Below are positions 1 to 64,000 of a stretch of 64,000 bases of DNA, piece by piece (within the stretch, counting starts at the first letter, position 1; every line of letters starts with the position of its first letter). Made by a program: the position numbers and the translations under genes. Where the stretch lies: the NCBI RefSeq assembly GCF_004217315.1, contig NZ_SGWR01000001.1:1054001-1118000 (forward strand). Direction: 5' to 3'. The DNA comes from Corticibacter populi. GTDB taxonomy: Bacteria; Pseudomonadota; Gammaproteobacteria; Burkholderiales; Burkholderiaceae_C. The notes below the pieces were generated by a model. The model searched no databases. It worked only from the letters and a program-made list of their open reading frames with translations, and had not been told where the DNA came from.

Positions 1-139
1 CGGCAAGCCCGAAAGCTTCGTCAAGCGCCGCATGGGCGTGGCCCTGGCCCGCCATGATGATCTGGGCATTGCCCGCGAGCGGGCCAAGGAAGCGGCCAGC
101 CGCGTGCGCCCGGGCAAGCCGCCCGAAGATGCACGCTGA
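1..139 (+). CDS. purT: PurT, phosphoribosylglycinamide formyltransferase 2 (C-terminal fragment)
   Basis: Only the last 45 codons are present, in the frame that begins at base 2 and ends at TGA 137-139. The fragment reads [20 protein letters not shown] and continues with an [10 protein letters not shown] helix. This matches the C-terminal end of the ATP-grasp enzyme PurT, where [13 protein letters not shown] and ..ARERAK..A are conserved. PurT makes formyl-GAR from formate, ATP and GAR in purine synthesis. The 5' part lies outside the window. The identification rests on this short but characteristic tail. Confidence 0.8.
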
Positions 140-182
140 GCGCGAAGGCCGCACGCCATCTGAGCGGATGTAAAAGACCAGC

Positions 183-956
183 ATGCCCCCAGCAGCAGGC
201 ACCGGATCCCTCACCGCAGCGCAATGGTTCACGGCGCTTTCGGCCTGGGAAGTCATGGCGCTGGGCCTGGTGTTCTTCAGCCTGCTGTATGTCGGGGGTG
301 GTGTGCTGATGGGCGCGCTGACCAGTGGCCTGGCGCGCCTGGGTCGCGGCCACACGCTCGATGAACGGCCCCTGACGCGCGCCCAGCTGCATGCCGAATG
401 GCGCCAGTCGTTCCATTCGATCCTGATCTTCGGCACCGGCATGATCGTGCCATGGGGCTTCGTGCAAGTCGGCTGGGCCCAGTTTGCCGAACAGGCCGGC
501 GCGCTGCGCATGGCACTGGAGGTGGCGGTGCTGATGATCTGGAACGACGTTCATTTCTGGATCAACCACCGCCTGCTGCACACCCGTGCGCTGATGCGCT
601 TCCACCGCGACCACCACCGCTCGGTGCGCACCACCCCCTGGTCCACCTACAGTTTCCATCCGGTGGAGGCGTTGATGCTGGGCAACGTCATCCTGCTGCC
701 GATGGTGGTGCATGACTTCCACTTCTGGTCGCTCGCGGCCGTGCCGGTGCTGAGCCTGCTGCTCAATGTGGTGGGGCATTCGAACTACGAGTTCTTTCCC
801 TCAGTCTCCGACACCCATCCGCTGGCGGCCAGCCGCCGCCACCACCTGCACCATCATCGCCCGCAGGGCAACTTCGGCTTTGCGCTGGCCTTCATGGACC
901 GGCTCATGCATACCAGCGCGGCGTCCCGCTCCGATACCCGCCACCGCGTGCCATGA
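183..956 (+). CDS. Sterol desaturase / fatty acid hydroxylase superfamily membrane protein
   Basis: A 257-residue membrane protein with the histidine clusters of the fatty-acid-hydroxylase superfamily: H124 and H129-x3-H133 (HFWINHRLLH), H141-xx-HH145, H199, and a final run around H220-H225 (HHLHHH). In characterised members these ligate a di-iron centre that uses O2 to hydroxylate or desaturate a lipid. Hydrophobic segments lie near residues 22-50, 78-100, 165-178 and 182-198. It starts 43 bp after purT and its stop overlaps the next start by 4 bp (ATGA), so the two are probably translationally coupled. The substrate cannot be told from sequence; a hopanoid, carotenoid or acyl lipid is possible. 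The upstream Shine-Dalgarno sequence is weak, so the start is moderately sure. Confidence 0.85.
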   Translation: MPPAAGTGSLTAAQWFTALSAWEVMALGLVFFSLLYVGGGVLMGALTSGLARLGRGHTLDERPLTRAQLHAEWRQSFHSILIFGTGMIVPWGFVQVGWAQFAEQAGALRMALEVAVLMIWNDVHFWINHRLLHTRALMRFHRDHHRSVRTTPWSTYSFHPVEALMLGNVILLPMVVHDFHFWSLAAVPVLSLLLNVVGHSNYEFFPSVSDTHPLAASRRHHLHHHRPQGNFGFALAFMDRLMHTSAASRSDTRHRVP

Positions 957-1912
957 CGGCATCGACATGGGCATCGCCCTCGCGGACAAGACGGGCCGGA
1001 TGGACCGGCCTCCCGCGCCTGCGGCATGGGCGGGACTGGCAGTCCATCGCCTACCTGCTGGCATTGCCGCTGCTGGTGGCCTGGCAATGGTGGCAGGGCT
1101 GGCACCCGGTGCCGTATGCGCTGGTGCTGTTCCTGACACTGGGCACCGGCGTGATCCACCACAACCACACGCATGCGCGCATGTGGCATGGCCGCTGGGC
1201 CAACCGCCTCACCGACTACTGGCTGACCCTGTTGCAGGGCCACCCGACCTTTGTGTTCTGGCCCGCGCATGTGGCCAACCACCATCGTTTTCGCCACGGC
1301 CCATGCGATGCCACCCGCACCTACCGCTTTGGCGGCGACCACAACCATCTGTGGGGCTACCTGAGCCATCCGGTGCTGGCGGCCTGGGTGCTCTACCCCC
1401 TCTTCATCGGCTGGCTGGGGCGGCTCAGACGCCGCTGGCCCGGGGCATTCCACTACTGCATGGGCCAGTATGCGCTGTGGCTGGGCAGCTGGGCGCTGCT
1501 GCTGGCGATCGACTGGCAGAAGGCGCTCGTGCTGGTGATCGTGCCGCAACTGCATGGCCTGCACTGGCTGCTGGCCACCAACTACCTGCAGCATGCCCAT
1601 GCCGATGGCCGTCCCGTCAGCCGCAGCCAGCGCCTCGCTCCGCATGCGCCGCTCAACTACGCGCGCAATTTCGAGGGCCTGGTCAATCCGCTGCTCTTCA
1701 ACATCGGCCTGCATACGGCCCACCACGAACACCCGCACGCGCACTGGTCCGAGCTCGTCCGGCTGCACCGGCAGCACTACCAACATCGCGTCGACCCGGC
1801 CCTGAGCGAGCGCGGGCTGCTGCGGTACATGCTGCGCGTCTTCGTGCTCGGCATCGTGTGGCCACCCGCGCGCAGCCGGCCGCAGATGCCAACGGGATTC
1901 ATGCCCGAATGA
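953..1912 (+). CDS. Fatty acid desaturase family membrane protein
   Basis: A 319-residue protein with the three histidine boxes of membrane acyl desaturases: HHNHTH at 69-74, a second box in WPAHVANHHRFRH, and a third in HTAHHEHPHAHW near the C-terminus. Hydrophobic stretches surround the boxes. These residues bind the di-iron site that removes two hydrogens from an acyl or related lipid chain using O2 and an electron donor. The ATG lies inside the last codons of the preceding hydroxylase-like gene, a 4-bp overlap. Having both enzymes in one unit suggests successive oxygenation of the same lipid, which is an inference. The gene converges on the LysR gene 37 bp away. Confidence 0.88.
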   Translation: MTASTWASPSRTRRAGWTGLPRLRHGRDWQSIAYLLALPLLVAWQWWQGWHPVPYALVLFLTLGTGVIHHNHTHARMWHGRWANRLTDYWLTLLQGHPTFVFWPAHVANHHRFRHGPCDATRTYRFGGDHNHLWGYLSHPVLAAWVLYPLFIGWLGRLRRRWPGAFHYCMGQYALWLGSWALLLAIDWQKALVLVIVPQLHGLHWLLATNYLQHAHADGRPVSRSQRLAPHAPLNYARNFEGLVNPLLFNIGLHTAHHEHPHAHWSELVRLHRQHYQHRVDPALSERGLLRYMLRVFVLGIVWPPARSRPQMPTGFMPE

Positions 1913-1949
1913 GGCGCTTGCACTGCTTTCGCCTGGGCCACCGCACCAC

Positions 1950-2870
1950 TCACGACGGCAGCCAGTGCGCCAGTGGATGTTCACGAAACGCCCGCTGGAG
2001 AAATTCCACGCAGACGCGCACTTTGGCCGAGGTGGTCAGGCGCGACGGATACACCGCCCAGATATTGGCCTCCTGCCGCCATTGCGGCAGCACCACCTGC
2101 AGTTCGCCACGCTCGATCAGCGGCCCGACATCCCAGCTCGAGCGCAGGATCACACCGCGACCGTCCACCGCCCATTGCACGGCCACTTCGCCATGATTGG
2201 TCGAAAGCGGCCCGCGCACCTTCACCACTTGCTCCTCCGCACCCGCGCGCAACCGCCAGACGCCAAAGGGATGATCGCGTTCCTTGATCACCAGACAGTC
2301 GTGGCCCGACAGCTCGGCAAGACTGCGCGGCTCGCCACGTCGCTCCAGGTAAGCGGGCGAGGCACACAGCACCCGATGATTGCGTGCCAGCGGCCTGGCA
2401 ATCAGATGGGGCGCGATCTCGTCACCCACCCTCACATCGAGATCGAAGCCTTCGCTGGCGACATCCACCAACCGATCGAATACTTCCAGACGCAACTGCA
2501 GCCGAGGGTACTGCTCGGCCATGCGCGAGAGCAACGGCGCGACGACATTCCGGCCAAAGCCGAAGCTGCTGCTGATGCGCAGGCTGCCAGCTGGAATGGC
2601 ACGTGTGATGGCCGTCTCCTGCAGCAGTTGCTCGACGTCATCGAGCACGCGCTGCGCCCAGTGAAAGACCCGCTCGCCGTCCTCCGTCACATGCACTGAC
2701 CGGGTCGTGCGATGCAGCAGCTTCACGCCCAACTGCTGCTCCAGCAGGCGAATACGCTTGCTCACATACCCCGAGGAAACCCGCAATTCTTCGGCAGCAG
2801 CCACAAAGCTCGTCAGGCGCGCAACCACGATGAACACTCGCAAATCGTCGTTGGATGGAAGATTAATCAC
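1950..2870 (-). CDS. LysR-family transcriptional regulator (TtuA-like)
   Basis: A 306-residue LysR-type regulator. The N-terminal winged helix-turn-helix occupies about residues 8-66 (FVAAAEELRVSSGYVSKRIRLLEQQLGVKLLHR), followed by the usual two-lobed effector-binding domain. The start is GTG; no in-frame ATG is close and the reading PSNDDLRVF fits the family start. It is divergent from the tartrate dehydrogenase gene with 134 bp between the starts, the standard layout for a LysR regulator and its target. It probably controls the dehydrogenase, receptor and hydrolase genes in response to tartrate, malate or a similar hydroxy acid. The effector is inferred from the neighbours only. Confidence 0.88.
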   Translation of the reverse strand: MINLPSNDDLRVFIVVARLTSFVAAAEELRVSSGYVSKRIRLLEQQLGVKLLHRTTRSVHVTEDGERVFHWAQRVLDDVEQLLQETAITRAIPAGSLRISSSFGFGRNVVAPLLSRMAEQYPRLQLRLEVFDRLVDVASEGFDLDVRVGDEIAPHLIARPLARNHRVLCASPAYLERRGEPRSLAELSGHDCLVIKERDHPFGVWRLRAGAEEQVVKVRGPLSTNHGEVAVQWAVDGRGVILRSSWDVGPLIERGELQVVLPQWRQEANIWAVYPSRLTTSAKVRVCVEFLQRAFREHPLAHWLPS

Positions 2871-2872
2871 GA

Positions 2873-2924
2873 TTCGTGCGCAATATTTTCACAAAATGAA
2901 TATTGTATTTGAAGTGTGCACGAA
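2873..2924. promoter_or_regulatory. Nested dyads between the LysR gene and ttuC
   Basis: Two inverted repeats are nested in the divergent promoter region: an outer pair TTCGTGC (2873-2879) and GCACGAA (2918-2924), and an inner pair CAATATT (2881-2887) and AATATTG (2899-2905) with an 11-bp spacer. LysR proteins commonly bind dyads of this size between divergent genes. The symmetry is seen directly; binding by this regulator is inferred. Confidence 0.5.
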
Positions 2925-3004
2925 CAAGAATCCATCCATCACGCACTGCGGTCGAGCCCCAGCGGCTCTGCCCTCCCCCCGAGATCATCAGAGGAGTTAT
3001 CAAC

Positions 3005-4099
3005 ATGTCCCAGAACCGCCGCTACCGCGTCGCCGCCATCGCCGGCGATGGCATTGGCAAGGAAGTCATGCCCCAGGGGCTGGCCGTCACGCAACTGGCC
3101 GCACAGCGCTTTGGCATCGACGTCGAGTTCGTGCACATCGGCTGGGCCAGTTGCGACTACTACGCCGAACACGGAAAAATGATGCCCGACGACTGGAAGG
3201 CCCAGCTACAGGACCTGGATGCCATCTATTTCGGCGCCGTCGGCTGGCCTGCCACCGTTCCGGACCATGTGTCACTGTGGGGCTCGCTGCTGAAGTTCCG
3301 GCGTGAATTCGACCAGTACGTCAATCTGCGACCGGTGCGCCTGTTCGAAGGGGTACCAGGCCCCCTGGCCAACCGGCAGCCCGGTGACATCGACTATCTG
3401 GTGGTGCGCGAGAACACCGAAGGTGAATACACCTCGGTAGGCGGCCTCATGTTCGAGGGCACCGAGCGCGAAATCGTCATCCAGGAATCCGTGTACTCGC
3501 GGCACGGCACGGACCGCGTATTGCGCTACGCCTACGAACTGGCCCAGAAGCGGCCACGGCAGAAACTCACCGTAGCAACGAAGTCCAATGGCATCGCCAT
3601 CAGCATGCCGTGGTGGGACAGCCGCGCAGATGCCATCGGCAAGGACTATCCGCAAGTGCAGGTCGACAAACAGCACATCGACATTCTCTCGGCGCGCTTC
3701 GTGCTGCAGCCGCAGCGTTTCGACGTGGTGGTGGCCTCCAACCTGTTCGGCGACATTCTCTCGGACCTGGGCCCCGCCACCACTGGCACCATCGGCCTGG
3801 CCCCGTCGGCCAATCTGAACCCCGATCGCCGGTTTCCGTCACTGTTCGAGCCCGTGCACGGTTCGGCACCGGACATCTACGGCCAGGGCATCGCCAACCC
3901 CATCGCCATGATCTGGTCTGGCGCACTGATGCTGGACTTTCTCACCGAAGGCCAAGGCCAGGGCCGGGCCGCCCACGACGCCATCGTGCAGGCGATCGAG
4001 CATGCGCTGGCACAGGGGCCGCGCACACCGGACCTGGGCGGCTCGGCAAGCACCGCCGAGCTGGGCCAGGCCATCGCACAGCGCCTGCAGGCTGGCTGA
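3005..4099 (+). CDS. ttuC: Tartrate dehydrogenase / D-malate dehydrogenase family
   Basis: A 364-residue beta-decarboxylating dehydrogenase related to isopropylmalate dehydrogenase. The motifs RENTEGEY, SNLFGDILSDLG and EPVHGSAPDIYGQGIANP are clear. Length and the N-terminal MSQNRRYRVAAIAGDGIGKEV fit the tartrate dehydrogenase group, which oxidises tartrate or D-malate with NAD and a divalent metal. The ATG at 3005 follows GAGGAG at 2991-2996; a longer reading upstream has no ribosome site and is not used. A Bug-family receptor and a hydrolase follow, and a LysR gene is divergent. The exact acid oxidised is not certain, since D-malate and tartrate enzymes are hard to separate by eye. Confidence 0.85.
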   Translation: MSQNRRYRVAAIAGDGIGKEVMPQGLAVTQLAAQRFGIDVEFVHIGWASCDYYAEHGKMMPDDWKAQLQDLDAIYFGAVGWPATVPDHVSLWGSLLKFRREFDQYVNLRPVRLFEGVPGPLANRQPGDIDYLVVRENTEGEYTSVGGLMFEGTEREIVIQESVYSRHGTDRVLRYAYELAQKRPRQKLTVATKSNGIAISMPWWDSRADAIGKDYPQVQVDKQHIDILSARFVLQPQRFDVVVASNLFGDILSDLGPATTGTIGLAPSANLNPDRRFPSLFEPVHGSAPDIYGQGIANPIAMIWSGALMLDFLTEGQGQGRAAHDAIVQAIEHALAQGPRTPDLGGSASTAELGQAIAQRLQAG

Positions 4100-4235
4100 G
4101 AACCTGCTCACGATCTTTTCGAGGGTCACGCAGGCGGCCAAAAGTGCAGAGGGCAAGGGGCGGGGGCAACGCCACCCGATGCGTTTTTCAACTCCGGCCC
4201 TTCGGGTTGCCCACGAAAAGATCGTGAACAGGTCC
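4100..4235. repeat. 136-bp inverted-repeat element between ttuC and the Bug receptor gene
   Basis: The element begins right after the ttuC stop codon. Its left arm (4100-4125, GAACCTGCTCACGATC...) and right arm (4210-4235, read on the other strand) match at 23 of 26 positions. The GC-rich centre is about 84 bp. Shortened copies of the arm occur elsewhere in the window: 35920, 38672, 55003 and 61560. The arrangement looks like a small non-autonomous palindromic element (REP- or MITE-like). It could fold in RNA and change expression of the downstream receptor gene. Confidence 0.75.
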
Positions 4236-4287
4236 GGCCGCCTGATTCCAGCCGCAAACGGACAACAAAGACAAACAGGAGACAAAC

Positions 4288-5283
4288 ATGAACCATTTCC
4301 CCAACCTGCATCCGCGCCGCCAACTGCTGCTGGCCGCAGCCAGCGCCGGGCTGGTATCCCTGCTGCCACGGCCAGGCCGGGCCGCGCTGCCATACCCGAG
4401 CAAGCCGATCAAACTGGTCGTCGGTATCGCCGCCGGCAGTACCACCGATTTGCTGGCGCGCGTGGCAGCGCGCCATCTTTCGGATGCGCTCGGTCAGTCG
4501 GTCGTCATCGAGAACCGCCCCGGGGCCGGTGGCACCCTGGGCGTCAGCTCGGTTGCGACTGCCGCCGCCGATGGCCATACCTTGCTGTTCGTGAGCTCTT
4601 CGCTCCCCACCTTCCCCTACTTCTACAGCGGCCTGCGCTTCGATCCGCTCAAGAGCTTCGTCTATGCCGGCGGGCTGGCCCAGGGCGGCATGGTGATGCT
4701 GACACGCCCCGATGCGCCCTGGCAGAACCTGGCGGATTTGATCGCCTACGCGAAATCCAGACCAGCCGAGGCGGTCAGCTATGCGTCTGCCGGCGTGGGC
4801 AGCATCGCCTACCTGTACTCGGAGTTGTTCGGGCACCTCACGGGTCTGCAATTTCTGCATGTGCCTTACCAAAGCTCCGCAGCGGCACTCGCCGACCTGC
4901 TGTCGGGCCAGGTGGATTTCGTCTTCGATGGCACCACCACCGCTCTGCCCCAGGTCCAATCGGGCCGCACGCGCGCCCTGGCATACTCGGACAGCCGCCG
5001 CACGCCCTTCCTGCCGCAAGTGCCAACCATGCAGGAGGCTGGGGCGCCGGAGTTTTCACAGCGCACCTGGTTCGGCCTGGCTGCGCCAGCGAGCACCGAT
5101 GCCGCCATCATCGAGAAGATTTCCCGGGCCGCGCAGGCCTTCACCGCTTCGCCAACCTACCAGAAGGAACTCGCCGACGCCGCGCATGAGCCCCTGACGA
5201 TGACGGCTGCTCCATTCCAGCAATTGATCGAGAACGACACCAGCATGTGGGGCGACGTCATCGCGAAGATTCGCAGGGCATGA
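4288..5283 (+). CDS. Bug-family (TctC-like) tricarboxylate transporter receptor
   Basis: A 331-residue periplasmic binding protein. The N-terminus has an RR pair and a hydrophobic core (RRQLLLAAASAGLVSLLP), a Tat-like or Sec signal with cleavage near PGRAA. The mature part begins LPYPSKPIKLVVGIAAGSTTD and carries the family blocks VVIENRPGAGGTLG and the late EFSQRTWFGLAAP region. Bug proteins are abundant in Burkholderiales and bind carboxylates or aromatic acids. No TctA or TctB membrane genes are adjacent, so it is an orphan receptor, as most are. Linkage to ttuC suggests a hydroxy-dicarboxylate ligand; this is inferred. Confidence 0.9.
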   Translation: MNHFPNLHPRRQLLLAAASAGLVSLLPRPGRAALPYPSKPIKLVVGIAAGSTTDLLARVAARHLSDALGQSVVIENRPGAGGTLGVSSVATAAADGHTLLFVSSSLPTFPYFYSGLRFDPLKSFVYAGGLAQGGMVMLTRPDAPWQNLADLIAYAKSRPAEAVSYASAGVGSIAYLYSELFGHLTGLQFLHVPYQSSAAALADLLSGQVDFVFDGTTTALPQVQSGRTRALAYSDSRRTPFLPQVPTMQEAGAPEFSQRTWFGLAAPASTDAAIIEKISRAAQAFTASPTYQKELADAAHEPLTMTAAPFQQLIENDTSMWGDVIAKIRRA

Positions 5284-5345
5284 TGCCAAGATTCCTTCAA
5301 CCATGCCCGGTGACGGCTCATTCCATAATTTCCTCCTGCTGAAAC

Positions 5346-6371
5346 ATGACGACCACTGAGTTTGCTTCCATCGGTGCGCTGCGCCTGACCTCGGGAACGG
5401 TGTTGCCCGACGTGGTCATCGCCTACAGCCGGTATGGCACGCTGGCGCCCGATGGCCGCAACGCCATCGTCGTCACGCATGGCTATACCGCCAATCACGG
5501 CCTGCTGGCGCAAGGCAGCGGGGTCGCCGAAGGTGCCTGGGCCGGGCTGATCGGACCAGGCAGGCCACTGGATCCGCAGCGCTATTGCATCCTTTGCCCG
5601 AACATGCTGGGCTCTTGCTACGGCAGCACCGGACCAACCAGCATGGATCCCGACAGCGGCCGGCCGTATGGCGCCGATTTCCCCGACATCACATTCCACG
5701 ACATCGTTGCATCACAGCGCCAGTGGCTCGATGCGCTCGGGGTGCGCCACCTGCGCGCCGTGATGGGTCCCTCGCTCGGTGGATTTCAGGCATTGCAATG
5801 GGCGGTCGATCATCCGGACTTCGTCGACTGCGTCGGCGCCATCGTCTCCGGCCCCTGCTTGCCAGCCAGCCCGGCCATGTCGCTGCCGGCGCTGCAGCAG
5901 GCGCTCGACATCGGCCGCGCCGCCGATGACGGCGAGATGGACGCCAAAGCGGCCATGAACGAGGCCCTGCGCCGCATTCGCCTGCAGACACTTGCAAGCT
6001 ACGGCATGCCGCAGGTGCTGGCCGCGCAAGGTGTGCCTGCGGATATGCTGGGCCGCAGACTCGAGCAGATGGCAGCGGCCTGGGCCGAAAGCTTCTCGCC
6101 ACACAGCCTGGTGGTGCTGCTCAAGGCGGCCCAGGCTTTCGATGTCCGGCCCCAACTTGCATCGGTGCGTGCCGAGGTCCTGCATGTGGTCGCGTCCAGC
6201 GACACCCTGTTCCCGCCCGACGAAGCCGTGCACCGGCAAATGCAGCGCATCCAGGGGCGGCTGCGCCATCAGGTTCTGCAGACAGAGCTGGGCCATTCCA
6301 GCTCCGGCCCATTGCATGCCCAATGGGGGCCGGGCCTGCGGGACATGCTCGCAACAGCCCCGTCCGCATAG
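5346..6371 (+). CDS. Alpha/beta hydrolase of the MetX (homoserine O-acetyltransferase-like) family
   Basis: A 341-residue alpha/beta-hydrolase-fold protein. The nucleophile elbow is GPSLGG with Ser143, followed by FQALQWAVDHPDFV as in MetX enzymes. The block PNMLGSCYGSTGPTS and the C-terminal ELGHSSSGPLH (likely catalytic His) also fit, and the acid is probably in VVASSDTLFPP. True homoserine acetyltransferases usually have SMGG rather than SLGG, and the context is an acid-catabolism operon, so a hydrolase or acyltransferase of unknown substrate is more likely than methionine synthesis. It lies 62 bp after the Bug receptor gene. A strong hairpin follows it. Confidence 0.8.
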   Translation: MTTTEFASIGALRLTSGTVLPDVVIAYSRYGTLAPDGRNAIVVTHGYTANHGLLAQGSGVAEGAWAGLIGPGRPLDPQRYCILCPNMLGSCYGSTGPTSMDPDSGRPYGADFPDITFHDIVASQRQWLDALGVRHLRAVMGPSLGGFQALQWAVDHPDFVDCVGAIVSGPCLPASPAMSLPALQQALDIGRAADDGEMDAKAAMNEALRRIRLQTLASYGMPQVLAAQGVPADMLGRRLEQMAAAWAESFSPHSLVVLLKAAQAFDVRPQLASVRAEVLHVVASSDTLFPPDEAVHRQMQRIQGRLRHQVLQTELGHSSSGPLHAQWGPGLRDMLATAPSA

Positions 6372-6419
6372 GCTCCTCGGCGCGCCCCCTCGCCGCAGCA
6401 CTGGTCCTCCACAAACAAG

Positions 6420-6453
6420 AAACCGGTGCCGCAGAATCCTGCAGCACCGGTTT
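6420..6453. terminator. Bidirectional hairpin between the MetX-like gene and typA
   Basis: Arms AAACCGGTGC (6420-6429) and GCACCGGTTT (6444-6453) pair perfectly around a short inner stem (GCAG/CTGC). It lies in the convergent gap between stops at 6371 and 6490. The U-run is short on both strands, so it is a probable rather than a classic terminator. Confidence 0.6.
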
Positions 6454-6489
6454 GCTCAAGGGCACTCAAGGATGAGGCCCCGAATCACA

Positions 6490-8322
6490 TCACGCCAGCG
6501 CCGAGTTCTTCGCACGCTTGCGCTCGTGCTCCTTCAGATGGCGCTTGCGCAGGCGGATCGACTGCGGGGTGATCTCGACCAGTTCGTCGTCGTCGATGAA
6601 TTCCACCGCATACTCCAGCGACATGTCGATAGGCGGGGTGATCTTGATGGCGTCTTCCTTGCCGCTGACGCGGAAGTTGGTCAGCTGCTTGGTGCGCGTG
6701 GCGTTGACCACCAGATCGTTGTCGCGGCTGTGGATGCCGACGATCATGCCCTCGTACACCGGATCGCCGGCCTTGACGAACATGCGGCCACGGTCGTCGA
6801 GCTTGCCCAGCGCGTAGGTGAAGATTTCACCATCGTCCATCGAGATCAGCACGCCGTTCTTGCGCCCGCCGATCTCGCCCTTGTGCGGCTCGTAGCCGTC
6901 GAAGATGTTGGCGATCAGGCCCGAACCACGCGTGAGGTTGAGGAATTCGTTGGTGAAGCCGATCAGGCCGCGCGCCGGAATGCGGTACTCGAGGCGCACG
7001 CGGCCACGACCGTCCGGCTCCATGTTGACCAGCTCGCCCTTGCGCTCGCCAAGGGCCTGCATCACGCCGCCCTGGTGGCCTTCCTCGATGTCGGCGGTGA
7101 CCAGCTCGATCGGCTCGCAGATTTCACCGTTGATCTCGCGGAACACCACGCGCGGCTTGGAGACGGCCAACTCATAGCCTTCGCGGCGCATTTCCTCAAG
7201 CAGAATGGTCAAGTGGAGTTCGCCGCGGCCGGAGACCTCGAAGACGCCGTCCTCGTCGGTTTCCTTGACGCGCAGCGCCACGTTCGAACGCAGTTCCTTC
7301 TGCAGGCGGTCCCAGATCTGGCGGCTGGTGACGAACTTGCCTTCACGGCCAGCCAGCGGGCTGGTGTTGACGCAGAAGTTCATGGTCAGCGTCGGCTCGT
7401 CGATCTTGAGCATTGGCAGCGGCTGCGGATTGACCGGATCGGTGATGGTCTCGCCGATGCCAATGTTCTCGATACCATTGACCAGCACGATTTCGCTGGG
7501 GCCGGCTTCGCTGGCCTGCACGCGGTCCAGGCCCTGGAAGGTCAGCACCTGGTTGATGCGGCCCTTGTAGGTCTCGCCATCGGTGCCCTGGGCCACCAGC
7601 ACTTCCATGCCCGGGCGGATGGTGCCCTGCTTGATGCGGCCAACACCGATACGGCCAACGAAAGTGGAGTAATCCAGCGCCGAGACCTGCAGCTGCAGCG
7701 GCGCACTGGCGTCGCCCTGCACCGAGGGCACGTGCTGGAGGACGGTGTCGAACAGCGGCGACATGTCCGTACCCCAGGTCTCACCGGGCTCGCCCTCTTC
7801 GAGCGAAGCCCAGCCGTTGATGCCGGAGGCGTAGACCACCGGGAAGTCGAGTTGCTCGTCGGTCGCGCCGAGCTTGTCGAACAGGTCGAAAGCGGCGTTG
7901 ATGACCTTGTCCGGATCGGCGCCGGGCTTGTCCACCTTGTTGACCACGACGATGGGCTTGAGGCCCAGTGCCAGTGCCTTCTTGGTGACGAAGCGGGTCT
8001 GCGGCATCGGGCCTTCCTGCGCATCGATCAGCAGCACCACGCCATCGACCATCGACAGCGCGCGTTCGACCTCGCCGCCGAAGTCCGCGTGGCCCGGGGT
8101 ATCGACGATGTTAATGTGCGTGCCCTTCCAGGTCACGGCACAGTTCTTGGCCAGGATGGTGATGCCGCGCTCGCGCTCGATGGCGTGGTTGTCCATCACG
8201 GTGTCGACGACTTTCTCATGGTCGGCGAAGGTGCCGCTCTGGCGCAGCAGCTGGTCCACCATCGTGGTCTTGCCATGGTCGACGTGGGCGATGATGGCGA
8301 TATTGCGAATTTCTTTGGTCAT
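6490..8322 (-). CDS. typA: TypA/BipA ribosome-associated GTPase
   Basis: A 610-residue translational GTPase, close to the roughly 607 residues of E. coli BipA. G motifs are in order: [15 protein letters not shown] (G1), [16 protein letters not shown] (G3) and [13 protein letters not shown] (G4). EF-G-like domains II, III and V and the BipA-specific C-terminal domain follow, ending in a basic helix rich in [12 protein letters not shown]. BipA binds the 70S ribosome and supports 50S assembly and stress or low-temperature growth. The ATG at 8322 is chosen because [16 protein letters not shown] is the family start. It is the last gene of the rimP-to-typA cluster, 54 bp after truB. Confidence 0.96.
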
Positions 8323-8376
8323 GGTTGCTAGGGCTTGGGAAAACGGTTGGGGGGTGTATCGGACATCAAGCAATGA

Positions 8377-9351
8377 TCAGGCCACCGCCGCGCGGGCTTC
8401 ATGGAACTGCAGCAATGCCTGCTGGATTTCGGGAGGACTGAGCAGCCGGTCGGCAATCAGCTCGCCCTGCTGCACATGGGCCACGCCCAGCAGCGCCTCG
8501 GGCTGCTCGCCGAACACGGCGACCGCTGCGGCATCGGGCCAGTCGCCACGGCGGCGCATGCCGCTGAGGAACCGGCCCGCCTCATCCGGAGGCAGCACGA
8601 TGCGTGGATGCTCGTGCAGCAAGATTTCCACTGGATGAAGCATGCGCAGCCGGGCGGCATCATCGAGCGCCTCGAGCTGGTCGAGGGTGATGGCCTGCGC
8701 GACATGCAGGTTGCCGGTCTCGACGCGTCGCAGCATCGTCAGATGACCACCGCAGCCCAGGGCTTCGCCGATGTCCTCGCCGAGGGTGCGGATGTAGGTG
8801 CCCTTGCTGCAGCGCACGCGCAGGTCGACGAAGGGCTCCGCGCCGCCGAGTTCAAAACCCAGCAACTCCAGGTCGTGGATAAGCACCTGGCGCGCCGCAC
8901 GCTCGACGGTCTCGCCGTCGCGGGCGTACTCATAGAGCGCCTTGCCGTCCTTCTTGAGCGCGCTGTGCATCGGCGGCACCTGTGCGATCGGACCGGTAAA
9001 GTCGTCGAGTACCTGCACCAGCTGCCCCACCGTGCAGGCCACCGGCCGCTCGCGCAGCACCTCGCCTTCCGCATCCGCGGTGCTGGTCGTCACACCCAGG
9101 CGCACACGCGTCTCGTAGGTCTTGTCGGCCTCGAGCTGCAACTGGCTGAACTTGGTGGCCGCGCCAAAGCACAAGGGCAGGATGCCGCTGGCAAGCGGAT
9201 CGAGCGTGCCGGTATGGCCCGCCTTTTCGGCGCGCAGCAGCCACTTGGCCTTTTGCAAGGCCTGGTTGCTGGAGAGTCCCAGCGGCTTGTCGAGCAGCAA
9301 CACCCCGTGCACAGGGCGCCGCTGCACCCTGACACGGGTAGGCGCTGTCAT
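8377..9351 (-). CDS. truB: tRNA pseudouridine(55) synthase TruB
   Basis: A 324-residue pseudouridine synthase. The catalytic motif [12 protein letters not shown] contains the active-site Asp near residue 50, followed by [10 protein letters not shown] and the [16 protein letters not shown] block. A PUA-like region lies at the C-terminus. It makes pseudouridine 55 in the T-loop of tRNAs. The start is 3 bp from the rbfA stop, so the genes are tightly coupled. Confidence 0.96.
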
Positions 9352-9354
9352 GGC

Positions 9355-9735
9355 TTACTCCGTCTCTTCCTTGCCGCGCGAATCGACGGCCTTGGCGATC
9401 AGCGCGTTCATGTCGGCCGCGCGCTCGGGCGTGCGGTCGAAGATGAAGTGCAGCGTCGGCACGGTGTGGATCGACAGGCGCTTGAAAAGGCCATTGCGCA
9501 GGAAACCCGCAGCCTGGTTGAGCGCCTCCAGGGTTTCCTCCGCATTGCCGACCAGCACGCTGACATAGACCTTGGCGTGGGCATAGTCGGGCGTGACCTC
9601 CACGCTCTGGATGGTCGCCATGCCCACGCGCGGGTCCTTGAGCTCGCGCGCAATCAACTCGCTCAGATCGCGCTGGATCTGATCGGCCACGCGGTAGCCG
9701 CGGTTGAAGGACGGGGTGTTGCGTCGTGTCGCCAT
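9355..9735 (-). CDS. rbfA: Ribosome-binding factor A
   Basis: A 126-residue protein with the single KH-like fold of RbfA. The conserved pieces [47 protein letters not shown] and [19 protein letters not shown] are all present. RbfA is a 30S maturation factor acting on the 16S 5' helix. It sits between infB (24-bp gap) and truB (3-bp gap), the usual order. Confidence 0.96.
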
Positions 9736-9759
9736 CGTGGTGTCGTTCGCCTGCGCCGC

Positions 9760-12603
9760 TTACAGCGTGCGGGCAATCTCCTTGATGTCAAAGAATTCGA
9801 GCTGGTCGCCCTCACGGATGTCCGTGTAGTTCTTCAGCTTGATACCGCATTCGAAGCCCTCACGCACTTCCTTGACGTCTTCCTTGATGCGGCGCAGCGA
9901 ATCGACTTCACCCGTGTAGATGACCACGTTGTCGCGCAGCAGGCGGAAGTGCGAACTGCGCGTGACGAAGCCCGAGGTGACGTAGGAGCCCGCCACCGTA
10001 CCAATCTTCGAAGCGACGAAGACGGTGCGGATGTCGGCCGTACCGGTGACTTCCTCACGCTGCTCCGGAGCCAGCAGGCCCGACATGGCGGTCTTGAGCT
10101 CGTCGACGGCGTCGTAGATGATGCCGTAGTAGCGGATGTCCACGTCATTGGCCTCAGCCAGCTTGCGCGCGCCGGCATCGGCCCGCACGTTGAAGCCGAT
10201 GATGATGCCGCCGGAGGCGATCGCCAGGTTGACATCCGACTCGCTGATGCCGCCCACGCCCGAATACACCACCTGCACCCGCACCTCTTCGGTCGAGAGC
10301 TTGAGCAGCGATTGCGACAGCGCTTCCTGCGAGCCCTGCACGTCGGCCTTGATGAGAATCGGCAGGGTCTTGACCTCGCCGGCCGTCATGTCGGCAAACA
10401 TGTTCTCCAGCTTGGCGGCCTGTTGCTTGGCCAGCTTGGTGTTGCGGAAGCGACCGGCACGGTAGGTGGCGATTTCGCGCGCACGGCGCTCGTCGTTCAT
10501 CACCATGAAATCGTCACCCGCCTGCGGCACCTCGGTTAGACCCTGGATTTCCACCGGGATCGACGGGCCCGCCGCATCGGTGCGCTGGCCGTTCTCGTCA
10601 GTCATGGCGCGCACGCGGCCATAGGTCTGGCCGGCCAGCACCACGTCGCCGACCTTGAGCGTGCCGGACTGCACCAGCACGGTGGCAACCGGGCCGCGGC
10701 CCTTGTCGAGCTGGGCCTCGATCACCAGGCCCTTGGCCATGGCATCGACCGGAGCCTTGAGCTCCAGCACTTCGGCCTGCAGCAGCACGTTCTCGAGCAA
10801 CTCGTCGATGCCCTGACCGGTCTTGGAAGAGACCGCGATGAAGGGCGACTCGCCGCCGTATTCCTCCGGCACGACTTCCTCGCCCACCAGTTCCTGCTTG
10901 ACGCGATCGGGGTTGGCATCGGGCTTGTCGGCCTTGGTGATGGCCACCACGATGGGCACCTTGGCCGCCTTGGCGTGCTTGATGGCTTCCTTGGTCTGCG
11001 GCATCACGCCGTCATCGGCCGCCACCACCAGGATGACGATGTCGGTGGCTTGCGCACCACGGGCACGCATCGCCGTGAAGGCCTCGTGACCCGGGGTGTC
11101 GAGGAAGGAGACGATGCCGCGCGGCGTCTTCACATGGTAGGCGCCAATGTGCTGGGTGATGCCGCCGGCCTCGCCCGAGGCGACCTTGGTGCGGCGGATG
11201 TAATCCAGCAGCGAGGTCTTGCCGTGATCCACGTGGCCCATGACGGTGACCACCGGCGCGCGCGGCAGTTGCTCGGCCTGGTACTGGATGGCCTCGTCCT
11301 CGGTGAAGGCTTCCGGGTCGTCCAGTTGCGCCTGGATCGCCTTGTGGCCCATTTCCTCGACCACGATCATGGCCGTATCCTGATCCAGCGGCTGGTTGAT
11401 GGTCACCATCTGGCCCATCTTCATCAGCGCCTTGATCACCTCGGAAGCCTTGATGGCCATCTTGTGCGCCAGTTCGGCCACCGTGATGGTCTCGGGCACG
11501 TGCACGTCGAGCACGCGCACTTCCTGCGGCGCCGCTTCCTGATGGCGGGACTGGCCACGCTGGTTGCGGTCGTTGCCACGGCGGCCCTTGGGGCCGGCGC
11601 GCCAATTGCTGCCGCCACGGCCCGCGCCACCGGTATCGCCGCGGGTCTTGATTTCCTTCTTCTTGCCGTCGTCGGCCGTCCAGCTCGAGGACAGGTCCGA
11701 AGATTTGATTTCCTTGGCCTTGCGCCCGCCTGCGGGCGCGGCCGTGCCGGTCGCGACCTTCTTCTTGTCGCCACTGTCGGCCGGCTTGGTGAGGGTGCCC
11801 TTCTTCGCGTCGGCGGCAGGCTCCTCGGGCTTCTTGGCCACCAGCACCTTGCGCGGTGCGGACATCATCGAACGGATCGCGGCGGCCTCGGCCTCGGCCT
11901 TGCGGCGGCGGTCCTCCAGATCGGCGGCGCGCTTGGCCTCCTCGGCAGAACGCTGCTGGGCTTCGGCCTCGGCCTTGCGGCGGGCTTCGTCCTGCTCCTT
12001 GGCGCGTTGCTCGGCTTCGGCCTTCTGCTCCTGCACGGTCTGCTGCTTCTGCTGCGCTTCGCGCGCCTTCTTCTCAGCCTCCTGCTGGGCATAGGCGGCG
12101 GCGCGCTGGTCGGCTTCGCGCTCCTTGCGCTCGCGTTCCTGGCGCTCGGAGCTTTCGCGGGCCAGATCCTCCTCCTGGCGGCGCAGCAATTCGGCGTTGC
12201 GGCGGGCCTCGGCCTCGCGGCGCTCCAGATCCTGCTGCTGGGCCTGCTCGGCGGCCGTCTCGGCCACTTCGGCGGCGGGCGCAGCGGCTGCCGGCACCTC
12301 ATCGCGCTTGACGAAGGTGCGCTTTTTGCGGGTCACCACATTGATGGTGCGCGCCTTGCCGGTCGCGTCGGCCTGCTTGATCTCGCTGGTCGAGCGCTTG
12401 GTCAGGGTGATCTTGCTGCGCTCGCCGCCCTCGGCATGGCCGTGCGTGCTGCGCAGGTAGGTGAGGTAATGCTGCTTGTCGACATCGCTGATGGCGTCGT
12501 CCACCGAAGCTTTTTCGATGCCTGCGGCCTTGAGCTGGCGCAGCACGGCTTGCGCGTCCTGCTTGAGCTCGGTGGCAAATTCGGTAATGGTGCTATTGGA
12601 CAT
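9760..12603 (-). CDS. infB: Translation initiation factor IF-2
   Basis: A 947-residue IF-2. The N-terminal IF2_N domain (about 1-50) is followed by a long charged coiled-coil rich in Arg, Glu, Ala and Gln (about 110-245) and a basic low-complexity linker (to about 360). A second IF2_N domain ([27 protein letters not shown]) precedes the GTPase core: [29 protein letters not shown] and TKADKPDAN. Domains II-IV follow. IF-2 brings fMet-tRNA to the 30S subunit and promotes subunit joining. It lies 26 bp after nusA. The long linker is usual in betaproteobacteria. Confidence 0.97.
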
Positions 12604-12629
12604 AAATCTGTTCTCTACCTCCCTGACTC

Positions 12630-14132
12630 TCAGGCCTCGGACCCGGCGGCATCGCCATCGAACCAGTGTTCACGCGCTTTCATGATCAACGCCGTGGCGG
12701 CGGCCTCATCGAGGCCGGTCATCTCCACCAGTTCGTCGGTGGCCAGATCGGCCAGGTCATCCAGGCTCAGCACCTGCTTGTCCGCCAGCTTGGCGAGCAG
12801 TTCGGCATTGATGCCTTCCAGGTCGCGCAGGTCCTGCGATACCTGGGCCACGCTTTGCTCACGGGCGATTTCCTGCGTCAGCAGCGCATCCTTGGCACGG
12901 GCGCGCAGCTCATTGACGGTATCCTCGTCAAGCGTCTCGATCTCCAGCAATTCCTGCAGCGGCACATAGGCCACCTCTTCCAGCGTGGTAAAGCCTTCCT
13001 CGATGAGGATGTCGGCGATTTCCTGGTCCACGTCGAGCTTGCTCATGAACAGCGCGCGGATCTGGTTGTCCTCGCTGGCCTGCTTCTCGGCGGATTCGGC
13101 CGCGTCCATGATGTTGATCTTCCAGCCCGTGAGGTCGGAGGCCAGGCGCACGTTCTGGCCGCCCCGGCCAATCGCGATAGCGAGATTATCCTCGTCCACC
13201 ACCACATCCATGGCGTGTTTTTCCTCATCGACCAGGATGGACTGCACGTTGGCGGGCGCCAGCGCACCGATGACGAACTGCGCCGGGTCTTCCGACCACA
13301 GCACGATGTCCACGCGCTCGCCGGCCAGTTCATTGGTCACCGCATTGACCCGGGTGCCGCGCACGCCCACGCAGGTGCCGATCGGGTCGATGCGCTTGTC
13401 GTGCGAGAGCACGGCGATCTTGGCGCGCGAGCCGGCATCGCGGGCGCAGGACTTGACTTCCAGCAGGCCCTGCTCGATCTCGGGCACCTCGTTGCGGAAC
13501 AACTCGACCATGAACTCCGGCGCCGTGCGCGAGAGCAGGATGGGGGCGCCGCGCAGCGTCGCATCGACCTCGGTAATGATGGCGCGCACGCGGTCGCCAT
13601 TGCGCAGGTTTTCCTTCGGAATCATCTCGGTGCGGCGCAGCCGGCCCTCGACGCGCCCGCTCTCGACGATGGCGTCACCGCCCTTGTCGATGCGCTTGAT
13701 GGTGCCGGTGAAGATCTTGTCGCCACGCGAGAGGAAGTCGTTGAGCAGCATTTCGCGCTCGGCCTCGCGGATCTTCTGCAGGATGACCTGCTTGGCCGCC
13801 ATCGCGCCAATGCGGCCGATGGGGATGGACTCGACCGGCTCCTCGAGGTAGTCGCCGACCTGGACGTCCGCACGCAGATCCTGCGCATCCATCAGCAGTT
13901 CTTCCGCATCGGGGTTTTGCAGACCCGCGTCGTCGGGCACCACCAGCCAGCGGCGCACCGTATGGTAGTCGCCGGTCTCGCGATCGATGACGACGCGGAT
14001 GTCCACGTCCTCCTTGTACAAACGCTTGGTGGCCTGTGCCAGCGCCGATTCGATGGCACTGAAAACCACATCACGTTCTACGTTCTTCTCCAGCGAAATG
14101 GCATCCACCAGCATCAACAGTTCGCGATTCAT
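12630..14132 (-). CDS. nusA: Transcription termination/antitermination factor NusA
   Basis: A 500-residue NusA: N-terminal RNA-polymerase-binding domain ([18 protein letters not shown]), S1 domain (about 135-200), two KH domains including [23 protein letters not shown], and two acidic C-terminal repeats ([19 protein letters not shown] and the last 70 residues), as in gammaproteobacterial NusA. It controls pausing, termination and antitermination. ATG 14132 is preceded by AGGAG on the minus strand; longer readings are not supported. It follows rimP by 86 bp. NusA is known to autoregulate this operon in E. coli, which is relevant to the leader terminator at 14985-15014. Confidence 0.97.
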
Positions 14133-14218
14133 GCAACGATACTCCTGAGAATCTTTCTTGATCGAGTTGTCCGATTCAAATCCACCTGCCACCAGGCCCC
14201 GGCCTCGAGGCCGCGGGC

Positions 14219-14833
14219 TCAGCCGCGCGCCTTGCGGCCCTTGAAATCCACGATGGGCGCCAGCCGCACTTCCTTGACTTCGTCGAGCGTGAAGCCAAGC
14301 GCCTGGGCCGGTGGTGGTACATATTTCTTGCTGACCTTCTGGCCCGGCTTGCGCACCGGCTCATCGGTCCAGACGATCTGCCAGCCGCCCTCCTCGGCCG
14401 ACTCCAGCACGCCACGGAAACGCTTGCGATTGGCGTTGACCTGGCCCTGCGCGGCAGCACCAATGGGCGCCAGCAGGGTCACATCCACCACCTCGCCGGC
14501 AAAGCGGCGCAAATCCGTTTCATTGCGCAGCAGCCGGTCGATGCCCGGCGAGGACACCTCGAGACGGGCGTAATCGGCCCCCTCGACCTCCAGGGCAAAC
14601 TGCAGCTGGCGCGTGACGGTCTCGCAGTCCTCGACGGTGAGCACGCGCGGCGGCAAGACTGCCGCCGCGGGCTGCACCTCCTCATCGGCGTGCGCATCCT
14701 GCACCGCTTCCAGGGCCGGCTGCCAGGGCACATCGATCGTCACACGCAGCAAACCGCCAGCGGAGCGCTCGAGCTCCACCAGTTCATATCCCAGACCGGT
14801 CACGATCTGCTCCACCACCTGCTGCAATGCCAA
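14219..14833 (-). CDS. rimP: Ribosome maturation factor RimP (TTG start)
   Basis: A 204-residue RimP. The N-terminus [22 protein letters not shown] matches the family, with TTG at 14833 as start codon and AAGGGG just upstream. The core motif [21 protein letters not shown] is typical, and an SH3-like C-terminal domain ends in [22 protein letters not shown] roughly 20-residue Ala/Pro-rich insertion lies between the first strands (about 48-66), making it longer than E. coli RimP. RimP acts in early 30S assembly. It is the first gene of the rimP-nusA-infB-rbfA-truB-typA set. Confidence 0.93.
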
Positions 14834-14984
14834 TCGACACCCCTTTACGCCATCGGAAGCCGACGCCGGCCCCAGGGCCCGCGCACCAGCTTCCACACAA
14901 ACACAAACAACCCGCAGGCGCACGCCCCGGGTTGAATGCATCGTCTGTCAAGACACCCCAGCCCCGCGCCCGCAGGGAATTCGC

Positions 14985-15014
14985 CAATAAAAAAGGGCGG
15001 TTGATGATCCGCCC
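14985..15014 (-). terminator. Leader terminator upstream of rimP
   Basis: On the minus strand a GGGCGG stem (15009-15014 complement) pairs with CCGCCC (14994-14999 complement) across a 9-nt loop, followed by six U and UAUU-like bases to 14985. This is a standard intrinsic terminator. It sits only about 20 nt downstream of the predicted start of transcription and 150 bp before rimP, so it would act as a leader attenuator or form the end of a small RNA of about 50 nt. Confidence 0.75.
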
Positions 15015-15040
15015 GATTGGTCGAAATTGATTCGGCAGTC

Positions 15041-15069
15041 ATTGTAATCGAAGTTGCCGCCCTGCGCAA
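15041..15069 (-). promoter_or_regulatory. Predicted sigma-70 promoter of the rimP operon leader
   Basis: Minus strand: -35 TTGCGC (15064-15069), a spacer of exactly 17 bp, and -10 TACAAT (15041-15046). Transcription would start near 15034 and run into the terminator at 14985-15014 before reaching rimP. The -35 matches the consensus at four of six positions and the -10 at five of six. Confidence 0.6.
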
Positions 15070-15321
15070 AGACTGCAGCAGGCATCCATGCCATTCCCGC
15101 CGCCGCGAGACATGGCGCTTGCCGGCACAATCGCGCTGGCAAGTAGTGCTGGTAAATCACGCTGGCAGTCACTGTGGCAATCGTCCTGGTGACAGCGGCG
15201 AACGATGCGTTGCCGCATCATGGCGACAATGCATGCCCGATACCGGCGCCATCTTCTGATGGATCGCAGCAGTCGGTCTCCAGCCAGACCCACAAGCCCA
15301 ATCCGTTTTCTCCCCACGCCA

Positions 15322-15981
15322 ATGCCATTGCCTCCACCCGCCGCACGCCGGCCGGCACATACCCGCACCACCGCCTTCCGAGGCTACCAGCGCGACGATG
15401 GACTCTGGGACATCGAAGCCGAGATGCAGGACACCAAGCCTTTCGCCTTTGCCCTCAACAACGGCCGCGAACTGGCGCCGAACGAGGCGATCCACCATAT
15501 GCACATCCGCGTCACGGTCGACGAACAGCTGGTGGTGCGCGACATCGCCACCGTCATGGGCAGCTTCCCGCACGGCCAGTGCGCCGAGGCGGACCGGCAC
15601 ATGCGCCGCATGATCGGCAGCACCATGGGCAAAGGCTGGCGCAAGAGCATCGACCGGCACCTGGGCGGCGTCGAGGGCTGCACACACATGCGCGAGTTGC
15701 TCTACAACATGGCCACCGCGGCCTTCCAGACCATCGCACCCCAGGTGCTGGCACGCTGGCACGGCGCCGATGCCGGGGCGCAGACACTGCCACCGCCGCC
15801 ACACCTGGGCGCCTGCATGACCTGGGATTTCAATGGCCCCGCCGTCGAGCAGATCTACCCGATGTACTTCGAGTGGCCGTTGCGCCAGGACAACACCGCC
15901 GCACCAGGCACCCCGCCCTCCGGGCGGCACCAGGCACCGGCGGAGTCAACGCCAGCCGTCGCCGTGCCCGAAGCCGACTGA
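15322..15981 (+). CDS. DUF2889 domain protein
   Basis: A 219-residue protein. From MPLPPPAARRPAHTRTTAFRGYQRDDGLWDIEAEMQDTKP through LGGVEGCTHMRELLYNMATAAFQTI it follows the DUF2889 pattern, with conserved His and Cys residues. The function of the family is unknown; it is widespread in Burkholderiales. The ATG at 15322 is chosen because family members begin with a proline-rich MPLP segment; readings further upstream lack similarity and a ribosome site. It converges on the MFS gene with 31 bp between stops. Confidence 0.8.
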   Translation: MPLPPPAARRPAHTRTTAFRGYQRDDGLWDIEAEMQDTKPFAFALNNGRELAPNEAIHHMHIRVTVDEQLVVRDIATVMGSFPHGQCAEADRHMRRMIGSTMGKGWRKSIDRHLGGVEGCTHMRELLYNMATAAFQTIAPQVLARWHGADAGAQTLPPPPHLGACMTWDFNGPAVEQIYPMYFEWPLRQDNTAAPGTPPSGRHQAPAESTPAVAVPEAD

Positions 15982-16012
15982 ACACTCCCCTGCCGGTGCG
16001 ACCGCGAAAGAG

Positions 16013-17251
16013 TCAGTCCCCGTCCTGCAGGCGGCCCTGCGCAAAGCCGCTGCGGTAATGCCACAGTGCAAACACGCACCAGAGCAGCCCCACCGTGCCG
16101 AGCACGCCGCCGATCACGCCCACATACTGCATGCCCAGGTGCACGCTGACCTGGTTGCCCAACAGCGCTCCCGCACCGATGCCGATGTTGTAGATGCCAG
16201 AGAAAAGCGCCATGGCCACGTCCGTGGCATCGCTGGCCAGTCCCAGTACCCGCGCCTGCATGGCCAGCCCGAATGCCAGGATGGCCGCACCCCAGACCAC
16301 CGACAGCCCCAGCAGCGACACCTCGTGCCGGGACATGGGCAGCAGCAACCACAGACAGACCATCACCAGGCCGATCGAGCCGACCAAGAAGACCGAGGGC
16401 TTTGCCTGCCCCTTCCAGCCGAACAGCACGCTGCCGAGCATGCCCGCACCGCCGAAGAACAGCAGCACCACGGTGGTGACATGGCTGCTCATGTTGGCAA
16501 CGCCCTGCACGAAGGGCTCGATGTAGCTGTATGCGGTGAAATGGGCGGTCACCACCAGCACCGTCAGCACATACAGGCTCACCAGCGCAGGGCGACGCAC
16601 CAGCAGCGGCAGGCTGGCGATCGAACCACTGTTATGACTGGGCAGCAGAGGCAGCAGCCGCATCAGGCAAACAAGCACCAGCGCGGCCACCACGCCGATG
16701 GCCAGGAAGGTCATGCGCCAGCCCAGCACCTCGCCGACCACCCGCCCGAGAGGGATGCCCAGCACCATGGCGATGGAGGTGCCGGTTGCCAGCAATCCCA
16801 GTGCCTTGCCTTTCCTGCCATGTGGAGCGATACGCACCGCCAGCGAGGCCGTGATCGACCAGAAGATCGCATGCGCGAACGCAATGCCGATGCGCCCGAG
16901 CACCAGAATGGTGAAATTGGGTGCCGCCGCGGCCACACCATGGCTGACGATGAACAGCAGGAACACCCCGGCCAGCAGCCTGCGCCGCTCCATCGCGCGG
17001 GTGGCCAGCATCAGCGGCAAAGACATCAGCGCCACCACCCAGGCATAGATGGTGATCATCAGGCCGACATGTTCGGTCGGCATCGCAAAGGTCTGGCCAA
17101 TGTCGCTGAGCAACCCCACCGGCACGAACTCGGTGGTGTTGAAAATGAAGGCCGCCAGGGCCAGCACGATCACGCCAAGCCAGGCGCGCAGATGTTCGTC
17201 GCGGGGCGGCATGGCCGGCGCGGGAGAGGTCGAAGAGGATGAGGAGGACAT
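16013..17251 (-). CDS. MFS efflux transporter, SotB/AraJ type
   Basis: A 412-residue protein with twelve hydrophobic segments. The first reads [19 protein letters not shown], the hallmark of the DHA1 subgroup containing the sugar efflux transporter SotB (YdeA) and AraJ. The MFS motif between TM2 and TM3 is present in shortened form ([14 protein letters not shown]). TM5 carries the motif-C-like [17 protein letters not shown] typical of proton-driven antiporters. It most likely exports small molecules such as sugars or drugs from the cytoplasm; the substrate is unknown. It stands alone and a poly-Ser N-terminus precedes TM1. Confidence 0.85.
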
Positions 17252-17464
17252 AGGAGGGAGACCACGAAAAAAGGCGCCGCACGGCCAGGGTCTGTCTCAA
17301 TCATCCAGGTCCCGGTGCCGCCGACGCCGCTGAGTGCGATTCACGCACGAGCCGCACTCTATCAGAACAGTGATGACAACGTTCGGTCATCCGACAGCCG
17401 GCGCGAATGCATCGGCTGCATCGGCTCCGGAGCCCGGCCGCTCACCGGCTGGTCACGGGCCGCA

Positions 17465-20041
17465 TCAATGCTGCCGCGCCAGTTGCTGCAGGTGCTCCAG
17501 CGCCAACTCGACCTGGTCGATCAGCACCAGGCAGAAATCACCCGGCTGCAGGCGGGCGATGGCCTGGTCGATCGCGGCGATCTCTCCATGCACCTCGTCG
17601 ATGCGCCGCACGCGCCGCGTGGCCGCATCGGCGCCTTCGAAGCCCTGGCGCAGCAGCGCGAGCACCTCGCCATCGGCGCGGCCGCGCTGGCAGGCGTCCT
17701 GGTAGAGGATGGCCTCGTCGAAGGCGGGTGCGAGAATCGCCGTCTGCGCGCGAATGTCTTCGTCGCGCCGGTCACCGGCGCCACTGATGACCAGCACGCG
17801 CTTGCCCGCCGGCGTGGCTTCGACCACTTGCACCAACGCGCGCATGGCGTCCGGGTTGTGCCCGTAGTCGGCCACCACGGTGGCGCCACGGATCTGCAGG
17901 GTGTTGAAGCGGCCAGGCGCATTGTCGGCGCTGGCCGAGAAGCTGGCCAGGCCCCGGCGAATAGTCTCGGTCGGCAGGCCCAGGCCCCAGGCGGCGGCGA
18001 CGGCCGCCATGACGTTCTGCACCTGGAAGGCCACGCGGCCACCCTGGGTCACCGGAATCTCGGCCAGCGCGATGCTGTCGCGCCACGAGCCTTCGCTGGC
18101 GACGATGGCATCGCCTTCGACATAGACGCTGCGGCGGCCCTGGGAGCGGTGCGCCGCCAGCACGGGGTGGTGCTTGTCCAGCGCAAAGTAGATGACCTGC
18201 CCCGGCGTGGTGCTGGCCATGGCGGCCACCAGCGGGTCTTCGGCGTTGAGCACTGCATAGCCGCGCGGCGAGACGTTGCGCACCGTCACGCCCTTGACCT
18301 GCGCCAGTTCTTCTGCGGTGTGGATGTGATTGAGGCCAAGGTGATCGCCCGCGCCGATGTTGGTGACCACCGCCACCTGGCTCTGGTCGAAGCCCAGCCC
18401 TTCGCGCAGGATGCCGCCGCGCGCGACCTCCAGCACCGCCGCATCCACCTCCGGATGGAACAGCACGTTGCGGGCGCTGCGCGGGCCGCTGCAGTCGCCG
18501 CTCTCGATCAACTTGCCGTTGATGTAGATGCCATCCGTATTGGTCATGCCGGTGACGAGACCGTGGGCAATCAGCATGTGCGCCAGCAGGCGCGAAGTGG
18601 TGGTCTTGCCATTGGTGCCGGTGACGCTGACGATCGGAATGCGGCCATCGTTGCCCCTCTCGAACAGCATGTCCACCACGTATTTGCCGATCGGGCGCGG
18701 CTGTCCATAGGACGGCGCCAGGTGCATGCGCAAGCCCGGCGCGGCGTTGACCTCGACCACGCCGCCGGCCTGCTCCTCCAGGGGCCTCTCGACGCTCTCG
18801 CACACCACGTCGACGCCGCAGATGTCCAGCCCCACCATCTGGGCAGCGGCAATCGCGCTGGCCGCCACGGCCGGATGCACGGTCTCGGTCACGTCGGTGG
18901 CCGAGCCACCGGTGCTCAGGTTGGCGTTGTGGCGCAGCACCACCTTCTGACCCTCGGCCGGCACGGCCTCGGGCGAGAGGCCCTGCAGTTGCAGTTGGCC
19001 CAACGCGATATCGTCGAGCCGGATGCGCGTGAGCGAGGTGGCATGGCCGTCGCTGCGGCGCGGATCGAGATTGACCAGCTCGACCAGTTCGCGCACGCTG
19101 TGCTGGCCGTCACCGATGACCTGCGGCGGCTCGCGCCGGGCCGCGGCGGCCAGACGGTCACCGACCACCAACAGACGGTAGTCCTGGCCGGGCAGGTATT
19201 TCTCCACCATCACCGTGCCGTAGCGGGCTGCGGCCTGGTAGGCGCGGTCCAGTTCCTCGCGGCTCTGGATGTTGACGGTGACACCTTTGCCCTGGTTGCC
19301 GTCCTGCGGCTTGGCCACCACCGGCAGGCCCACCTCCTGTGCCGCCACCCAGGCGTCCTCGGGCGAGGCCACCGGCCGGCCCAGCGGCACCGGCACGCCG
19401 GCGGCCTGCAGCAGTTTGCGGGTGAGCTGCTTGTCCTGCGCGATCGATTCGGCCACGGTGCTGGTGGCATCGACCTCGGCGGCCTGGATGCGGCGCTGGC
19501 GCGAGCCCCAGCCGAACTGCACCAGCGAGCCGCGTGTGAGGCGCCGGCAGGGGATGCCGCGGGCCGCCGCGGCCTGCACGATGGCCCCGGTGCTCGGTCC
19601 CAGGCGCTCATGCTCGTCGAGTTCGCGCAGTGCCGCAATCGCCGCGGCCGCGCCAAAGGGCTGGCCCGCCAGCGTGGCGCGAATCAGGTTTTCTGCCTGC
19701 TGCAGGGCCTGGCGGCCTACCGCCTCCTCGCCATATTCGACCAGCACCTGGTAGAGGCCCGGCTCACGGGTCGCCACGGTGCGCGAAAAATCAACCTTGG
19801 CGCCAGCCTCCTGCTGCAGCACCAGGGCAGCAAACTGCAGCACGTGCGCCAGCGTGGCGGCACCGCCTGCTTCGCTGCCCGGCGTGCCGATGGCCGCGAA
19901 GGACTGGCGCAACTGCGCGACGAAGCCCGGCAGGTGGCTGATGTCGCATTCCTGCGGCATGCACTGCACGAGCGCCAGCATGGCGGTCTTGCGGGTCCAG
20001 AGATTGGGGCCGCGCAAGGCGCGGATGCGGATGATTTCCAT
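17465..20041 (-). CDS. cphA: Cyanophycin synthetase (primary copy)
   Basis: An 858-residue CphA1-type enzyme that polymerises aspartate and arginine into cyanophycin with ATP. Domains: CphA N-terminal domain (1-160, MEIIRIRALRGPNLWT), ATP-grasp (about 215-470, with VVAKPQDGNQGKGVTVN and AGGVVEVNAAPGLRMHL), and a Mur-ligase-like C-terminal domain. The Mur P-loop GTNGKTTTSR at 475-484 is intact with Lys479, and TNIGAGDHLGLN and DYGHNPDAM are conserved. It lies 75 bp downstream of the second copy. The polymer is a nitrogen and carbon reserve stored as cytoplasmic granules. No cyanophycinase (cphB) is in the window. Confidence 0.95.
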   Translation of the reverse strand: MEIIRIRALRGPNLWTRKTAMLALVQCMPQECDISHLPGFVAQLRQSFAAIGTPGSEAGGAATLAHVLQFAALVLQQEAGAKVDFSRTVATREPGLYQVLVEYGEEAVGRQALQQAENLIRATLAGQPFGAAAAIAALRELDEHERLGPSTGAIVQAAAARGIPCRRLTRGSLVQFGWGSRQRRIQAAEVDATSTVAESIAQDKQLTRKLLQAAGVPVPLGRPVASPEDAWVAAQEVGLPVVAKPQDGNQGKGVTVNIQSREELDRAYQAAARYGTVMVEKYLPGQDYRLLVVGDRLAAAARREPPQVIGDGQHSVRELVELVNLDPRRSDGHATSLTRIRLDDIALGQLQLQGLSPEAVPAEGQKVVLRHNANLSTGGSATDVTETVHPAVAASAIAAAQMVGLDICGVDVVCESVERPLEEQAGGVVEVNAAPGLRMHLAPSYGQPRPIGKYVVDMLFERGNDGRIPIVSVTGTNGKTTTSRLLAHMLIAHGLVTGMTNTDGIYINGKLIESGDCSGPRSARNVLFHPEVDAAVLEVARGGILREGLGFDQSQVAVVTNIGAGDHLGLNHIHTAEELAQVKGVTVRNVSPRGYAVLNAEDPLVAAMASTTPGQVIYFALDKHHPVLAAHRSQGRRSVYVEGDAIVASEGSWRDSIALAEIPVTQGGRVAFQVQNVMAAVAAAWGLGLPTETIRRGLASFSASADNAPGRFNTLQIRGATVVADYGHNPDAMRALVQVVEATPAGKRVLVISGAGDRRDEDIRAQTAILAPAFDEAILYQDACQRGRADGEVLALLRQGFEGADAATRRVRRIDEVHGEIAAIDQAIARLQPGDFCLVLIDQVELALEHLQQLARQH

Positions 20042-20116
20042 GGTGATCGGACTCTTGAATACGGTCGTCGTTGCAAAGCGGGGCCGGGCTTTTTGGGACT
20101 GGCCCGCTTCCATGCC

Positions 20117-22408
20117 TCAATGTGCAGCTGCGGCTGCGGAAAATGCGGCGGTGGAGGCCACGACAGCGCCCAGGCCGGGCAATGCCTGACTGAAAGTGCG
20201 GATGCCGGCCACCACCAGCTCGGGCGCGATCTCCATGGCCCAGCCGGCGGCGATGGCCGCCAGCAACTGGTCCGGCTGCAGGTCCTGCTCGGCCGCCTGC
20301 ATGCACAGGCCGGGCCAGTCGGCCAGCGTGCTGCTGTCGCGCTCGGTCCACAGCTCGACGCTGTCGCCGCGCGCCACCACCCAGCGAACATGGGTGCGAC
20401 TGTCGCCATCGGGCGGCTGCAGTTCCTGCCAGGCCTCGAAAGGCGCGGCGCTGCTGGCATAGAAAATCACGCTGCCATCGCTCAGGCCGCAGAGCTCGGC
20501 CACCTGCGCATCGTCGGCGTTGAGAATCGCCAGCCCGCTGGGCAACACCACATCGACCTGGGTGCGCAGCACCCGCGTCATCTGCTCGCGCTGCTGGATG
20601 TCGTATTCGCCCAGGCGCTCGCAGCCATCCATGTCGGTGACCAGGCCGATGTGGCAGCGGTCATAGGCCAGGCCGTCCTGCAGGATGCTGCGCGGCCCGT
20701 TCTCGATCACCGCCACCTGGATCTGCTGGTTCATCAGCAGGCGATTGCCGGCCTCCCAGTTGTCGCTCTCGCGCCGGTCCACCAGGCGTTTTTCCAGGAA
20801 GATGCCCTGGCGGCAGGCCACCCCGGTGTGGCGGCCCGAGAGGTGCAGCAGCCAGCCCACCAGCCTGGCGATGCCGGTGGTGCCGTGCCGGCCGGCGATG
20901 CCGATGATGGGGATGCGGCCCGAGAGGTCGGCGCCATCCTGCGCAGCAGGCGCCGGAAACAGGTATTCGACGATGGCCTGGCCGACCGGCTGGGGCGAGC
21001 CCACGGCGGGCTTGAGATGCATCAGCAGGCCCGGACCGGCATTGACCTCGATCACCGCCCCGCCCTGCTCGCCAAGCGGCCTGGCAATGTCCTCGGCCAT
21101 CACGTCCACGCCGGCGATGTCCAGCCCCACCACCTTGGCGGCCAGCGCGGCGGCCTCGGCAGTCTCGGGATGGACCTCGTCGGTGCAGTCGATCACCAGG
21201 TTGCTGCTGCGCTGGATCAGCACCAGCTTGCCGCTGGGCGGCACGCTCTCGGGCGCGAGGTCCTGGCGACGCAACTCGTGCAGCACATCGGTTCCATGCA
21301 CATCGATGCGGCCGAGCCGGAAACCGGTGTCAGCTTCACCACCGACGCTGGCGGCTGGCGCCTGGCGGCGCGGGTCCTGGTTGATCTGGCTCTCCACCAG
21401 CTCGGCCACGCTGTGCAGGCCGTCGCCAGTGACCTGCAGCGATTCACTGCGCGCCGCCGCCACCACCTGCCCGCCCACCACCAGCAGGCGGTGTTCGTTG
21501 CCTGGCACCATGCGCTCGACCATCACCTCGTAGCCATGCGGCTCGGCCGCCGCCCACGCCGCCTCGACCTCGGCCTGGCTGCTCAGGTTGACGAACACGC
21601 CACGGTTGCGCGAGGAATCCGATGGCTTGACAACCACCGGAAGGCCAATGTCCTGTGCAGCCTCCCAGGCCTCGCCGGGGCTGCCGGCGACCTGCCACTC
21701 CGGCACCGGCACGCCGCAGAGCTGGATCAGCGACTTGGTCAGATCCTTGTCACTGGCAATGCCCTCGGCAATCGCGCCGGTGTTGGCGGTCTCGGTGGTC
21801 CAGATGCGCTTTTGCGCCGAGCCATAGCCCAGCTGCACCAGGTTGCCATCGTTGAGGCGCATGGCGGGGATGCGCCGCTCGAACGCGGCATCGACGATGG
21901 CGGCCGTGCTCGGGCCGAGGTAGCGCTCCTCGATGACCTTGCGGATCGCCGCAACCGCCTGCGCCACGTCAAAAGGCTGGTCGTTAATGGCCGCCATGAT
22001 GAGACGGTGGCCCTGCACCAGCGCGGCACGGGCGACCTGCTCGTCCTTGGCGCGGAACACCATGCGGTAGACGCCGTGCCTGGAGGTGCTGCGCGTCTGC
22101 CCGAAGGCGGTGGGCATGCCCGCGAGGTTCAGCAACTCGATGATGATGTGCTCGAGGATGTGGCCGCACCAGGTGCCCTCGTCCAGGCGCATCAGAAAGC
22201 CACCACGCTCGCCCACGCCACAGTGGTGTTCGATCAGATCCGGCAGCCAGGCCTTGAGGCGCTCGGCAAAACCGGGAATCCGGTTGGAGGGGTATTCCTC
22301 CAGCTCGCCCAGGTCCAGCCAGACCTCCAGCACCTCGCGGTAGGTCCAGATGCTGGGGCCGCGCAGGTAATTCACGCGCAACAGGGCGATGTCGTTGAAT
22401 GTGGGCAT
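20117..22408 (-). CDS. cphA': Second cyanophycin synthetase-like protein (CphA') with degenerate Mur domain
   Basis: A 763-residue homologue of the neighbouring CphA. The N-terminal domain (MPTFNDIALLRVNYLRGPSIWTY) and ATP-grasp region (LPVVVKPSDSSRNRGVFVN; GGAVIEVNAGPGLLMHL) look functional. In the C-terminal Mur-ligase-like domain the P-loop reads GRHGTTGIARL (506-516), with Thr510 where the catalytic lysine should be. The following DHLG block is also changed (TDMDGCERLG), and the protein is about 95 residues shorter. It may use the ATP-grasp half only, or support CphA in a complex. ATG 22408 is clear. It is the first gene of the pair and divergent from the ABC transporter. Confidence 0.92.
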   Translation of the reverse strand: MPTFNDIALLRVNYLRGPSIWTYREVLEVWLDLGELEEYPSNRIPGFAERLKAWLPDLIEHHCGVGERGGFLMRLDEGTWCGHILEHIIIELLNLAGMPTAFGQTRSTSRHGVYRMVFRAKDEQVARAALVQGHRLIMAAINDQPFDVAQAVAAIRKVIEERYLGPSTAAIVDAAFERRIPAMRLNDGNLVQLGYGSAQKRIWTTETANTGAIAEGIASDKDLTKSLIQLCGVPVPEWQVAGSPGEAWEAAQDIGLPVVVKPSDSSRNRGVFVNLSSQAEVEAAWAAAEPHGYEVMVERMVPGNEHRLLVVGGQVVAAARSESLQVTGDGLHSVAELVESQINQDPRRQAPAASVGGEADTGFRLGRIDVHGTDVLHELRRQDLAPESVPPSGKLVLIQRSSNLVIDCTDEVHPETAEAAALAAKVVGLDIAGVDVMAEDIARPLGEQGGAVIEVNAGPGLLMHLKPAVGSPQPVGQAIVEYLFPAPAAQDGADLSGRIPIIGIAGRHGTTGIARLVGWLLHLSGRHTGVACRQGIFLEKRLVDRRESDNWEAGNRLLMNQQIQVAVIENGPRSILQDGLAYDRCHIGLVTDMDGCERLGEYDIQQREQMTRVLRTQVDVVLPSGLAILNADDAQVAELCGLSDGSVIFYASSAAPFEAWQELQPPDGDSRTHVRWVVARGDSVELWTERDSSTLADWPGLCMQAAEQDLQPDQLLAAIAAGWAMEIAPELVVAGIRTFSQALPGLGAVVASTAAFSAAAAAH

Positions 22409-22699
22409 AAAGGCAAAGCAATGAATGGAAAGTTCCGCTCCTGGCCTGTGGGCCATGGCTCTCCGCAGCGCTGCCGGGAGCCTGAAACGGTACGGGATTC
22501 TGTCACGTCCGCGGTGGTGCGTCGGCCATGCCGGACGCCGCCAGAGGGGAGTGCTTCGGCATGTGGTCAACAGAAAGCGGCCGTGGCGCGTTGGGACTGG
22601 GGTGCGCCTTGTGCGGCATCTGCCTGCCGATCCGGCCCATGATGGCCGCCAGCGGCACCAACCAGCGGCAGAATGCGGGCATATGGCAACTTCTCCGAC

Positions 22700-25084
22700 A
22701 TGACATCCAGACTCCCCCAACACCAACAACACCCGCCCGGCGACGAGCCCTTGCAGCCAGGCAAGAACGGACCGGATGGCCCATCGACCGCCCCCTGGCC
22801 GCCACTGCCGCTGCATCCCGGTGAAAACGTGCTGTGCGCACTGGCGGTTGACCTGGACAGCGATCTGCATTTCCTGCCCGGCCGCCTGGTGCTCGGCACC
22901 GAGGCCTTGTACGCCTGGCAGCAAGGCGCGGACGGCTGGCTGCGCACCCCGCTCGACCATCGCCACGAAATCCGCTTTGCCGAGCATGCCGGCCTGGTGA
23001 CGCTGAGCCTGCACGACGCCGATGCACGGCTGGCAGTCTGGCACCTGACACAGCAGGGCAGCATCCAGGCGCAACGCTTGGTCGAATGCTTCCGGGCACA
23101 TTTCCAGCAAGATCCGCAAAGCGCCATCCGCGTGCAGGACATGAGCACCTGCGCGGTCTGCGGCGCGGCGCTGCCGCTCGATGACTCGCACTGCCAGGCC
23201 TGCTCCGAAAAGGAGCTGGAGGCCCCCGTCTCCAGCCGCGTGCTGCTGCGCCTGACGCGCTTTGCCCGGCCCTACAAGTGGCTGGTGCTGCTGGGCTTCG
23301 TCCTCACGCTCGCCTCGACGGCCGCGACCCTGGTGCCGCCCTACCTGACCATCCCGCTGATGGATGACATCCTGATCCCGAGCCAGGCCGGCCAGCCTGT
23401 CGACATGGGGCTGGTGCGCCACTACCTGGGCCTCTTGCTGCTCTCGGCGCTGGTGGCCTGGGTGCTGGGCTGGAGCCGAACCTACGTACTATCGCTGGTC
23501 TCCGAGCGCATCGGCATGGATCTGCGCACCACCACCTTCAACCACCTGATGGGCCTGTCGCTGGACTATTTCGGCCGGCGCCGCACCGGCGACCTGATCG
23601 CCCGCATCGGCTCGGAGACCGAGAAGATCAACACCTTCCTTTCGGTCAACGCGCTGGACTTCGCCACCGACGTGATCATGATCGCCATGACCGCGGCCAT
23701 CCTGATCTCGATCGACCCGACGCTGGCCATGGCAGCGCTGGTGCCGCTGCCCTTCATCCTGTTCCTGATCCAGCGCGTGCGCGCCCGCCTGAAGATCGGC
23801 TTCGAGCGCGCCGCCCGCGTATGGTCACAGGTCACCAACGTGCTGGCCGATGCCATCCCTGGCGTGCGCGTGGTCAAGGCCTTCGCGCAGGAGTCGCGCG
23901 AACAGCAGCGCTTTGGCGATGCCAACCAGAACAACTTCCAGGCCAACGACCGCGTCAATCGCACCTGGGCCCTGTTCTCGCCGAGCGTTTCGCTGCTGAC
24001 CGAGGTCGGCACCCTGGTGGTGTGGGCCTTCGGCATCTGGCTTGTGGCGGACAACAACATCACCGTCGGCGTGCTCACGGCCTTCATCGCCTACATCGGG
24101 CGCTTCTACACGCGCCTGGATGCCATGAGCCGCATCGTCAACAGCACCCAGCGCGCCGCCGCCGGCGCCAAGCGCATCTTCGACATCCTCGACCAGGTCT
24201 CCACCGTGCCCGAACCGGCCCGGCCGGTGCCGATGAACGACGTGCATGGCCGCATCTCGCTGCGCAACCTGGGCTTTCGCTACGGCAGCCGCAGCGTGCT
24301 GCGCGGCGTCAACCTGGACATCCAGCCCGGCGAGATGATCGGTCTGGTCGGCCACAGTGGCTCGGGAAAGTCCACGCTGGTCAACCTGATCTGCCGCTTC
24401 CATGACGCCAGCGAAGGCGCCATCCTGTGCGACGGCGTGGACATCCGCCAGATCGGCGTGGCCGACTACCACCGCCACATCGGCCTGGTGCTGCAGGAAC
24501 CCTTCCTGTTCTTCGGCACCGTGGCCGAGAACATCGCCTACGGCCGCCCCGATGCCACGCGCGAGCAGATCATCGCCGCCGCACGAGCCGCCCATGCGCA
24601 CGACTTCATCCTGCGCCTGCCGCAGGGCTACGACTCGCTGGTGGGCGAGCGCGGCCAGAGCCTTTCGGGCGGCGAGCGCCAGCGCATCAGCATCGCCCGC
24701 GCGCTGCTGATCGACCCACGCATCCTCATCATGGACGAGGCGACCTCAGCCGTCGACACCGAGACCGAGAAGGAAATCCAGAAGGCGCTGGACAACCTGG
24801 TCCAGGGCCGCACCACGATCGCCGTGGCGCACCGCCTCTCGACGCTGCGCAAGGCCAATCGCCTGGTGGTAATGGACCGCGGCGAGATCGTCGAAGTTGG
24901 CGGTCATCAGGAGCTGCTGGACAAGCGCGGCGCCTACTGGCGCCTCTACCAGGCGCAGCAGCGCAAGACCGATGGTCAGGATGAGGCAGCCGCCGCCCCG
25001 CCGTCCCATGGCGACAATGGCAGTGAGAATCGGCCGCAGGCAGGCACAGCGGTGCTTGCGCATGCCGAGGAGGAATCCACATGA
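22700..25084 (+). CDS. Cyanophycin-associated ABC transporter with fused TMD-NBD and zinc-ribbon-like N-terminal region
   Basis: A 794-residue half-transporter of the MsbA/exporter type. The first 190 residues are unusual: a non-membrane domain with a Cys4 cluster C151-xx-C154 ... C165-xx-C168 (CAVCGAALPLDDSHCQAC). Six hydrophobic segments follow (about 195-480), then an ATPase with GHSGSGKSTLV, LSGGERQR and ILIMDEATSAVD. It is divergent from the cph genes and overlaps the DUF1854 gene by 4 bp. I recall this type of exporter being named after its link to cyanophycin genes; its cargo is not established. An ATG at 22673 is an alternative start; neither has a strong ribosome site. Confidence 0.85.
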   Translation: MTSRLPQHQQHPPGDEPLQPGKNGPDGPSTAPWPPLPLHPGENVLCALAVDLDSDLHFLPGRLVLGTEALYAWQQGADGWLRTPLDHRHEIRFAEHAGLVTLSLHDADARLAVWHLTQQGSIQAQRLVECFRAHFQQDPQSAIRVQDMSTCAVCGAALPLDDSHCQACSEKELEAPVSSRVLLRLTRFARPYKWLVLLGFVLTLASTAATLVPPYLTIPLMDDILIPSQAGQPVDMGLVRHYLGLLLLSALVAWVLGWSRTYVLSLVSERIGMDLRTTTFNHLMGLSLDYFGRRRTGDLIARIGSETEKINTFLSVNALDFATDVIMIAMTAAILISIDPTLAMAALVPLPFILFLIQRVRARLKIGFERAARVWSQVTNVLADAIPGVRVVKAFAQESREQQRFGDANQNNFQANDRVNRTWALFSPSVSLLTEVGTLVVWAFGIWLVADNNITVGVLTAFIAYIGRFYTRLDAMSRIVNSTQRAAAGAKRIFDILDQVSTVPEPARPVPMNDVHGRISLRNLGFRYGSRSVLRGVNLDIQPGEMIGLVGHSGSGKSTLVNLICRFHDASEGAILCDGVDIRQIGVADYHRHIGLVLQEPFLFFGTVAENIAYGRPDATREQIIAAARAAHAHDFILRLPQGYDSLVGERGQSLSGGERQRISIARALLIDPRILIMDEATSAVDTETEKEIQKALDNLVQGRTTIAVAHRLSTLRKANRLVVMDRGEIVEVGGHQELLDKRGAYWRLYQAQQRKTDGQDEAAAAPPSHGDNGSENRPQAGTAVLAHAEEEST

Positions 25085-25632
25085 CCCCCAAGCTCCCACC
25101 CCCTGCCGCACGCGATGTCGACAAGCAGTTCATGCCCGAGCATGTCGCCATGCTGGACGCGAGCTGCCCGCCGCAGCAGATCGGCTACAACAGCCATGGC
25201 CAGCTCACCTGGCGCGATGCCTGCGGCACGCCCATACCCATCCAGCCGGTGGCCGCCTTCGTGCTGAGCGCGCCGCGCCGGCACATCTCGCTGGTCGACG
25301 CGCAGGGGCGCGAGCGCGCCTACATTCCGCAGCTCGATGCCCTGCCCGCACCGTGCCGCCAGGCCATCGAGACCAGCCTGGCGCTGCGTGAATTCGTGCC
25401 CACCATCACCGTCATCCATGCCGTCAGCAGCTTTGCCACGCCCAGCACCTGGAGCGTCGAGACCGACCATGGCCCCACGCAACTGGTGCTGCAGAGCGAG
25501 GACGACATCCGCCGGCTCGGCGCCGAGGGTCAAGCGCTGCGCATCACCGACAAGAACAGCCTGCAATACCAGATTCCGGATATCGCACGGCTGCCCAAGG
25601 CCTCGCGTCGGCTGCTGGCGCGCTTCATCTGA
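25081..25632 (+). CDS. DUF1854 protein, cyanophycin-associated
   Basis: A 183-residue soluble protein of the DUF1854 family. The family blocks are clear: PVAAFVLSAPRRHISLVDAQGRERAYIPQLDALPA, LREFVPTITVIHAVSSFATPSTWSVETDHGPT and EDDIRRLG. No signal peptide or membrane segment is seen. Its start overlaps the ABC transporter stop (ATGA), so the two are co-translated and probably work together. The function is unknown; location next to cphA suggests a role in cyanophycin synthesis, use or transport. Confidence 0.85.
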   Translation: MTPKLPPPAARDVDKQFMPEHVAMLDASCPPQQIGYNSHGQLTWRDACGTPIPIQPVAAFVLSAPRRHISLVDAQGRERAYIPQLDALPAPCRQAIETSLALREFVPTITVIHAVSSFATPSTWSVETDHGPTQLVLQSEDDIRRLGAEGQALRITDKNSLQYQIPDIARLPKASRRLLARFI

Positions 25633-25723
25633 CGGCAGCGCTGCGGCCCAGTAGCCAGCGCAGCGCCGTCCATCGATAAGCGATTGAGTGATCCGGCCAT
25701 CCGGCGAACCGGCAATCCAGGGC

Positions 25724-26809
25724 TCAGCCCAGCAAGGCATCCAATGCGCCGAACAGCGCCTGGTTCTGCGCCTCGGTCCCCACCGTGATGCGCAAAAAGT
25801 CACGGATGCGCGGGTTGCTGCCGAAATGCCGCACCAGCACGGCCCGCTCGCGCAGGCCCCGGAAGATCTCCGCACCGGCCCGCTCGGCATGGCGCGCAAA
25901 CACGAAGTTGGCCGCCGATGGCAACACCTCGAAGCCGCGCTGCTGCAGCCCGGCCACCAGCGCCTCGCGCGTGGCGATGATGCGCGCCGTGGTGTCCCGG
26001 AAGTACGCCACATCCTCGTAGGCCGCCTTGGCACCGGCCTGTGCCAGGCGCCCCAGCGGGTAGGAGTTGAAGCTGTCCTTGACGCGCGTGAGCGCCTCGA
26101 TCAGTTGCGGGTGACCGGCCGCAAAGCCCACCCGCAGCCCGGCCAGCGAACGCGACTTCGACAGCGTGTGCACCACCAGCAGGTTGGGATGGCGCTGCAG
26201 CAGCGCCAGCGCGCTGTCGCCGCCGAAGTCCACGTAAGCCTCGTCGACCAGCACCACCTGCTCACTGAAGTGTTGCAGCAGCCGCTCGACCTGCGCCAGC
26301 GGCAGCGCAATACCGGTGGGTGCATTCGGATTGGCGATCACCACGCCAGCCACCGAGCGCGCCGGCAGCGCCAGGTAGTCGTCCACCCCCACCTGCCAGT
26401 CCTGGCGTAGCGGCACCAGCTGTGCCTGTATGCCGAACAGGTTGCAATAGACCTTGTAGAAGCTGTAGCTGATGTCGGGCATCAGCAGCGGCGCGCCGCC
26501 GCGCTGGAAGAAAGCCCGAAAGGCGTGCGCCAGCACCTCGTCCGAGCCGTTGCCGAGGAACAGCTGCTCGGACGTAAGGCCGTGCGCCGCATGGTGGCTG
26601 GCGATGGCCTGGCGCAAGGCCTGCGACTGCGGGTCCGGATAGAGTTGCAGGCCATGCACACTGGCCTCGGCAATGGCCGCCAGCGCCTGTGGCGATGGGC
26701 CATACGGGTTCTCGTTGGTGTTGAGCTTGACCAGATTGGCCATGCGCGGTTGCTCGCCCGGCACATAGGGCTCGAGCACATCCAGGCCATCGCTCCAGAA
26801 GGTCGTCAT
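25724..26809 (-). CDS. hisC: Histidinol-phosphate aminotransferase
   Basis: A 361-residue PLP-dependent fold-type I aminotransferase. Present are VKLNTNENPYGPSP, the substrate-loop LYPDPQ, FLGNGSDEVLAHAFRAFF, NPNAPTGI, DEAYVDFGG and the PLP-lysine block THTLSKSRSLAGLRVG. It interconverts histidinol phosphate and imidazole-acetol phosphate in histidine synthesis. The start MTTFWSDGLDVLEPYVPGEQP is typical. It follows a CbiB-like gene by 143 bp. Because threonine-phosphate decarboxylase (CobD/CobC) is a related fold found beside cbiB, that alternative was weighed, but the sequence reads as HisC. Other his genes are not adjacent; hisZ lies at 46.2 kb. Confidence 0.9.
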   Translation of the reverse strand: MTTFWSDGLDVLEPYVPGEQPRMANLVKLNTNENPYGPSPQALAAIAEASVHGLQLYPDPQSQALRQAIASHHAAHGLTSEQLFLGNGSDEVLAHAFRAFFQRGGAPLLMPDISYSFYKVYCNLFGIQAQLVPLRQDWQVGVDDYLALPARSVAGVVIANPNAPTGIALPLAQVERLLQHFSEQVVLVDEAYVDFGGDSALALLQRHPNLLVVHTLSKSRSLAGLRVGFAAGHPQLIEALTRVKDSFNSYPLGRLAQAGAKAAYEDVAYFRDTTARIIATREALVAGLQQRGFEVLPSAANFVFARHAERAGAEIFRGLRERAVLVRHFGSNPRIRDFLRITVGTEAQNQALFGALDALLG

Positions 26810-26952
26810 CGCGTTCAAGGTCCTCTTTGGAAAGGAAAGGCAAATGCCGCAGCTGGTTGCCCGGCTTTGCCCGGCGCGTGCGATGCATTGGCTTGCCGGG
26901 GTCTGCGGCAAGCGCGATTATCGGTCTGAACCCGCCACGCCCAGCGCAAAAA

Positions 26953-27987
26953 TCACAGCACGGCCGACAGCAGCAGCACCATGGTGAGCAGCCCGCCCCA
27001 CAGCAGCAGCGCCCGCCAGATCAGCGTCGCCAGATCGTGCAGGGCCTGCACGTCTAGCACATCCTTCGCCTCGCTGTCGTCCAGCGCGTCGTCGATGCGC
27101 TCGGTGGCACTCAGGCGCACCAATGCCCCCAACGCGCCCAGTGCACCCAGGCCCGGCCACTCGAACGCAGCGCGCGGCAAGCCCATGGCCGCCACCGCCG
27201 CGCCGAGCAGTGCACCTTCGGCATCGTCGGGACTGCTGGCACGGTGGGCGCGCCAGGCACCCAGGGCCTCCTCGAAACGTCCGACAGCAGCAAACACCAG
27301 GGCCGAGCAACGCACCGGCACGGCATCGACCACCGCCCAGGCCTGGCGCGCCAGGCGGTTGAGGGCGGGGCTGGCGCGCGCTTCCGCGGCCCGGCCTGGA
27401 TAGGTCTCCGACCACTGGCGATAGGCATACTCGGCGCAGCGCAGCAGCACCGCACCGGCCGGCCCCAGGCCCAGCGGGGCGAGCAGGCCAAATGCCGCAA
27501 ACACACCGAACACGTGGCGGTGCATGTACAGCAACGAGACCTTGATGGTCTGCGCCACCAGCGCCTCGCCCCTCAAGCGGCGCAGCATCCATGGCGCGGC
27601 CGGCTGGCCGGGCCGCAGCAGTTGCTGCCATTCCAGCAGCGCAGCAGCGGCCTGCCCCTCGTCCCCCATGCTCAGGGCATTGCGGATGCGCGTGAAATGC
27701 AGGCTGAAGGAGCGAAAGCCCAATGTGGCCGCCAGCACGCCCACCGTCCACACGAAGGCAGCGAACCAGCCCAGCCAAGCCAGCAGCAGCGCGTACACCA
27801 GCCAGGACAGCAACGCCGGCCCTGCCGCCACCAGCGCCCACAGCAAGGCGGCCTGCCAGCCGGCACCGGCGTCGAGGCTGCGCCGCAGCACCACCATCAG
27901 GTGCCGCAAACTGCGCGCGATGCTGCGTGGCCCCTCCAGCGGCCGCAGCTGCTCGAGCAACAAGGCAAAAAAGATGGCCAGAACCAT
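26953..27987 (-). CDS. CobD/CbiB family membrane protein
   Basis: A 344-residue integral membrane protein with hydrophobic segments near residues 1-11, 44-92 and around 190-220. The block TLGFRSFSLHFTRIRNALSMGDEGQAA resembles the cobinamide-phosphate synthase family (CbiB/CobD), in which aminopropanol is attached to the corrin. The sequence is divergent and no other cobalamin genes are close, so it may be a family member without that activity. It lies 15 bp downstream of the Nudix gene on the same strand and probably shares its transcript. Confidence 0.7.
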   Translation of the reverse strand: MVLAIFFALLLEQLRPLEGPRSIARSLRHLMVVLRRSLDAGAGWQAALLWALVAAGPALLSWLVYALLLAWLGWFAAFVWTVGVLAATLGFRSFSLHFTRIRNALSMGDEGQAAAALLEWQQLLRPGQPAAPWMLRRLRGEALVAQTIKVSLLYMHRHVFGVFAAFGLLAPLGLGPAGAVLLRCAEYAYRQWSETYPGRAAEARASPALNRLARQAWAVVDAVPVRCSALVFAAVGRFEEALGAWRAHRASSPDDAEGALLGAAVAAMGLPRAAFEWPGLGALGALGALVRLSATERIDDALDDSEAKDVLDVQALHDLATLIWRALLLWGGLLTMVLLLSAVL

Positions 27988-28002
27988 GTCTCGGAGGTCC
28001 GT

Positions 28003-28797
28003 TCAATCCATCGTTGAATCCAGCGGCGGCATCGCAGCTGGCCGAGGCGCCTGCATGAACCGGTAGAAATTGCGCAGGATACTGGCTGTCGCGCCCCAGA
28101 TGTAGCGCTCGCCGCCAGCAGCATCCTGGTATGGCATCGACAGCCACTCACGCGACACCTCGCCCTGGCGATAGCGCTGGTGACGGTGATTGGCCGGGTT
28201 GAGCAGGTAAGCCAACGGCACCTCGAAGATGTCATCCACCTCGCCGGGATTGGCGTGCAGCGCCAGGCCCGGCGGCACCAGGCCAACCACCGGCACGACC
28301 TCGAAGCCCGAACCCGTCACATAGCTGGGAAGCTCGCCGAGCACTTCGACGCGCCGGGGCGCCAGGCCAATCTCCTCTTGCGCTTCGCGCAGCGCGGCCG
28401 CCTCGGCACTGACATCGCCCGGGTCGATGCGGCCGCCCGGAAAGGCAATCTGCCCCGAGTGCTTGCGCAGGGCCGCGGCGCGCTGCGTCAGCAGCACCGT
28501 CGGCTGCGCATGCCCGACGATGGGCACCAGCACAGCCGCACGCACGGGCGTGATGCGCATGCCAGCACCAGCACTGCTCTCATTCACCCATTCCGGCGTC
28601 CAGACCGGCCGGCTGGCAAAGCGCGCGCGCAACGCAGCCAGGGTCTGTTCGGCACCTGGTACCACCGGCAGTGCATCATCGACCGCCACCACCGGCACAT
28701 CCTGCGGGCGAAAGCCCACAGGCAGCACCAGCGGCGATGGATGGGCTCTGGAGGATGAATCGCTGGACTGTTCGCTCATGGCTTGTGATTCTGGCAT
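28003..28797 (-). CDS. Nudix hydrolase, CoA pyrophosphatase-like (NudL/YeaB)
   Basis: A 264-residue protein with a complete Nudix box, GGRIDPGDVSAEAAALREAQEEIGL, preceded by RKHSGQIAFP, the pattern of the coenzyme A pyrophosphatase subgroup. Such enzymes split CoA or acyl-CoA into adenosine 3',5'-bisphosphate and a phosphopantetheine. An N-terminal extension of about 80 residues precedes the domain. An ATG at 28779 is an equally possible start. The CbiB-like gene follows 15 bp downstream. Confidence 0.85.
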   Translation of the reverse strand: MPESQAMSEQSSDSSSRAHPSPLVLPVGFRPQDVPVVAVDDALPVVPGAEQTLAALRARFASRPVWTPEWVNESSAGAGMRITPVRAAVLVPIVGHAQPTVLLTQRAAALRKHSGQIAFPGGRIDPGDVSAEAAALREAQEEIGLAPRRVEVLGELPSYVTGSGFEVVPVVGLVPPGLALHANPGEVDDIFEVPLAYLLNPANHRHQRYRQGEVSREWLSMPYQDAAGGERYIWGATASILRNFYRFMQAPRPAAMPPLDSTMD

Positions 28798-28866
28798 GTT
28801 CCGCCGCAGGCTGTATCACCCACCAGACGGAGCCGTGCAGGGAACCTGCCCGCATCCCGCAGACAC

Positions 28867-28896
28867 AAAAAAGCCGCCAGCATGGTGGCTGGCGGC
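28867..28896 (-). terminator. Intrinsic terminator after rplS
   Basis: Minus strand: perfect 9-bp stem GCCGCCAGC / GCTGGCGGC (arms 28888-28896 and 28873-28881), 6-nt loop, then six U from 28872 to 28867. It lies 37 bp past the rplS stop and closes the rpsP-rimM-trmD-rplS unit. Confidence 0.9.
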
Positions 28897-28933
28897 CTTG
28901 GCTGTGCGCCCAGAACCCGGGCAACGCGGCAAT

Positions 28934-29317
28934 TTATGCGGCGTTGCTGGTCTTGACGCGCGAAGGCAGCTTTTCCTTGATGCGGGCCGACTTGCCACTG
29001 CGCTCACGCAGGTAGTACAGTTTGGCGCGGCGCACATCGCCACGGCGCTTGACCACGATGCCGGCGATCAGCGGGCTGTAGGTCTGGAAGGTGCGCTCGA
29101 CACCTTCGCCGCTGGAGATCTTGCGCACCGTGAAGGCACTGTTGAGGCCGCGGTTGCGCTTGGCGATCACCACACCTTCGTAGGCCTGCACGCGCTTGCG
29201 GCTGCCTTCGACCACGTTGACGCTGACGATCACGGTATCGCCAGGGGAGAAATCGGGGATCTCCTTGTTCAGGCGGGCAATTTCCTCGGCTTCGAGGATT
29301 TGAATCAGATTGCTCAT
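28934..29317 (-). CDS. rplS: 50S ribosomal protein L19
   Basis: A 127-residue L19. Signature stretches [53 protein letters not shown] and [20 protein letters not shown] are all present. L19 sits at the 30S-50S interface. ATG 29317 (MSNLIQ) is the family start. It is the last gene of the rpsP-rimM-trmD-rplS unit; the 127-bp gap after trmD is larger than the others and contains a TATAAT box. Confidence 0.97.
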
Positions 29318-29430
29318 CTTTCGTCCTGTCAGATCGTGCCCGGGTTGGTTGTTGCCACAAGCGGCTCTCGGAGCCTGTCCAAGGTTTCTTAAACAGGCTG
29401 TTGTCCCAGGGTAGAGGATCAAAGCCCACC

Positions 29431-29436
29431 ATTATA
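29431..29436 (-). promoter_or_regulatory. Possible internal -10 box for rplS
   Basis: A perfect TATAAT on the minus strand lies 113 bp before the rplS start, in the trmD-rplS gap. The best -35 at 17-bp spacing is poor (GGTCAG). It may give extra rplS transcription independent of the rpsP promoter. Confidence 0.4.
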
Positions 29437-29444
29437 GCGTACTG

Positions 29445-30233
29445 TCAGCCGGTCTGACCAGGATTTTCTGCCGGCGGACTCTCGGCCAGATAGCGCTCAT
29501 CGGCACGGTCGAGCCAGCCCTGCTGCCTGGCCTGCTGCAGCAGCTCGGGGCGCTGGCGTGCCGTCAGCGCCAGGCTCTGCTGGCGGCGCCAGCGGGCAAT
29601 ACGGGCATGATCGCCACTGGTGAGCACCGCAGGCACCGACCGGCCCTGCCAGACCTCGGGGCGGGTGTAATGCGGGCAGTCGAGCAGGCCCGAGATGGCC
29701 GGGTTGAAACTGTCCTGCGCATGGCTTTGCGCATCGTGCAACACGGCCGGCTGCAGGCGCAGCACTGCATCGAGGAAAACCGCCGCGGCCACCTCACCAC
29801 CCGAGAGCACGAAATCCCCCAGGCTGATCTGCTGGTCGACATGGGCATCGATGAAGCGCTGGTCCACCCCCTCGTAACGCCCGCACAGCAAGATGGCACC
29901 GGCTGGCGCCCCGGCCTGCCGCGCCACCAGCGCATGCGAGAGCACCTGCCCGACGGGCGAGAAGAACAGCAGTGGCGCGGCCTGCGGTGGCGGCTCAGCA
30001 CGCTCCTCACGGATGGCCTGCAGGCAGCGTGCCAACGGCTCGGCCAGCATCACCATGCCCGGACCGCCTCCGAATGGACGGTCGTCAACACGGCGATAAG
30101 CACCCTCGGCAAAGTCGCGCGGATTCCAGAAACGCACCTGCACACCAGCCGCGCTGGTGGCACGGCGGTTGACGCCATGCTCCAGATAAGGAGCGATCAG
30201 TTCCGGAAACAGGGTGATGATGTCAAAACGCAT
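29445..30233 (-). CDS. trmD: tRNA (guanine-N1-)-methyltransferase TrmD
   Basis: A 262-residue SPOUT methyltransferase. MRFDIITLFPELI, DDRPFGGGPGMVM, LLCGRYEGVDQRF and ISLGDFVLSGGEVAA are the family motifs around the trefoil knot, and the C-terminal domain has the late RPEVWQGRSVPAVLTSGDHARI. It makes m1G37 in tRNAs using SAM, which prevents +1 frameshifting. It follows rimM by 121 bp. Confidence 0.97.
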   Translation of the reverse strand: MRFDIITLFPELIAPYLEHGVNRRATSAAGVQVRFWNPRDFAEGAYRRVDDRPFGGGPGMVMLAEPLARCLQAIREERAEPPPQAAPLLFFSPVGQVLSHALVARQAGAPAGAILLCGRYEGVDQRFIDAHVDQQISLGDFVLSGGEVAAAVFLDAVLRLQPAVLHDAQSHAQDSFNPAISGLLDCPHYTRPEVWQGRSVPAVLTSGDHARIARWRRQQSLALTARQRPELLQQARQQGWLDRADERYLAESPPAENPGQTG

Positions 30234-30354
30234 GGGTCGGGCCCGAATGTCTCACAAACCGCCGCCAATCCATCCTGGGAAAGCAGCGCCCCTGCCGCAG
30301 CCAAACCGGGCCGCCGGCCTGGTGGCGCGTACCTGCGAACCGCCGATCATTCGA

Positions 30355-31074
30355 TCAGTAATCGGGCTGCCAATCCACGCGGATCAGCCGCGCAGCCGGA
30401 TCGACCCCATCGACATAGGCCTCGACGAACGGGATCAGCCGCTCGGTCATGCCGGCCTCCTCCTGCTGCTGAACCACCAGCACCGACTGCGGGCCGTTGG
30501 AGAGCATATCCTGCACGGTTCCCAGCAGCACACCTTCGCGGTTGTGCACCGCCATGCCCAGCAGATCGAGCCAGTAATACTCGCCCTCGGGCAACGGCGG
30601 GAAATCCGAACGCGGCACCGCGATCTGCGCCCCGCGCAAGGCCTCGGCCACATCGCGATCATCCAGCCCCTCGAACGAGGCCACCAGGCCATCGCCCTGT
30701 TCGCGCAACTGCTGCACTGCCAGCTTCAGCGGCGCACGCAGCGCGCCACCGGCCGGTCGCCGCCCGGTGGCAGGCGGCAGCAAATACCACACTGCAGCCT
30801 GCTGAAGTACCTGGGCATCGGCGCTGTAAGGCGCGAGCTTGACCGCGCCGCGCACGCCCCACGCCCCCAGAACGTGCCCCAGTTCCACCAGATCGGACGG
30901 CAAGGCCGCCGCATCGACCTGCGCAGGTGCCAGTGCTTGCACGACCTTGCTGCGCACAGCCGCCGCGTGCGCGGTGGATGCGGTCGGGTCGGCATTGGCT
31001 CGCTGCGATTTCTTCTGATCCGGAGCAGACGAAGATGCGGGCAGCGGAAGGTGACGGGGAGCGGTTTTGGCCAT
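30355..31074 (-). CDS. rimM: 16S rRNA processing protein RimM
   Basis: A 239-residue RimM: N-terminal RimM domain (LVELGHVLGAWGVRGAVKLAPYS) and C-terminal PRC-barrel (EGEYYWLDLLGMAVHNREGVLLGTV ... LIPFVEAYVDGVDPAARLIRVDW). A poorly conserved extension of about 60 residues, rich in Ala, Ser and Lys, precedes the first domain. ATG 31074 is the first start after the rpsP terminator hairpin; no strong ribosome site is visible, so the true start could be later. RimM helps 30S head assembly with ribosomal protein S19. Confidence 0.9.
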   Translation of the reverse strand: MAKTAPRHLPLPASSSAPDQKKSQRANADPTASTAHAAAVRSKVVQALAPAQVDAAALPSDLVELGHVLGAWGVRGAVKLAPYSADAQVLQQAAVWYLLPPATGRRPAGGALRAPLKLAVQQLREQGDGLVASFEGLDDRDVAEALRGAQIAVPRSDFPPLPEGEYYWLDLLGMAVHNREGVLLGTVQDMLSNGPQSVLVVQQQEEAGMTERLIPFVEAYVDGVDPAARLIRVDWQPDY

Positions 31075-31099
31075 TGGGGACGAACACCTGGCGGACATG

Positions 31100-31142
31100 A
31101 AAAAACAGGTATTGTGCCGCATGTGCGGACATCAATACCTGT
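31100..31142 (-). terminator. Hairpin terminator/attenuator between rpsP and rimM
   Basis: Minus strand: ACAGGTATTG (31133-31142) pairs perfectly with CAATACCTGT (31105-31114). The 18-nt loop contains a second small stem (CCGC/GCGG), and a U-run follows. It lies 92 bp past the rpsP stop and about 26 bp before the rimM ATG. It would end most rpsP transcripts and let a fraction read through into rimM-trmD-rplS. Confidence 0.75.
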
Positions 31143-31233
31143 GATGTGCGGAATGCACCACGCCCTTGGTGGTCTGCCGCATTCCATTGCAATGAACCGT
31201 GCCGCCCGCGGCGGCACCATTCATTCGGCCCGA

Positions 31234-31509
31234 TCAGGCCGCAGCGGCAACAGCAGTCTGGGCTTGCTCGGCAGCGGCCTGCTTGGCCAGACGCTGCACG
31301 GTGTCAGACGCCTGGGCGCCAACACTCTGCCAGTAGCTCAGGCGGTCGTGGGCCAGGCGCAGGCCTTGCTCGGAACCGCGGGCGTTGGGGTTGTAGTAAC
31401 CGATGCGCTCGATGAAACGACCGTCACGGCGCACACGCTTGTCAGCCACGACGATGTTGTAGAAGGGACGAGCCTTGGAGCCGCCGCGAGAGAGTCGGAT
31501 AACGACCAT
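31234..31509 (-). CDS. rpsP: 30S ribosomal protein S16
   Basis: A 91-residue S16. [43 protein letters not shown] is characteristic, and the C-terminal tail is Ala/Gln rich. It is the first gene of the rpsP-rimM-trmD-rplS unit, with its own promoter upstream. Confidence 0.97.
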
Positions 31510-31643
31510 GTTCAGTATTCCTTGGAATCAGTCAAATGCAATCGCACTGGCCCCCAAAGGCCCGGCACGATTGCCAGCAAATCCACAGCGCTTGAGACAC
31601 GCGACATGACCACCCGGCCAGCGACTACGCTGTAAAACAGGCG

Positions 31644-31652
31644 ATTATAGCA
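31644..31652 (-). promoter_or_regulatory. Extended -10 promoter of rpsP
   Basis: Minus strand TGCTATAAT: a perfect TATAAT (31644-31649) with the TGn extension at 31650-31652. No good -35 lies at the normal distance, which fits an extended -10 promoter. The rpsP leader would be about 125 nt long. Confidence 0.65.
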
Positions 31653-31749
31653 AAGGAGCCGCCTCTTTTTCCATGGGTGGCTTGTCAATTTGTCGCCATT
31701 GCGCGCGCGATGCCATAAAACCATGCCCGGATGGATCCTCTGCGCCCAC

Positions 31750-33159
31750 TCAGAAACTGCCGAACAAGGTGCCCAGCGTGATCACGACGGCCAGCGCCAG
31801 CAGCGGGAACAGCATGGTCACCGCCGCGATGTTCAGGTAGGACTGGCGGTGCGTGAGCTTGCAGATCGACAGCAGCGTGATGATGGCGCCGCAATGCGGC
31901 AGGGTATCCATGCCGCCGGCAGCCATCACCGCCACGCGGTGCAGCAGCTCGGTGCTGATGCCCATCTCCTCGGCCATGCGCAGGTAATCGGCCCCGAGGG
32001 TCTGCAGCGCGATGCTCAGGCCGCCCGAGGACGAACCGGTGATGCCGGCCAGCACGTTCATCGCCACCGCCTCGGAAATCAGCGGGTTGTTCGGCGCCAC
32101 GTTGAGCACGGCGTCGCGGATGATGGCAAAGCCCGCCAACCCGGCGATGACGGCGCCATACCCCACTTCGGAGGCTGTGTTGAAAAGCGGCAGCATGAAA
32201 CCGAACACACCCTTGTTGACGGTCTCCTTCAGATTGCCCCAGCGGCCCAGGCGCACCAGGATCAGCGCCGTGCAGGCGACCACCAGCGCGATGATCAGCG
32301 ACCACAGCCCGACGATGCGCTGCGGGCTGACCTGCGGGAACGGCTCGGCCAGGAACGAGAAATCCACGTTCGGAAACACGGCATAGACAAACAGCGCGTT
32401 GACACCGACGACCAGCAGCAATGGCAGCAATGCCAGCGGCAGCGGCATGATGGAATAGCGGCCATCGGCCTGGCCCTGCCCGCCCTCGGCCTGCTCGGCC
32501 GATTCGTCATGCTCGCCATAGCCCTCGCCGTTGGCATGCGCCTTGGCCACCCGGCCATGCAGCCACCACAGGCCACCGGCGAGCATGATGATCGAGGCAA
32601 TGATGCCCAGCCCCGGCGCCGCAAACACATTGGTGCCGAAGTACGGGATGGGGATGGCGTTCTGGATCGCCGGCGTGCCCGGCATTGCCGTCATCGTGAA
32701 GGTGAACGAGCCCAGCGCGATCGCCGCCGGAATCAGCCGCTTCGGAATGTGGGCGGCCCGGAACAGGCTGCGCGCGATCGGGTAGATGGCAAACGCCACC
32801 ACGAAGAGCGATACGCCGCCATAGGTCAGCAGAGCGCAGGCCACCACCACGGTAGCCACCGCATGCTTCTCGCCGATGACCTGCACGATCCAGCGCGCCA
32901 GCGTATTGGCGGCACCCGAGTCGGCCATGAGCTGGCCGAACAGCGCCCCCAACAGAAAGATCGGCAGGAACTGCAGCACATAGTTGCTCAGTGCCGACAT
33001 GAAGGTGCTGGTATAGATCGGCAGCATCAGGCCGATGTCGCCCGACAGCAGCACGGCCAGGCCCGCCATCAGCGGCGCCAGGATCAGCACCGTGACGCCG
33101 CGGTACGCAAAATACATCAACAGAAGCAGCGAAACGACAATGGCAAGCGTACTTGTCAT
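31750..33159 (-). CDS. GntP-family (gluconate/H+ symporter-like) permease
   Basis: A 469-residue integral membrane protein with about twelve hydrophobic segments. It carries family-like blocks YGGVSLFVVAFAIYPIARSLFRAA, FTMTAMPGTPAIQNAIPIPYFGT, FGFMLPLFNTASEVGYGAVIAGL and AGGMDTLPHCGAIITLL. GntP proteins import gluconate or related sugar and hydroxy acids; members of this branch often have other substrates. A hydrophilic Gly/Glu-rich loop of about 30 residues lies mid-protein (HANGEGYGEHDESAEQAEGG). The gene stands alone, so no substrate can be inferred from neighbours. Confidence 0.85.
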   Translation of the reverse strand: MTSTLAIVVSLLLLMYFAYRGVTVLILAPLMAGLAVLLSGDIGLMLPIYTSTFMSALSNYVLQFLPIFLLGALFGQLMADSGAANTLARWIVQVIGEKHAVATVVVACALLTYGGVSLFVVAFAIYPIARSLFRAAHIPKRLIPAAIALGSFTFTMTAMPGTPAIQNAIPIPYFGTNVFAAPGLGIIASIIMLAGGLWWLHGRVAKAHANGEGYGEHDESAEQAEGGQGQADGRYSIMPLPLALLPLLLVVGVNALFVYAVFPNVDFSFLAEPFPQVSPQRIVGLWSLIIALVVACTALILVRLGRWGNLKETVNKGVFGFMLPLFNTASEVGYGAVIAGLAGFAIIRDAVLNVAPNNPLISEAVAMNVLAGITGSSSGGLSIALQTLGADYLRMAEEMGISTELLHRVAVMAAGGMDTLPHCGAIITLLSICKLTHRQSYLNIAAVTMLFPLLALAVVITLGTLFGSF

Positions 33160-33453
33160 GGAATCTCTCTAGAGAAGGGGGAGTTCAGGAAGACAGGCCG
33201 ACACCACAGCGGTAGAGCGGCCAAGGAGCGATGGCGTGGCGGACCATGCCGGCCAGCCATTACCCAGTGGTTACCACTACGTAACAACCCGCACAAATCC
33301 GCACAGACTGTCTACTTTAACAGCAGCTAACGACATTTAAAGGACCAGAAACGACCAGATCGACCCTTTTTTCTCCGTGTTTTCCCTATGTCTGCTGGTC
33401 TTCCATAAAGGGTCCGCTGGCGGCTCCTCAGCCACCCGGCAGTTCTCAAGCCT

Positions 33454-33933
33454 TCAAGCCCATAGAGCCGGCTTGTTCACCATCAGGTAGTACACCGCCA
33501 CCATGGCCAGAAAGGCCGGGTAGCCCAGCGCTTCCCAGCAGCGTGCGTAGCGGTGGTAGCGCGGCGGCAGTTGCGCCGCCCCTTCGGCAGCGGCAGCGGC
33601 GGCCATCGCCGCCATGCGCAGTTGCAGCCAGACCACCGGCAACCAGCACAGCCCGGCCACCGCATACAACAGGAGCGACAACAGCAGCCAGGGCGCATCC
33701 CAGGGCCAGCCAGCCAAATGCACCAGAGCCAGCCCGCTGATCGGCTGGACGAGGCCCGCCGGGGTGGTGAACCACCAGTCGGCCCGCACCACCAGCCGGC
33801 TGACCACGGCAATCGCCGCCACATTGCCGCTGCGATTGGCAAAGAAAAGATAGAAGGCCGTGCCAAAGCCTGTCCCCACCAGCAGCACGCTGGAGATGAT
33901 GTGCAACCATTTGAGCAGCAAATAGGTGTTCAT
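33454..33933 (-). CDS. DUF2269 family membrane protein
   Basis: A 159-residue protein with four hydrophobic segments. It begins MNTYLLLKWLHIISSVLLVGTGFGTAFYLFFANRSGN, the recognisable DUF2269 start, and contains RADWWFTTPAGLVQPISGLALV. The function is unknown. It is the last gene of a minus-strand set downstream of the GbsR-type regulator, 27 bp after the DoxX-like gene. Its stop lies 20 bp past the end of the coding part of the set; no clear terminator follows. Confidence 0.8.
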   Translation of the reverse strand: MNTYLLLKWLHIISSVLLVGTGFGTAFYLFFANRSGNVAAIAVVSRLVVRADWWFTTPAGLVQPISGLALVHLAGWPWDAPWLLLSLLLYAVAGLCWLPVVWLQLRMAAMAAAAAAEGAAQLPPRYHRYARCWEALGYPAFLAMVAVYYLMVNKPALWA

Positions 33934-33960
33934 GACATCCTCCTTGATCCCTATCGGGTT

Positions 33961-34359
33961 TCATCGGTGTTCGGATTGCGGCGGCTCGGCACCGCGTCCG
34001 GTCTGTATCCCGTACCAGAGAATCGCCGTGATCGGCAGGTTCTTCAGCAGTGGCCCCAACGGATCCAGCCAGAGTCCGGGCAGCCAGAGGCTGGCCAGCA
34101 GCGTCATCGCCAGCATGCCGGCCAGCGCCCAGCAGAAACTGCGCCGTCCCGGTGCCAGCCACAGCCACACGCCAATGACCAGGTCCCACAGCGTACCGGC
34201 CGTCATCAGCGTCAGTTGCCAGTGCGGTGCCTGCACGCCGCCCTCGGCCAGCAAGGCCTGGCCCGCGCCCCTCCAGTTGAGGGCGCTGACCAGGGCCGTG
34301 CCCAGCCACACCACCGCCACGCTGCGGTACAGCCCGCGTTCACCGCTGGATATCGGCAT
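33961..34359 (-). CDS. DoxX-like membrane protein
   Basis: A 132-residue, four-helix membrane protein. LYRSVAVVWLGTALVSALNWRG, a WDLVIGVWLWLAPGRR segment and the C-terminal LGPLLKNLPITAILWYGIQ fit the DoxX-like family often found beside an SDR and DUF2269 gene. DoxX relatives are tied to redox processes in the membrane, but the role of this branch is unknown. The start overlaps the SDR stop by one base (TAATG), so they are translationally coupled. Confidence 0.8.
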   Translation of the reverse strand: MPISSGERGLYRSVAVVWLGTALVSALNWRGAGQALLAEGGVQAPHWQLTLMTAGTLWDLVIGVWLWLAPGRRSFCWALAGMLAMTLLASLWLPGLWLDPLGPLLKNLPITAILWYGIQTGRGAEPPQSEHR

Positions 34360-35294
34360 TACGCCACCTCCAGTTCACGCCCATCGCCCTGGCATCGCAG
34401 CAACTGACTGTGATGGGTGGGCGCTCTCCCGAGCAGCTGTGCCATGCTCTGTGCATCACCCACGTTGTCGTGGCTGAGCAGCGCCAGTGCCTCCGATCCC
34501 CAGGGCGTCACAGGCAGCCAGTCGCCCAGCCGCGCACTCAGGCGCGTGGGCCCATCCGGGCACAGCCAGACCCGTGCCGGCGCATGGCCGAGTTGACGGC
34601 GCAGGCTGGCGATGAAATCCACCAGTGACAATGGCTGCGGCCCGACGGCATCCAGGACTCCGGGCGCATGAGTCGCCGCTACCCCGGCAACCTCGCCAGC
34701 CAGCAGCTGAGCAACAGCCTCGGCCAGTTCCAGCACATGCACGGGCTGGATGCGCGTCTGCCCGGCCACCCGTGGCAGCACCAGCAGCGGCAGACGCGCC
34801 AGTTGCAGGAACAGCGCACTGCTGGCGCCCCCGGGGCCAAACACCACGCTGGGCCGCACCAGCGTGCCGGCCAGCGCCCTCGCCTCCATCAGGCCCAGCA
34901 GTGCGTCCTCCGCCTTGCGCTTGGTGCGGGCATAGATGGTCGGATTGCCCTCGATCCCCAGCGCGCTGATGTGGATGAGTCGCCGCACGCCCGCCGTCGC
35001 ACAGGCCCCGAACAAGGCCGCTGGTGCCGCCGCATGCACGGCCTGGGCCGGCCGCGCCCGGGTGTCGCGCAACACCCCCACGGCATTGACGACAGCATCG
35101 ATGCCCGCCAGCCGGGGCAGCCAGGCATCCTCCGTCACGTCATGCACGAAATCGATATGGTACTCCTCGCGCCCTGCCTGCTGTGCCGGCCCAAGGCGCG
35201 CCACGCCATGCACCACCTGATGACCGTGCCAGGCCAGCGCCTGCGCAACATGCCGGCCAATGAATCCATTGGCACCACAGACCAGAACCCGCAT
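34359..35294 (-). CDS. NAD(P)-binding SDR / epimerase-like protein
   Basis: A 311-residue extended short-chain dehydrogenase-like protein. The N-terminal Rossmann motif is GANGFIGRH (GxxGxxG type) at about 7-15. The following DAVVNAVGVLRD and HISALGIEGNPTIYARTKRKAEDALL resemble atypical SDRs, where the YxxxK pair is Y-A-R-T-K. Such proteins bind NAD(P) and may act on lipids, quinones or nucleotide sugars; the substrate is unknown. AAAGGAG precedes the ATG. The DoxX-like gene is coupled to it. Confidence 0.85.
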   Translation of the reverse strand: MRVLVCGANGFIGRHVAQALAWHGHQVVHGVARLGPAQQAGREEYHIDFVHDVTEDAWLPRLAGIDAVVNAVGVLRDTRARPAQAVHAAAPAALFGACATAGVRRLIHISALGIEGNPTIYARTKRKAEDALLGLMEARALAGTLVRPSVVFGPGGASSALFLQLARLPLLVLPRVAGQTRIQPVHVLELAEAVAQLLAGEVAGVAATHAPGVLDAVGPQPLSLVDFIASLRRQLGHAPARVWLCPDGPTRLSARLGDWLPVTPWGSEALALLSHDNVGDAQSMAQLLGRAPTHHSQLLRCQGDGRELEVA

Positions 35295-35363
35295 GGCAAG
35301 CTCCTTTCTTTTTCTTCATGTCATTCATGTTCTTCAAGGCCTCGCTGGTTCGAGCATCCCGGC

Positions 35364-35786
35364 TCAATCACGGGCCACCGTTGCGTCAAGTGCAACAGGC
35401 GCGCCAGGTGCGGCGGGCATGGCGCCCGTGGCAAGTGTCATGGGCAACACCCCTGCGTCCACCCGATCCGCTGCCGGCAGTTGCCTGCGCACACTGCGGG
35501 TGATGTAGGCCACCGTCATGAAAATGCCGGCCAGCACCAGCCAGGTGGTGCGGCGCAGACTGCCGGCAACACTGCTACCGGCATCGAAGTCGCCAAAGCT
35601 CAGAATCAGCAACAGGGTGCCGGAAATAGCCAGCACATTGGCACTGCGCAACCAGAATTCAACGCCCTGTCCGGTTGTGCACAACGCGCGCAGCACATCG
35701 GCGAGGATGGGACGCATATAGGCCAGCGCGGCCCAAGGCCCGAGAATGCCCAGCAGCATGGAGATGATCAGCAAAGAGGTGTTCAT
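35364..35786 (-). CDS. Small membrane protein of unknown family
   Basis: A 140-residue protein I do not recognise. Three hydrophobic segments lie near residues 3-23 (SLLIISMLLGILGPWAALAY), 50-66 (NVLAISGTLLLILSF) and 82-100 (TWLVLAGIFMTVAYI). A positively charged stretch and an Ala/Pro-rich tail of about 35 residues follow. AAAGGAG stands just before ATG 35786. It lies between the DCC oxidoreductase and the SDR gene and is likely co-transcribed with them. A role in the envelope redox set is inferred only from location. Confidence 0.7.
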   Translation of the reverse strand: MNTSLLIISMLLGILGPWAALAYMRPILADVLRALCTTGQGVEFWLRSANVLAISGTLLLILSFGDFDAGSSVAGSLRRTTWLVLAGIFMTVAYITRSVRRQLPAADRVDAGVLPMTLATGAMPAAPGAPVALDATVARD

Positions 35787-35829
35787 GGTGTCGCTCCTTT
35801 CAACGGCATGCAAACCGGCATGCCTGCGT

Positions 35830-35876
35830 GGCACATCACTCGCTTCGATCAAGCGCCTGCCGCAGGCTGATGTGCC
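35830..35876. repeat. Inverted repeat between the DCC and small membrane protein genes
   Basis: Perfect 9-bp arms GGCACATCA (35830-35838) and TGATGTGCC (35868-35876) enclose a second short palindrome (GCCTGCCGCAGGC). In RNA this would form a branched hairpin in the 141-bp gap. It could be an mRNA processing or stability element; there is no U-run. Confidence 0.45.
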
Positions 35877-35919
35877 AGGGTCTGCGACAGGGTTGTCCTC
35901 ACATTCAGAATTGGCGCGA

Positions 35920-35931
35920 GAACCTGCTCAC
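35920..35931. repeat. Dispersed GAACCTG(C/T)TCAC repeat, copy at the DCC gene stop
   Basis: GAACCTGCTCAC on the plus strand overlaps the TGA stop codon of the minus-strand DCC gene. It equals the outer 12 bp of the left arm of the 4100-4235 element. Confidence 0.55.
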
Positions 35932-36383
35932 AGGCCGCATTGCCCGGCGTCGCAACGGCTGCGCGCAACAGCCCGCCTTGCGGCGCGGCGGGAGGCCTGC
36001 TCGAACAGCAGCCAGGCCAGCCACTGCGGGAAGCGGTTGCGGTGGCGCGCCACCCAGGGATAGAGACGCCTGGCCAGCGGTCCCACCACCGGCCAGCGCA
36101 GCGGCCGTGCCACCCAGTCCAGGCCGGCGGCCGCATAGGCGGCCTCGAACACCGCCACGCCCCGCAACCAGCGCCCCTGCGCATCCCGGGCGTGGATCAA
36201 TGCCAGCAGCTCCTGCTGCGGCACGCCCAGCGCCAGACCGGCCAACTGCTCGGCCTGCGAAGCGTCGACCAAGCGCAGCCGGTCTGCCTGATCGCGCAGC
36301 TTGAGGTTGTGCATTTCGCTGCGGCACAGGCGACAGCTGCGGTCATAGAAGATGGTCAGCGGAAAAGCCACGGTATCGGACAT
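35928..36383 (-). CDS. Thiol-disulfide oxidoreductase, DCC family
   Basis: A 151-residue protein with the DCC-type active site in LTIFYDRSCRLCRSEMHNLK, where D-xx-C-xx-C is conserved. The downstream RWLRGVAVFEAAYAAAGLDWVARPLRWP and LYPWVARHRNRF also fit. Members are thioredoxin-like redox proteins of unknown partner. AAGGAG precedes ATG 36383. It is the first gene after the second palindromic operator and probably heads the DCC, membrane protein, SDR, DoxX and DUF2269 set. Confidence 0.85.
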   Translation of the reverse strand: MSDTVAFPLTIFYDRSCRLCRSEMHNLKLRDQADRLRLVDASQAEQLAGLALGVPQQELLALIHARDAQGRWLRGVAVFEAAYAAAGLDWVARPLRWPVVGPLARRLYPWVARHRNRFPQWLAWLLFEQASRRAARRAVARSRCDAGQCGL

Positions 36384-36429
36384 ATCAGGCTCCTTGAAAC
36401 GGGTTGCACAACGGATCGGATTCATCTTT

Positions 36430-36473
36430 CAGTTATTTCTATTTATTCTTTTGTTTCTGTCTATACAGAAATA
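36430..36473. promoter_or_regulatory. Operator-like palindrome upstream of the DCC gene
   Basis: The core TTTCTGT-CTAT-ACAGAAA (36454-36471) has 7-bp arms and a 4-bp centre, flanked by a further AT-rich repeat CTATTTATT / AATAAATAG. The same core TTTCTGT-n4-ACAGAAATAAA occurs before the GbsR-type gene at 37083-37120. The shared sequence points to one binding protein, most likely the regulator itself. Confidence 0.7.
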
Positions 36474-36518
36474 AATAGCCAAAAAATTTTGAAAACATCG
36501 ACCTTCAGCGGAAACTCA

Positions 36519-37067
36519 TCATGGCGGGTCTTGCCTGGATGCGGCGTCCCCGCGCACGAACTTCTGCACCTTGGCACCCAAATCCAGCACCTTGAGCATG
36601 GTGCCTGGGGAAAGCCGCAGCATCTCGTCGGCCCAGATGCCCAGCGACTCCATCAGCTTGAGCGTCTCGCGCACGCGGTCCCGGGTGCCGGCAGCCTCGT
36701 TCTCGAAGCCGGGATCGGCCACCAGTTCGCGCAGCATTCGCACCGTAGGGTCATACTCGCGCTGCTTGCGCTCGCGCACGATCGTGCGGAACAGTTCCCA
36801 GACATCAGCGGAGGTCTCGTAATAGTCACGCCTGTCACCGAGCACCTGGGTCACGCGCACCAGCCGCAACGACTGCAGCTCGCGCAGGCTGTTGCTGACA
36901 TTGGAGCGGGCCACGCCCAGGGTCTGGGCGATCTCCTCGCCATGCAACGCCTGGCCATGGTAGAACAGCAGTGCATGGATCTGCGCCACCGTGCGGTTGA
37001 CGCCCCATGCCGCCCCCATCTCGCCCCAGTGGAGTACGAATCTTTGAGCGCTTGGTGTCAGTTCCAT
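36519..37067 (-). CDS. GbsR/MarR-type transcriptional regulator
   Basis: A 182-residue regulator. The winged helix-turn-helix lies at about 20-80: WGVNRTVAQIHALLFYHGQALHGEEIAQTLGVARSNVSNSLRELQSLRLV, followed by DRRDYYETSADVWELFRTIVRERK, the hallmark of the GbsR branch of MarR proteins. A long C-terminal helix for dimerisation ends the protein. ATG 37067 lies 16 bp from a 38-bp palindrome, so autoregulation is likely. Downstream on the same strand is the DCC-to-DUF2269 set with the same operator core. The effector is unknown. Confidence 0.88.
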   Translation of the reverse strand: MELTPSAQRFVLHWGEMGAAWGVNRTVAQIHALLFYHGQALHGEEIAQTLGVARSNVSNSLRELQSLRLVRVTQVLGDRRDYYETSADVWELFRTIVRERKQREYDPTVRMLRELVADPGFENEAAGTRDRVRETLKLMESLGIWADEMLRLSPGTMLKVLDLGAKVQKFVRGDAASRQDPP

Positions 37068-37082
37068 GGTGCCGATTCTATG

Positions 37083-37120
37083 ATTTCCTTTATTTCTGTC
37101 AATACAGAAATAAAGGAAAT
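37083..37120. promoter_or_regulatory. 38-bp palindromic operator upstream of the GbsR-type gene
   Basis: Two perfect 17-bp arms, left arm ATTTCCTTTATTTCTGT (37083-37099) and its reverse complement (37104-37120), surround a 4-bp centre CAAT. It lies in the gap between the tsaD stop and the regulator start. There is no U-run, so it is not a tsaD terminator. It shares the TTTCTGT/ACAGAAATAAA core with the site at 36454. Confidence 0.8.
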
Positions 37121-37126
37121 CTACAT

Positions 37127-38242
37127 TCAAGCCGCACTCGGCAAGGCATTGAGCGGCCAGCGTGGCCGCACATCGAAGGCATAGTCACAAACAGCCTGCT
37201 GCTGACCGGCCTGCAGGCGCATGGCCGCGGCCAGGGCAATCATCGCGCCGTTGTCGGTGCAGAGATACAGCTCCGGGTAATGTACCCGGATGCCACGCAC
37301 CTGACAGGCCGCATCGAGCTGGGCCCGCAGTTGCCGGTTCGCACCCACGCCGCCGGCCACCACCAGGCGTCTGAGACCCGTTTGCCGCAAGGCCAGCAGC
37401 GATTTCTTGACCAGCACCTCGACAATGGCCGCCTGGGTGCTGGCAGCCAGGTCGGCGCGGCGCGCCTGCAGTACTTCAGGGCCCTGCGCCTCAAGCTTCT
37501 GCACCTGCGTGAGCACGGCCGTCTTCAGGCCCGCAAACGAGAAATCCAGGTTCCCGGCGCGCAACAATGGACGCGGCAGCGCAAAGGCCTGGGCATCGCC
37601 CTGCTCGGCCAACTGCGCCAGCACCGGCCCGCCCGGGTATGGCAGGCCCAGCAGCTTGGCGGACTTGTCGAAGGCCTCGCCAGCAGCGTCATCGATGGTC
37701 TCGCCCAACAGGGCGTATCGTCCTACTCCATCGACGCGCATCAGTTGTGTATGCCCGCCCGAGACCAGCAGTGCCACGAACGGAAACTCGGGCGGGTCGG
37801 CGCTCAGAAAGGGCGAGAGCAAATGGCCTTCCAGATGGTGTACGCCCAGCACCGGCTTGTGCAGCGCGGCACCCAGCGCACAGGCCACACCCGCCCCCAC
37901 CAGCAGTGCTCCGGCCAGGCCCGGCCCCTTGGTGTAGGCCACCACGTCGATGTCGGCCAGCGCATGCCCGCTTTCGCGCAGCACCTGCTGCGCCAGCGGC
38001 AGCACCCGCCGGATGTGATCGCGGCTGGCCAGTTCGGGCACCACCCCGCCATACAGCCGGTGCATGGCAATCTGGCTGTGCAACGCATGCGCCAGCAGCG
38101 CCGGCACCGCGCGCTGCGGCTCAGCCCGCACCAGCGCCACGCCGGTCTCGTCGCAGGAGGATTCGATGCCCAGCACCAACAAGGGTGCCGGCATGACGGG
38201 CTGGGGCCGGGAGTCAACGGCGGGGGACGGGTTGGCGTTCAT
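37127..38242 (-). CDS. tsaD: tRNA N6-threonylcarbamoyladenosine synthase subunit TsaD
   Basis: A 371-residue ASKHA-fold protein. [17 protein letters not shown] begins the core, followed by the metal-binding [12 protein letters not shown] and by [31 protein letters not shown] and [14 protein letters not shown]. With TsaB, TsaE and TsaC it makes t6A37 in ANN-decoding tRNAs. The first 18 residues before the core are not conserved; ATG 38194 is an alternative start closer to the family consensus. Confidence 0.96.
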
Positions 38243-38419
38243 GGGACGTGGCAATCGCGTGGGACGGAACGAAGCAGTTTAGCGCAGGGGTCCTCCCTCC
38301 TGCCGGCCCCGGACTGGACCAGTCAGCGGACGGCAGGGTTGCTGCATTTTTGCTTTAATAGCGCGCATGGCCCGCATCGGGCGGGCCAGCATCCCCATCG
38401 GGGCAAGAAAGGGAGTGAC

Positions 38420-38671
38420 ATGGGAATCATCTGGACCATTCTGATCGGTCTCATCGCCGGCCTGGTCGCGCGGGCCATCAAGCCCGGCAACGACGCCATG
38501 GGCTGGATCATGACGGCGGTGCTGGGCGTGGCCGGTTCGTTCTTCGCGCAGTTCATCGGCGCGCAGCTCGGCTGGTACCAGGAAGGAGAATCTGCCGGCT
38601 TCATCGCCTCGGTGCTGGGCGCCATCGCGCTGCTGTTCATCTGGGGCCTGGTGACCAAGAACAAGAAGTAA
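38420..38671 (+). CDS. GlsB/YeaQ/YmgE family (transglycosylase-associated) membrane protein
   Basis: An 83-residue, three-helix membrane protein: MGIIWTILIGLIAGLVARAIKPG, then MGWIMTAVLGVAGSFFAQFIG and ASVLGAIALLFIWGLVTK. This is the standard GlsB/YeaQ pattern, a family induced in stress in enterobacteria with unclear function. AAGAAAGGGAG precedes the ATG. A copy of the dispersed repeat starts directly after its TAA. Confidence 0.92.
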   Translation: MGIIWTILIGLIAGLVARAIKPGNDAMGWIMTAVLGVAGSFFAQFIGAQLGWYQEGESAGFIASVLGAIALLFIWGLVTKNKK

Positions 38672-38697
38672 GAACCTGTTCACGATTTTCTCGAGGG
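38672..38697 (+). repeat. Dispersed repeat, 26-bp copy after the glsB-like gene
   Basis: GAACCTGTTCACGATTTTCT and six more bases to 38697 match the left arm of the 4100-4235 element at most positions and start on the base after the stop codon. Just beyond, CGAGGGC at 38692-38698 can pair with GCCCTCG around 38727, giving a GC-rich hairpin. Confidence 0.65.
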
Positions 38698-38817
38698 CGG
38701 CTCGCTGGCGCACCACGCCGGTGGCGCCCTCGTTGTCATCTGGCGCTGCCGGCCAGCCTCGCGCCTGGTCTTTGGCCTTCAGCGTTCGACATGCCATTCA
38801 TCACCATGGAGTCCTGC

Positions 38818-39381
38818 ATGCATCTTCCGAAATTCGACCACCACCCCAGCGCACAGGATCTGGCGCAAGGCGATCCCCGGCTCGAAGCAGCGGTGCTCCG
38901 CAGCAAGAAGATCCTGCACCGCAAGGCGCTGTTGGCTGCGGTCGCCAGTTCGTTGCCATTGCCGGGGCTGGACTGGGCCGCCGACGCAGCGCTACTGACC
39001 AGGCTGATCCCGCAGATCAACCGCGAATTCGGCCTCACGCCCGAGCAAATCGACGCATTGCACCCTGAAAAACGTGAACAAGTGCAAAAGGCCGTGGCCA
39101 TGGTCGGCTCGGTGCTGGTAGGCAAACTGGTCACGCGGGAGATGGTCATCAAGCTTGCCACCAGCATCGGCCTGCGCATGAGCGGCAAACAGGCCGCGAA
39201 ATTCGTGCCGCTGGCCGGCCAGGTGATCTCGGCGAGCATTGGCTATGCGGCGCTACGCTACCTGGGCGAGCAGCATTTGCGCGAATGCGTGGAGGTGGCC
39301 CGGCAAGCGCAGTTGCTGCTGCCCGGCAATGATGAGGGCGCAAATGGCGGCCCTGCTGCGGCCCGCAAGGCTGCGGCCTGA
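38818..39381 (+). CDS. DUF697/YcjF-like membrane-associated protein
   Basis: A 187-residue protein. An N-terminal hydrophilic helix precedes KALLAAVASSLPLPGLDWAADAALLTRLIPQINREFGLT and a second hydrophobic block AAKFVPLAGQVISASIGYAALRYLGEQHL. The alternation of an amphipathic LPLPG..D segment and a Gly/Ala-rich C-terminal segment resembles DUF697 proteins, but I cannot confirm the family. The start at 38818 is chosen because GGAG lies 6 bp before it; ATGs at 38791 and 38806 are alternatives. The function is unknown. Confidence 0.6.
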   Translation: MHLPKFDHHPSAQDLAQGDPRLEAAVLRSKKILHRKALLAAVASSLPLPGLDWAADAALLTRLIPQINREFGLTPEQIDALHPEKREQVQKAVAMVGSVLVGKLVTREMVIKLATSIGLRMSGKQAAKFVPLAGQVISASIGYAALRYLGEQHLRECVEVARQAQLLLPGNDEGANGGPAAARKAAA

Positions 39382-39513
39382 ACTCCCTGCCGCCTTCCTC
39401 CGCTCCCCGACATCTTCCCGGTCCATCAGACGGCATGCATGTTGCAGACGGGCGGCGACTGACGGGCATTCTCACCCTTGGGCAAGCGTCTCAAAACTAC
39501 AATAGCGGGCATT

Positions 39514-43013
<3,500 letters not shown>

Positions 43014-43072
43014 AGCCCTGCAACGCCGCAGCGCCATCCGTGCGGCGCGCATCACGCATCCATCAGCGCCTC

Positions 43073-43894
43073 TCAGCGCAGCAGGCGGCCGATGGTGCGC
43101 CAGACCAGTTCCAGCCCGGTGGACCAGAGTTCGTCCTCGAAGAGTCCGCCACTTAACGGCTCGTGGCGGCGTTCCTGGGCCCTGCGCCGGTGCTCCATGC
43201 GTACCCGTTCCTGCGCAACCAGTACCTCCGCGGAGGTCTCGGCCGCCTGGGGCGCCATAGTGGTGGAAGCGCCTGGCTCCACGGCGGATACGGATCCGCC
43301 TGCCGCACCCTGGTAGCGGGCCAGCGCCTGCTCGACCGCCTGCGGATCCAGCAGCGAAAAGGCCGAGCGGCAATACGGGCACGCATGGTCGCGGCGCAGA
43401 TCAACAGCCGCGCCGCAACTGCTGCAATGGATCACCCGCACCTGCCGCGCCAGCGCATGGATCTCGGCGCCATTCAGGTGGCGCACGAAGCCTTTCTCGA
43501 CCATGAACGAGGCGAAAGTGCTGAAGCGGCCATGCCGCTCAGGACATCGGTAGACCACATAGACCCCGCTCTTGGTGCGGTCGGCGCCACGCTCCAGCGC
43601 CTCGGGCCCGCGCGGGCAGCGCATGCGCTCGCGCAGCGGCTGATGGGGCTCGTCGCGGTGTGCGTGCAACGTCTTGAACAGCGCGAGGATGGAGGCGGGC
43701 GAGAGCTGCAGGCTCTCGCGATGGTCGAACCAGATGCCGTGGCAGGCAAAGCACAGATCGAGTTCGAGCGGCTGGCCCTGGTTGGACTCCAGCTCCAGCA
43801 CCTCCATCGCCGCACCGCAGGAAGGACAGGCGGCACCGACAGTGGCAGAGGGGGCGGGAGTGGCCGCCACACGGGTACTGTTGCGCGTGTCCAT
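43073..43894 (-). CDS. Zinc-ribbon (TFIIB-type) protein
   Basis: A 273-residue protein with two zinc-binding zones. The first is CPSCGAAMEVLEL ... LCFACHGIWFDHRE, the zf-TFIIB pattern. The second is a C-terminal ribbon, CSSCGAAVDLRRDHACPYCRSAF, in which two CxxC pairs bind one metal. The middle has RCPRGPEALERG. The function is unknown; such proteins are common soluble zinc proteins. It follows the phosphoribosyltransferase gene by 59 bp on the same strand. Confidence 0.85.
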   Translation of the reverse strand: MDTRNSTRVAATPAPSATVGAACPSCGAAMEVLELESNQGQPLELDLCFACHGIWFDHRESLQLSPASILALFKTLHAHRDEPHQPLRERMRCPRGPEALERGADRTKSGVYVVYRCPERHGRFSTFASFMVEKGFVRHLNGAEIHALARQVRVIHCSSCGAAVDLRRDHACPYCRSAFSLLDPQAVEQALARYQGAAGGSVSAVEPGASTTMAPQAAETSAEVLVAQERVRMEHRRRAQERRHEPLSGGLFEDELWSTGLELVWRTIGRLLR

Positions 43895-43953
43895 GGATGA
43901 TCCTGGCGGCGTGCTGGTTCAGGCGCGCAGCGCTGCTGCTGCTGCGGCGGCGC

Positions 43954-44478
43954 TCACAGGCTCCACTTTTTCTCGAGCTGCTCCGGCGTCATGTTGTCGT
44001 AATGCTCGAACGGCTGATGGATCCACGGATTGGTCGGCAGGTGCTCGACCGAATACTCGGCCTGGAAGGTCGAGACACCCTTGGTCCAGATCACCCCGGT
44101 GCGCAGTTCGGTGATCGGCGGGTACTCCTCGCGCAGCATCTTCACCACGGCCGCGAGGGTGTGGCCCGTGTCGGCCAGGTCATCGACCAGCAGCACGCGC
44201 CCGGCCACCTGGCCTTTGGGCGTGGTGATGTACTTGGCCAGGTCCAGGTGCCCCTGCACGGTGCCAGCCTCGGCGCGGTAGGAACTGGTGGACATGATGG
44301 CCAACGGCTTGTCGAAGATGCGGCTGAGGATGTCACCGGGCCGCATGCCCCCGCGCGCCAGGCACAGGATGATGTCGAACTGCCAGCCGGAGCGGTGCAC
44401 CATCAGGGCCAGCTTCTCGACCAGCACATGGTATTCGTGGTAACTGACATACAGGTGTTTGCCATCTTCGGTCAGCAT
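43954..44478 (-). CDS. Purine phosphoribosyltransferase family protein
   Basis: A 174-residue type I phosphoribosyltransferase. The PRPP-binding motif is VLLVDDLADTGHTL, with LARGGMRPGDILSRIF upstream and EHYDNMTPEQLEKKW at the end. The C-terminus and size resemble xanthine/hypoxanthine salvage enzymes, which convert a base plus PRPP to a nucleotide. It is 84 bp downstream of purA, so a role in purine salvage fits. Which base it uses cannot be told. Confidence 0.85.
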   Translation of the reverse strand: MLTEDGKHLYVSYHEYHVLVEKLALMVHRSGWQFDIILCLARGGMRPGDILSRIFDKPLAIMSTSSYRAEAGTVQGHLDLAKYITTPKGQVAGRVLLVDDLADTGHTLAAVVKMLREEYPPITELRTGVIWTKGVSTFQAEYSVEHLPTNPWIHQPFEHYDNMTPEQLEKKWSL

Positions 44479-44562
44479 GGGATGTCCTCGTGGTGTAAGG
44501 GGTGACGAAGGGCGGATCGGAACCCGCCTCTGGGGTCTTGTGGCCTGCCCGCGCTCAGCGGT

Positions 44563-46080
<1,518 letters not shown>

Positions 46081-46208
46081 TCATGTGGCGATGGCCAGTG
46101 TCTGGTTGCACAAGTCCTGCCGCATTCAAACCGCCTTGCAGCCGGGGCGCAGGACGTTTTCGGTGCGACGCAAACTTATGCAACCGGACACCAGGGCCAT
46201 CACGCCGT

Positions 46209-47375
46209 TCATTGGGAATGTGCCTGCAGGGGATGAACCCGCCAATTGCCGTCTTCGTGCACCAGTTCGCGATCGCACAGAAATTCATCGACCTCGGAGG
46301 CATGGCCGGGCAAGGCGCAAATCACCGTCTCGCCAGCCTGGCGCAGGCTGCGGATCAGCGCGCCCAGCGCCCCATCCTCGGACCAGGGCGCGCGAATGGC
46401 GGCCTGTAGCGGCCGCTGGGCGGCCACGCTGACCAGTTGCTTGATATCGAGGCTGAAGCCCGCCGCCGGGCGGTTCCGCCCGAAGGCCGCGCCCACCTCG
46501 TCGTAGCGACCGCCGCGCACCAGCGCATCGGTGCATCGGTCAGCGTACATGGTAAAGCGCAGGCCGCTGTAGTAGGCGTAACCCTGCAGGTCGGCCAGAT
46601 CGTAGCCAACGGCGGCATCCGTACCCATCCGCGCACCGATCCACTCGAGCTCGCCCAGCACCTTGAGCGCCTGCGGGAAATGCGCTAGGCGCGCGCGCGC
46701 CGCTTCCAGCACTTCGGGACCGCCATAAAGATCGAGCAGGGCCATCAGGCCCTCGCGCGACGCGGCGGGAAAGGTTTCGGTGAGCTGTGCCAGTGTCGAG
46801 GCGTCCTTGGCTGCCAGCGCCGCATGCACGGCGCGCAGCGTGTCCATGCCGACCATCACGCCGCCCATCAGGCTGCGGGCGATGCGCACGTCGCCCATCA
46901 CCACCATCGGGTTGCTGACGGCGGCCTTGCGCAGGCAGTCGAGCGCCAGCGAGAGGGCCTCCAGATCGGCTTCGAGGCCGTCATGACCGTAGATCTCGGC
47001 ACCGAACTGCAGCGGCTCGCGTGAAGCATAGGGGCGCTCGGGCATGGTGTGCAGCACCGGGCCGCAATAACACAGGCGCGCCACGCCGGCGCGGTTGAGC
47101 AGATGGGCATCGATGCGGGCGACCTGCTGCGTGCTGTCGGCGCGGATGCCGACCGTGCGCCCTGAGAGCTGATCCACCGTCTTGAAGGTCTGCAGATCGA
47201 GGGCCTGGCCGGTGCCGGTGAGCAGCGACTCCAGGTACTCCATCAGCGGCGGAATGACCAATTCATAGCCATAGGTGGCTGCCACGTCGAGCAGGCTGCG
47301 CCGCAACTCCTCCATGTGGCGTGCCTCTGACGGCAGGATATCGGCAATGTGGTCGGGCAGGACCCAGGCAGACAT
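46209..47375 (-). CDS. hisZ: ATP phosphoribosyltransferase regulatory subunit HisZ
   Basis: A 388-residue paralogue of histidyl-tRNA synthetase without the tRNA-binding part. [49 protein letters not shown]-type [27 protein letters not shown] and [46 protein letters not shown] match HisZ. It activates short-form HisG and senses histidine. A TAGAAT -10-like box lies just upstream on the minus strand, near 47410. hisG is not in the window. Confidence 0.95.
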
Positions 47376-47467
47376 GGCGGACGGGGATGGCTGTTAAAAA
47401 CGCTATTCTACAGATTCATGGCGGCCGGCCGATGAAGCCGCCGCGCGGGTCCGCGCCCTGCCCCACC

Positions 47468-47992
47468 TCAATCGGCAACCGCTATGGCGCTGGCCGCAGC
47501 ATCCACCGCGGCAATCGGCATCCGTGTGGAGAATTTGGCCCGCCGCGTGACGAAATAGGTCTTGACGTTGCGCACATTGGCATCCTCGCCAAACAGGCGT
47601 TGCGCCAAAAACTGGTAGGCCTGCATGTCGGCCACCTGCACGATCAGCACGAAATCCGGCCCCGACGACACCCGCCAGCACTGCTGCACGCCGGCCTCGA
47701 CCACGGCCCGTGCCTCGAAAGCCTGCAATGCTTCCTGCGACTGGCGGTCCAGGCTGATCTCGGCGACGCAGGCCAGCGGTTGGGGCGCACCCGTGCAACG
47801 CGCCAATGCTTCGGGGTCGAGGATGGCCACCTCCTTCTCCAGCACGCCCAGTGCACGCAGGCGCCGCGTGCGGCGCAGGCAGGTAGCCGGCGAAATGCCA
47901 AGCTGCGCGGCCCGTTGCTGGTTGCTCTGGCTGGCATCCATCTGCAGTTGTTCAAGCAGACGGATGTCAATGGTGTCGAAATTTTCATTCAT
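47468..47992 (-). CDS. Lrp/AsnC-family transcriptional regulator
   Basis: A 174-residue regulator: N-terminal helix-turn-helix (DTIDIRLLEQLQMDASQSNQQRAAQLGISPATCLRRTRRLRALGVL) and C-terminal Lrp effector domain with RVSSGPDFVLIVQVADMQAYQFLAQRLF. Lrp proteins respond to amino acids. It is divergent from glmS with 140 bp between starts, so it may regulate itself and glmS. The C-terminal tail is Ala-rich. Confidence 0.9.
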   Translation of the reverse strand: MNENFDTIDIRLLEQLQMDASQSNQQRAAQLGISPATCLRRTRRLRALGVLEKEVAILDPEALARCTGAPQPLACVAEISLDRQSQEALQAFEARAVVEAGVQQCWRVSSGPDFVLIVQVADMQAYQFLAQRLFGEDANVRNVKTYFVTRRAKFSTRMPIAAVDAAASAIAVAD

Positions 47993-47999
47993 AGATTAT

Positions 48000-48021
48000 C
48001 AATCAATGAAATAAATGATTG
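48000..48021. promoter_or_regulatory. Inverted repeat between the Lrp-type gene and glmS
   Basis: CAATCA (48000-48005) and TGATTG (48016-48021) with a 10-bp AT-rich spacer sit 8 bp upstream of the Lrp-type start. Lrp proteins favour such AT-rich dyads, so it is a candidate autoregulatory site. Confidence 0.4.
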
Positions 48022-48132
48022 GACCTGCATTTTTTTGCAATTTTATTTCATGTAAAACCCATTTTTGCAAGCACATATTCCGCCAACCACACTAGCATCC
48101 AGACCTCATGCAACCAGTTCAGGAGTTTTGCG

Positions 48133-50025
48133 ATGTGTGGAATCGTCGGCGGCGTCTCCCGCCAGGATGTGGTGCCAGTGCTGCTGCAGGGTCTGCGCCG
48201 GCTTGAGTATCGCGGCTATGACTCGTGCGGCCTGGCCGTGCACATGGCCAGCCTGAACCCGGCCTCGGGTGCCGGCCTGCACCGCACCCGCAGCACCGCG
48301 CGGGTGGCCGAACTGCAGGCCCAGGTACAGGCCGAGAACCTGCACGAAGCCACCGGCATTGCCCACACGCGCTGGGCCACGCATGGCGAACCCTCGATGG
48401 CCAACGCCCACCCGCACTTCAGCTTCGGTCCCGGCCAGCGCGAGGCCTTTCCGCCCGAATCGGTCGCGCGCGTCGCGCTGGTGCACAACGGCATCATCGA
48501 GAACTACGAGGAACTGCGCCGCGCGCTCGAAGCCAGGGACTACCGTTTCTTCAGCGACACCGACAGCGAGGTCGTCGCCCACCTGATCGACAGCTGCTAC
48601 AACGGCGACCTGTTCGAGGCCCTGCAGGCGGCCATCGCGCAGCTGCGCGGCGCCTATGCGCTGGCCGTGATCCACCGTGACGAGCCGCACCGCCTGGTGG
48701 GCGCGCGCGCCGGCTCGCCGCTGGTGCTGGGCGTGGCGGCCGAGCAAGGCGGCCACTTCGTCGCCAGCGATGCCATGGCGCTGGCCGGTGTGACCGACCA
48801 GATCGTCTACCTGGAAGAAGGCGACCTGGTGGACCTGCAGGCCAGCCGTTACTGGATCTGCGATGCCGGGGGCCGCGCCCTCACGCCCGAGCAGCGCCCG
48901 GTGCAAACCGTGCAGGCTTTTGCCGCCGCCGTCGAGCTCGAACCCTATCAGCACTACATGCAAAAGGAGATCTTCGAGCAGCCGCGCGCCCTCTCCGACA
49001 CGCTCACCGACGTGCTCGCCATCAGCCCCGAATTGTTCGGCGACGGTGCCTGGCGGCGTTTTCAGGAGATCGATTCGCTGCTCATCCTCGCCTGTGGCAC
49101 CAGTTACTACAGCGGGCTGGTGGCCAAGTACTGGATCGAGGCGCTGGCGCGCATCCCGGTACAGGTGGAGATCGCCAGCGAGTACCGCTACCGCGAATCG
49201 GTGCCCAACCCCAAAGCGCTGGTGGTCGTCATCAGCCAGTCGGGCGAGACCGCCGACACGCTGGCCGCGCTGCGCCATGCCAAGGGGCTGGGTCACACGC
49301 ACACGCTGACGGTGTGCAACGTCGCCACCAGCACCATGGTGCGCGAGTGTGCGCTCTCCTACATCACCCGCGCCGGCGTCGAGATCGGCGTGGCTTCCAC
49401 CAAGGCCTTCACCACCCAGTTGGCAGGCCTGTACCTGCTGACACTGGCGCTGGCGCAGACCAAGGGCAGCCTGGACGACGAGACCATCAACGACCACCTG
49501 CAGCAGCTGCGCCACATCCCCAGCGCCGTGCAGGCCGTGCTGGCGCTGGAGCCGCAGGTCATCAGCTGGGCGCAATCCTTCACGCGCATGGAGAACGCTC
49601 TCTTCCTCGGCCGCGGCATGCACTACCCGATCGCACTCGAAGGCGCGCTCAAACTCAAGGAAATCAGCTACATCCACGCCGAGGCCTACCCTGCCGGGGA
49701 ACTCAAGCACGGCCCGCTGGCTCTGGTGACCAGCGCCATGCCGGTGGTGGTGGTGGCGCCCAACGACGCGCTGCTGGAAAAGCTCAAGAGCAACATGCAG
49801 GAAGTGCGCGCGCGCGGCGGCGTGCTCTACGTACTGGCCGATGCCGAGACCAACATCACCAGCGACACCGGCACCCACGTGATCCGCATGCCCGAGCACT
49901 ACGGCCTGCTCAGCCCCATCCTGCACGTGGTGCCGCTGCAGCTGCTGGCCTACCATACCGCCCTCGGCAAGGGCACCGACGTGGACAAGCCGCGTAATTT
50001 GGCCAAGAGCGTGACGGTCGAATGA
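48133..50025 (+). CDS. glmS: Glutamine-fructose-6-phosphate aminotransferase
   Basis: A 630-residue Glm[37 protein letters not shown] gives the N-terminal catalytic Cys after Met removal. The glutaminase domain (1-240) includes [18 protein letters not shown] and [11 protein letters not shown]; two SIS domains follow with [31 protein letters not shown] and the C-terminal [25 protein letters not shown]. It makes glucosamine-6-phosphate for peptidoglycan and lipopolysaccharide. AGGAG at 48121 sets the start; the longer upstream reading is not used. The gene is about 20 residues longer than the E. coli enzyme. Confidence 0.97.
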
Positions 50026-50185
50026 GCGCGGCCCAGCGAGGCGGCACAACTCAGCCTGCCACAACGGCCGAGCTCAAACCCGGCACATCCCGGGAAGCCG
50101 CGCTGCACGGCGCACGACGCATGGCGCTAAAACGACGGTCACCAGCGTGCTCGCCAGCACCGGGAATCTCCCGTCGTGCGGCAGC

Positions 50186-52627
50186 TCACAGCACCCGCGT
50201 GACCGCATTCGGCTTGAAGCCGAAGTCGCCTTTCTTGCCCTTGTTGGCGCGCTTGCCCTGCGCGTTGTTGAGGCTGCGAATCTCCAGCGTTTCCTCGCGC
50301 TCCTTGCCGCCGCGGCCGATGCCGGCGATGCGCACGCTGCGCGTGTAGGCAGCGGCACCGGCCAGTGCGTCCTTGGGCTCGAGGTCCAGCAGTACCACGC
50401 CACGGCCGCCATTGGCCAGTTGCTTGACGTCGCCGATGGCGAAAGTGAGGATGCGCCCGCCGGTGGAGACGGCGCAAACGTGGGTGGCGGCGGGCAGTTC
50501 CACCGAGGCTGTGCTGCCCTCCGCATGCGAGGGCGCGCACAGGGTCTCGCCTTCGCCCACGCTGATGAAGGCCTTGCCGGCCTTCTGGCGCGAGACCATG
50601 TGGGCCACCTTGGAAAGAAAGCCGTAGCCGCCCGAGCCCGCCAGCAGCAGCAGCGCCTCGGCCGGGCCGGCGAAGTAGTGCACGAGGTCGGTGCCCTTTT
50701 CCAGCTCGATCAGGGTGGTGAGCGGCTGGCCATCGCCGCGCGCGCCGGGCAAGGCCGCCACCGGCACCGAGTACACGCGGCCATTGCTGCCGAAGGCCAG
50801 CAGCGTATCCACGGTGCGGCATTCGAAGGTGCCATAGAGCGCATCGCCAGCCTTGAAGGCAAAGCCCTGCGCGTCGTGGCCGTGGCCGGTGCGCGCACGC
50901 ACCCAGCCCTTTTCGGACACCACCACGGTGACGGGCTCGTCCAGGACCTTGACTTCGGCAACGGCACGTTTTTCCTCCTGGATCAGGGTGCGGCGTGCAT
51001 CGGCGAATTCCCTGGCATCGGCCTCGATTTCCTTGACCATCAGGCGCTTGAGGCTGCCGGGGTTGGCGAGGATGTCCTCGAGCTTCTGCTGCTCGCCGCG
51101 CAGTTCGGCGAGTTCCTGCTCGATCTTGATGGCTTCGAGCCGCGCCAGTTGGCGCAGGCGGATTTCCAGGATGTCCTCGGCCTGCCGCTCCGAGAGGTTG
51201 AAACGCGCCATCAGCGCGGCCTTGGGCTCGTCGCTGGCGCGGATGATGGCGATCACCTCGTCGATATTGAGCAGGATGAGCTGGCGGCCTTCGAGGATGT
51301 GGATGCGGTCGAGCACCTTCTCCAGGCGGTGCTGGCTGCGCCGCGTGATGGTCTGGCGACGGAAGTCGATCCACTCTGCCAGCACCTGTCGCAGCGATTT
51401 CTGCATGGGCCGGCCGTCGATGCCGATCATGGTCAGGTTGATCGGCGCGGAGGTCTCCAGGCTGGTCTGCGCCAGCAGCGTGGCAATCAGCTCCTGCTGC
51501 CCGGTGCGGCTGCTCTTGGGCTCGATCACCAGGCGCACCGGCGCATCCTTGCTGGATTCGTCGCGCACGCCGTCGAGCACGGACAGCACGGTGGCCTTGA
51601 CCTGGGTCTGCTCCTGCGTCAGGGCCTTCTTGCCGGCCTTGAGCTTGGGATTGGTGAGTTCCTCGATTTCCTCGAGGATCTTGCGCGCACTGACGTTGGG
51701 TGGCAGTTCGGTCACCACCATCTGCCACTGGCCGCGCGCCAGTTCCTCGATGGTCCAGCGCGCCCGCACCTTGAGCGAGCCGCGCCCGCCCTGGTAGGCC
51801 GCGGCAATGTCGTGCGCCGGGCTGATGATCTGGCCGCCGCCGGGGAAGTCCGGCCCCGGAATCAGGGTGAAGAGTTCCTCGTCGGCCAGCTTCGGATTCT
51901 TGATCAGCGCTACCGCGGCGTCGGCCACCTCGCGCAGGTTGTGGCTGGGAATCTCGGTGGCCATGCCCACCGCAATCCCGCTGGCGCCGTTGAGCAGCGT
52001 GAAAGGCAGGCGCGCCGGCAATTGAGCAGGCTCCTGGAACGAGCCATCGTAGTTGGCCACGAAATCCACCGTGCCCTGGTCGATCTCCTCGAGCAGCAGG
52101 CGCGTGATCTTGGCCAGCCGTGCCTCGGTGTAGCGCATGGCGGCAGCGCCATCGCCATCGCGGCTGCCGAAGTTGCCCTGTCCGTCGATGAGCGGGTAGC
52201 GCTGGCTGAAATCCTGTGCCATGCGCACCAGCGCGTCATAGGCGGCGCTGTCGCCATGCGGATGGTACTTGCCCAGCACGTCGCCGACCACGCGCGCGCT
52301 CTTGACCGGCCTGGCAGCGGTGTTGCCGCTGTAGCCCAGGCCCATCTGGTCCATGGTGTAGAGGATGCGGCGCTGCACGGGCTTCTGACCATCGACCACA
52401 TCGGGCAGCGCACGGCCCTTGACGACCGAAAGCGCGTACTCCAGATAGGCGCGCTGCGCATAAGCAGCCAGCGAGGAACCATCGTCATCGGTGATGGCCG
52501 GCGCCGCGCTGGCAGGCGGTGGCAGAGCGCCATCACCAGCGCCACTGCCGATGCCATCGAGGTGTTCGGGCGATTCGGTCGTCGAAGCGTCTGCGGATAC
52601 GGAGTCGGGAGTGATATCGGTGGACAT
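50186..52627 (-). CDS. parC: DNA topoisomerase IV subunit A
   Basis: An 813-residue ParC. The breakage-reunion domain includes [14 protein letters not shown], the quinolone-region [17 protein letters not shown] (Ser127, Asp131) and the catalytic tyrosine in [10 protein letters not shown] (Tyr166). Six C-terminal beta-propeller blades follow, as in [15 protein letters not shown] and [15 protein letters not shown]. An acidic, Ala/Pro-rich N-terminal extension of about 50 residues precedes the first helix. It decatenates chromosomes with ParE; parE is not in the window. The start MSTDITPD is supported by alignment of the core. The fluoroquinolone site is wild-type-like. Confidence 0.95.
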
Positions 52628-52989
52628 GGGCAATTCAGACTGGCGCGGCACCTGCATCGCATCGGCAGGGAGCGGCGAAATTCGATTGAAGAACGGCTGG
52701 CATTGTAGGGCGTGTCATCGTCGCCGCCCCGACCCCGCTGGCTGGCTCGGACTGGGCCGCCATTCTGCCGCCACACACGCGGCAGATCAGGATGCAGCCG
52801 ATTACGGCACGATTCTTGTATACGATTTACCGGCACCATTTCACAACCTGCTGCGCCATCGTGTAACAGGCCGGCCGCCCCGCGCCACCGTCGCGCCAGG
52901 GCGGCCGGCTCCACGCCCATCCTCCCAAGCGTTTTCGCTGCGGATGGGCCATGGCACAACGATGGCGCGGGCATACAAGGATGAAAAGC
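52628..52989. other. 362-bp intergenic region, parC to hpxO
   Basis: No gene is seen. It holds the divergent promoters of parC and hpxO, with a TTGTATACGA operator-like site at 52816-52825. A second weaker match, GGGCATACAA, lies directly before hpxO at about 52969-52978. A GC-rich block of about 90 bp (52866-52955) has no clear structure. Confidence 0.5.
52816..52825. promoter_or_regulatory. GntR-type operator candidate upstream of hpxO
   Basis: TTGTATACGA, close to the consensus TTGnATnCAA shared with sites at 55196 and 59941. It lies 165 bp before hpxO and 190 bp from the parC start. Confidence 0.5.
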
Positions 52990-54147
52990 ATGAAGATCAC
53001 CATCATTGGCGCAGGCATGGGCGGCCTGAGCGCCGGCATCGCACTCCAGCGTCTCGGCCATGACGTGCAGGTCTATGAGCGCGTCACCGAAATCAAACCC
53101 GTGGGCGCCGCCATCTCGCTGTGGTCCAACGGCGTCAAGTGCCTCAATTACCTGGGGCTGGAGCAACAGATCGCGGCACTGGGCGGCCGCATGGATTTCA
53201 TGGCATACGTCGATGGCGCTTCCGGTGAAACCATGACGCGTTTCAGCCTCGCACCGCTGGTGCAGCAGGTCGGCCAGCGCCCCTACCCGGTGGCGCGCGG
53301 TGCATTGCAGAACATGCTGCTGGAGGAATTCGGCCCGCAAGACGTGCACCTGGGCATGGCCCTGGCGGGAGTGGAAGACGATGGCGCGCAGGTCACGGCC
53401 GTCTTTGCCGATGGCAGCCGTGTCAGCGGCGACCTGCTGATCGGCGCGGACGGCACCCACTCCACCGTGCGCGCCCACGTGCTGGGCAGCCAGCCCGAGC
53501 GCCGCTATGCCGGCTACGTCAACTGGAACGGGCTGGTCGAGATCGACGCGGACATCGCACCGGCCGACCAGTGGACCACCTTCGTCGGCGAAGGCAAGCG
53601 CGTCTCCGTCATGCCCATTGCGGACCATCGCTTCTATTTCTTCTTCGACGTGCCGCTGCCCAAGGGACTGCCCAATGAAAAGGAGCAATACCAGGCCTTG
53701 CTGAAGACGTACTTCAAGGGCTGGGCGCAGCCGGTGCAAAGACTGATCGAACGCATCGACCCGCAGGCCACCAACCGCGTCGAGATCCATGACATCGAGC
53801 CGTTCATGCAATGGACCCGGGGCCGCGTGGCGCTGCTGGGCGACGCGGCGCACAGCACCACGCCCGACATCGGCCAGGGTGGCTGCCAGGCCATGGAGGA
53901 TGCCGTGGTTCTGGCCATGGCGCTGCAGACCAACACCCTGGGCGTCGAGGATGCACTGGTGCGCTACCAGAACCGCCGCAACCAGCGCACTGCCGAACTG
54001 GTGCTTCGCGCGCGCAAGCGCTGCGACATCACCCATGCCAAGGACCCGGCTGTCACGCAGACCTGGTACGACGGATTGTGGAAGGAAGGTGGCGACAAGA
54101 TCATCCATGGCATCGTCGCCAACATCGACGGCAACCCGCTGGGCTGA
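52990..54147 (+). CDS. hpxO: FAD-dependent urate hydroxylase HpxO
   Basis: A 385-residue class A flavin monooxygenase, one residue longer than the 384 I recall for Klebsiella pneumoniae Hpx[18 protein letters not shown] binds [18 protein letters not shown] and [21 protein letters not shown] follow. [16 protein letters not shown] and the tail [14 protein letters not shown] match HpxO almost word for word. The residues reported to act on urate, Arg204 and Tyr216, fall at exactly these positions (EGKRVS; FYFFF). It turns urate into 5-hydroxyisourate with NADH and O2. ATG 52990 has AAGGA at the right distance. The GntR gene follows. Hydrolase and decarboxylase genes for the next steps are not in the window. 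Confidence 0.92.
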
Positions 54148-54279
54148 AGCACCGTATCCAGACAGCCTGTTCAAGGAGGGGCTGGCGCCAGCAGTCCATG
54201 GCCGGCCCATGCCGTCCATCCGATCGGGCGGCACACGGCTTGCTTGCCGGAGGTGCATACCATTGCCCCCCGCCACCCC

Positions 54280-55020
54280 ATGTCCAGCACCTACCCGCAC
54301 GCATCTTCCACCAGCATCATCGCCAATGCGTTGACGCAGGCCATCGTCGAGCAGCGCCTGCGTCCCGGTGCCAAGCTCACCGAACAAAAACTCGCCGCCA
54401 GCTTCGGCGTCTCTCGCACCTTGGTGCGCCAGGCCCTGCTGCAACTGGCGCAGCAGAAGCTGGTGACGCTGGAGCCGGCGCGTGGCGCCTTCGTGGCCAG
54501 TCCTTCGGTGCAAGAAGCCCGCGAGGTCTTTGCCGTGCGGCGCATGCTCGAAGGGGCGATGATGCGCCAACTGGCCGCGCAGATCACCGCCACGCAGCTG
54601 CGCGCACTGCGGCTGCATGTCAAGCGCGAGCAGGCGGCGCTGGAAGGGCGCAATGTCCAGGGGCGCACTGAACTGCTGGGCGACTTCCATGTGCGCATGG
54701 CCGAAATGCTGGGCAATGAGGTGCTGGCCCAGATGCTGCGCGAACTGATCTCGCGTTGCGACCTGATCACGCTGATGTACCAGAGCAGCAGCGCTGCCGC
54801 CCATTCGCACGACGAACACAGCCTGATCGTGCAGGCGCTGGCCAGACGGGATGCCGAACTGGCCGCCCGCGTGCTGGACGAACACCTCGAACATGTCGAG
54901 GCCAATCTGAGCTTGGATGCACCGCGCCGCACCACCCGTGGCCGCCAGGCCGCCGGCCAGGACGAAGTCCAGGCTCAAGTCCAAGCGCAAGCCAAGGGAC
55001 AAGAACCTGTTCAAGGGTGA
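54280..55020 (+). CDS. GntR-family regulator, FCD subgroup
   Basis: A 246-residue regulator. The winged helix-turn-helix spans about 10-75 (SIIANALTQAIVEQRLRPGAKLTEQKLAASFGVSRTLVRQALLQLAQQKLVTLEP). The all-helical FCD effector domain follows, with metal-binding His and Asp in GDFHVRMAEMLGN and HDEHSLIVQAL. The last 25 residues are a low-complexity Gln/Ala/Gly tail that includes a copy of the dispersed repeat. It lies 132 bp after hpxO and upstream of the ABC importer, so it is the likely regulator of this locus. A GTG at 54253 is an alternative start. Confidence 0.9.
   Translation: MSSTYPHASSTSIIANALTQAIVEQRLRPGAKLTEQKLAASFGVSRTLVRQALLQLAQQKLVTLEPARGAFVASPSVQEAREVFAVRRMLEGAMMRQLAAQITATQLRALRLHVKREQAALEGRNVQGRTELLGDFHVRMAEMLGNEVLAQMLRELISRCDLITLMYQSSSAAAHSHDEHSLIVQALARRDAELAARVLDEHLEHVEANLSLDAPRRTTRGRQAAGQDEVQAQVQAQAKGQEPVQG
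55003..55013 (+). repeat. Dispersed repeat fused to the GntR gene end
   Basis: GAACCTGTTCA is read as codons for EPVQ just before the GntR stop. The match stops at the A, after which the sequence is unrelated to the other copies. Confidence 0.5.
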
Positions 55021-55195
55021 ACTGCATGCAATCTGCCTGAACGAGATTGCACCAATACAAGGCAGACCTCCTTATAAACGCCCCATCAATGCCATTTTGC
55101 ACACTGAATTGCACCATATTGATGCATTCATGCCTTGTGCATCGGTGCTCTGGCCGTCGCGCACAACGCATTGAGGCAACCAACACACCGGATTG

Positions 55196-55207
55196 ATTGC
55201 ATACAAT
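55196..55207. promoter_or_regulatory. GntR-type operator candidate upstream of the ABC importer
   Basis: ATTGCATACAAT, a near-palindrome (ATTGnATnCAAT), 95 bp before the binding-protein gene. A related CTGCATGCAA lies at 55022-55031. It is the best-formed copy of the motif and marks the importer as part of the GntR regulon. Confidence 0.6.
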
Positions 55208-55302
55208 TTTTCTGCCGACCGCTCATATCCAGAACAGGCATTGATCTTGCGTAAGCGAGTGCAACCGGATTTTTCCTCCACCCTTGCCCTCAGGAGCCTG
55301 CC

Positions 55303-56328
55303 ATGGACAAACGCTTTTTCATCAAGACCGCCCTGCTGATGGTCACTGCCACGAGCTGGGGCCTGGCACAGGCGCAGACCACGCCGATCAAGTTCCAGCT
55401 CGACTGGCGTTTCGAGGGGCCAGCGGCCTTCTTCACGCATCCCGCCGCCAAGGGCTACTTCAAGGAAGCCGGGCTGGACGTCAGCGTCGACGCCGGCAAC
55501 GGCTCGGGGGGCGCCGTCACCCGGGTGGCCTCGGGCTCCTACGACATCGGTTTCGCCGATCTGGCGGCGCTGATGGAATTCCACGCCAACAACCCCGATG
55601 CTCCGACCAAGCCGGTGGCGATCATGATGGTCTACAACAACACGCCCGCCTCGGTCATGGCGCTGAAGAAGAGCGGCATCACCACGCCGGCGGATCTCAG
55701 CGGCAAGAAGCTGGGTGCGCCGGTGTTCGATGCCGGTCGCCGCGCCTTCCCGCTGTTTGCCCAGGCCAACGGCATCACCAACGTGAGCTGGACCTCCATG
55801 GACCCACCGCTGCGCGAGACCATGCTGATCCGCGGCGACATCGACGCCATCACCGGCTTCACCTTCACCTCGCTGCTGAACCTGGAGACACGCGGCGTCA
55901 AGGCCGCTGACGTGACCGTGCTGCCCTACCCCGACTATGGCGTCAAGCTCTACGGCAACGCCATCATCGCCACGCCCAAGCTGCTCGCCGAGAAGCCCGA
56001 AGCCGTCAAGGCCTTCCTGGCCGCCTTCGCCAAGGGCGCCAAGGATGTGATGGCCGATCCGGCCACCGCCATCGAATCGGTCAAGGCGCGCGACGGCCTC
56101 ATCAACTCCGAGCTGGAGACACGCCGCCTCCAACTCGCCATCAACACCGTGGTCAATACCGACGACGCACGCCGCGAAGGCTTTGGCCAGATCGACGCCG
56201 CGCGCCTGGCGCTGATGGCCGAGCAGGTCAGCACCACCTTCGAGACCAAGACCCCGGTGGACCCGGCCGTGGTGTGGGACGGCAGCTTCCTGCCGGCCGA
56301 GGCTGCGGACGTGCTGCCCAAGCCCTGA
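55303..56328 (+). CDS. ABC transporter periplasmic binding protein (NMT1/SsuA type)
   Basis: A 341-residue binding protein. An N-terminal signal (KTALLMVTATSWGLAQAQ, cleavage after AQA) precedes the mature NMT1/THI5-like core PIKFQLDWRFEGPAAFFTHPAAKGYFKEAGLDVSVDAGNG, with DIGFADLAALMEF and RGDIDAITGFTFTSLLNLE. Such proteins bind heterocycles such as hydroxymethylpyrimidine, taurine or nitrate-like compounds. AGGAG precedes the ATG. It starts the importer operon (binding protein, ATPase, permease) and has a paralogue at 61928. A purine-related ligand is inferred from hpxO. Confidence 0.9.
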   Translation: MDKRFFIKTALLMVTATSWGLAQAQTTPIKFQLDWRFEGPAAFFTHPAAKGYFKEAGLDVSVDAGNGSGGAVTRVASGSYDIGFADLAALMEFHANNPDAPTKPVAIMMVYNNTPASVMALKKSGITTPADLSGKKLGAPVFDAGRRAFPLFAQANGITNVSWTSMDPPLRETMLIRGDIDAITGFTFTSLLNLETRGVKAADVTVLPYPDYGVKLYGNAIIATPKLLAEKPEAVKAFLAAFAKGAKDVMADPATAIESVKARDGLINSELETRRLQLAINTVVNTDDARREGFGQIDAARLALMAEQVSTTFETKTPVDPAVVWDGSFLPAEAADVLPKP

Positions 56329-56446
56329 GGCCGATGCCGCGTGCCCGTGCGCCTGGCATGCCCGGCCTGCGTGCGCGGACCGGCCCTTGCCGGCCGTCGG
56401 CATGTCAGCGCCGCCCTTCAGCCTTTACCGCCCATGAGGACTCCCG

Positions 56447-57295
56447 ATGAGCACTGCAACAGCCTCCCGCCCCTTCGTGGATTTCCGCGATGTCTGGCTC
56501 GCCTACAACGAAGAGCTGCTGGCAGCCAACCAGTTCGCCGTCGAAGCCATCAACCTGCAGATCCAGGAAGGTGAATTCATCGCCATCGTCGGCCCGTCGG
56601 GCTGCGGCAAGTCCACCTTCATGAAGCTGACCACGGGCCTGCGCATGCCCTCGATCGGCAAGATCCGCATCGACGGCCAGCCCGTCACCGGGCCGCTGAA
56701 GATCTCCGGCATGGCCTTCCAGTCGCCCTCGCTGCTGCCCTGGCGCACCACCGTGGACAACGTGCTGCTGCCGCTGGAGATCGTCGAGCCCTACCGCAGC
56801 AGCTTCAAGAAAAAGCACAAGGAATACGTCGAGCGCGCGCGCCGCCTGTTGCAGAAGGTCGGCCTGGCCGGCTACGAGGACAAATACCCCTGGGAGCTCT
56901 CGGGCGGCATGCAGCAGCGCGCCAGCATCTGCCGCGCGCTGATCCACGAACCCAAAATGCTGCTGCTCGACGAACCCTTCGGCGCCCTCGATGCCTTCAC
57001 GCGCGAGGAGCTGTGGTGCATCCTGCGCGACCTCTGGACCGAGCAGAAATTCAACGTCATCCTGGTCACGCACGACCTGCGCGAATCGGTGTTCCTGGCC
57101 GACACCGTGTATGTGATGAGCAAGAGCCCCGGCCGCTTCGTCGTCAGGCGCGAGATCGAACTGCCGCGCCCGCGCGAACTGGAAGTGACCTACACCAAGG
57201 AATTCACCGACATCGTGCTGGAGTTGCGCGGCCACATCGGCGCCATCCGCCAGGGCGCCCATGTCACCGGCGAAAGCCCGGTCATCAGCCAGTGA
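56447..57295 (+). CDS. ABC transporter ATP-binding protein
   Basis: A 282-residue SsuB/TauB-like ATPase. Walker A GPSGCGKSTFMK, Q-loop QSPSLLPWRT, signature LSGGMQQRASIC, Walker B MLLLDEPFGALD and the His switch in THDLRES are intact. GAGGA sits before the ATG. It powers the importer with the permease 23 bp downstream. The N-terminus has a short extension that ends in an FRDVWLAY strand. Confidence 0.95.
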   Translation: MSTATASRPFVDFRDVWLAYNEELLAANQFAVEAINLQIQEGEFIAIVGPSGCGKSTFMKLTTGLRMPSIGKIRIDGQPVTGPLKISGMAFQSPSLLPWRTTVDNVLLPLEIVEPYRSSFKKKHKEYVERARRLLQKVGLAGYEDKYPWELSGGMQQRASICRALIHEPKMLLLDEPFGALDAFTREELWCILRDLWTEQKFNVILVTHDLRESVFLADTVYVMSKSPGRFVVRREIELPRPRELEVTYTKEFTDIVLELRGHIGAIRQGAHVTGESPVISQ

Positions 57296-57317
57296 GACGC
57301 CGCAAGGAGCACATGCC

Positions 57318-58085
57318 ATGAAAAACCGCAAACTGTTCGAGACCTGGTCGCCGTGGATCCTGCTGGTGGTCATCCTGGCGCTGTGGCAGATCATCTGCTC
57401 GGCGCTGAACATCTCCGAATTCATCTTCCCGAGCCCGATGCGCATCTGGGAGCAGTTCTGGGAGTACAAGACCGTGATCGCCGGCCACGCCTGGCGCACC
57501 TTCTGGGTGACCATGGCCGGTTTTGGCATCTCCATCGTGGTGGGCGTGCTGCTGGGCTTTCTGATCGGCTCATCACGCCTGGCCTATGCCGCGGTCTATC
57601 CGCTGATGACGGCCTTCAACGCGCTGCCCAAGGCCGCCTTCGTGCCCATCCTGGTGGTGTGGTTCGGCATCGGCGTGGGCCCGGCCATCCTCACCGCCTT
57701 CCTGATCAGCTTCTTTCCCATCATGGTCAACATCGCCACCGGCCTGGCGACACTGGAGCCCGAGCTTGAGGACGTGCTGCGCGTGCTCGGTGCCAAACGC
57801 TGGGACGTGCTGATGAAGATCGGCCTGCCGCGCTCGCTGCCCTACTTCTTCGCTTCGCTGAAGGTCGCCATCACGCTGGCCTTCGTGGGCACCACCGTCT
57901 CGGAGATGACCGCGTCCAACGAGGGGATCGGCTACCTGCTGATCTCGGCGGGCTCGTCGATGCAGATGGGCCTGGCCTTCGCCGGCCTGATGGTGATCGG
58001 CGCCATGGCCATGGCCTGCTACGAACTCTTCAGCCTGGTCGAGAAGCACACCACCGGCTGGTCGCGTCGCGGCTCGCAGAGCTGA
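57318..58085 (+). CDS. ABC transporter permease (SsuC/ThiX-like)
   Basis: A 255-residue inner-membrane permease with about six hydrophobic segments. The EAA-like loop that contacts the ATPase is ATLEPELEDVLRVLGAKRWDVLMKIGLPRSLPYFFASLKV. ATG 57318 follows AAGGAG. It completes the import system, followed by a strong terminator. Confidence 0.93.
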   Translation: MKNRKLFETWSPWILLVVILALWQIICSALNISEFIFPSPMRIWEQFWEYKTVIAGHAWRTFWVTMAGFGISIVVGVLLGFLIGSSRLAYAAVYPLMTAFNALPKAAFVPILVVWFGIGVGPAILTAFLISFFPIMVNIATGLATLEPELEDVLRVLGAKRWDVLMKIGLPRSLPYFFASLKVAITLAFVGTTVSEMTASNEGIGYLLISAGSSMQMGLAFAGLMVIGAMAMACYELFSLVEKHTTGWSRRGSQS

Positions 58086-58158
58086 AGCCTGCCGCGGGGC
58101 CTAACCCCCGGTTGCCGCACCAGAGCGGCTCGCCCAAAAGGGAAAGGCAAAGGTAAAG

Positions 58159-58197
58159 GCAAGGGGGATGCATGATGGCATCCCTCTTGCTTTTTTG
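58159..58197 (+). terminator. Intrinsic terminator of the ABC importer operon
   Basis: GCAAGGGGGATGC (58159-58171) pairs with GCATCCCTCTTGC (58178-58190) with one mismatched region in the stem and a 6-nt loop, followed by six U (58191-58196). It lies 73 bp after the permease stop. Confidence 0.88.
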
Positions 58198-58209
58198 TCG
58201 CGACCCCTG

Positions 58210-58611
58210 TCAGGCCATATCCAGCTTGCACTGGATTTCCTCCAGGTACCCCAGAGCGGTATCCGCATCCCGCTCCAGCAAGGGAGCCAGCACGGCACTG
58301 TCATCGAGCAATGCAAAGGCCATTGACCAGCCCGCATAGCGCCGCGGCGACTGCAGCGGCTGGTGGATCAGCGGCATGAACCCCTGGTGGCGCGGATCCA
58401 TCATCAGGCGCCCGATCAACTGGCCCAGCGGGCCGGCCGGTCCTTCGAGATACTGGCAGAAATGCTCGCCATCGAACACCAGCACACCAGTGATGTCGTG
58501 CTCCGCATTGAAGCGCCGGGCGGTGCGGATGATGTCGCTGACACAACCAGCGTCCTGGCCGTCGGCCAGCACACTGTGATAGAAGAAGCACTCCAGTGCG
58601 GGGGATGACAT
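58210..58611 (-). CDS. BLUF-domain blue-light sensor
   Basis: A 133-residue protein consisting of one BLUF domain. Tyr11 (ECFFYHS), Asn35 (ARRFNAEHDITG), Gln53 (HFCQYLEG), Trp95 and Met97 (AGWSMAF) correspond to AppA Tyr21, Asn45, Gln63, Trp104 and Met106. The spacing Tyr-Asn (24) and Asn-Gln (18) is identical and Gln-Trp is one longer. It should bind flavin and sense blue light. There is no attached output domain, so it must act on a partner protein. It is convergent with the importer operon, sharing the terminator region. Confidence 0.88.
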   Translation of the reverse strand: MSSPALECFFYHSVLADGQDAGCVSDIIRTARRFNAEHDITGVLVFDGEHFCQYLEGPAGPLGQLIGRLMMDPRHQGFMPLIHQPLQSPRRYAGWSMAFALLDDSAVLAPLLERDADTALGYLEEIQCKLDMA

Positions 58612-58716
58612 GCTGCGTGCTCCGTCAAGATGGACCGGGGCGCCGGCTGGCGCCTCCTGTTCGACATTCTAGTGACGCCAAGGTCTCGGGACGTTCGATC
58701 TACCGACAACAGGCAC

Positions 58717-58752
58717 AAAAATGCGCCAACCGGCACAGGGACCGGTTGGCGC
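58717..58752 (-). terminator. Intrinsic terminator after the porin gene
   Basis: Minus strand: an 11-bp perfect stem GCGCCAACCGG / CCGGTTGGCGC (58742-58752 and 58723-58733), 8-nt loop, then AUUUUUG. It lies 84 bp beyond the porin stop. Confidence 0.85.
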
Positions 58753-58835
58753 AAACATGCAGGAAAAGCGAGGCGGCCTTCAGCTCATCGAATCACGCCG
58801 CCGGGCACCCCTCTTGGGCCATGCAAACCTCAAAA

Positions 58836-59867
58836 TCAGAAGTTGTGGCGCAGGCCCACCGCATAGCTGGTGCCGCTGTTGGTGCCGGTGAAGCGGTCAT
58901 GCATCACCACGGTGTAGAGATCGGTGCGCTTGGAGAACGGGTAGTCGTAGCCCACGGACAGGGTCTTGCGCTTGAGGTCGCTGCTGGCGCCCGGGTCATA
59001 GTTGGTCTGAGCATAGGAAGCCAGCAGCTTGCCGGCCCCCAATGGCACACTGGCGCCCACCTGCAGGGTGCCGGCATCATCGCCGTCGATGGCCATGTCA
59101 TCGGCGGCGCCATAGCTCAGGAAAGCCTTGACGAACTTGAAGTCATAGGCGCCGCCGATCATCCAGTCGCTGGTCTTGAAGGCACGCGCACTGACATTGG
59201 GATTGGTCAGCTCGGCCTGCTCATAAAAGCCCGCCAGCGTCAGCGGACCGCTGAAGTAGGTGGCGCTGATGGCCGCGTTGTTCTTGTTGTCATCCGGCGA
59301 CGACAGATTGCTGAACTGGTAGTGCAGGTTCACGGTCAGGCCGCCAAGCTTGGGCGTGCTGTAGACGACCTGATTGCTCCAGCCCGTATCCGCCTGCGCC
59401 GTCTTGACGTAGCCCGGCACGTTGGTCATGTCCATGTGCTGGATCAGCGGCGAGAACGCGAACGAGGCACCGAACGGGTTGACCAACAGCGAAGGCACGA
59501 AGTTCGGCGAGCTGCTGCGGCCGAGCTTGAGGCCGCCGAAACCGCCACTGAGACTGACGTTGGCATCGCGCGCATAGGTCGTGTCGCCATTGAAGCGGCC
59601 ATAGGAGCCGCTATCCATGCGGATGAAGGAGCCGAAGGCGAAGCCGGCCTTGAGGCCGTTGCCCAGATCCTCGGTGCCGGAGAAGCCCAGCCACGAGGTG
59701 GTCATGCCGCCGCTGCCGACCTTGCTCAGACGATCGGTGCCGGCATACTTGATCGAGCCGACATACATGTCGGCCGTGCCGCTGATGGTGACGCTGCTTT
59801 GGGCCAGGGCCGCAGTGCTGGTCAGCAGCAAGGCGATGGCAGCAGGCACGAGCGATTTTTGAAACAT
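58836..59867 (-). CDS. Gram-negative porin
   Basis: A 343-residue outer-membrane beta-barrel precursor. A signal peptide (MFQKSLVPAAIALLLTSTAALAQ) precedes SSVTISGTADMYVGSIKY, the start of the 16-strand porin barrel typical of Burkholderiales. The C-terminus SYAVGLRHNF ends in the Phe needed for outer membrane insertion. It is likely to let small solutes into the periplasm. A TTGTATGCAG operator-like site is 74 bp upstream, so it may belong to the hpxO regulon. ATG 59867 is clear from the signal peptide. Confidence 0.93.
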   Translation of the reverse strand: MFQKSLVPAAIALLLTSTAALAQSSVTISGTADMYVGSIKYAGTDRLSKVGSGGMTTSWLGFSGTEDLGNGLKAGFAFGSFIRMDSGSYGRFNGDTTYARDANVSLSGGFGGLKLGRSSSPNFVPSLLVNPFGASFAFSPLIQHMDMTNVPGYVKTAQADTGWSNQVVYSTPKLGGLTVNLHYQFSNLSSPDDNKNNAAISATYFSGPLTLAGFYEQAELTNPNVSARAFKTSDWMIGGAYDFKFVKAFLSYGAADDMAIDGDDAGTLQVGASVPLGAGKLLASYAQTNYDPGASSDLKRKTLSVGYDYPFSKRTDLYTVVMHDRFTGTNSGTSYAVGLRHNF

Positions 59868-59940
59868 AGTGAACTCTCCATGAGTGGGGGCGGGAAAACA
59901 ATCCTGCCAAGCGTGGCTCAAGCCAGCCGGGCTGGCGATT

Positions 59941-59950
59941 TTGTATGCAG
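59941..59950. promoter_or_regulatory. GntR-type operator candidate upstream of the porin gene
   Basis: TTGTATGCAG (plus strand), matching TTGnATnCAA with one change, 74 bp before the porin start and between the porin and first dioxygenase genes. Confidence 0.5.
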
Positions 59951-60041
59951 TTTCTGTGCCAGAAGACAGCTGCGGGCGCAAGTGCTGCCGGAAGCCACTC
60001 GCACCCCTTCGCCAAGGCACGAACAGCCCCCTGCAAGCGGT

Positions 60042-61109
60042 TCAATACTTGGTGAAATTCGCCATGATGCGTTCGCGCAGGTAATCGCCGCCCGTGATTG
60101 GCGGGTACTTCTTCTGCGGACCTTCGATGACCGCCTCTTCATTGGCCTGGCAGAAGAAGGCGATGCTGTAGCGCGGCCCCAGGTACTCATCCGCACGCGG
60201 GCAGCGCACGCGATGGAAGTTCGAGGGCAGCACGTCATCGCTCCAGCGCATCAGCATGTCGCCGATGTTGCAGGTGATCACGTCGTCGGCAGGCTCCACG
60301 CTGGTCCATTCCTGGCTTTCCATCTCCTTGCCTGGCAGCACCTGCAGGCCGCCCTGGCCCTGGCGCTGGAACAGCAGCGTCAGCGTATCGAAGTCGGTGT
60401 GCGCACCGGCGCGCCAGATGCCGGGCTGGCCCTGCAGCGAACCGGCGTCCACCCCAAAGTAGTGCAGCATGCGCAACGTGCTCTGGTAGCCGGGGGAGGC
60501 GGGGTCGTGCGCCTTGTCGAAGAAGTCCGGCGCAAAACCCAATTTGTATGCAAAACACGAAAGAATCCGCATGCCCACATGCCAGCAGGCCGACTCGAAC
60601 GCCAGCACGCCGTCCTTGAATCCGGGCAATTCCTGCTCGCTCGGCCACAGGCCTTCCATGCGCGGGAGCGTGACCTGGTAGGACTCCTTCTGGTCCGGCG
60701 TGCGCGTCGACGGCCGCACCTGCGCCCGGCTCTCCCAGCCGGCATTGCGCTTGAGCGGCCACTGCGCCTTCACCGCCTCGGGCTGCGCGAAAAAGCGATC
60801 GGCCAGCACAAAGGCACCGCGCACCTGCTCCAGCGGGATGCCATGGTTATAGACCTGGAAGAAGCCGATCTCCGTGGCGGCGTTCCAGAGTTGCTCGGCA
60901 ATCTCCTCCTTGCGACTATCGAAATCGGAGAGGTCGATGCGACGCACCTCGCGGCTGAGGCTTTCATGCCCCATCGCACCCATGCGCGATTCCTTCTCCA
61001 GTTCGACGAGTGAATAGGCATCCGCGCCCTGGCCCGCAGACGGGGATGGTGCAGGCGTGTGCCCGGCGGCCTGTTCGGAGGTTTGCTCGAGTGTTTGATG
61101 GCGGTTCAT
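60042..61109 (-). CDS. Isopenicillin N synthase-family 2-oxoglutarate/Fe(II) dioxygenase (first copy)
   Basis: A 355-residue double-stranded beta-helix oxygenase. The N-terminal DIOX_N-like part (REVRRIDLSDFDSRKEEIAEQLWNAATEIGFFQVYNHG) is followed by the metal site: His237 and Asp239 in GAHTDFDTLTLL, His299 in SNFHRV. Arg313-x-Ser315 (RYSIAFF) would hold the co-substrate acid group. All active-site residues are intact. An N-terminal tail of about 50 residues is low complexity. It is upstream of the porin on the same strand and divergent from the second binding protein. Hydroxylation or demethylation of a small heterocycle is plausible; thymine 7-hydroxylase belongs to the same branch. Confidence 0.9.
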   Translation of the reverse strand: MNRHQTLEQTSEQAAGHTPAPSPSAGQGADAYSLVELEKESRMGAMGHESLSREVRRIDLSDFDSRKEEIAEQLWNAATEIGFFQVYNHGIPLEQVRGAFVLADRFFAQPEAVKAQWPLKRNAGWESRAQVRPSTRTPDQKESYQVTLPRMEGLWPSEQELPGFKDGVLAFESACWHVGMRILSCFAYKLGFAPDFFDKAHDPASPGYQSTLRMLHYFGVDAGSLQGQPGIWRAGAHTDFDTLTLLFQRQGQGGLQVLPGKEMESQEWTSVEPADDVITCNIGDMLMRWSDDVLPSNFHRVRCPRADEYLGPRYSIAFFCQANEEAVIEGPQKKYPPITGGDYLRERIMANFTKY

Positions 61110-61274
61110 GCGTGATGTCCTCTGGCTTGGCAGGAGGTGGTGGCCGTCGCTGCCGTTCTTGAAGTTGCGATCCTGCGCCTGCCGGCAGCCGGACTCTCGG
61201 CCGGCCTCCCCGCACGCGCAGCTTCAAGAGCAATGACCCGCCGCCGCACCTCAGGAGCAAGGGATAACGGCCGA

Positions 61275-61544
61275 CTGAACGCTTCTACTCTTGCCACCGG
61301 CCATGCAACTTCCAGGCCAGCCCGCCATTTCTCTCTCTGCCCCCGCCTCTTCTTTCCTTGTGCCCGGCAAGTCCGCCGATGCCACGCACCAAGCATGCGC
61401 ATGCTCGCATCGATTTGGTGCCAATTCGTAACATCGGTGCGAGGTCTGTTCACCCATGCTCGTCCACACCCCTATCCGCACATCGAACGCCCTCCGTCCT
61501 GGCACAGTCATTGCTTGACGGCTGGCAAGAGTAGAAGCGTTCAG
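61275..61544. repeat. 22-bp perfect inverted repeat flanking 226 bp
   Basis: The left arm begins CTGAACGCTTCTACTCTTGC at 61275 and runs to 61296. The right arm (61523-61544) is its exact reverse complement over all 22 bp. The similarity ends abruptly on both sides. No target-site duplication is evident, and no transposase is between them. It could be a miniature element of 270 bp or two regulator-binding sites. Confidence 0.8.
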
Positions 61545-61559
61545 CGCGGCGGTCCTTCA

Positions 61560-61571
61560 GAACCTGTTCAC
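61560..61571 (+). repeat. Dispersed GAACCTGTTCAC repeat, intergenic copy
   Basis: GAACCTGTTCAC followed by an unrelated GC-rich sequence. It is the fifth copy of the 12-bp core in the window and the only one not touching a stop codon. Confidence 0.55.
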
Positions 61572-61927
61572 GGCCCCGGCGCCCGGAAATTGCTCGATGT
61601 CCCATGTCCTGTTCGCAGGACCGGCAGGTAGGCGCACGCGCGCCGCAGTGCTGGTTTCTGCCGGCTGGAATGTCCAGAAATCCGGGAGATCCATCGATGA
61701 CGCAACGCCCAACGCTCCTTGGCACCGCGGTCCTGCAAGCCATGGCCGCCAGCCCCGCTCCATCCCCATGCCTTTCGGCCCGCGGTGATGGAAGCTGCCA
61801 TGCTCCGCCGCACGCAATCCCGGGCTGAACCTCGCTTTGGCAGGCCACGACTGGCGCGTTGGCAAGCCGACCCGTCCCCCTTCGCCTTCTCCACCCTCGC
61901 TCATTCCATTCTTAAAAGGAATTCCCC

Positions 61928-62956
61928 ATGAAGCGCCGCTCCCTTCTCCAGGCCGCCAGTGTCATCTCCGCGCTCTCGCTGAGCCCCTTCGGCATCCTGC
62001 GCGCCCAACGCAAGACCCCTTTCAAGTTCAACCTCGGCTGGAAGTTCGAGGCCTCCGGTGCCGGCTTCTTCCTGGCCAAGCAACGCGGCTATTACGACGA
62101 GGCCGGCCTGGATGTGACCATCGACTCGGGCAATGGCTCCACGGCCGCCATCAGCTTGGTCGCCAGCGGCGCCTATGACGCCGCCTCGGCCGACCTGGCC
62201 TCGATGATCGAATTCAACGTCAAGCACCCGGAAGCCGGCCTCAAGGCCGTGGCCATGCAGTACGACCTCAACCCCAACGCGCTGATCGTGCGCAAGGGCG
62301 GGCCGATTGCCAAGCCTGGCGATTTCGCCGGCAAACGCATCCTGGGGCAGCCCTTCAATGCCTCGCGCAAGCTGTTTCCGGTGTTCGCCAAGGCCCAGGG
62401 CTTCGATCCGAGCGGCGTGGTCTGGGAGAACATGGATCCGGGCGTGGGCGATACGCGCTTCGCGCAGGGCGACTTTGACGCCGCCGCCTATTTCTATTTC
62501 ACCGGCCTGCTCAATCTCAAGGGCCGGGGCGTCGATCTCGATACGCTGCAGGTCTATCGCTACTGCGATTACGGCATGAAGTCCTATGGCAATGGCCTTG
62601 TTGCCAACCCCAAGTCCATGGCCAACGCCGAGGCCATGAAAGCCTTCGTGGCGGCATCGACGCGTGGCTGGCTCGACGCCATCGCCGACCCTGCAGCAGG
62701 CGGCGCCGCTGTCAAGCAGCAGGAACCGCTGGCCAACCAGGCGCTGGAGACCGAGCGCCTGCAGCTCATCACCACCGGCACCATGCAGACGCCGGATACC
62801 ACCGCCAACGGCTGGGGTGCGGCCACGCCGGAACGCGTGCAGGCCACCATCGATGAGACGCTCGACGCCTTCGGCCTGCAGGCCATGCTGCGCCCTGCCG
62901 ACATCTGGGATGATGCCTTCCTGCCGCCGCTGGAGGTGCGCAAGCTGCGCGTCTGA
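61928..62956 (+). CDS. Second NMT1/SsuA-type periplasmic binding protein
   Basis: A 342-residue paralogue of the binding protein at 55303, with shared blocks: KFNLGWKFEASGAGFFLAKQRGYYDEAGLDVTIDSGNG and ADLASMIEFN. The N-terminus KRRSLLQAASVISALSLSPFG has an RR pair and could be a Tat signal, unlike the first copy. AAAAGGAA precedes the ATG. No ATPase or permease genes are beside it within the window, so it may use the importer at 56.4-58.1 kb or genes beyond the edge. It is followed 33 bp later by a dioxygenase gene. Confidence 0.9.
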   Translation: MKRRSLLQAASVISALSLSPFGILRAQRKTPFKFNLGWKFEASGAGFFLAKQRGYYDEAGLDVTIDSGNGSTAAISLVASGAYDAASADLASMIEFNVKHPEAGLKAVAMQYDLNPNALIVRKGGPIAKPGDFAGKRILGQPFNASRKLFPVFAKAQGFDPSGVVWENMDPGVGDTRFAQGDFDAAAYFYFTGLLNLKGRGVDLDTLQVYRYCDYGMKSYGNGLVANPKSMANAEAMKAFVAASTRGWLDAIADPAAGGAAVKQQEPLANQALETERLQLITTGTMQTPDTTANGWGAATPERVQATIDETLDAFGLQAMLRPADIWDDAFLPPLEVRKLRV

Positions 62957-62989
62957 ACCCGCAGACCCGTTCCACACCGGAGTGCCTGG

Positions 62990-63958
62990 ATGTCCATCCC
63001 CGTCATCGATCTCGCCGGGGCGCTGCGGCCTGGCGATGCCCACCATGCACGCAGCGCCGAAGTGGCGGAACAGATCCGCTCTGCCGGCGAGGCGGCCGGG
63101 TTCTTCTACATCGTCAACCATGGCCTTGATGCCGCACTGATCGCCCGGCAGTTCGATGCCGCCAAGGCCTTGTTCGACCTGCCCGAGACAGACAAGGAGG
63201 CGATCTCGCTCGCGCATTCGCGCGCCGCGCGTGGTCACGAGCGCATTGGCGCGCAGACGCTCGATGCCAATGCCCGGCCGGACGTCAAGGAGAGCTTCTA
63301 TTGCGGCATCGAGTATCCCCCTGACCATCCCTATGTCCAGCGGGGCTACTACTCGTACGGTGCCAACCAGTGGCCCGCGCAACGGCCCTGGATCGCCGCG
63401 CAAAGCCTGGCCTATACCGGCGCCATGTGCGCGCTGGCGCAGCGGCTGATGCAATTGCTTGCGCTCTCGCTGGGCCTGCCTGAAAGCCATTTCGACCACA
63501 TCCACGCCAGCCCGATGGTGACGCTGCGCATGATCCGCTATCCGGCCCACCCCGCCGATGCCGACGAGCGCACCTTCGGTGCCGGCGCGCACACCGACTG
63601 GGGCGCCATCACCCTGCTGGCGCAGGACGCCTGGGGCGGACTGGAAGTGCAAATGCCCGACGGCACCTGGACCGCGGCCACGCCACTCGAGGGTTCGCTG
63701 GTCATCAACCTGGGCGACATGATTCCGCGCTGGACCAACGGCCGCTACCACTCCAACCCGCACCGGGTGCGCAACACCCGTTCGGGCGGCGCGCCCCGCT
63801 ACGCCATCCCGTTCTTCTACACCCCTGATTACATGGCGCGCATCGAAGCCGTGCCCGGCAGCGTGCCGGACGGCGCGGCACCGCTCCATCCGCCCTGCAC
63901 GGTGGGCGAGCATCTGCAGGAGATGTACCGCAAGACCTACGGCGTTCAAGCCGCCTGA
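62990..63958 (+). CDS. Isopenicillin N synthase-family 2-oxoglutarate/Fe(II) dioxygenase (second copy)
   Basis: A 322-residue oxygenase. It starts MSIPVIDLAGAL, with EAAGFFYIVNHG early on; the metal residues are His201 and Asp203 (GAHTDWGAITLL) and His258 (SNPHRV). The co-substrate arginine is Arg270, but the usual serine two residues on is Ala272 (RYAIPFF). It differs from the first copy in length and N-terminus, so it is a separate enzyme rather than a recent duplicate. It is coupled to the second binding protein. The substrate is unknown. Confidence 0.88.
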   Translation: MSIPVIDLAGALRPGDAHHARSAEVAEQIRSAGEAAGFFYIVNHGLDAALIARQFDAAKALFDLPETDKEAISLAHSRAARGHERIGAQTLDANARPDVKESFYCGIEYPPDHPYVQRGYYSYGANQWPAQRPWIAAQSLAYTGAMCALAQRLMQLLALSLGLPESHFDHIHASPMVTLRMIRYPAHPADADERTFGAGAHTDWGAITLLAQDAWGGLEVQMPDGTWTAATPLEGSLVINLGDMIPRWTNGRYHSNPHRVRNTRSGGAPRYAIPFFYTPDYMARIEAVPGSVPDGAAPLHPPCTVGEHLQEMYRKTYGVQAA

Positions 63959-63960
63959 GC

Positions 63961-64000
63961 ATGGACACGGCCATGCCCTCCACCATGCGGGTCTTCTTCA
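63961..64000 (+). CDS. Start of an unidentified gene (cut by the window end)
   Basis: ATG at 63961 lies 2 bp past the dioxygenase stop and opens MDTAMPSTMRVFF to the edge. Close spacing suggests an operon with the dioxygenase. There is too little sequence to name it, and a later ATG at 63985 is also possible. Confidence 0.45.
   Translation, partial: MDTAMPSTMRVFF

Follow-up and report, generated by a model that had tools for sequence, protein, structure and literature searches.

Two xanthine riboswitches and a thymine 7-hydroxylase-like oxygenase lie beside the urate hydroxylase gene hpxO in a putative nucleobase-scavenging island of Corticibacter populi

The window, i.e., the whole 64,000-nucleotide stretch of Corticibacter populi DNA analysed here, carries a gene cluster in which hpxO is linked to a module of two Fe(II)/2-oxoglutarate (2OG) oxygenases, OX1 and OX2, headed by two back-to-back xanthine riboswitches. 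The linkage of the riboswitch/OX1 module to HpxO is new, and recurs in 19 of the 25 OX1-bearing Acinetobacter genomes, where OX1 lies 2.3–7.2 kb from HpxO. We consider it probable that the cluster is an island for scavenging nucleobases, controlled in two layers. All nine genes named in the original prediction were recovered in their places between 52990 and 63958 by ORF analysis and Pfam/NCBIfam profile searches (Table 1), whereas both riboswitches and a BLUF protein had been overlooked. House-keeping genes flank the cluster (glmS and parC upstream, a GGDEF/EAL gene and ileS downstream, named from translations and not by family search). There are no thiamin genes among the nine island genes, which sets the locus apart from thiamin NMT1/THI5 loci; NMT1 genes under the xanthine riboswitch are distinct from thiamin ones (Yu and Breaker, 2020; PMC7373994).

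Table 1. Features of the island and its surroundings (window coordinates).
Feature	Position	Strand	Evidence
Candidate GntR operator upstream of hpxO	52816..52826	+	KTGYATRCRNT match, post hoc pattern
HpxO, FAD-dependent urate hydroxylase	52990..54147	+	NF033623 equivalog 641.8 bits; 3rp6 492.9 bits
GntR/FCD regulator	54280..55020	+	Pfam; BLASTP
Candidate GntR operator just 3' of gntR	55021..55031	-	post hoc pattern
Candidate GntR operator upstream of SBP1	55196..55207	.	post hoc pattern
SBP1, NMT1-type substrate-binding protein	55303..56328	+	PF09084 124.2 bits
ABC transporter ATPase	56447..57295 (start 56447 or 56477)	+	PF00005
ABC transporter permease	57318..58085	+	PF00528
BLUF protein	58210..58572	-	
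Terminator-like hairpin 3' of porin	58722..58753	-	pattern scan only: 13 pairs, 9 GC, T tail
Porin (Porin_4), downstream of OX1	58836..59867 (longer ORF to 60020)	-	Pfam 182.9 bits
Candidate GntR operator upstream of porin	59941..59951	+	post hoc pattern
OX1, Fe(II)/2OG oxygenase	60042..61109	-	Pfam; profile search; Foldseek
Xanthine riboswitch (NMT1 motif RNA) ahead of OX1	61223..61295	-	RF03054 51.2 bits
Xanthine riboswitch ahead of SBP2-OX2	61524..61600	+	RF03054 42.2 bits
SBP2, second NMT1-type binding protein	61928..62956	+	PF09084 118 bits
OX2, second Fe(II)/2OG oxygenase	62990..63958	+	Pfam DIOX_N and 2OG-FeII_Oxy

In the mechanism that we propose, the porin, the NMT1-type ABC importer and the second binding protein would import a purine-like heterocycle, which OX1 and OX2 would oxidise. 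A deaminase (PRK12393 or a CDA-fold enzyme encoded close to OX1 in relatives) may act on the same substrate or on the product, which would lead to xanthine or urate. These compounds would bind both riboswitches and turn off translation of OX1 and SBP2-OX2 as product feedback, until HpxO and the genome's PuuD pathway remove urate and release the brake. We favour a bicyclic base with amino and oxo groups (of the guanine type, or a pterin) as the substrate because OX1 is regularly found with a deaminase.

Both RF03054 elements, located between OX1 and SBP2, exceed the gathering threshold of 36 bits. By analogy with other members, for which the ligands are xanthine and urate and expression is shut off (PMC7373994), they are predicted to be xanthine/urate riboswitches. 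One lies 113 nt before the OX1 start and the other 327 nt before SBP2; the latter leader exceeds the riboswitch-to-SBP2-match distance of at most 194 nt in relatives, which counts against the proposed mechanism. A genome-wide search with strict filters detected no third copy, and none precedes hpxO at the gathering threshold. Six riboswitch copies, including the window's two, share 23 invariant columns. Among 139 copies, pairing reached 81.9% compared with 75.9% in shuffles and double changes numbered 117 versus 46.4, statistics that lean towards structure because the alignment was fitted to it; pairs changed on both sides showed no excess in the same copies (8 versus 7.8 in shuffles), and the folding stability of the window's two sequences was not above that of shuffles (z 0.0 and 0.97).

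The riboswitch accompanies OX1 well beyond this genome. It lies within 500 nt upstream of OX1 in 73 of 80 relatives and in two further ones heads an SBP-PRK12393-OX1 gene string. Divergent copies at OX1 loci lead SBP3 (31), AcSBP (19), SBP2 (11) and DeamA (1), and SBP2 is riboswitch-led in 11 of the 11 relatives' loci that have it. Among Acinetobacter genomes, all 25 with OX1 contain the riboswitch, compared with 0 of 25 with HpxO only and 0 of 10 with neither. The ABC ATPase is 80–92% identical in relatives carrying the same ABC set, OX2 relatives (62–71%) adjoin SBP2, and in Lampropedia cohaerens a porin relative (66%) is found some 3.4 kb away from OX1. In the window, the hairpin 3' of the porin gene is a possible end of an OX1-porin unit; SBP1 and SBP2 are 40% identical. 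Yu and Breaker (2020) had already linked the riboswitch to IPNS-like dioxygenases, NMT1 proteins and deaminases, left the precise dioxygenase functions open, and observed no oxidised-purine degradation genes among riboswitch-associated genes (PMC7373994). This weakens the original claim that the pairing of HpxO with such oxygenases is novel: the linkage to HpxO is new, but IPNS-like dioxygenases had been connected with purine oxidation by way of this riboswitch in 2020 (PMC7373994).

The nearest solved relative of OX1 is thymine 7-hydroxylase (T7H; 5c3p, 151.7 bits in a profile search), which also occupies Foldseek ranks 1–11. Residues H237, D239, H299, R213, Y217, R313 and S315 of OX1, corresponding to the metal triad and 2OG residues, are invariant in 22 aligned sequences. 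The base-binding residue F292 of T7H is kept as F319, Y217 corresponds to F240 (Tyr in some sequences), and E122 and N294 are changed to Q145 and Q321; T7H N87 matches N122 in a by-eye alignment across a gap only. We propose a T7H-like pocket for OX1, with metal/2OG residues kept and base-binding ones kept or conservatively changed.

A deaminase from one of several families is present at 69 of 80 OX1 loci. In Acinetobacter, OX1 never occurs without the PRK12393 deaminase (25/25 genomes, unlinked in five). In each of these five, one riboswitch precedes OX1 by 115–120 nt, and the second, on the same strand as PRK12393, lies roughly 2.8 kb upstream of that gene. The partner in locus L037 scores 761.7 bits as PRK12393 (cut-off 543); tried as 8-oxoguanine deaminase PRK08203, it reached 378.7 bits, below the cut-off of 532. 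No deaminase lies beside the window's OX1, and the three CDA-fold genes found in its genome are all of other types than DeamA (identity at most 43%), both of which count against our explanation; the partner in this genome is probably the CDA-fold enzyme of locus L022, which is 64% identical to the DeamB type.

The identity of this companion bears on an alternative that we regard as possible but unlikely, namely pterin catabolism, in which OX1 hydroxylates a pterin (e.g., to isoxanthopterin), PRK12393 deaminates, the riboswitch merely reports plentiful purine nitrogen and the HpxO link is a convenience of a nitrogen-scavenging island. The Acinetobacter PRK12393 protein matches its closest solved relative, 2paj, near full length (656 bits); we take 2paj to be an isoxanthopterin deaminase, which would indicate pterins rather than purines. 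Six of the 19 HpxO-linked Acinetobacter loci have a second amidohydrolase near HpxO; the single example scanned, in L036, proved to be a true 8-oxoguanine deaminase beside HpxO (673.9 bits, cut-off 532), so the two deaminases probably differ in substrate. In addition, 7-hydroxylation of pterin is a known reaction of insect xanthine dehydrogenase (XDH; PMC11121863). However, the ligands known for the riboswitch are xanthine and urate, none of the island genes was recognised as a pterin gene, and isoxanthopterin, although bought for tests by Yu and Breaker, is not a named ligand in the main text of their paper (PMC7373994).

HpxO exceeds the NCBIfam NF033623 equivalog cut-off of 500 bits and is predicted to convert urate to 5-hydroxyisourate. 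Its R204 and Y216, presumably functional residues of the urate hydroxylase, coincide with those of Klebsiella where the 3rp6 alignment runs without gaps, as had been claimed. The enzymes for the steps after 5-hydroxyisourate, expected outside the window, are encoded on contig C2 of the same genome: 5-hydroxyisourate hydrolase, an OHCU decarboxylase fused to allantoate amidohydrolase, and the allantoinase PuuE. Beside them lies the gene for a second urate oxidase, PuuD. XDH is also encoded in the genome, on another contig than the island; the island genes include neither XDH nor Rieske hpxDE, which distinguishes them from a Klebsiella-type hpx locus.

HpxO and the oxygenase module also occur separately. 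OX1 is missing from 50 of 75 HpxO-bearing Acinetobacter genomes, and genome G022 has HpxO without these neighbours within about 9.5 kb and unlinked to its riboswitches (C3:156.5 kb versus 308.7 kb), the kind of observation that had been named beforehand as refuting the original prediction. True HpxO is absent from the examined flank in 61 of 80 OX1 loci, some of which end early at contig ends, and 4 of the 23 loci with an HpxO match show just 28–29% identity; OX1 thus does not require HpxO, which counts against our explanation. At a Ramlibacter locus (L084), MaeB, M20, OHCU-AAH and PuuE come after the same OX1/OX2/SBP2/ABC set. Three genomes of the same genus (G086, G188, G263) have no HpxO, XDH or riboswitch match, so the island features are not a genus trait. 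Owing to this separability, the idea of a route with HpxO as its last step finds only partial support: the purine link of the locus is borne out by the two xanthine/urate riboswitches and the Acinetobacter linkage, a dedicated chain ending in HpxO is not.

Mere chance neighbourhood, with hpxO-gntR as a mobile urate cassette inserted next to a riboswitch module to which it is unrelated, would fit the unlinked arrangement in G022, the presence of HpxO in just 2 of 299 sampled genomes of the family, and Lampropedia cohaerens, where the module is present and HpxO absent within the 21 kb examined. We nevertheless think it improbable, since the linkage recurs in 19 of 25 Acinetobacter OX1 genomes with different gene order and a different GntR, and since urate is both a riboswitch ligand and the HpxO substrate.

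The second layer of control would be transcriptional. The island GntR is 59% identical (BLASTP) to the GntR of the PuuD/allantoin locus in the same genome, and an operator pattern derived after the fact marks four candidate sites (Table 1), of which the one before the porin agrees at 17 of 18 bases with a site that precedes the xanthine permease gene in the PuuD locus. One regulon of the two sister regulators possibly comprises HpxO, the porin and the ABC importer, although the pattern precedes just 2 of 20 SBP1 genes of relatives, which counts against it.

It is doubtful that OX1 oxidises guanine or xanthine at C8 in place of XDH, as a molybdenum-free route to urate. XDH is absent in 18 of 19 Acinetobacter genomes with HpxO-linked OX1 and present in 6/6 with unlinked OX1, and the L036 8-oxoguanine deaminase adjoins HpxO. 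Yet 44 Acinetobacter HpxO genomes lack both OX1 and XDH, so XDH is simply rare in this genus; among OX1 carriers it is even commoner than expected (7/25, p 0.01), and 24 of 31 OX1 genomes tested across groups have it, the window's included. To our knowledge, T7H-type enzymes oxidise methyl groups and not purine ring C-H bonds. Methyl oxidation being T7H chemistry, the oxygenases might instead N-demethylate imported methylguanines or methylxanthines for normal purine catabolism, one for each of two methyl positions, in line with the earlier methylated-purine idea and with a riboswitch that rejects methylated xanthines and urates (PMC7373994), as suits a product sensor; this too is doubtful, as annotation of the island recognised none of its genes as acting on methylated purines (Rieske Ndm or TmuM type), and the deaminase pairing is explained less directly.

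Returning to the scavenging island, we tentatively extend it to a more specific proposal of low probability: OX1-type enzymes may be bacterial Fe(II)/2OG oxygenases that hydroxylate the ring of free amino-purines or pterins and, together with a dedicated deaminase, give access to urate-level compounds without molybdenum. Back-to-back xanthine riboswitches would throttle this route, and HpxO would release the brake by consuming their ligand. If true, an RNA sensor and the catabolic enzyme encoded next to it would be joined in one feedback loop. The island and its Acinetobacter counterparts place the riboswitch beside the urate pathway, and OX1 gains a deaminase as its constant companion and a structural relative that binds a nucleobase. 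The island thereby points to possible roles of OX1 and OX2, and the question of dioxygenase function narrows to a short panel (guanine, xanthine, hypoxanthine, methylpurines, pterins) and one purified enzyme pair.

Compared with known systems, the island shares an HpxO equivalog with conserved R204 and Y216 with the Klebsiella hpx pathway, but in place of adjacent Rieske hpxDE it has 2OG oxygenases and an NMT1 ABC importer, and its later enzymes are encoded together with PuuD on a different contig. Loci of PuuD, a cytochrome c urate oxidase, resemble it in their sister GntR, with later ureide genes in the same genome, and differ in enzyme and contig. The Acinetobacter uric acid module (PMC10117892) likewise has hpxO, there with puuE, hiuH, OHCU decarboxylase, alc, allA and a permease, whereas the words 'isopenicillin' and 'oxygenase' have 0 occurrences each in its main text. 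Fungal T7H (5c3o–5c3s, PMC4787775) is the best sequence and fold match of OX1 (28–30% identity), which keeps the metal triad and R190, Y194, R286, S288 and F292 (T7H numbering); in contrast, E122 and N294 are Gln and Y217 is Phe or Tyr in OX1, which is bacterial and found in purine-linked and not thymine loci. The RF03054 regulons (PMC7373994) have the same riboswitch, downstream IPNS-like pcbC, NMT1 and tauA genes, PRK12393 and tadA in relatives, and, in Hydrogenophaga intermedia, two oppositely oriented riboswitches as found here; unlike in those regulons, the module abuts hpxO in the window and a urate-allantoin cluster in Acinetobacter.

Two matches to the Rfam xanthine riboswitch family RF03054, missed in the original prediction, lie inside the 0.8 kb separating the divergent units that encode the Fe(II)/2-oxoglutarate oxygenase OX1 and, together with the binding protein SBP2, the oxygenase OX2. 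A search of the C. populi genome with stricter filters, which lose some weak matches, detected no RF03054 element beyond these two. According to the accessible part of PMC7373994, riboswitches of this class bind xanthine (KD about 3.7 µM) and urate (about 25 µM) experimentally and act as OFF switches, probably at translation. The presence of the riboswitches and the published ligand and OFF action, which we extrapolate to the window from other members, make it very likely that oxidised purines shut down OX1 and SBP2-OX2. Single-sequence folding of the two window riboswitches gave no excess stability, and a sigma-70 promoter scan found one promoter versus 1.7 expected. The original prediction had read the locus as purine-catabolic from its gene content, and all of the genes that it named were found in the window by gene calls and family searches. 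The riboswitches are far stronger evidence for this role than the neighbourhood alone, and we have little doubt about the purine link taken by itself.

Features in the window and at other loci (C1 and C2, C. populi contigs; positions are those of the sequence named)
Feature	Sequence	Position	Strand	Description
Riboswitch 1	window	61223-61295	-	51.2 bits, threshold 36; 113 nt before OX1
Riboswitch 2	window	61524-61600	+	42.2 bits, threshold 36; 327 nt before SBP2
BLUF blue-light sensor domain protein	window	58210-58572	-	PF04940, 71.8 bits; between permease and porin
PuuD locus	L019 (C2:1-18000)	5059-13600		PuuD-type urate oxidase, hydroxyisourate hydrolase, sister GntR, PuuE, OHCU decarboxylase fused to allantoate amidohydrolase, M20 hydrolase, xanthine permease
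Second locus	L022 (C1:1224000-1243000)	1005-9794		XDH-like enzyme, CDA-fold deaminase, NMT1-type ABC importer (by eye and similarity), alpha/beta hydrolase, OX2 paralogue (46%)
RutA locus	L020 (C2:806000-825900)	1-16989		RutA (690.9 bits), isochorismatase-like gene, two ABC sets resembling nucleoside transporters (by eye), three more IPNS-like oxygenases
8-Oxoguanine deaminase	L036	15858-17231	-	673.9 bits, cut-off 532; directly adjoining HpxO

The riboswitches are present in the window and conserved among relatives. Of 337 OX1 relatives, we retrieved the best 80 from contigs of genome assemblies and used every one; the closest among them, from Lampropedia cohaerens, is 82% identical. Genes at these loci were counted by tblastn with reference proteins from C. 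populi and from L037, L084, L085 and L106, four loci that consequently match by construction. In 73 of these best 80 loci, OX1 has a riboswitch upstream at a distance of 500 nt or less. At L095 (Rouxiella) and L102 (Serratia) it heads an SBP-PRK12393-OX1 gene string, PRK12393 being an amidohydrolase-type deaminase, and at L057 it is present as the divergent copy only; a search at E 0.01 found none at L067, L075, L091 and L109. Divergent copies precede SBP3 (31 loci), an Acinetobacter binding protein (19), SBP2 (11) and the CDA-fold deaminase DeamA (1), and every locus that has SBP2 (11/11) carries one before it. The layout of the window, with SBP2-OX2 divergent from OX1 and accompanied by SBP1-ATPase-permease, recurs in Ramlibacter L084 and Curvibacter L093, L096 and L104; after it, L084 continues with MaeB, then the ureide genes M20, OHCU-allantoate amidohydrolase and PuuE.

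Among 119 Acinetobacter genomes, OX1 occurs in 25, HpxO in 75, PRK12393 above cut-off in 26 and xanthine dehydrogenase (XDH) in 14 (13 above cut-off). All 25 OX1 genomes also contain HpxO and PRK12393 (hypergeometric values, which ignore shared ancestry, 1.6e-6 and 7.9e-25, respectively), and the 26th PRK12393 genome, G431, lacks OX1 and has the riboswitch. Riboswitches were searched in 67 genomes, 61 of the 119 from Acinetobacter (all 25 with OX1, G431, 25 of 50 with HpxO only and 10 of the 43 remaining) and 6 others, using stricter filters under which some weak matches are missed; they were detected in 25/25 OX1 genomes and in G431, in 0/25 HpxO-only genomes and in 0/10 with neither. OX1 and HpxO lie 2.3-7.2 kb apart, start to start, in 19 of the 25 OX1-bearing genomes. 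In 5 Acinetobacter genomes both OX1 and PRK12393 are present but distant from each other. Each of these has one riboswitch 115-120 nt ahead of OX1 and another, on the strand of PRK12393, about 2.8 kb upstream of that gene. XDH is absent from 18 of the 19 genomes in which OX1 and HpxO are linked and present in all six unlinked ones. That OX1 replaces XDH as a requirement was rejected, because 44 HpxO genomes lack both; simple replacement is also opposed by the excess of XDH in OX1 carriers (7/25, p 0.01, a value that ignores shared ancestry). In the flanks examined of the Acinetobacter loci L074, L077, L080, L086, L088 and L100, OX1 occurs without a true HpxO; a scan of one of them, L077, showed a Rieske-like oxygenase, weakly matched, and a ferredoxin-reductase-like gene in the vicinity of OX1.

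A deaminase gene was found in the flank examined at 69 of the 80 OX1 loci (best 80 of 337). With overlaps, 45 loci have a DeamA-type CDA-fold enzyme and 21 a PRK12393 amidohydrolase, counted at more than 55% identity to the L037 protein; the remaining types are a cytosine-deaminase-like amidohydrolase or DeamB, a further CDA-fold type. That deaminases from unrelated families are used near a single type of oxygenase suggests a deamination step within the pathway. Among solved proteins, DeamA is best matched by a guanine deaminase, but the score is only 62.9 bits and other deaminases match equally well. PRK12393 of Acinetobacter L037 aligns with 2paj over residues 7-473 of 484 (656 bits), and 2paj is presumably one of the isoxanthopterin-deaminating enzymes from the Sargasso Sea. 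Such members of the 8-oxoguanine deaminase family deaminate isoxanthopterin and pterin-6-carboxylate, as stated in the accessible part of a review (PMC5270733). An 8-oxoguanine deaminase proper as the partner of Acinetobacter OX1 was rejected by a search at the family cut-off. A second amidohydrolase, 34-35% identical to PRK12393, is encoded near HpxO in 6 of 19 HpxO-linked loci: in L036, the one locus scanned, a true 8-oxoguanine deaminase adjoins HpxO, and similar matches occur in L032, L035, L039, L041 and L042. Two deaminases, probably of differing specificity, thus coexist there, and a pterin substrate for OX1 is to be kept in view.

HpxO of the window scores 641.8 bits against the curated equivalog (cut-off 500) and aligns end to end with the solved protein 3rp6 (492.9 bits), which we take to be Klebsiella HpxO. 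It has R at 204, Y at 216 and D at 293, the first two presumably being residues that matter in HpxO. Within the family, 2 of 299 sampled genomes contain HpxO; in the other one, G022, none of the island neighbours was found within about 9.5 kb of HpxO, and the riboswitches of that genome are 150 kb away. Searches of the same-genus genomes G086, G188 and G263 found no HpxO, XDH or riboswitch (the latter under strict filters). The original prediction of a cluster built around HpxO was rejected in the sense of a cluster specific to it, since HpxO and the OX1 module are each found apart among relatives. The C. populi genome (4.2 Mb, 9 contigs, with the window at C1:1054001-1118000) contains XDH (1242.9 bits), and the PuuD locus on C2 is the remainder of its urate pathway.

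By profile, the closest solved relative of OX1 is fungal thymine 7-hydroxylase (T7H, 151.7 bits; best other protein 3oox, 116.1), and a fold search with an AlphaFold model (pLDDT 79, pTM 0.80) placed T7H at Foldseek ranks 1-11 (E 2.5e-26 to 5.7e-24, 28-30% identity). T7H residues, taken from the accessible part of PMC4787775, were mapped onto 22 aligned OX1 sequences, that is, the window and 21 of the 80 loci, L087 having been dropped for one stop in the translated stretch. All 22 keep the metal ligands and the 2-oxoglutarate-binding Arg, Tyr and Ser unchanged; the stacking Phe292 corresponds to F319 and Tyr217 to F240 (Tyr in some), and Glu122 is replaced by Q145 and Asn294 by Q321. This pattern fits an enzyme that acts on some free base different from thymine. 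Much of the T7H pocket is common to the fold, and the mapping thus falls short of proof for a free-base enzyme. OX2 is closer to an ethylene-forming-enzyme-type protein (9ovh, 212.6 bits) than to T7H (125 bits). At the 2-oxoglutarate-binding Arg-x-Ser motif, window OX2 has RYA versus RYS or RHS in two aligned orthologues, possibly altering cosubstrate binding. A search with OX2 found seven IPNS-like oxygenase genes in the C. populi genome, OX1 and OX2 included.

The GntR proteins of the window and the PuuD locus share 59% identity. The palindromic pattern KTGYATRCRNT occurs before hpxO, SBP1 and the porin gene and just after gntR in the window, as well as before gntR and the permease gene of the PuuD locus; elsewhere in the 64-kb window it appears only once, at 33659. 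The resulting counts (6 versus 2.11 expected in the window, 3 versus 0.58 in L019) are no independent tests, as the pattern was derived from the sites that it then matched. L022 has no match (0.68 expected) and L020 one (0.60 expected). Among relatives it occurs in 2/20 SBP1 upstream regions (about 0.15 expected) and 1/5 XanPerm regions, a recurrence that is suggestive only. A simpler palindrome, TTGTATACAA, with one mismatch allowed, has three window matches versus 0.06 expected, and one of the three falls within OX1. Being derived from its own sites and weakly repeated in relatives, KTGYATRCRNT is a lead as a candidate GntR operator.

No purine connection was seen for the BLUF protein, and a search of L022 at the gathering threshold found no riboswitch.

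We propose that the porin and ABC system would import an amino-nucleobase, which OX1 and OX2 would oxidise and a deaminase encoded elsewhere would relieve of its amino group. This would yield a product of the xanthine or urate level that would feed back via the riboswitches, and HpxO and PuuD would drain urate. We consider this full scheme reasonably probable; within it, we infer the substrate of the island and the GntR regulon. Thiamin import was not retained as a reading, since the island showed no thiamin gene.

An open literature search found no paper joining the isopenicillin N synthase family with allantoin, nor one joining isopenicillin N synthase with xanthine dehydrogenase, urate and an ABC transporter, and the word 'dioxygenase' is absent from the accessible part of PMC8266621. 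The association of riboswitch, dioxygenase, NMT1 protein and deaminase is already published, as seen in the accessible part of PMC7373994. Not found in the accessible parts of the literature searched, and apparently new, are the linkage of this riboswitch module with both HpxO and the ureide cluster, PRK12393 as a constant companion and the relation of OX1 to T7H.
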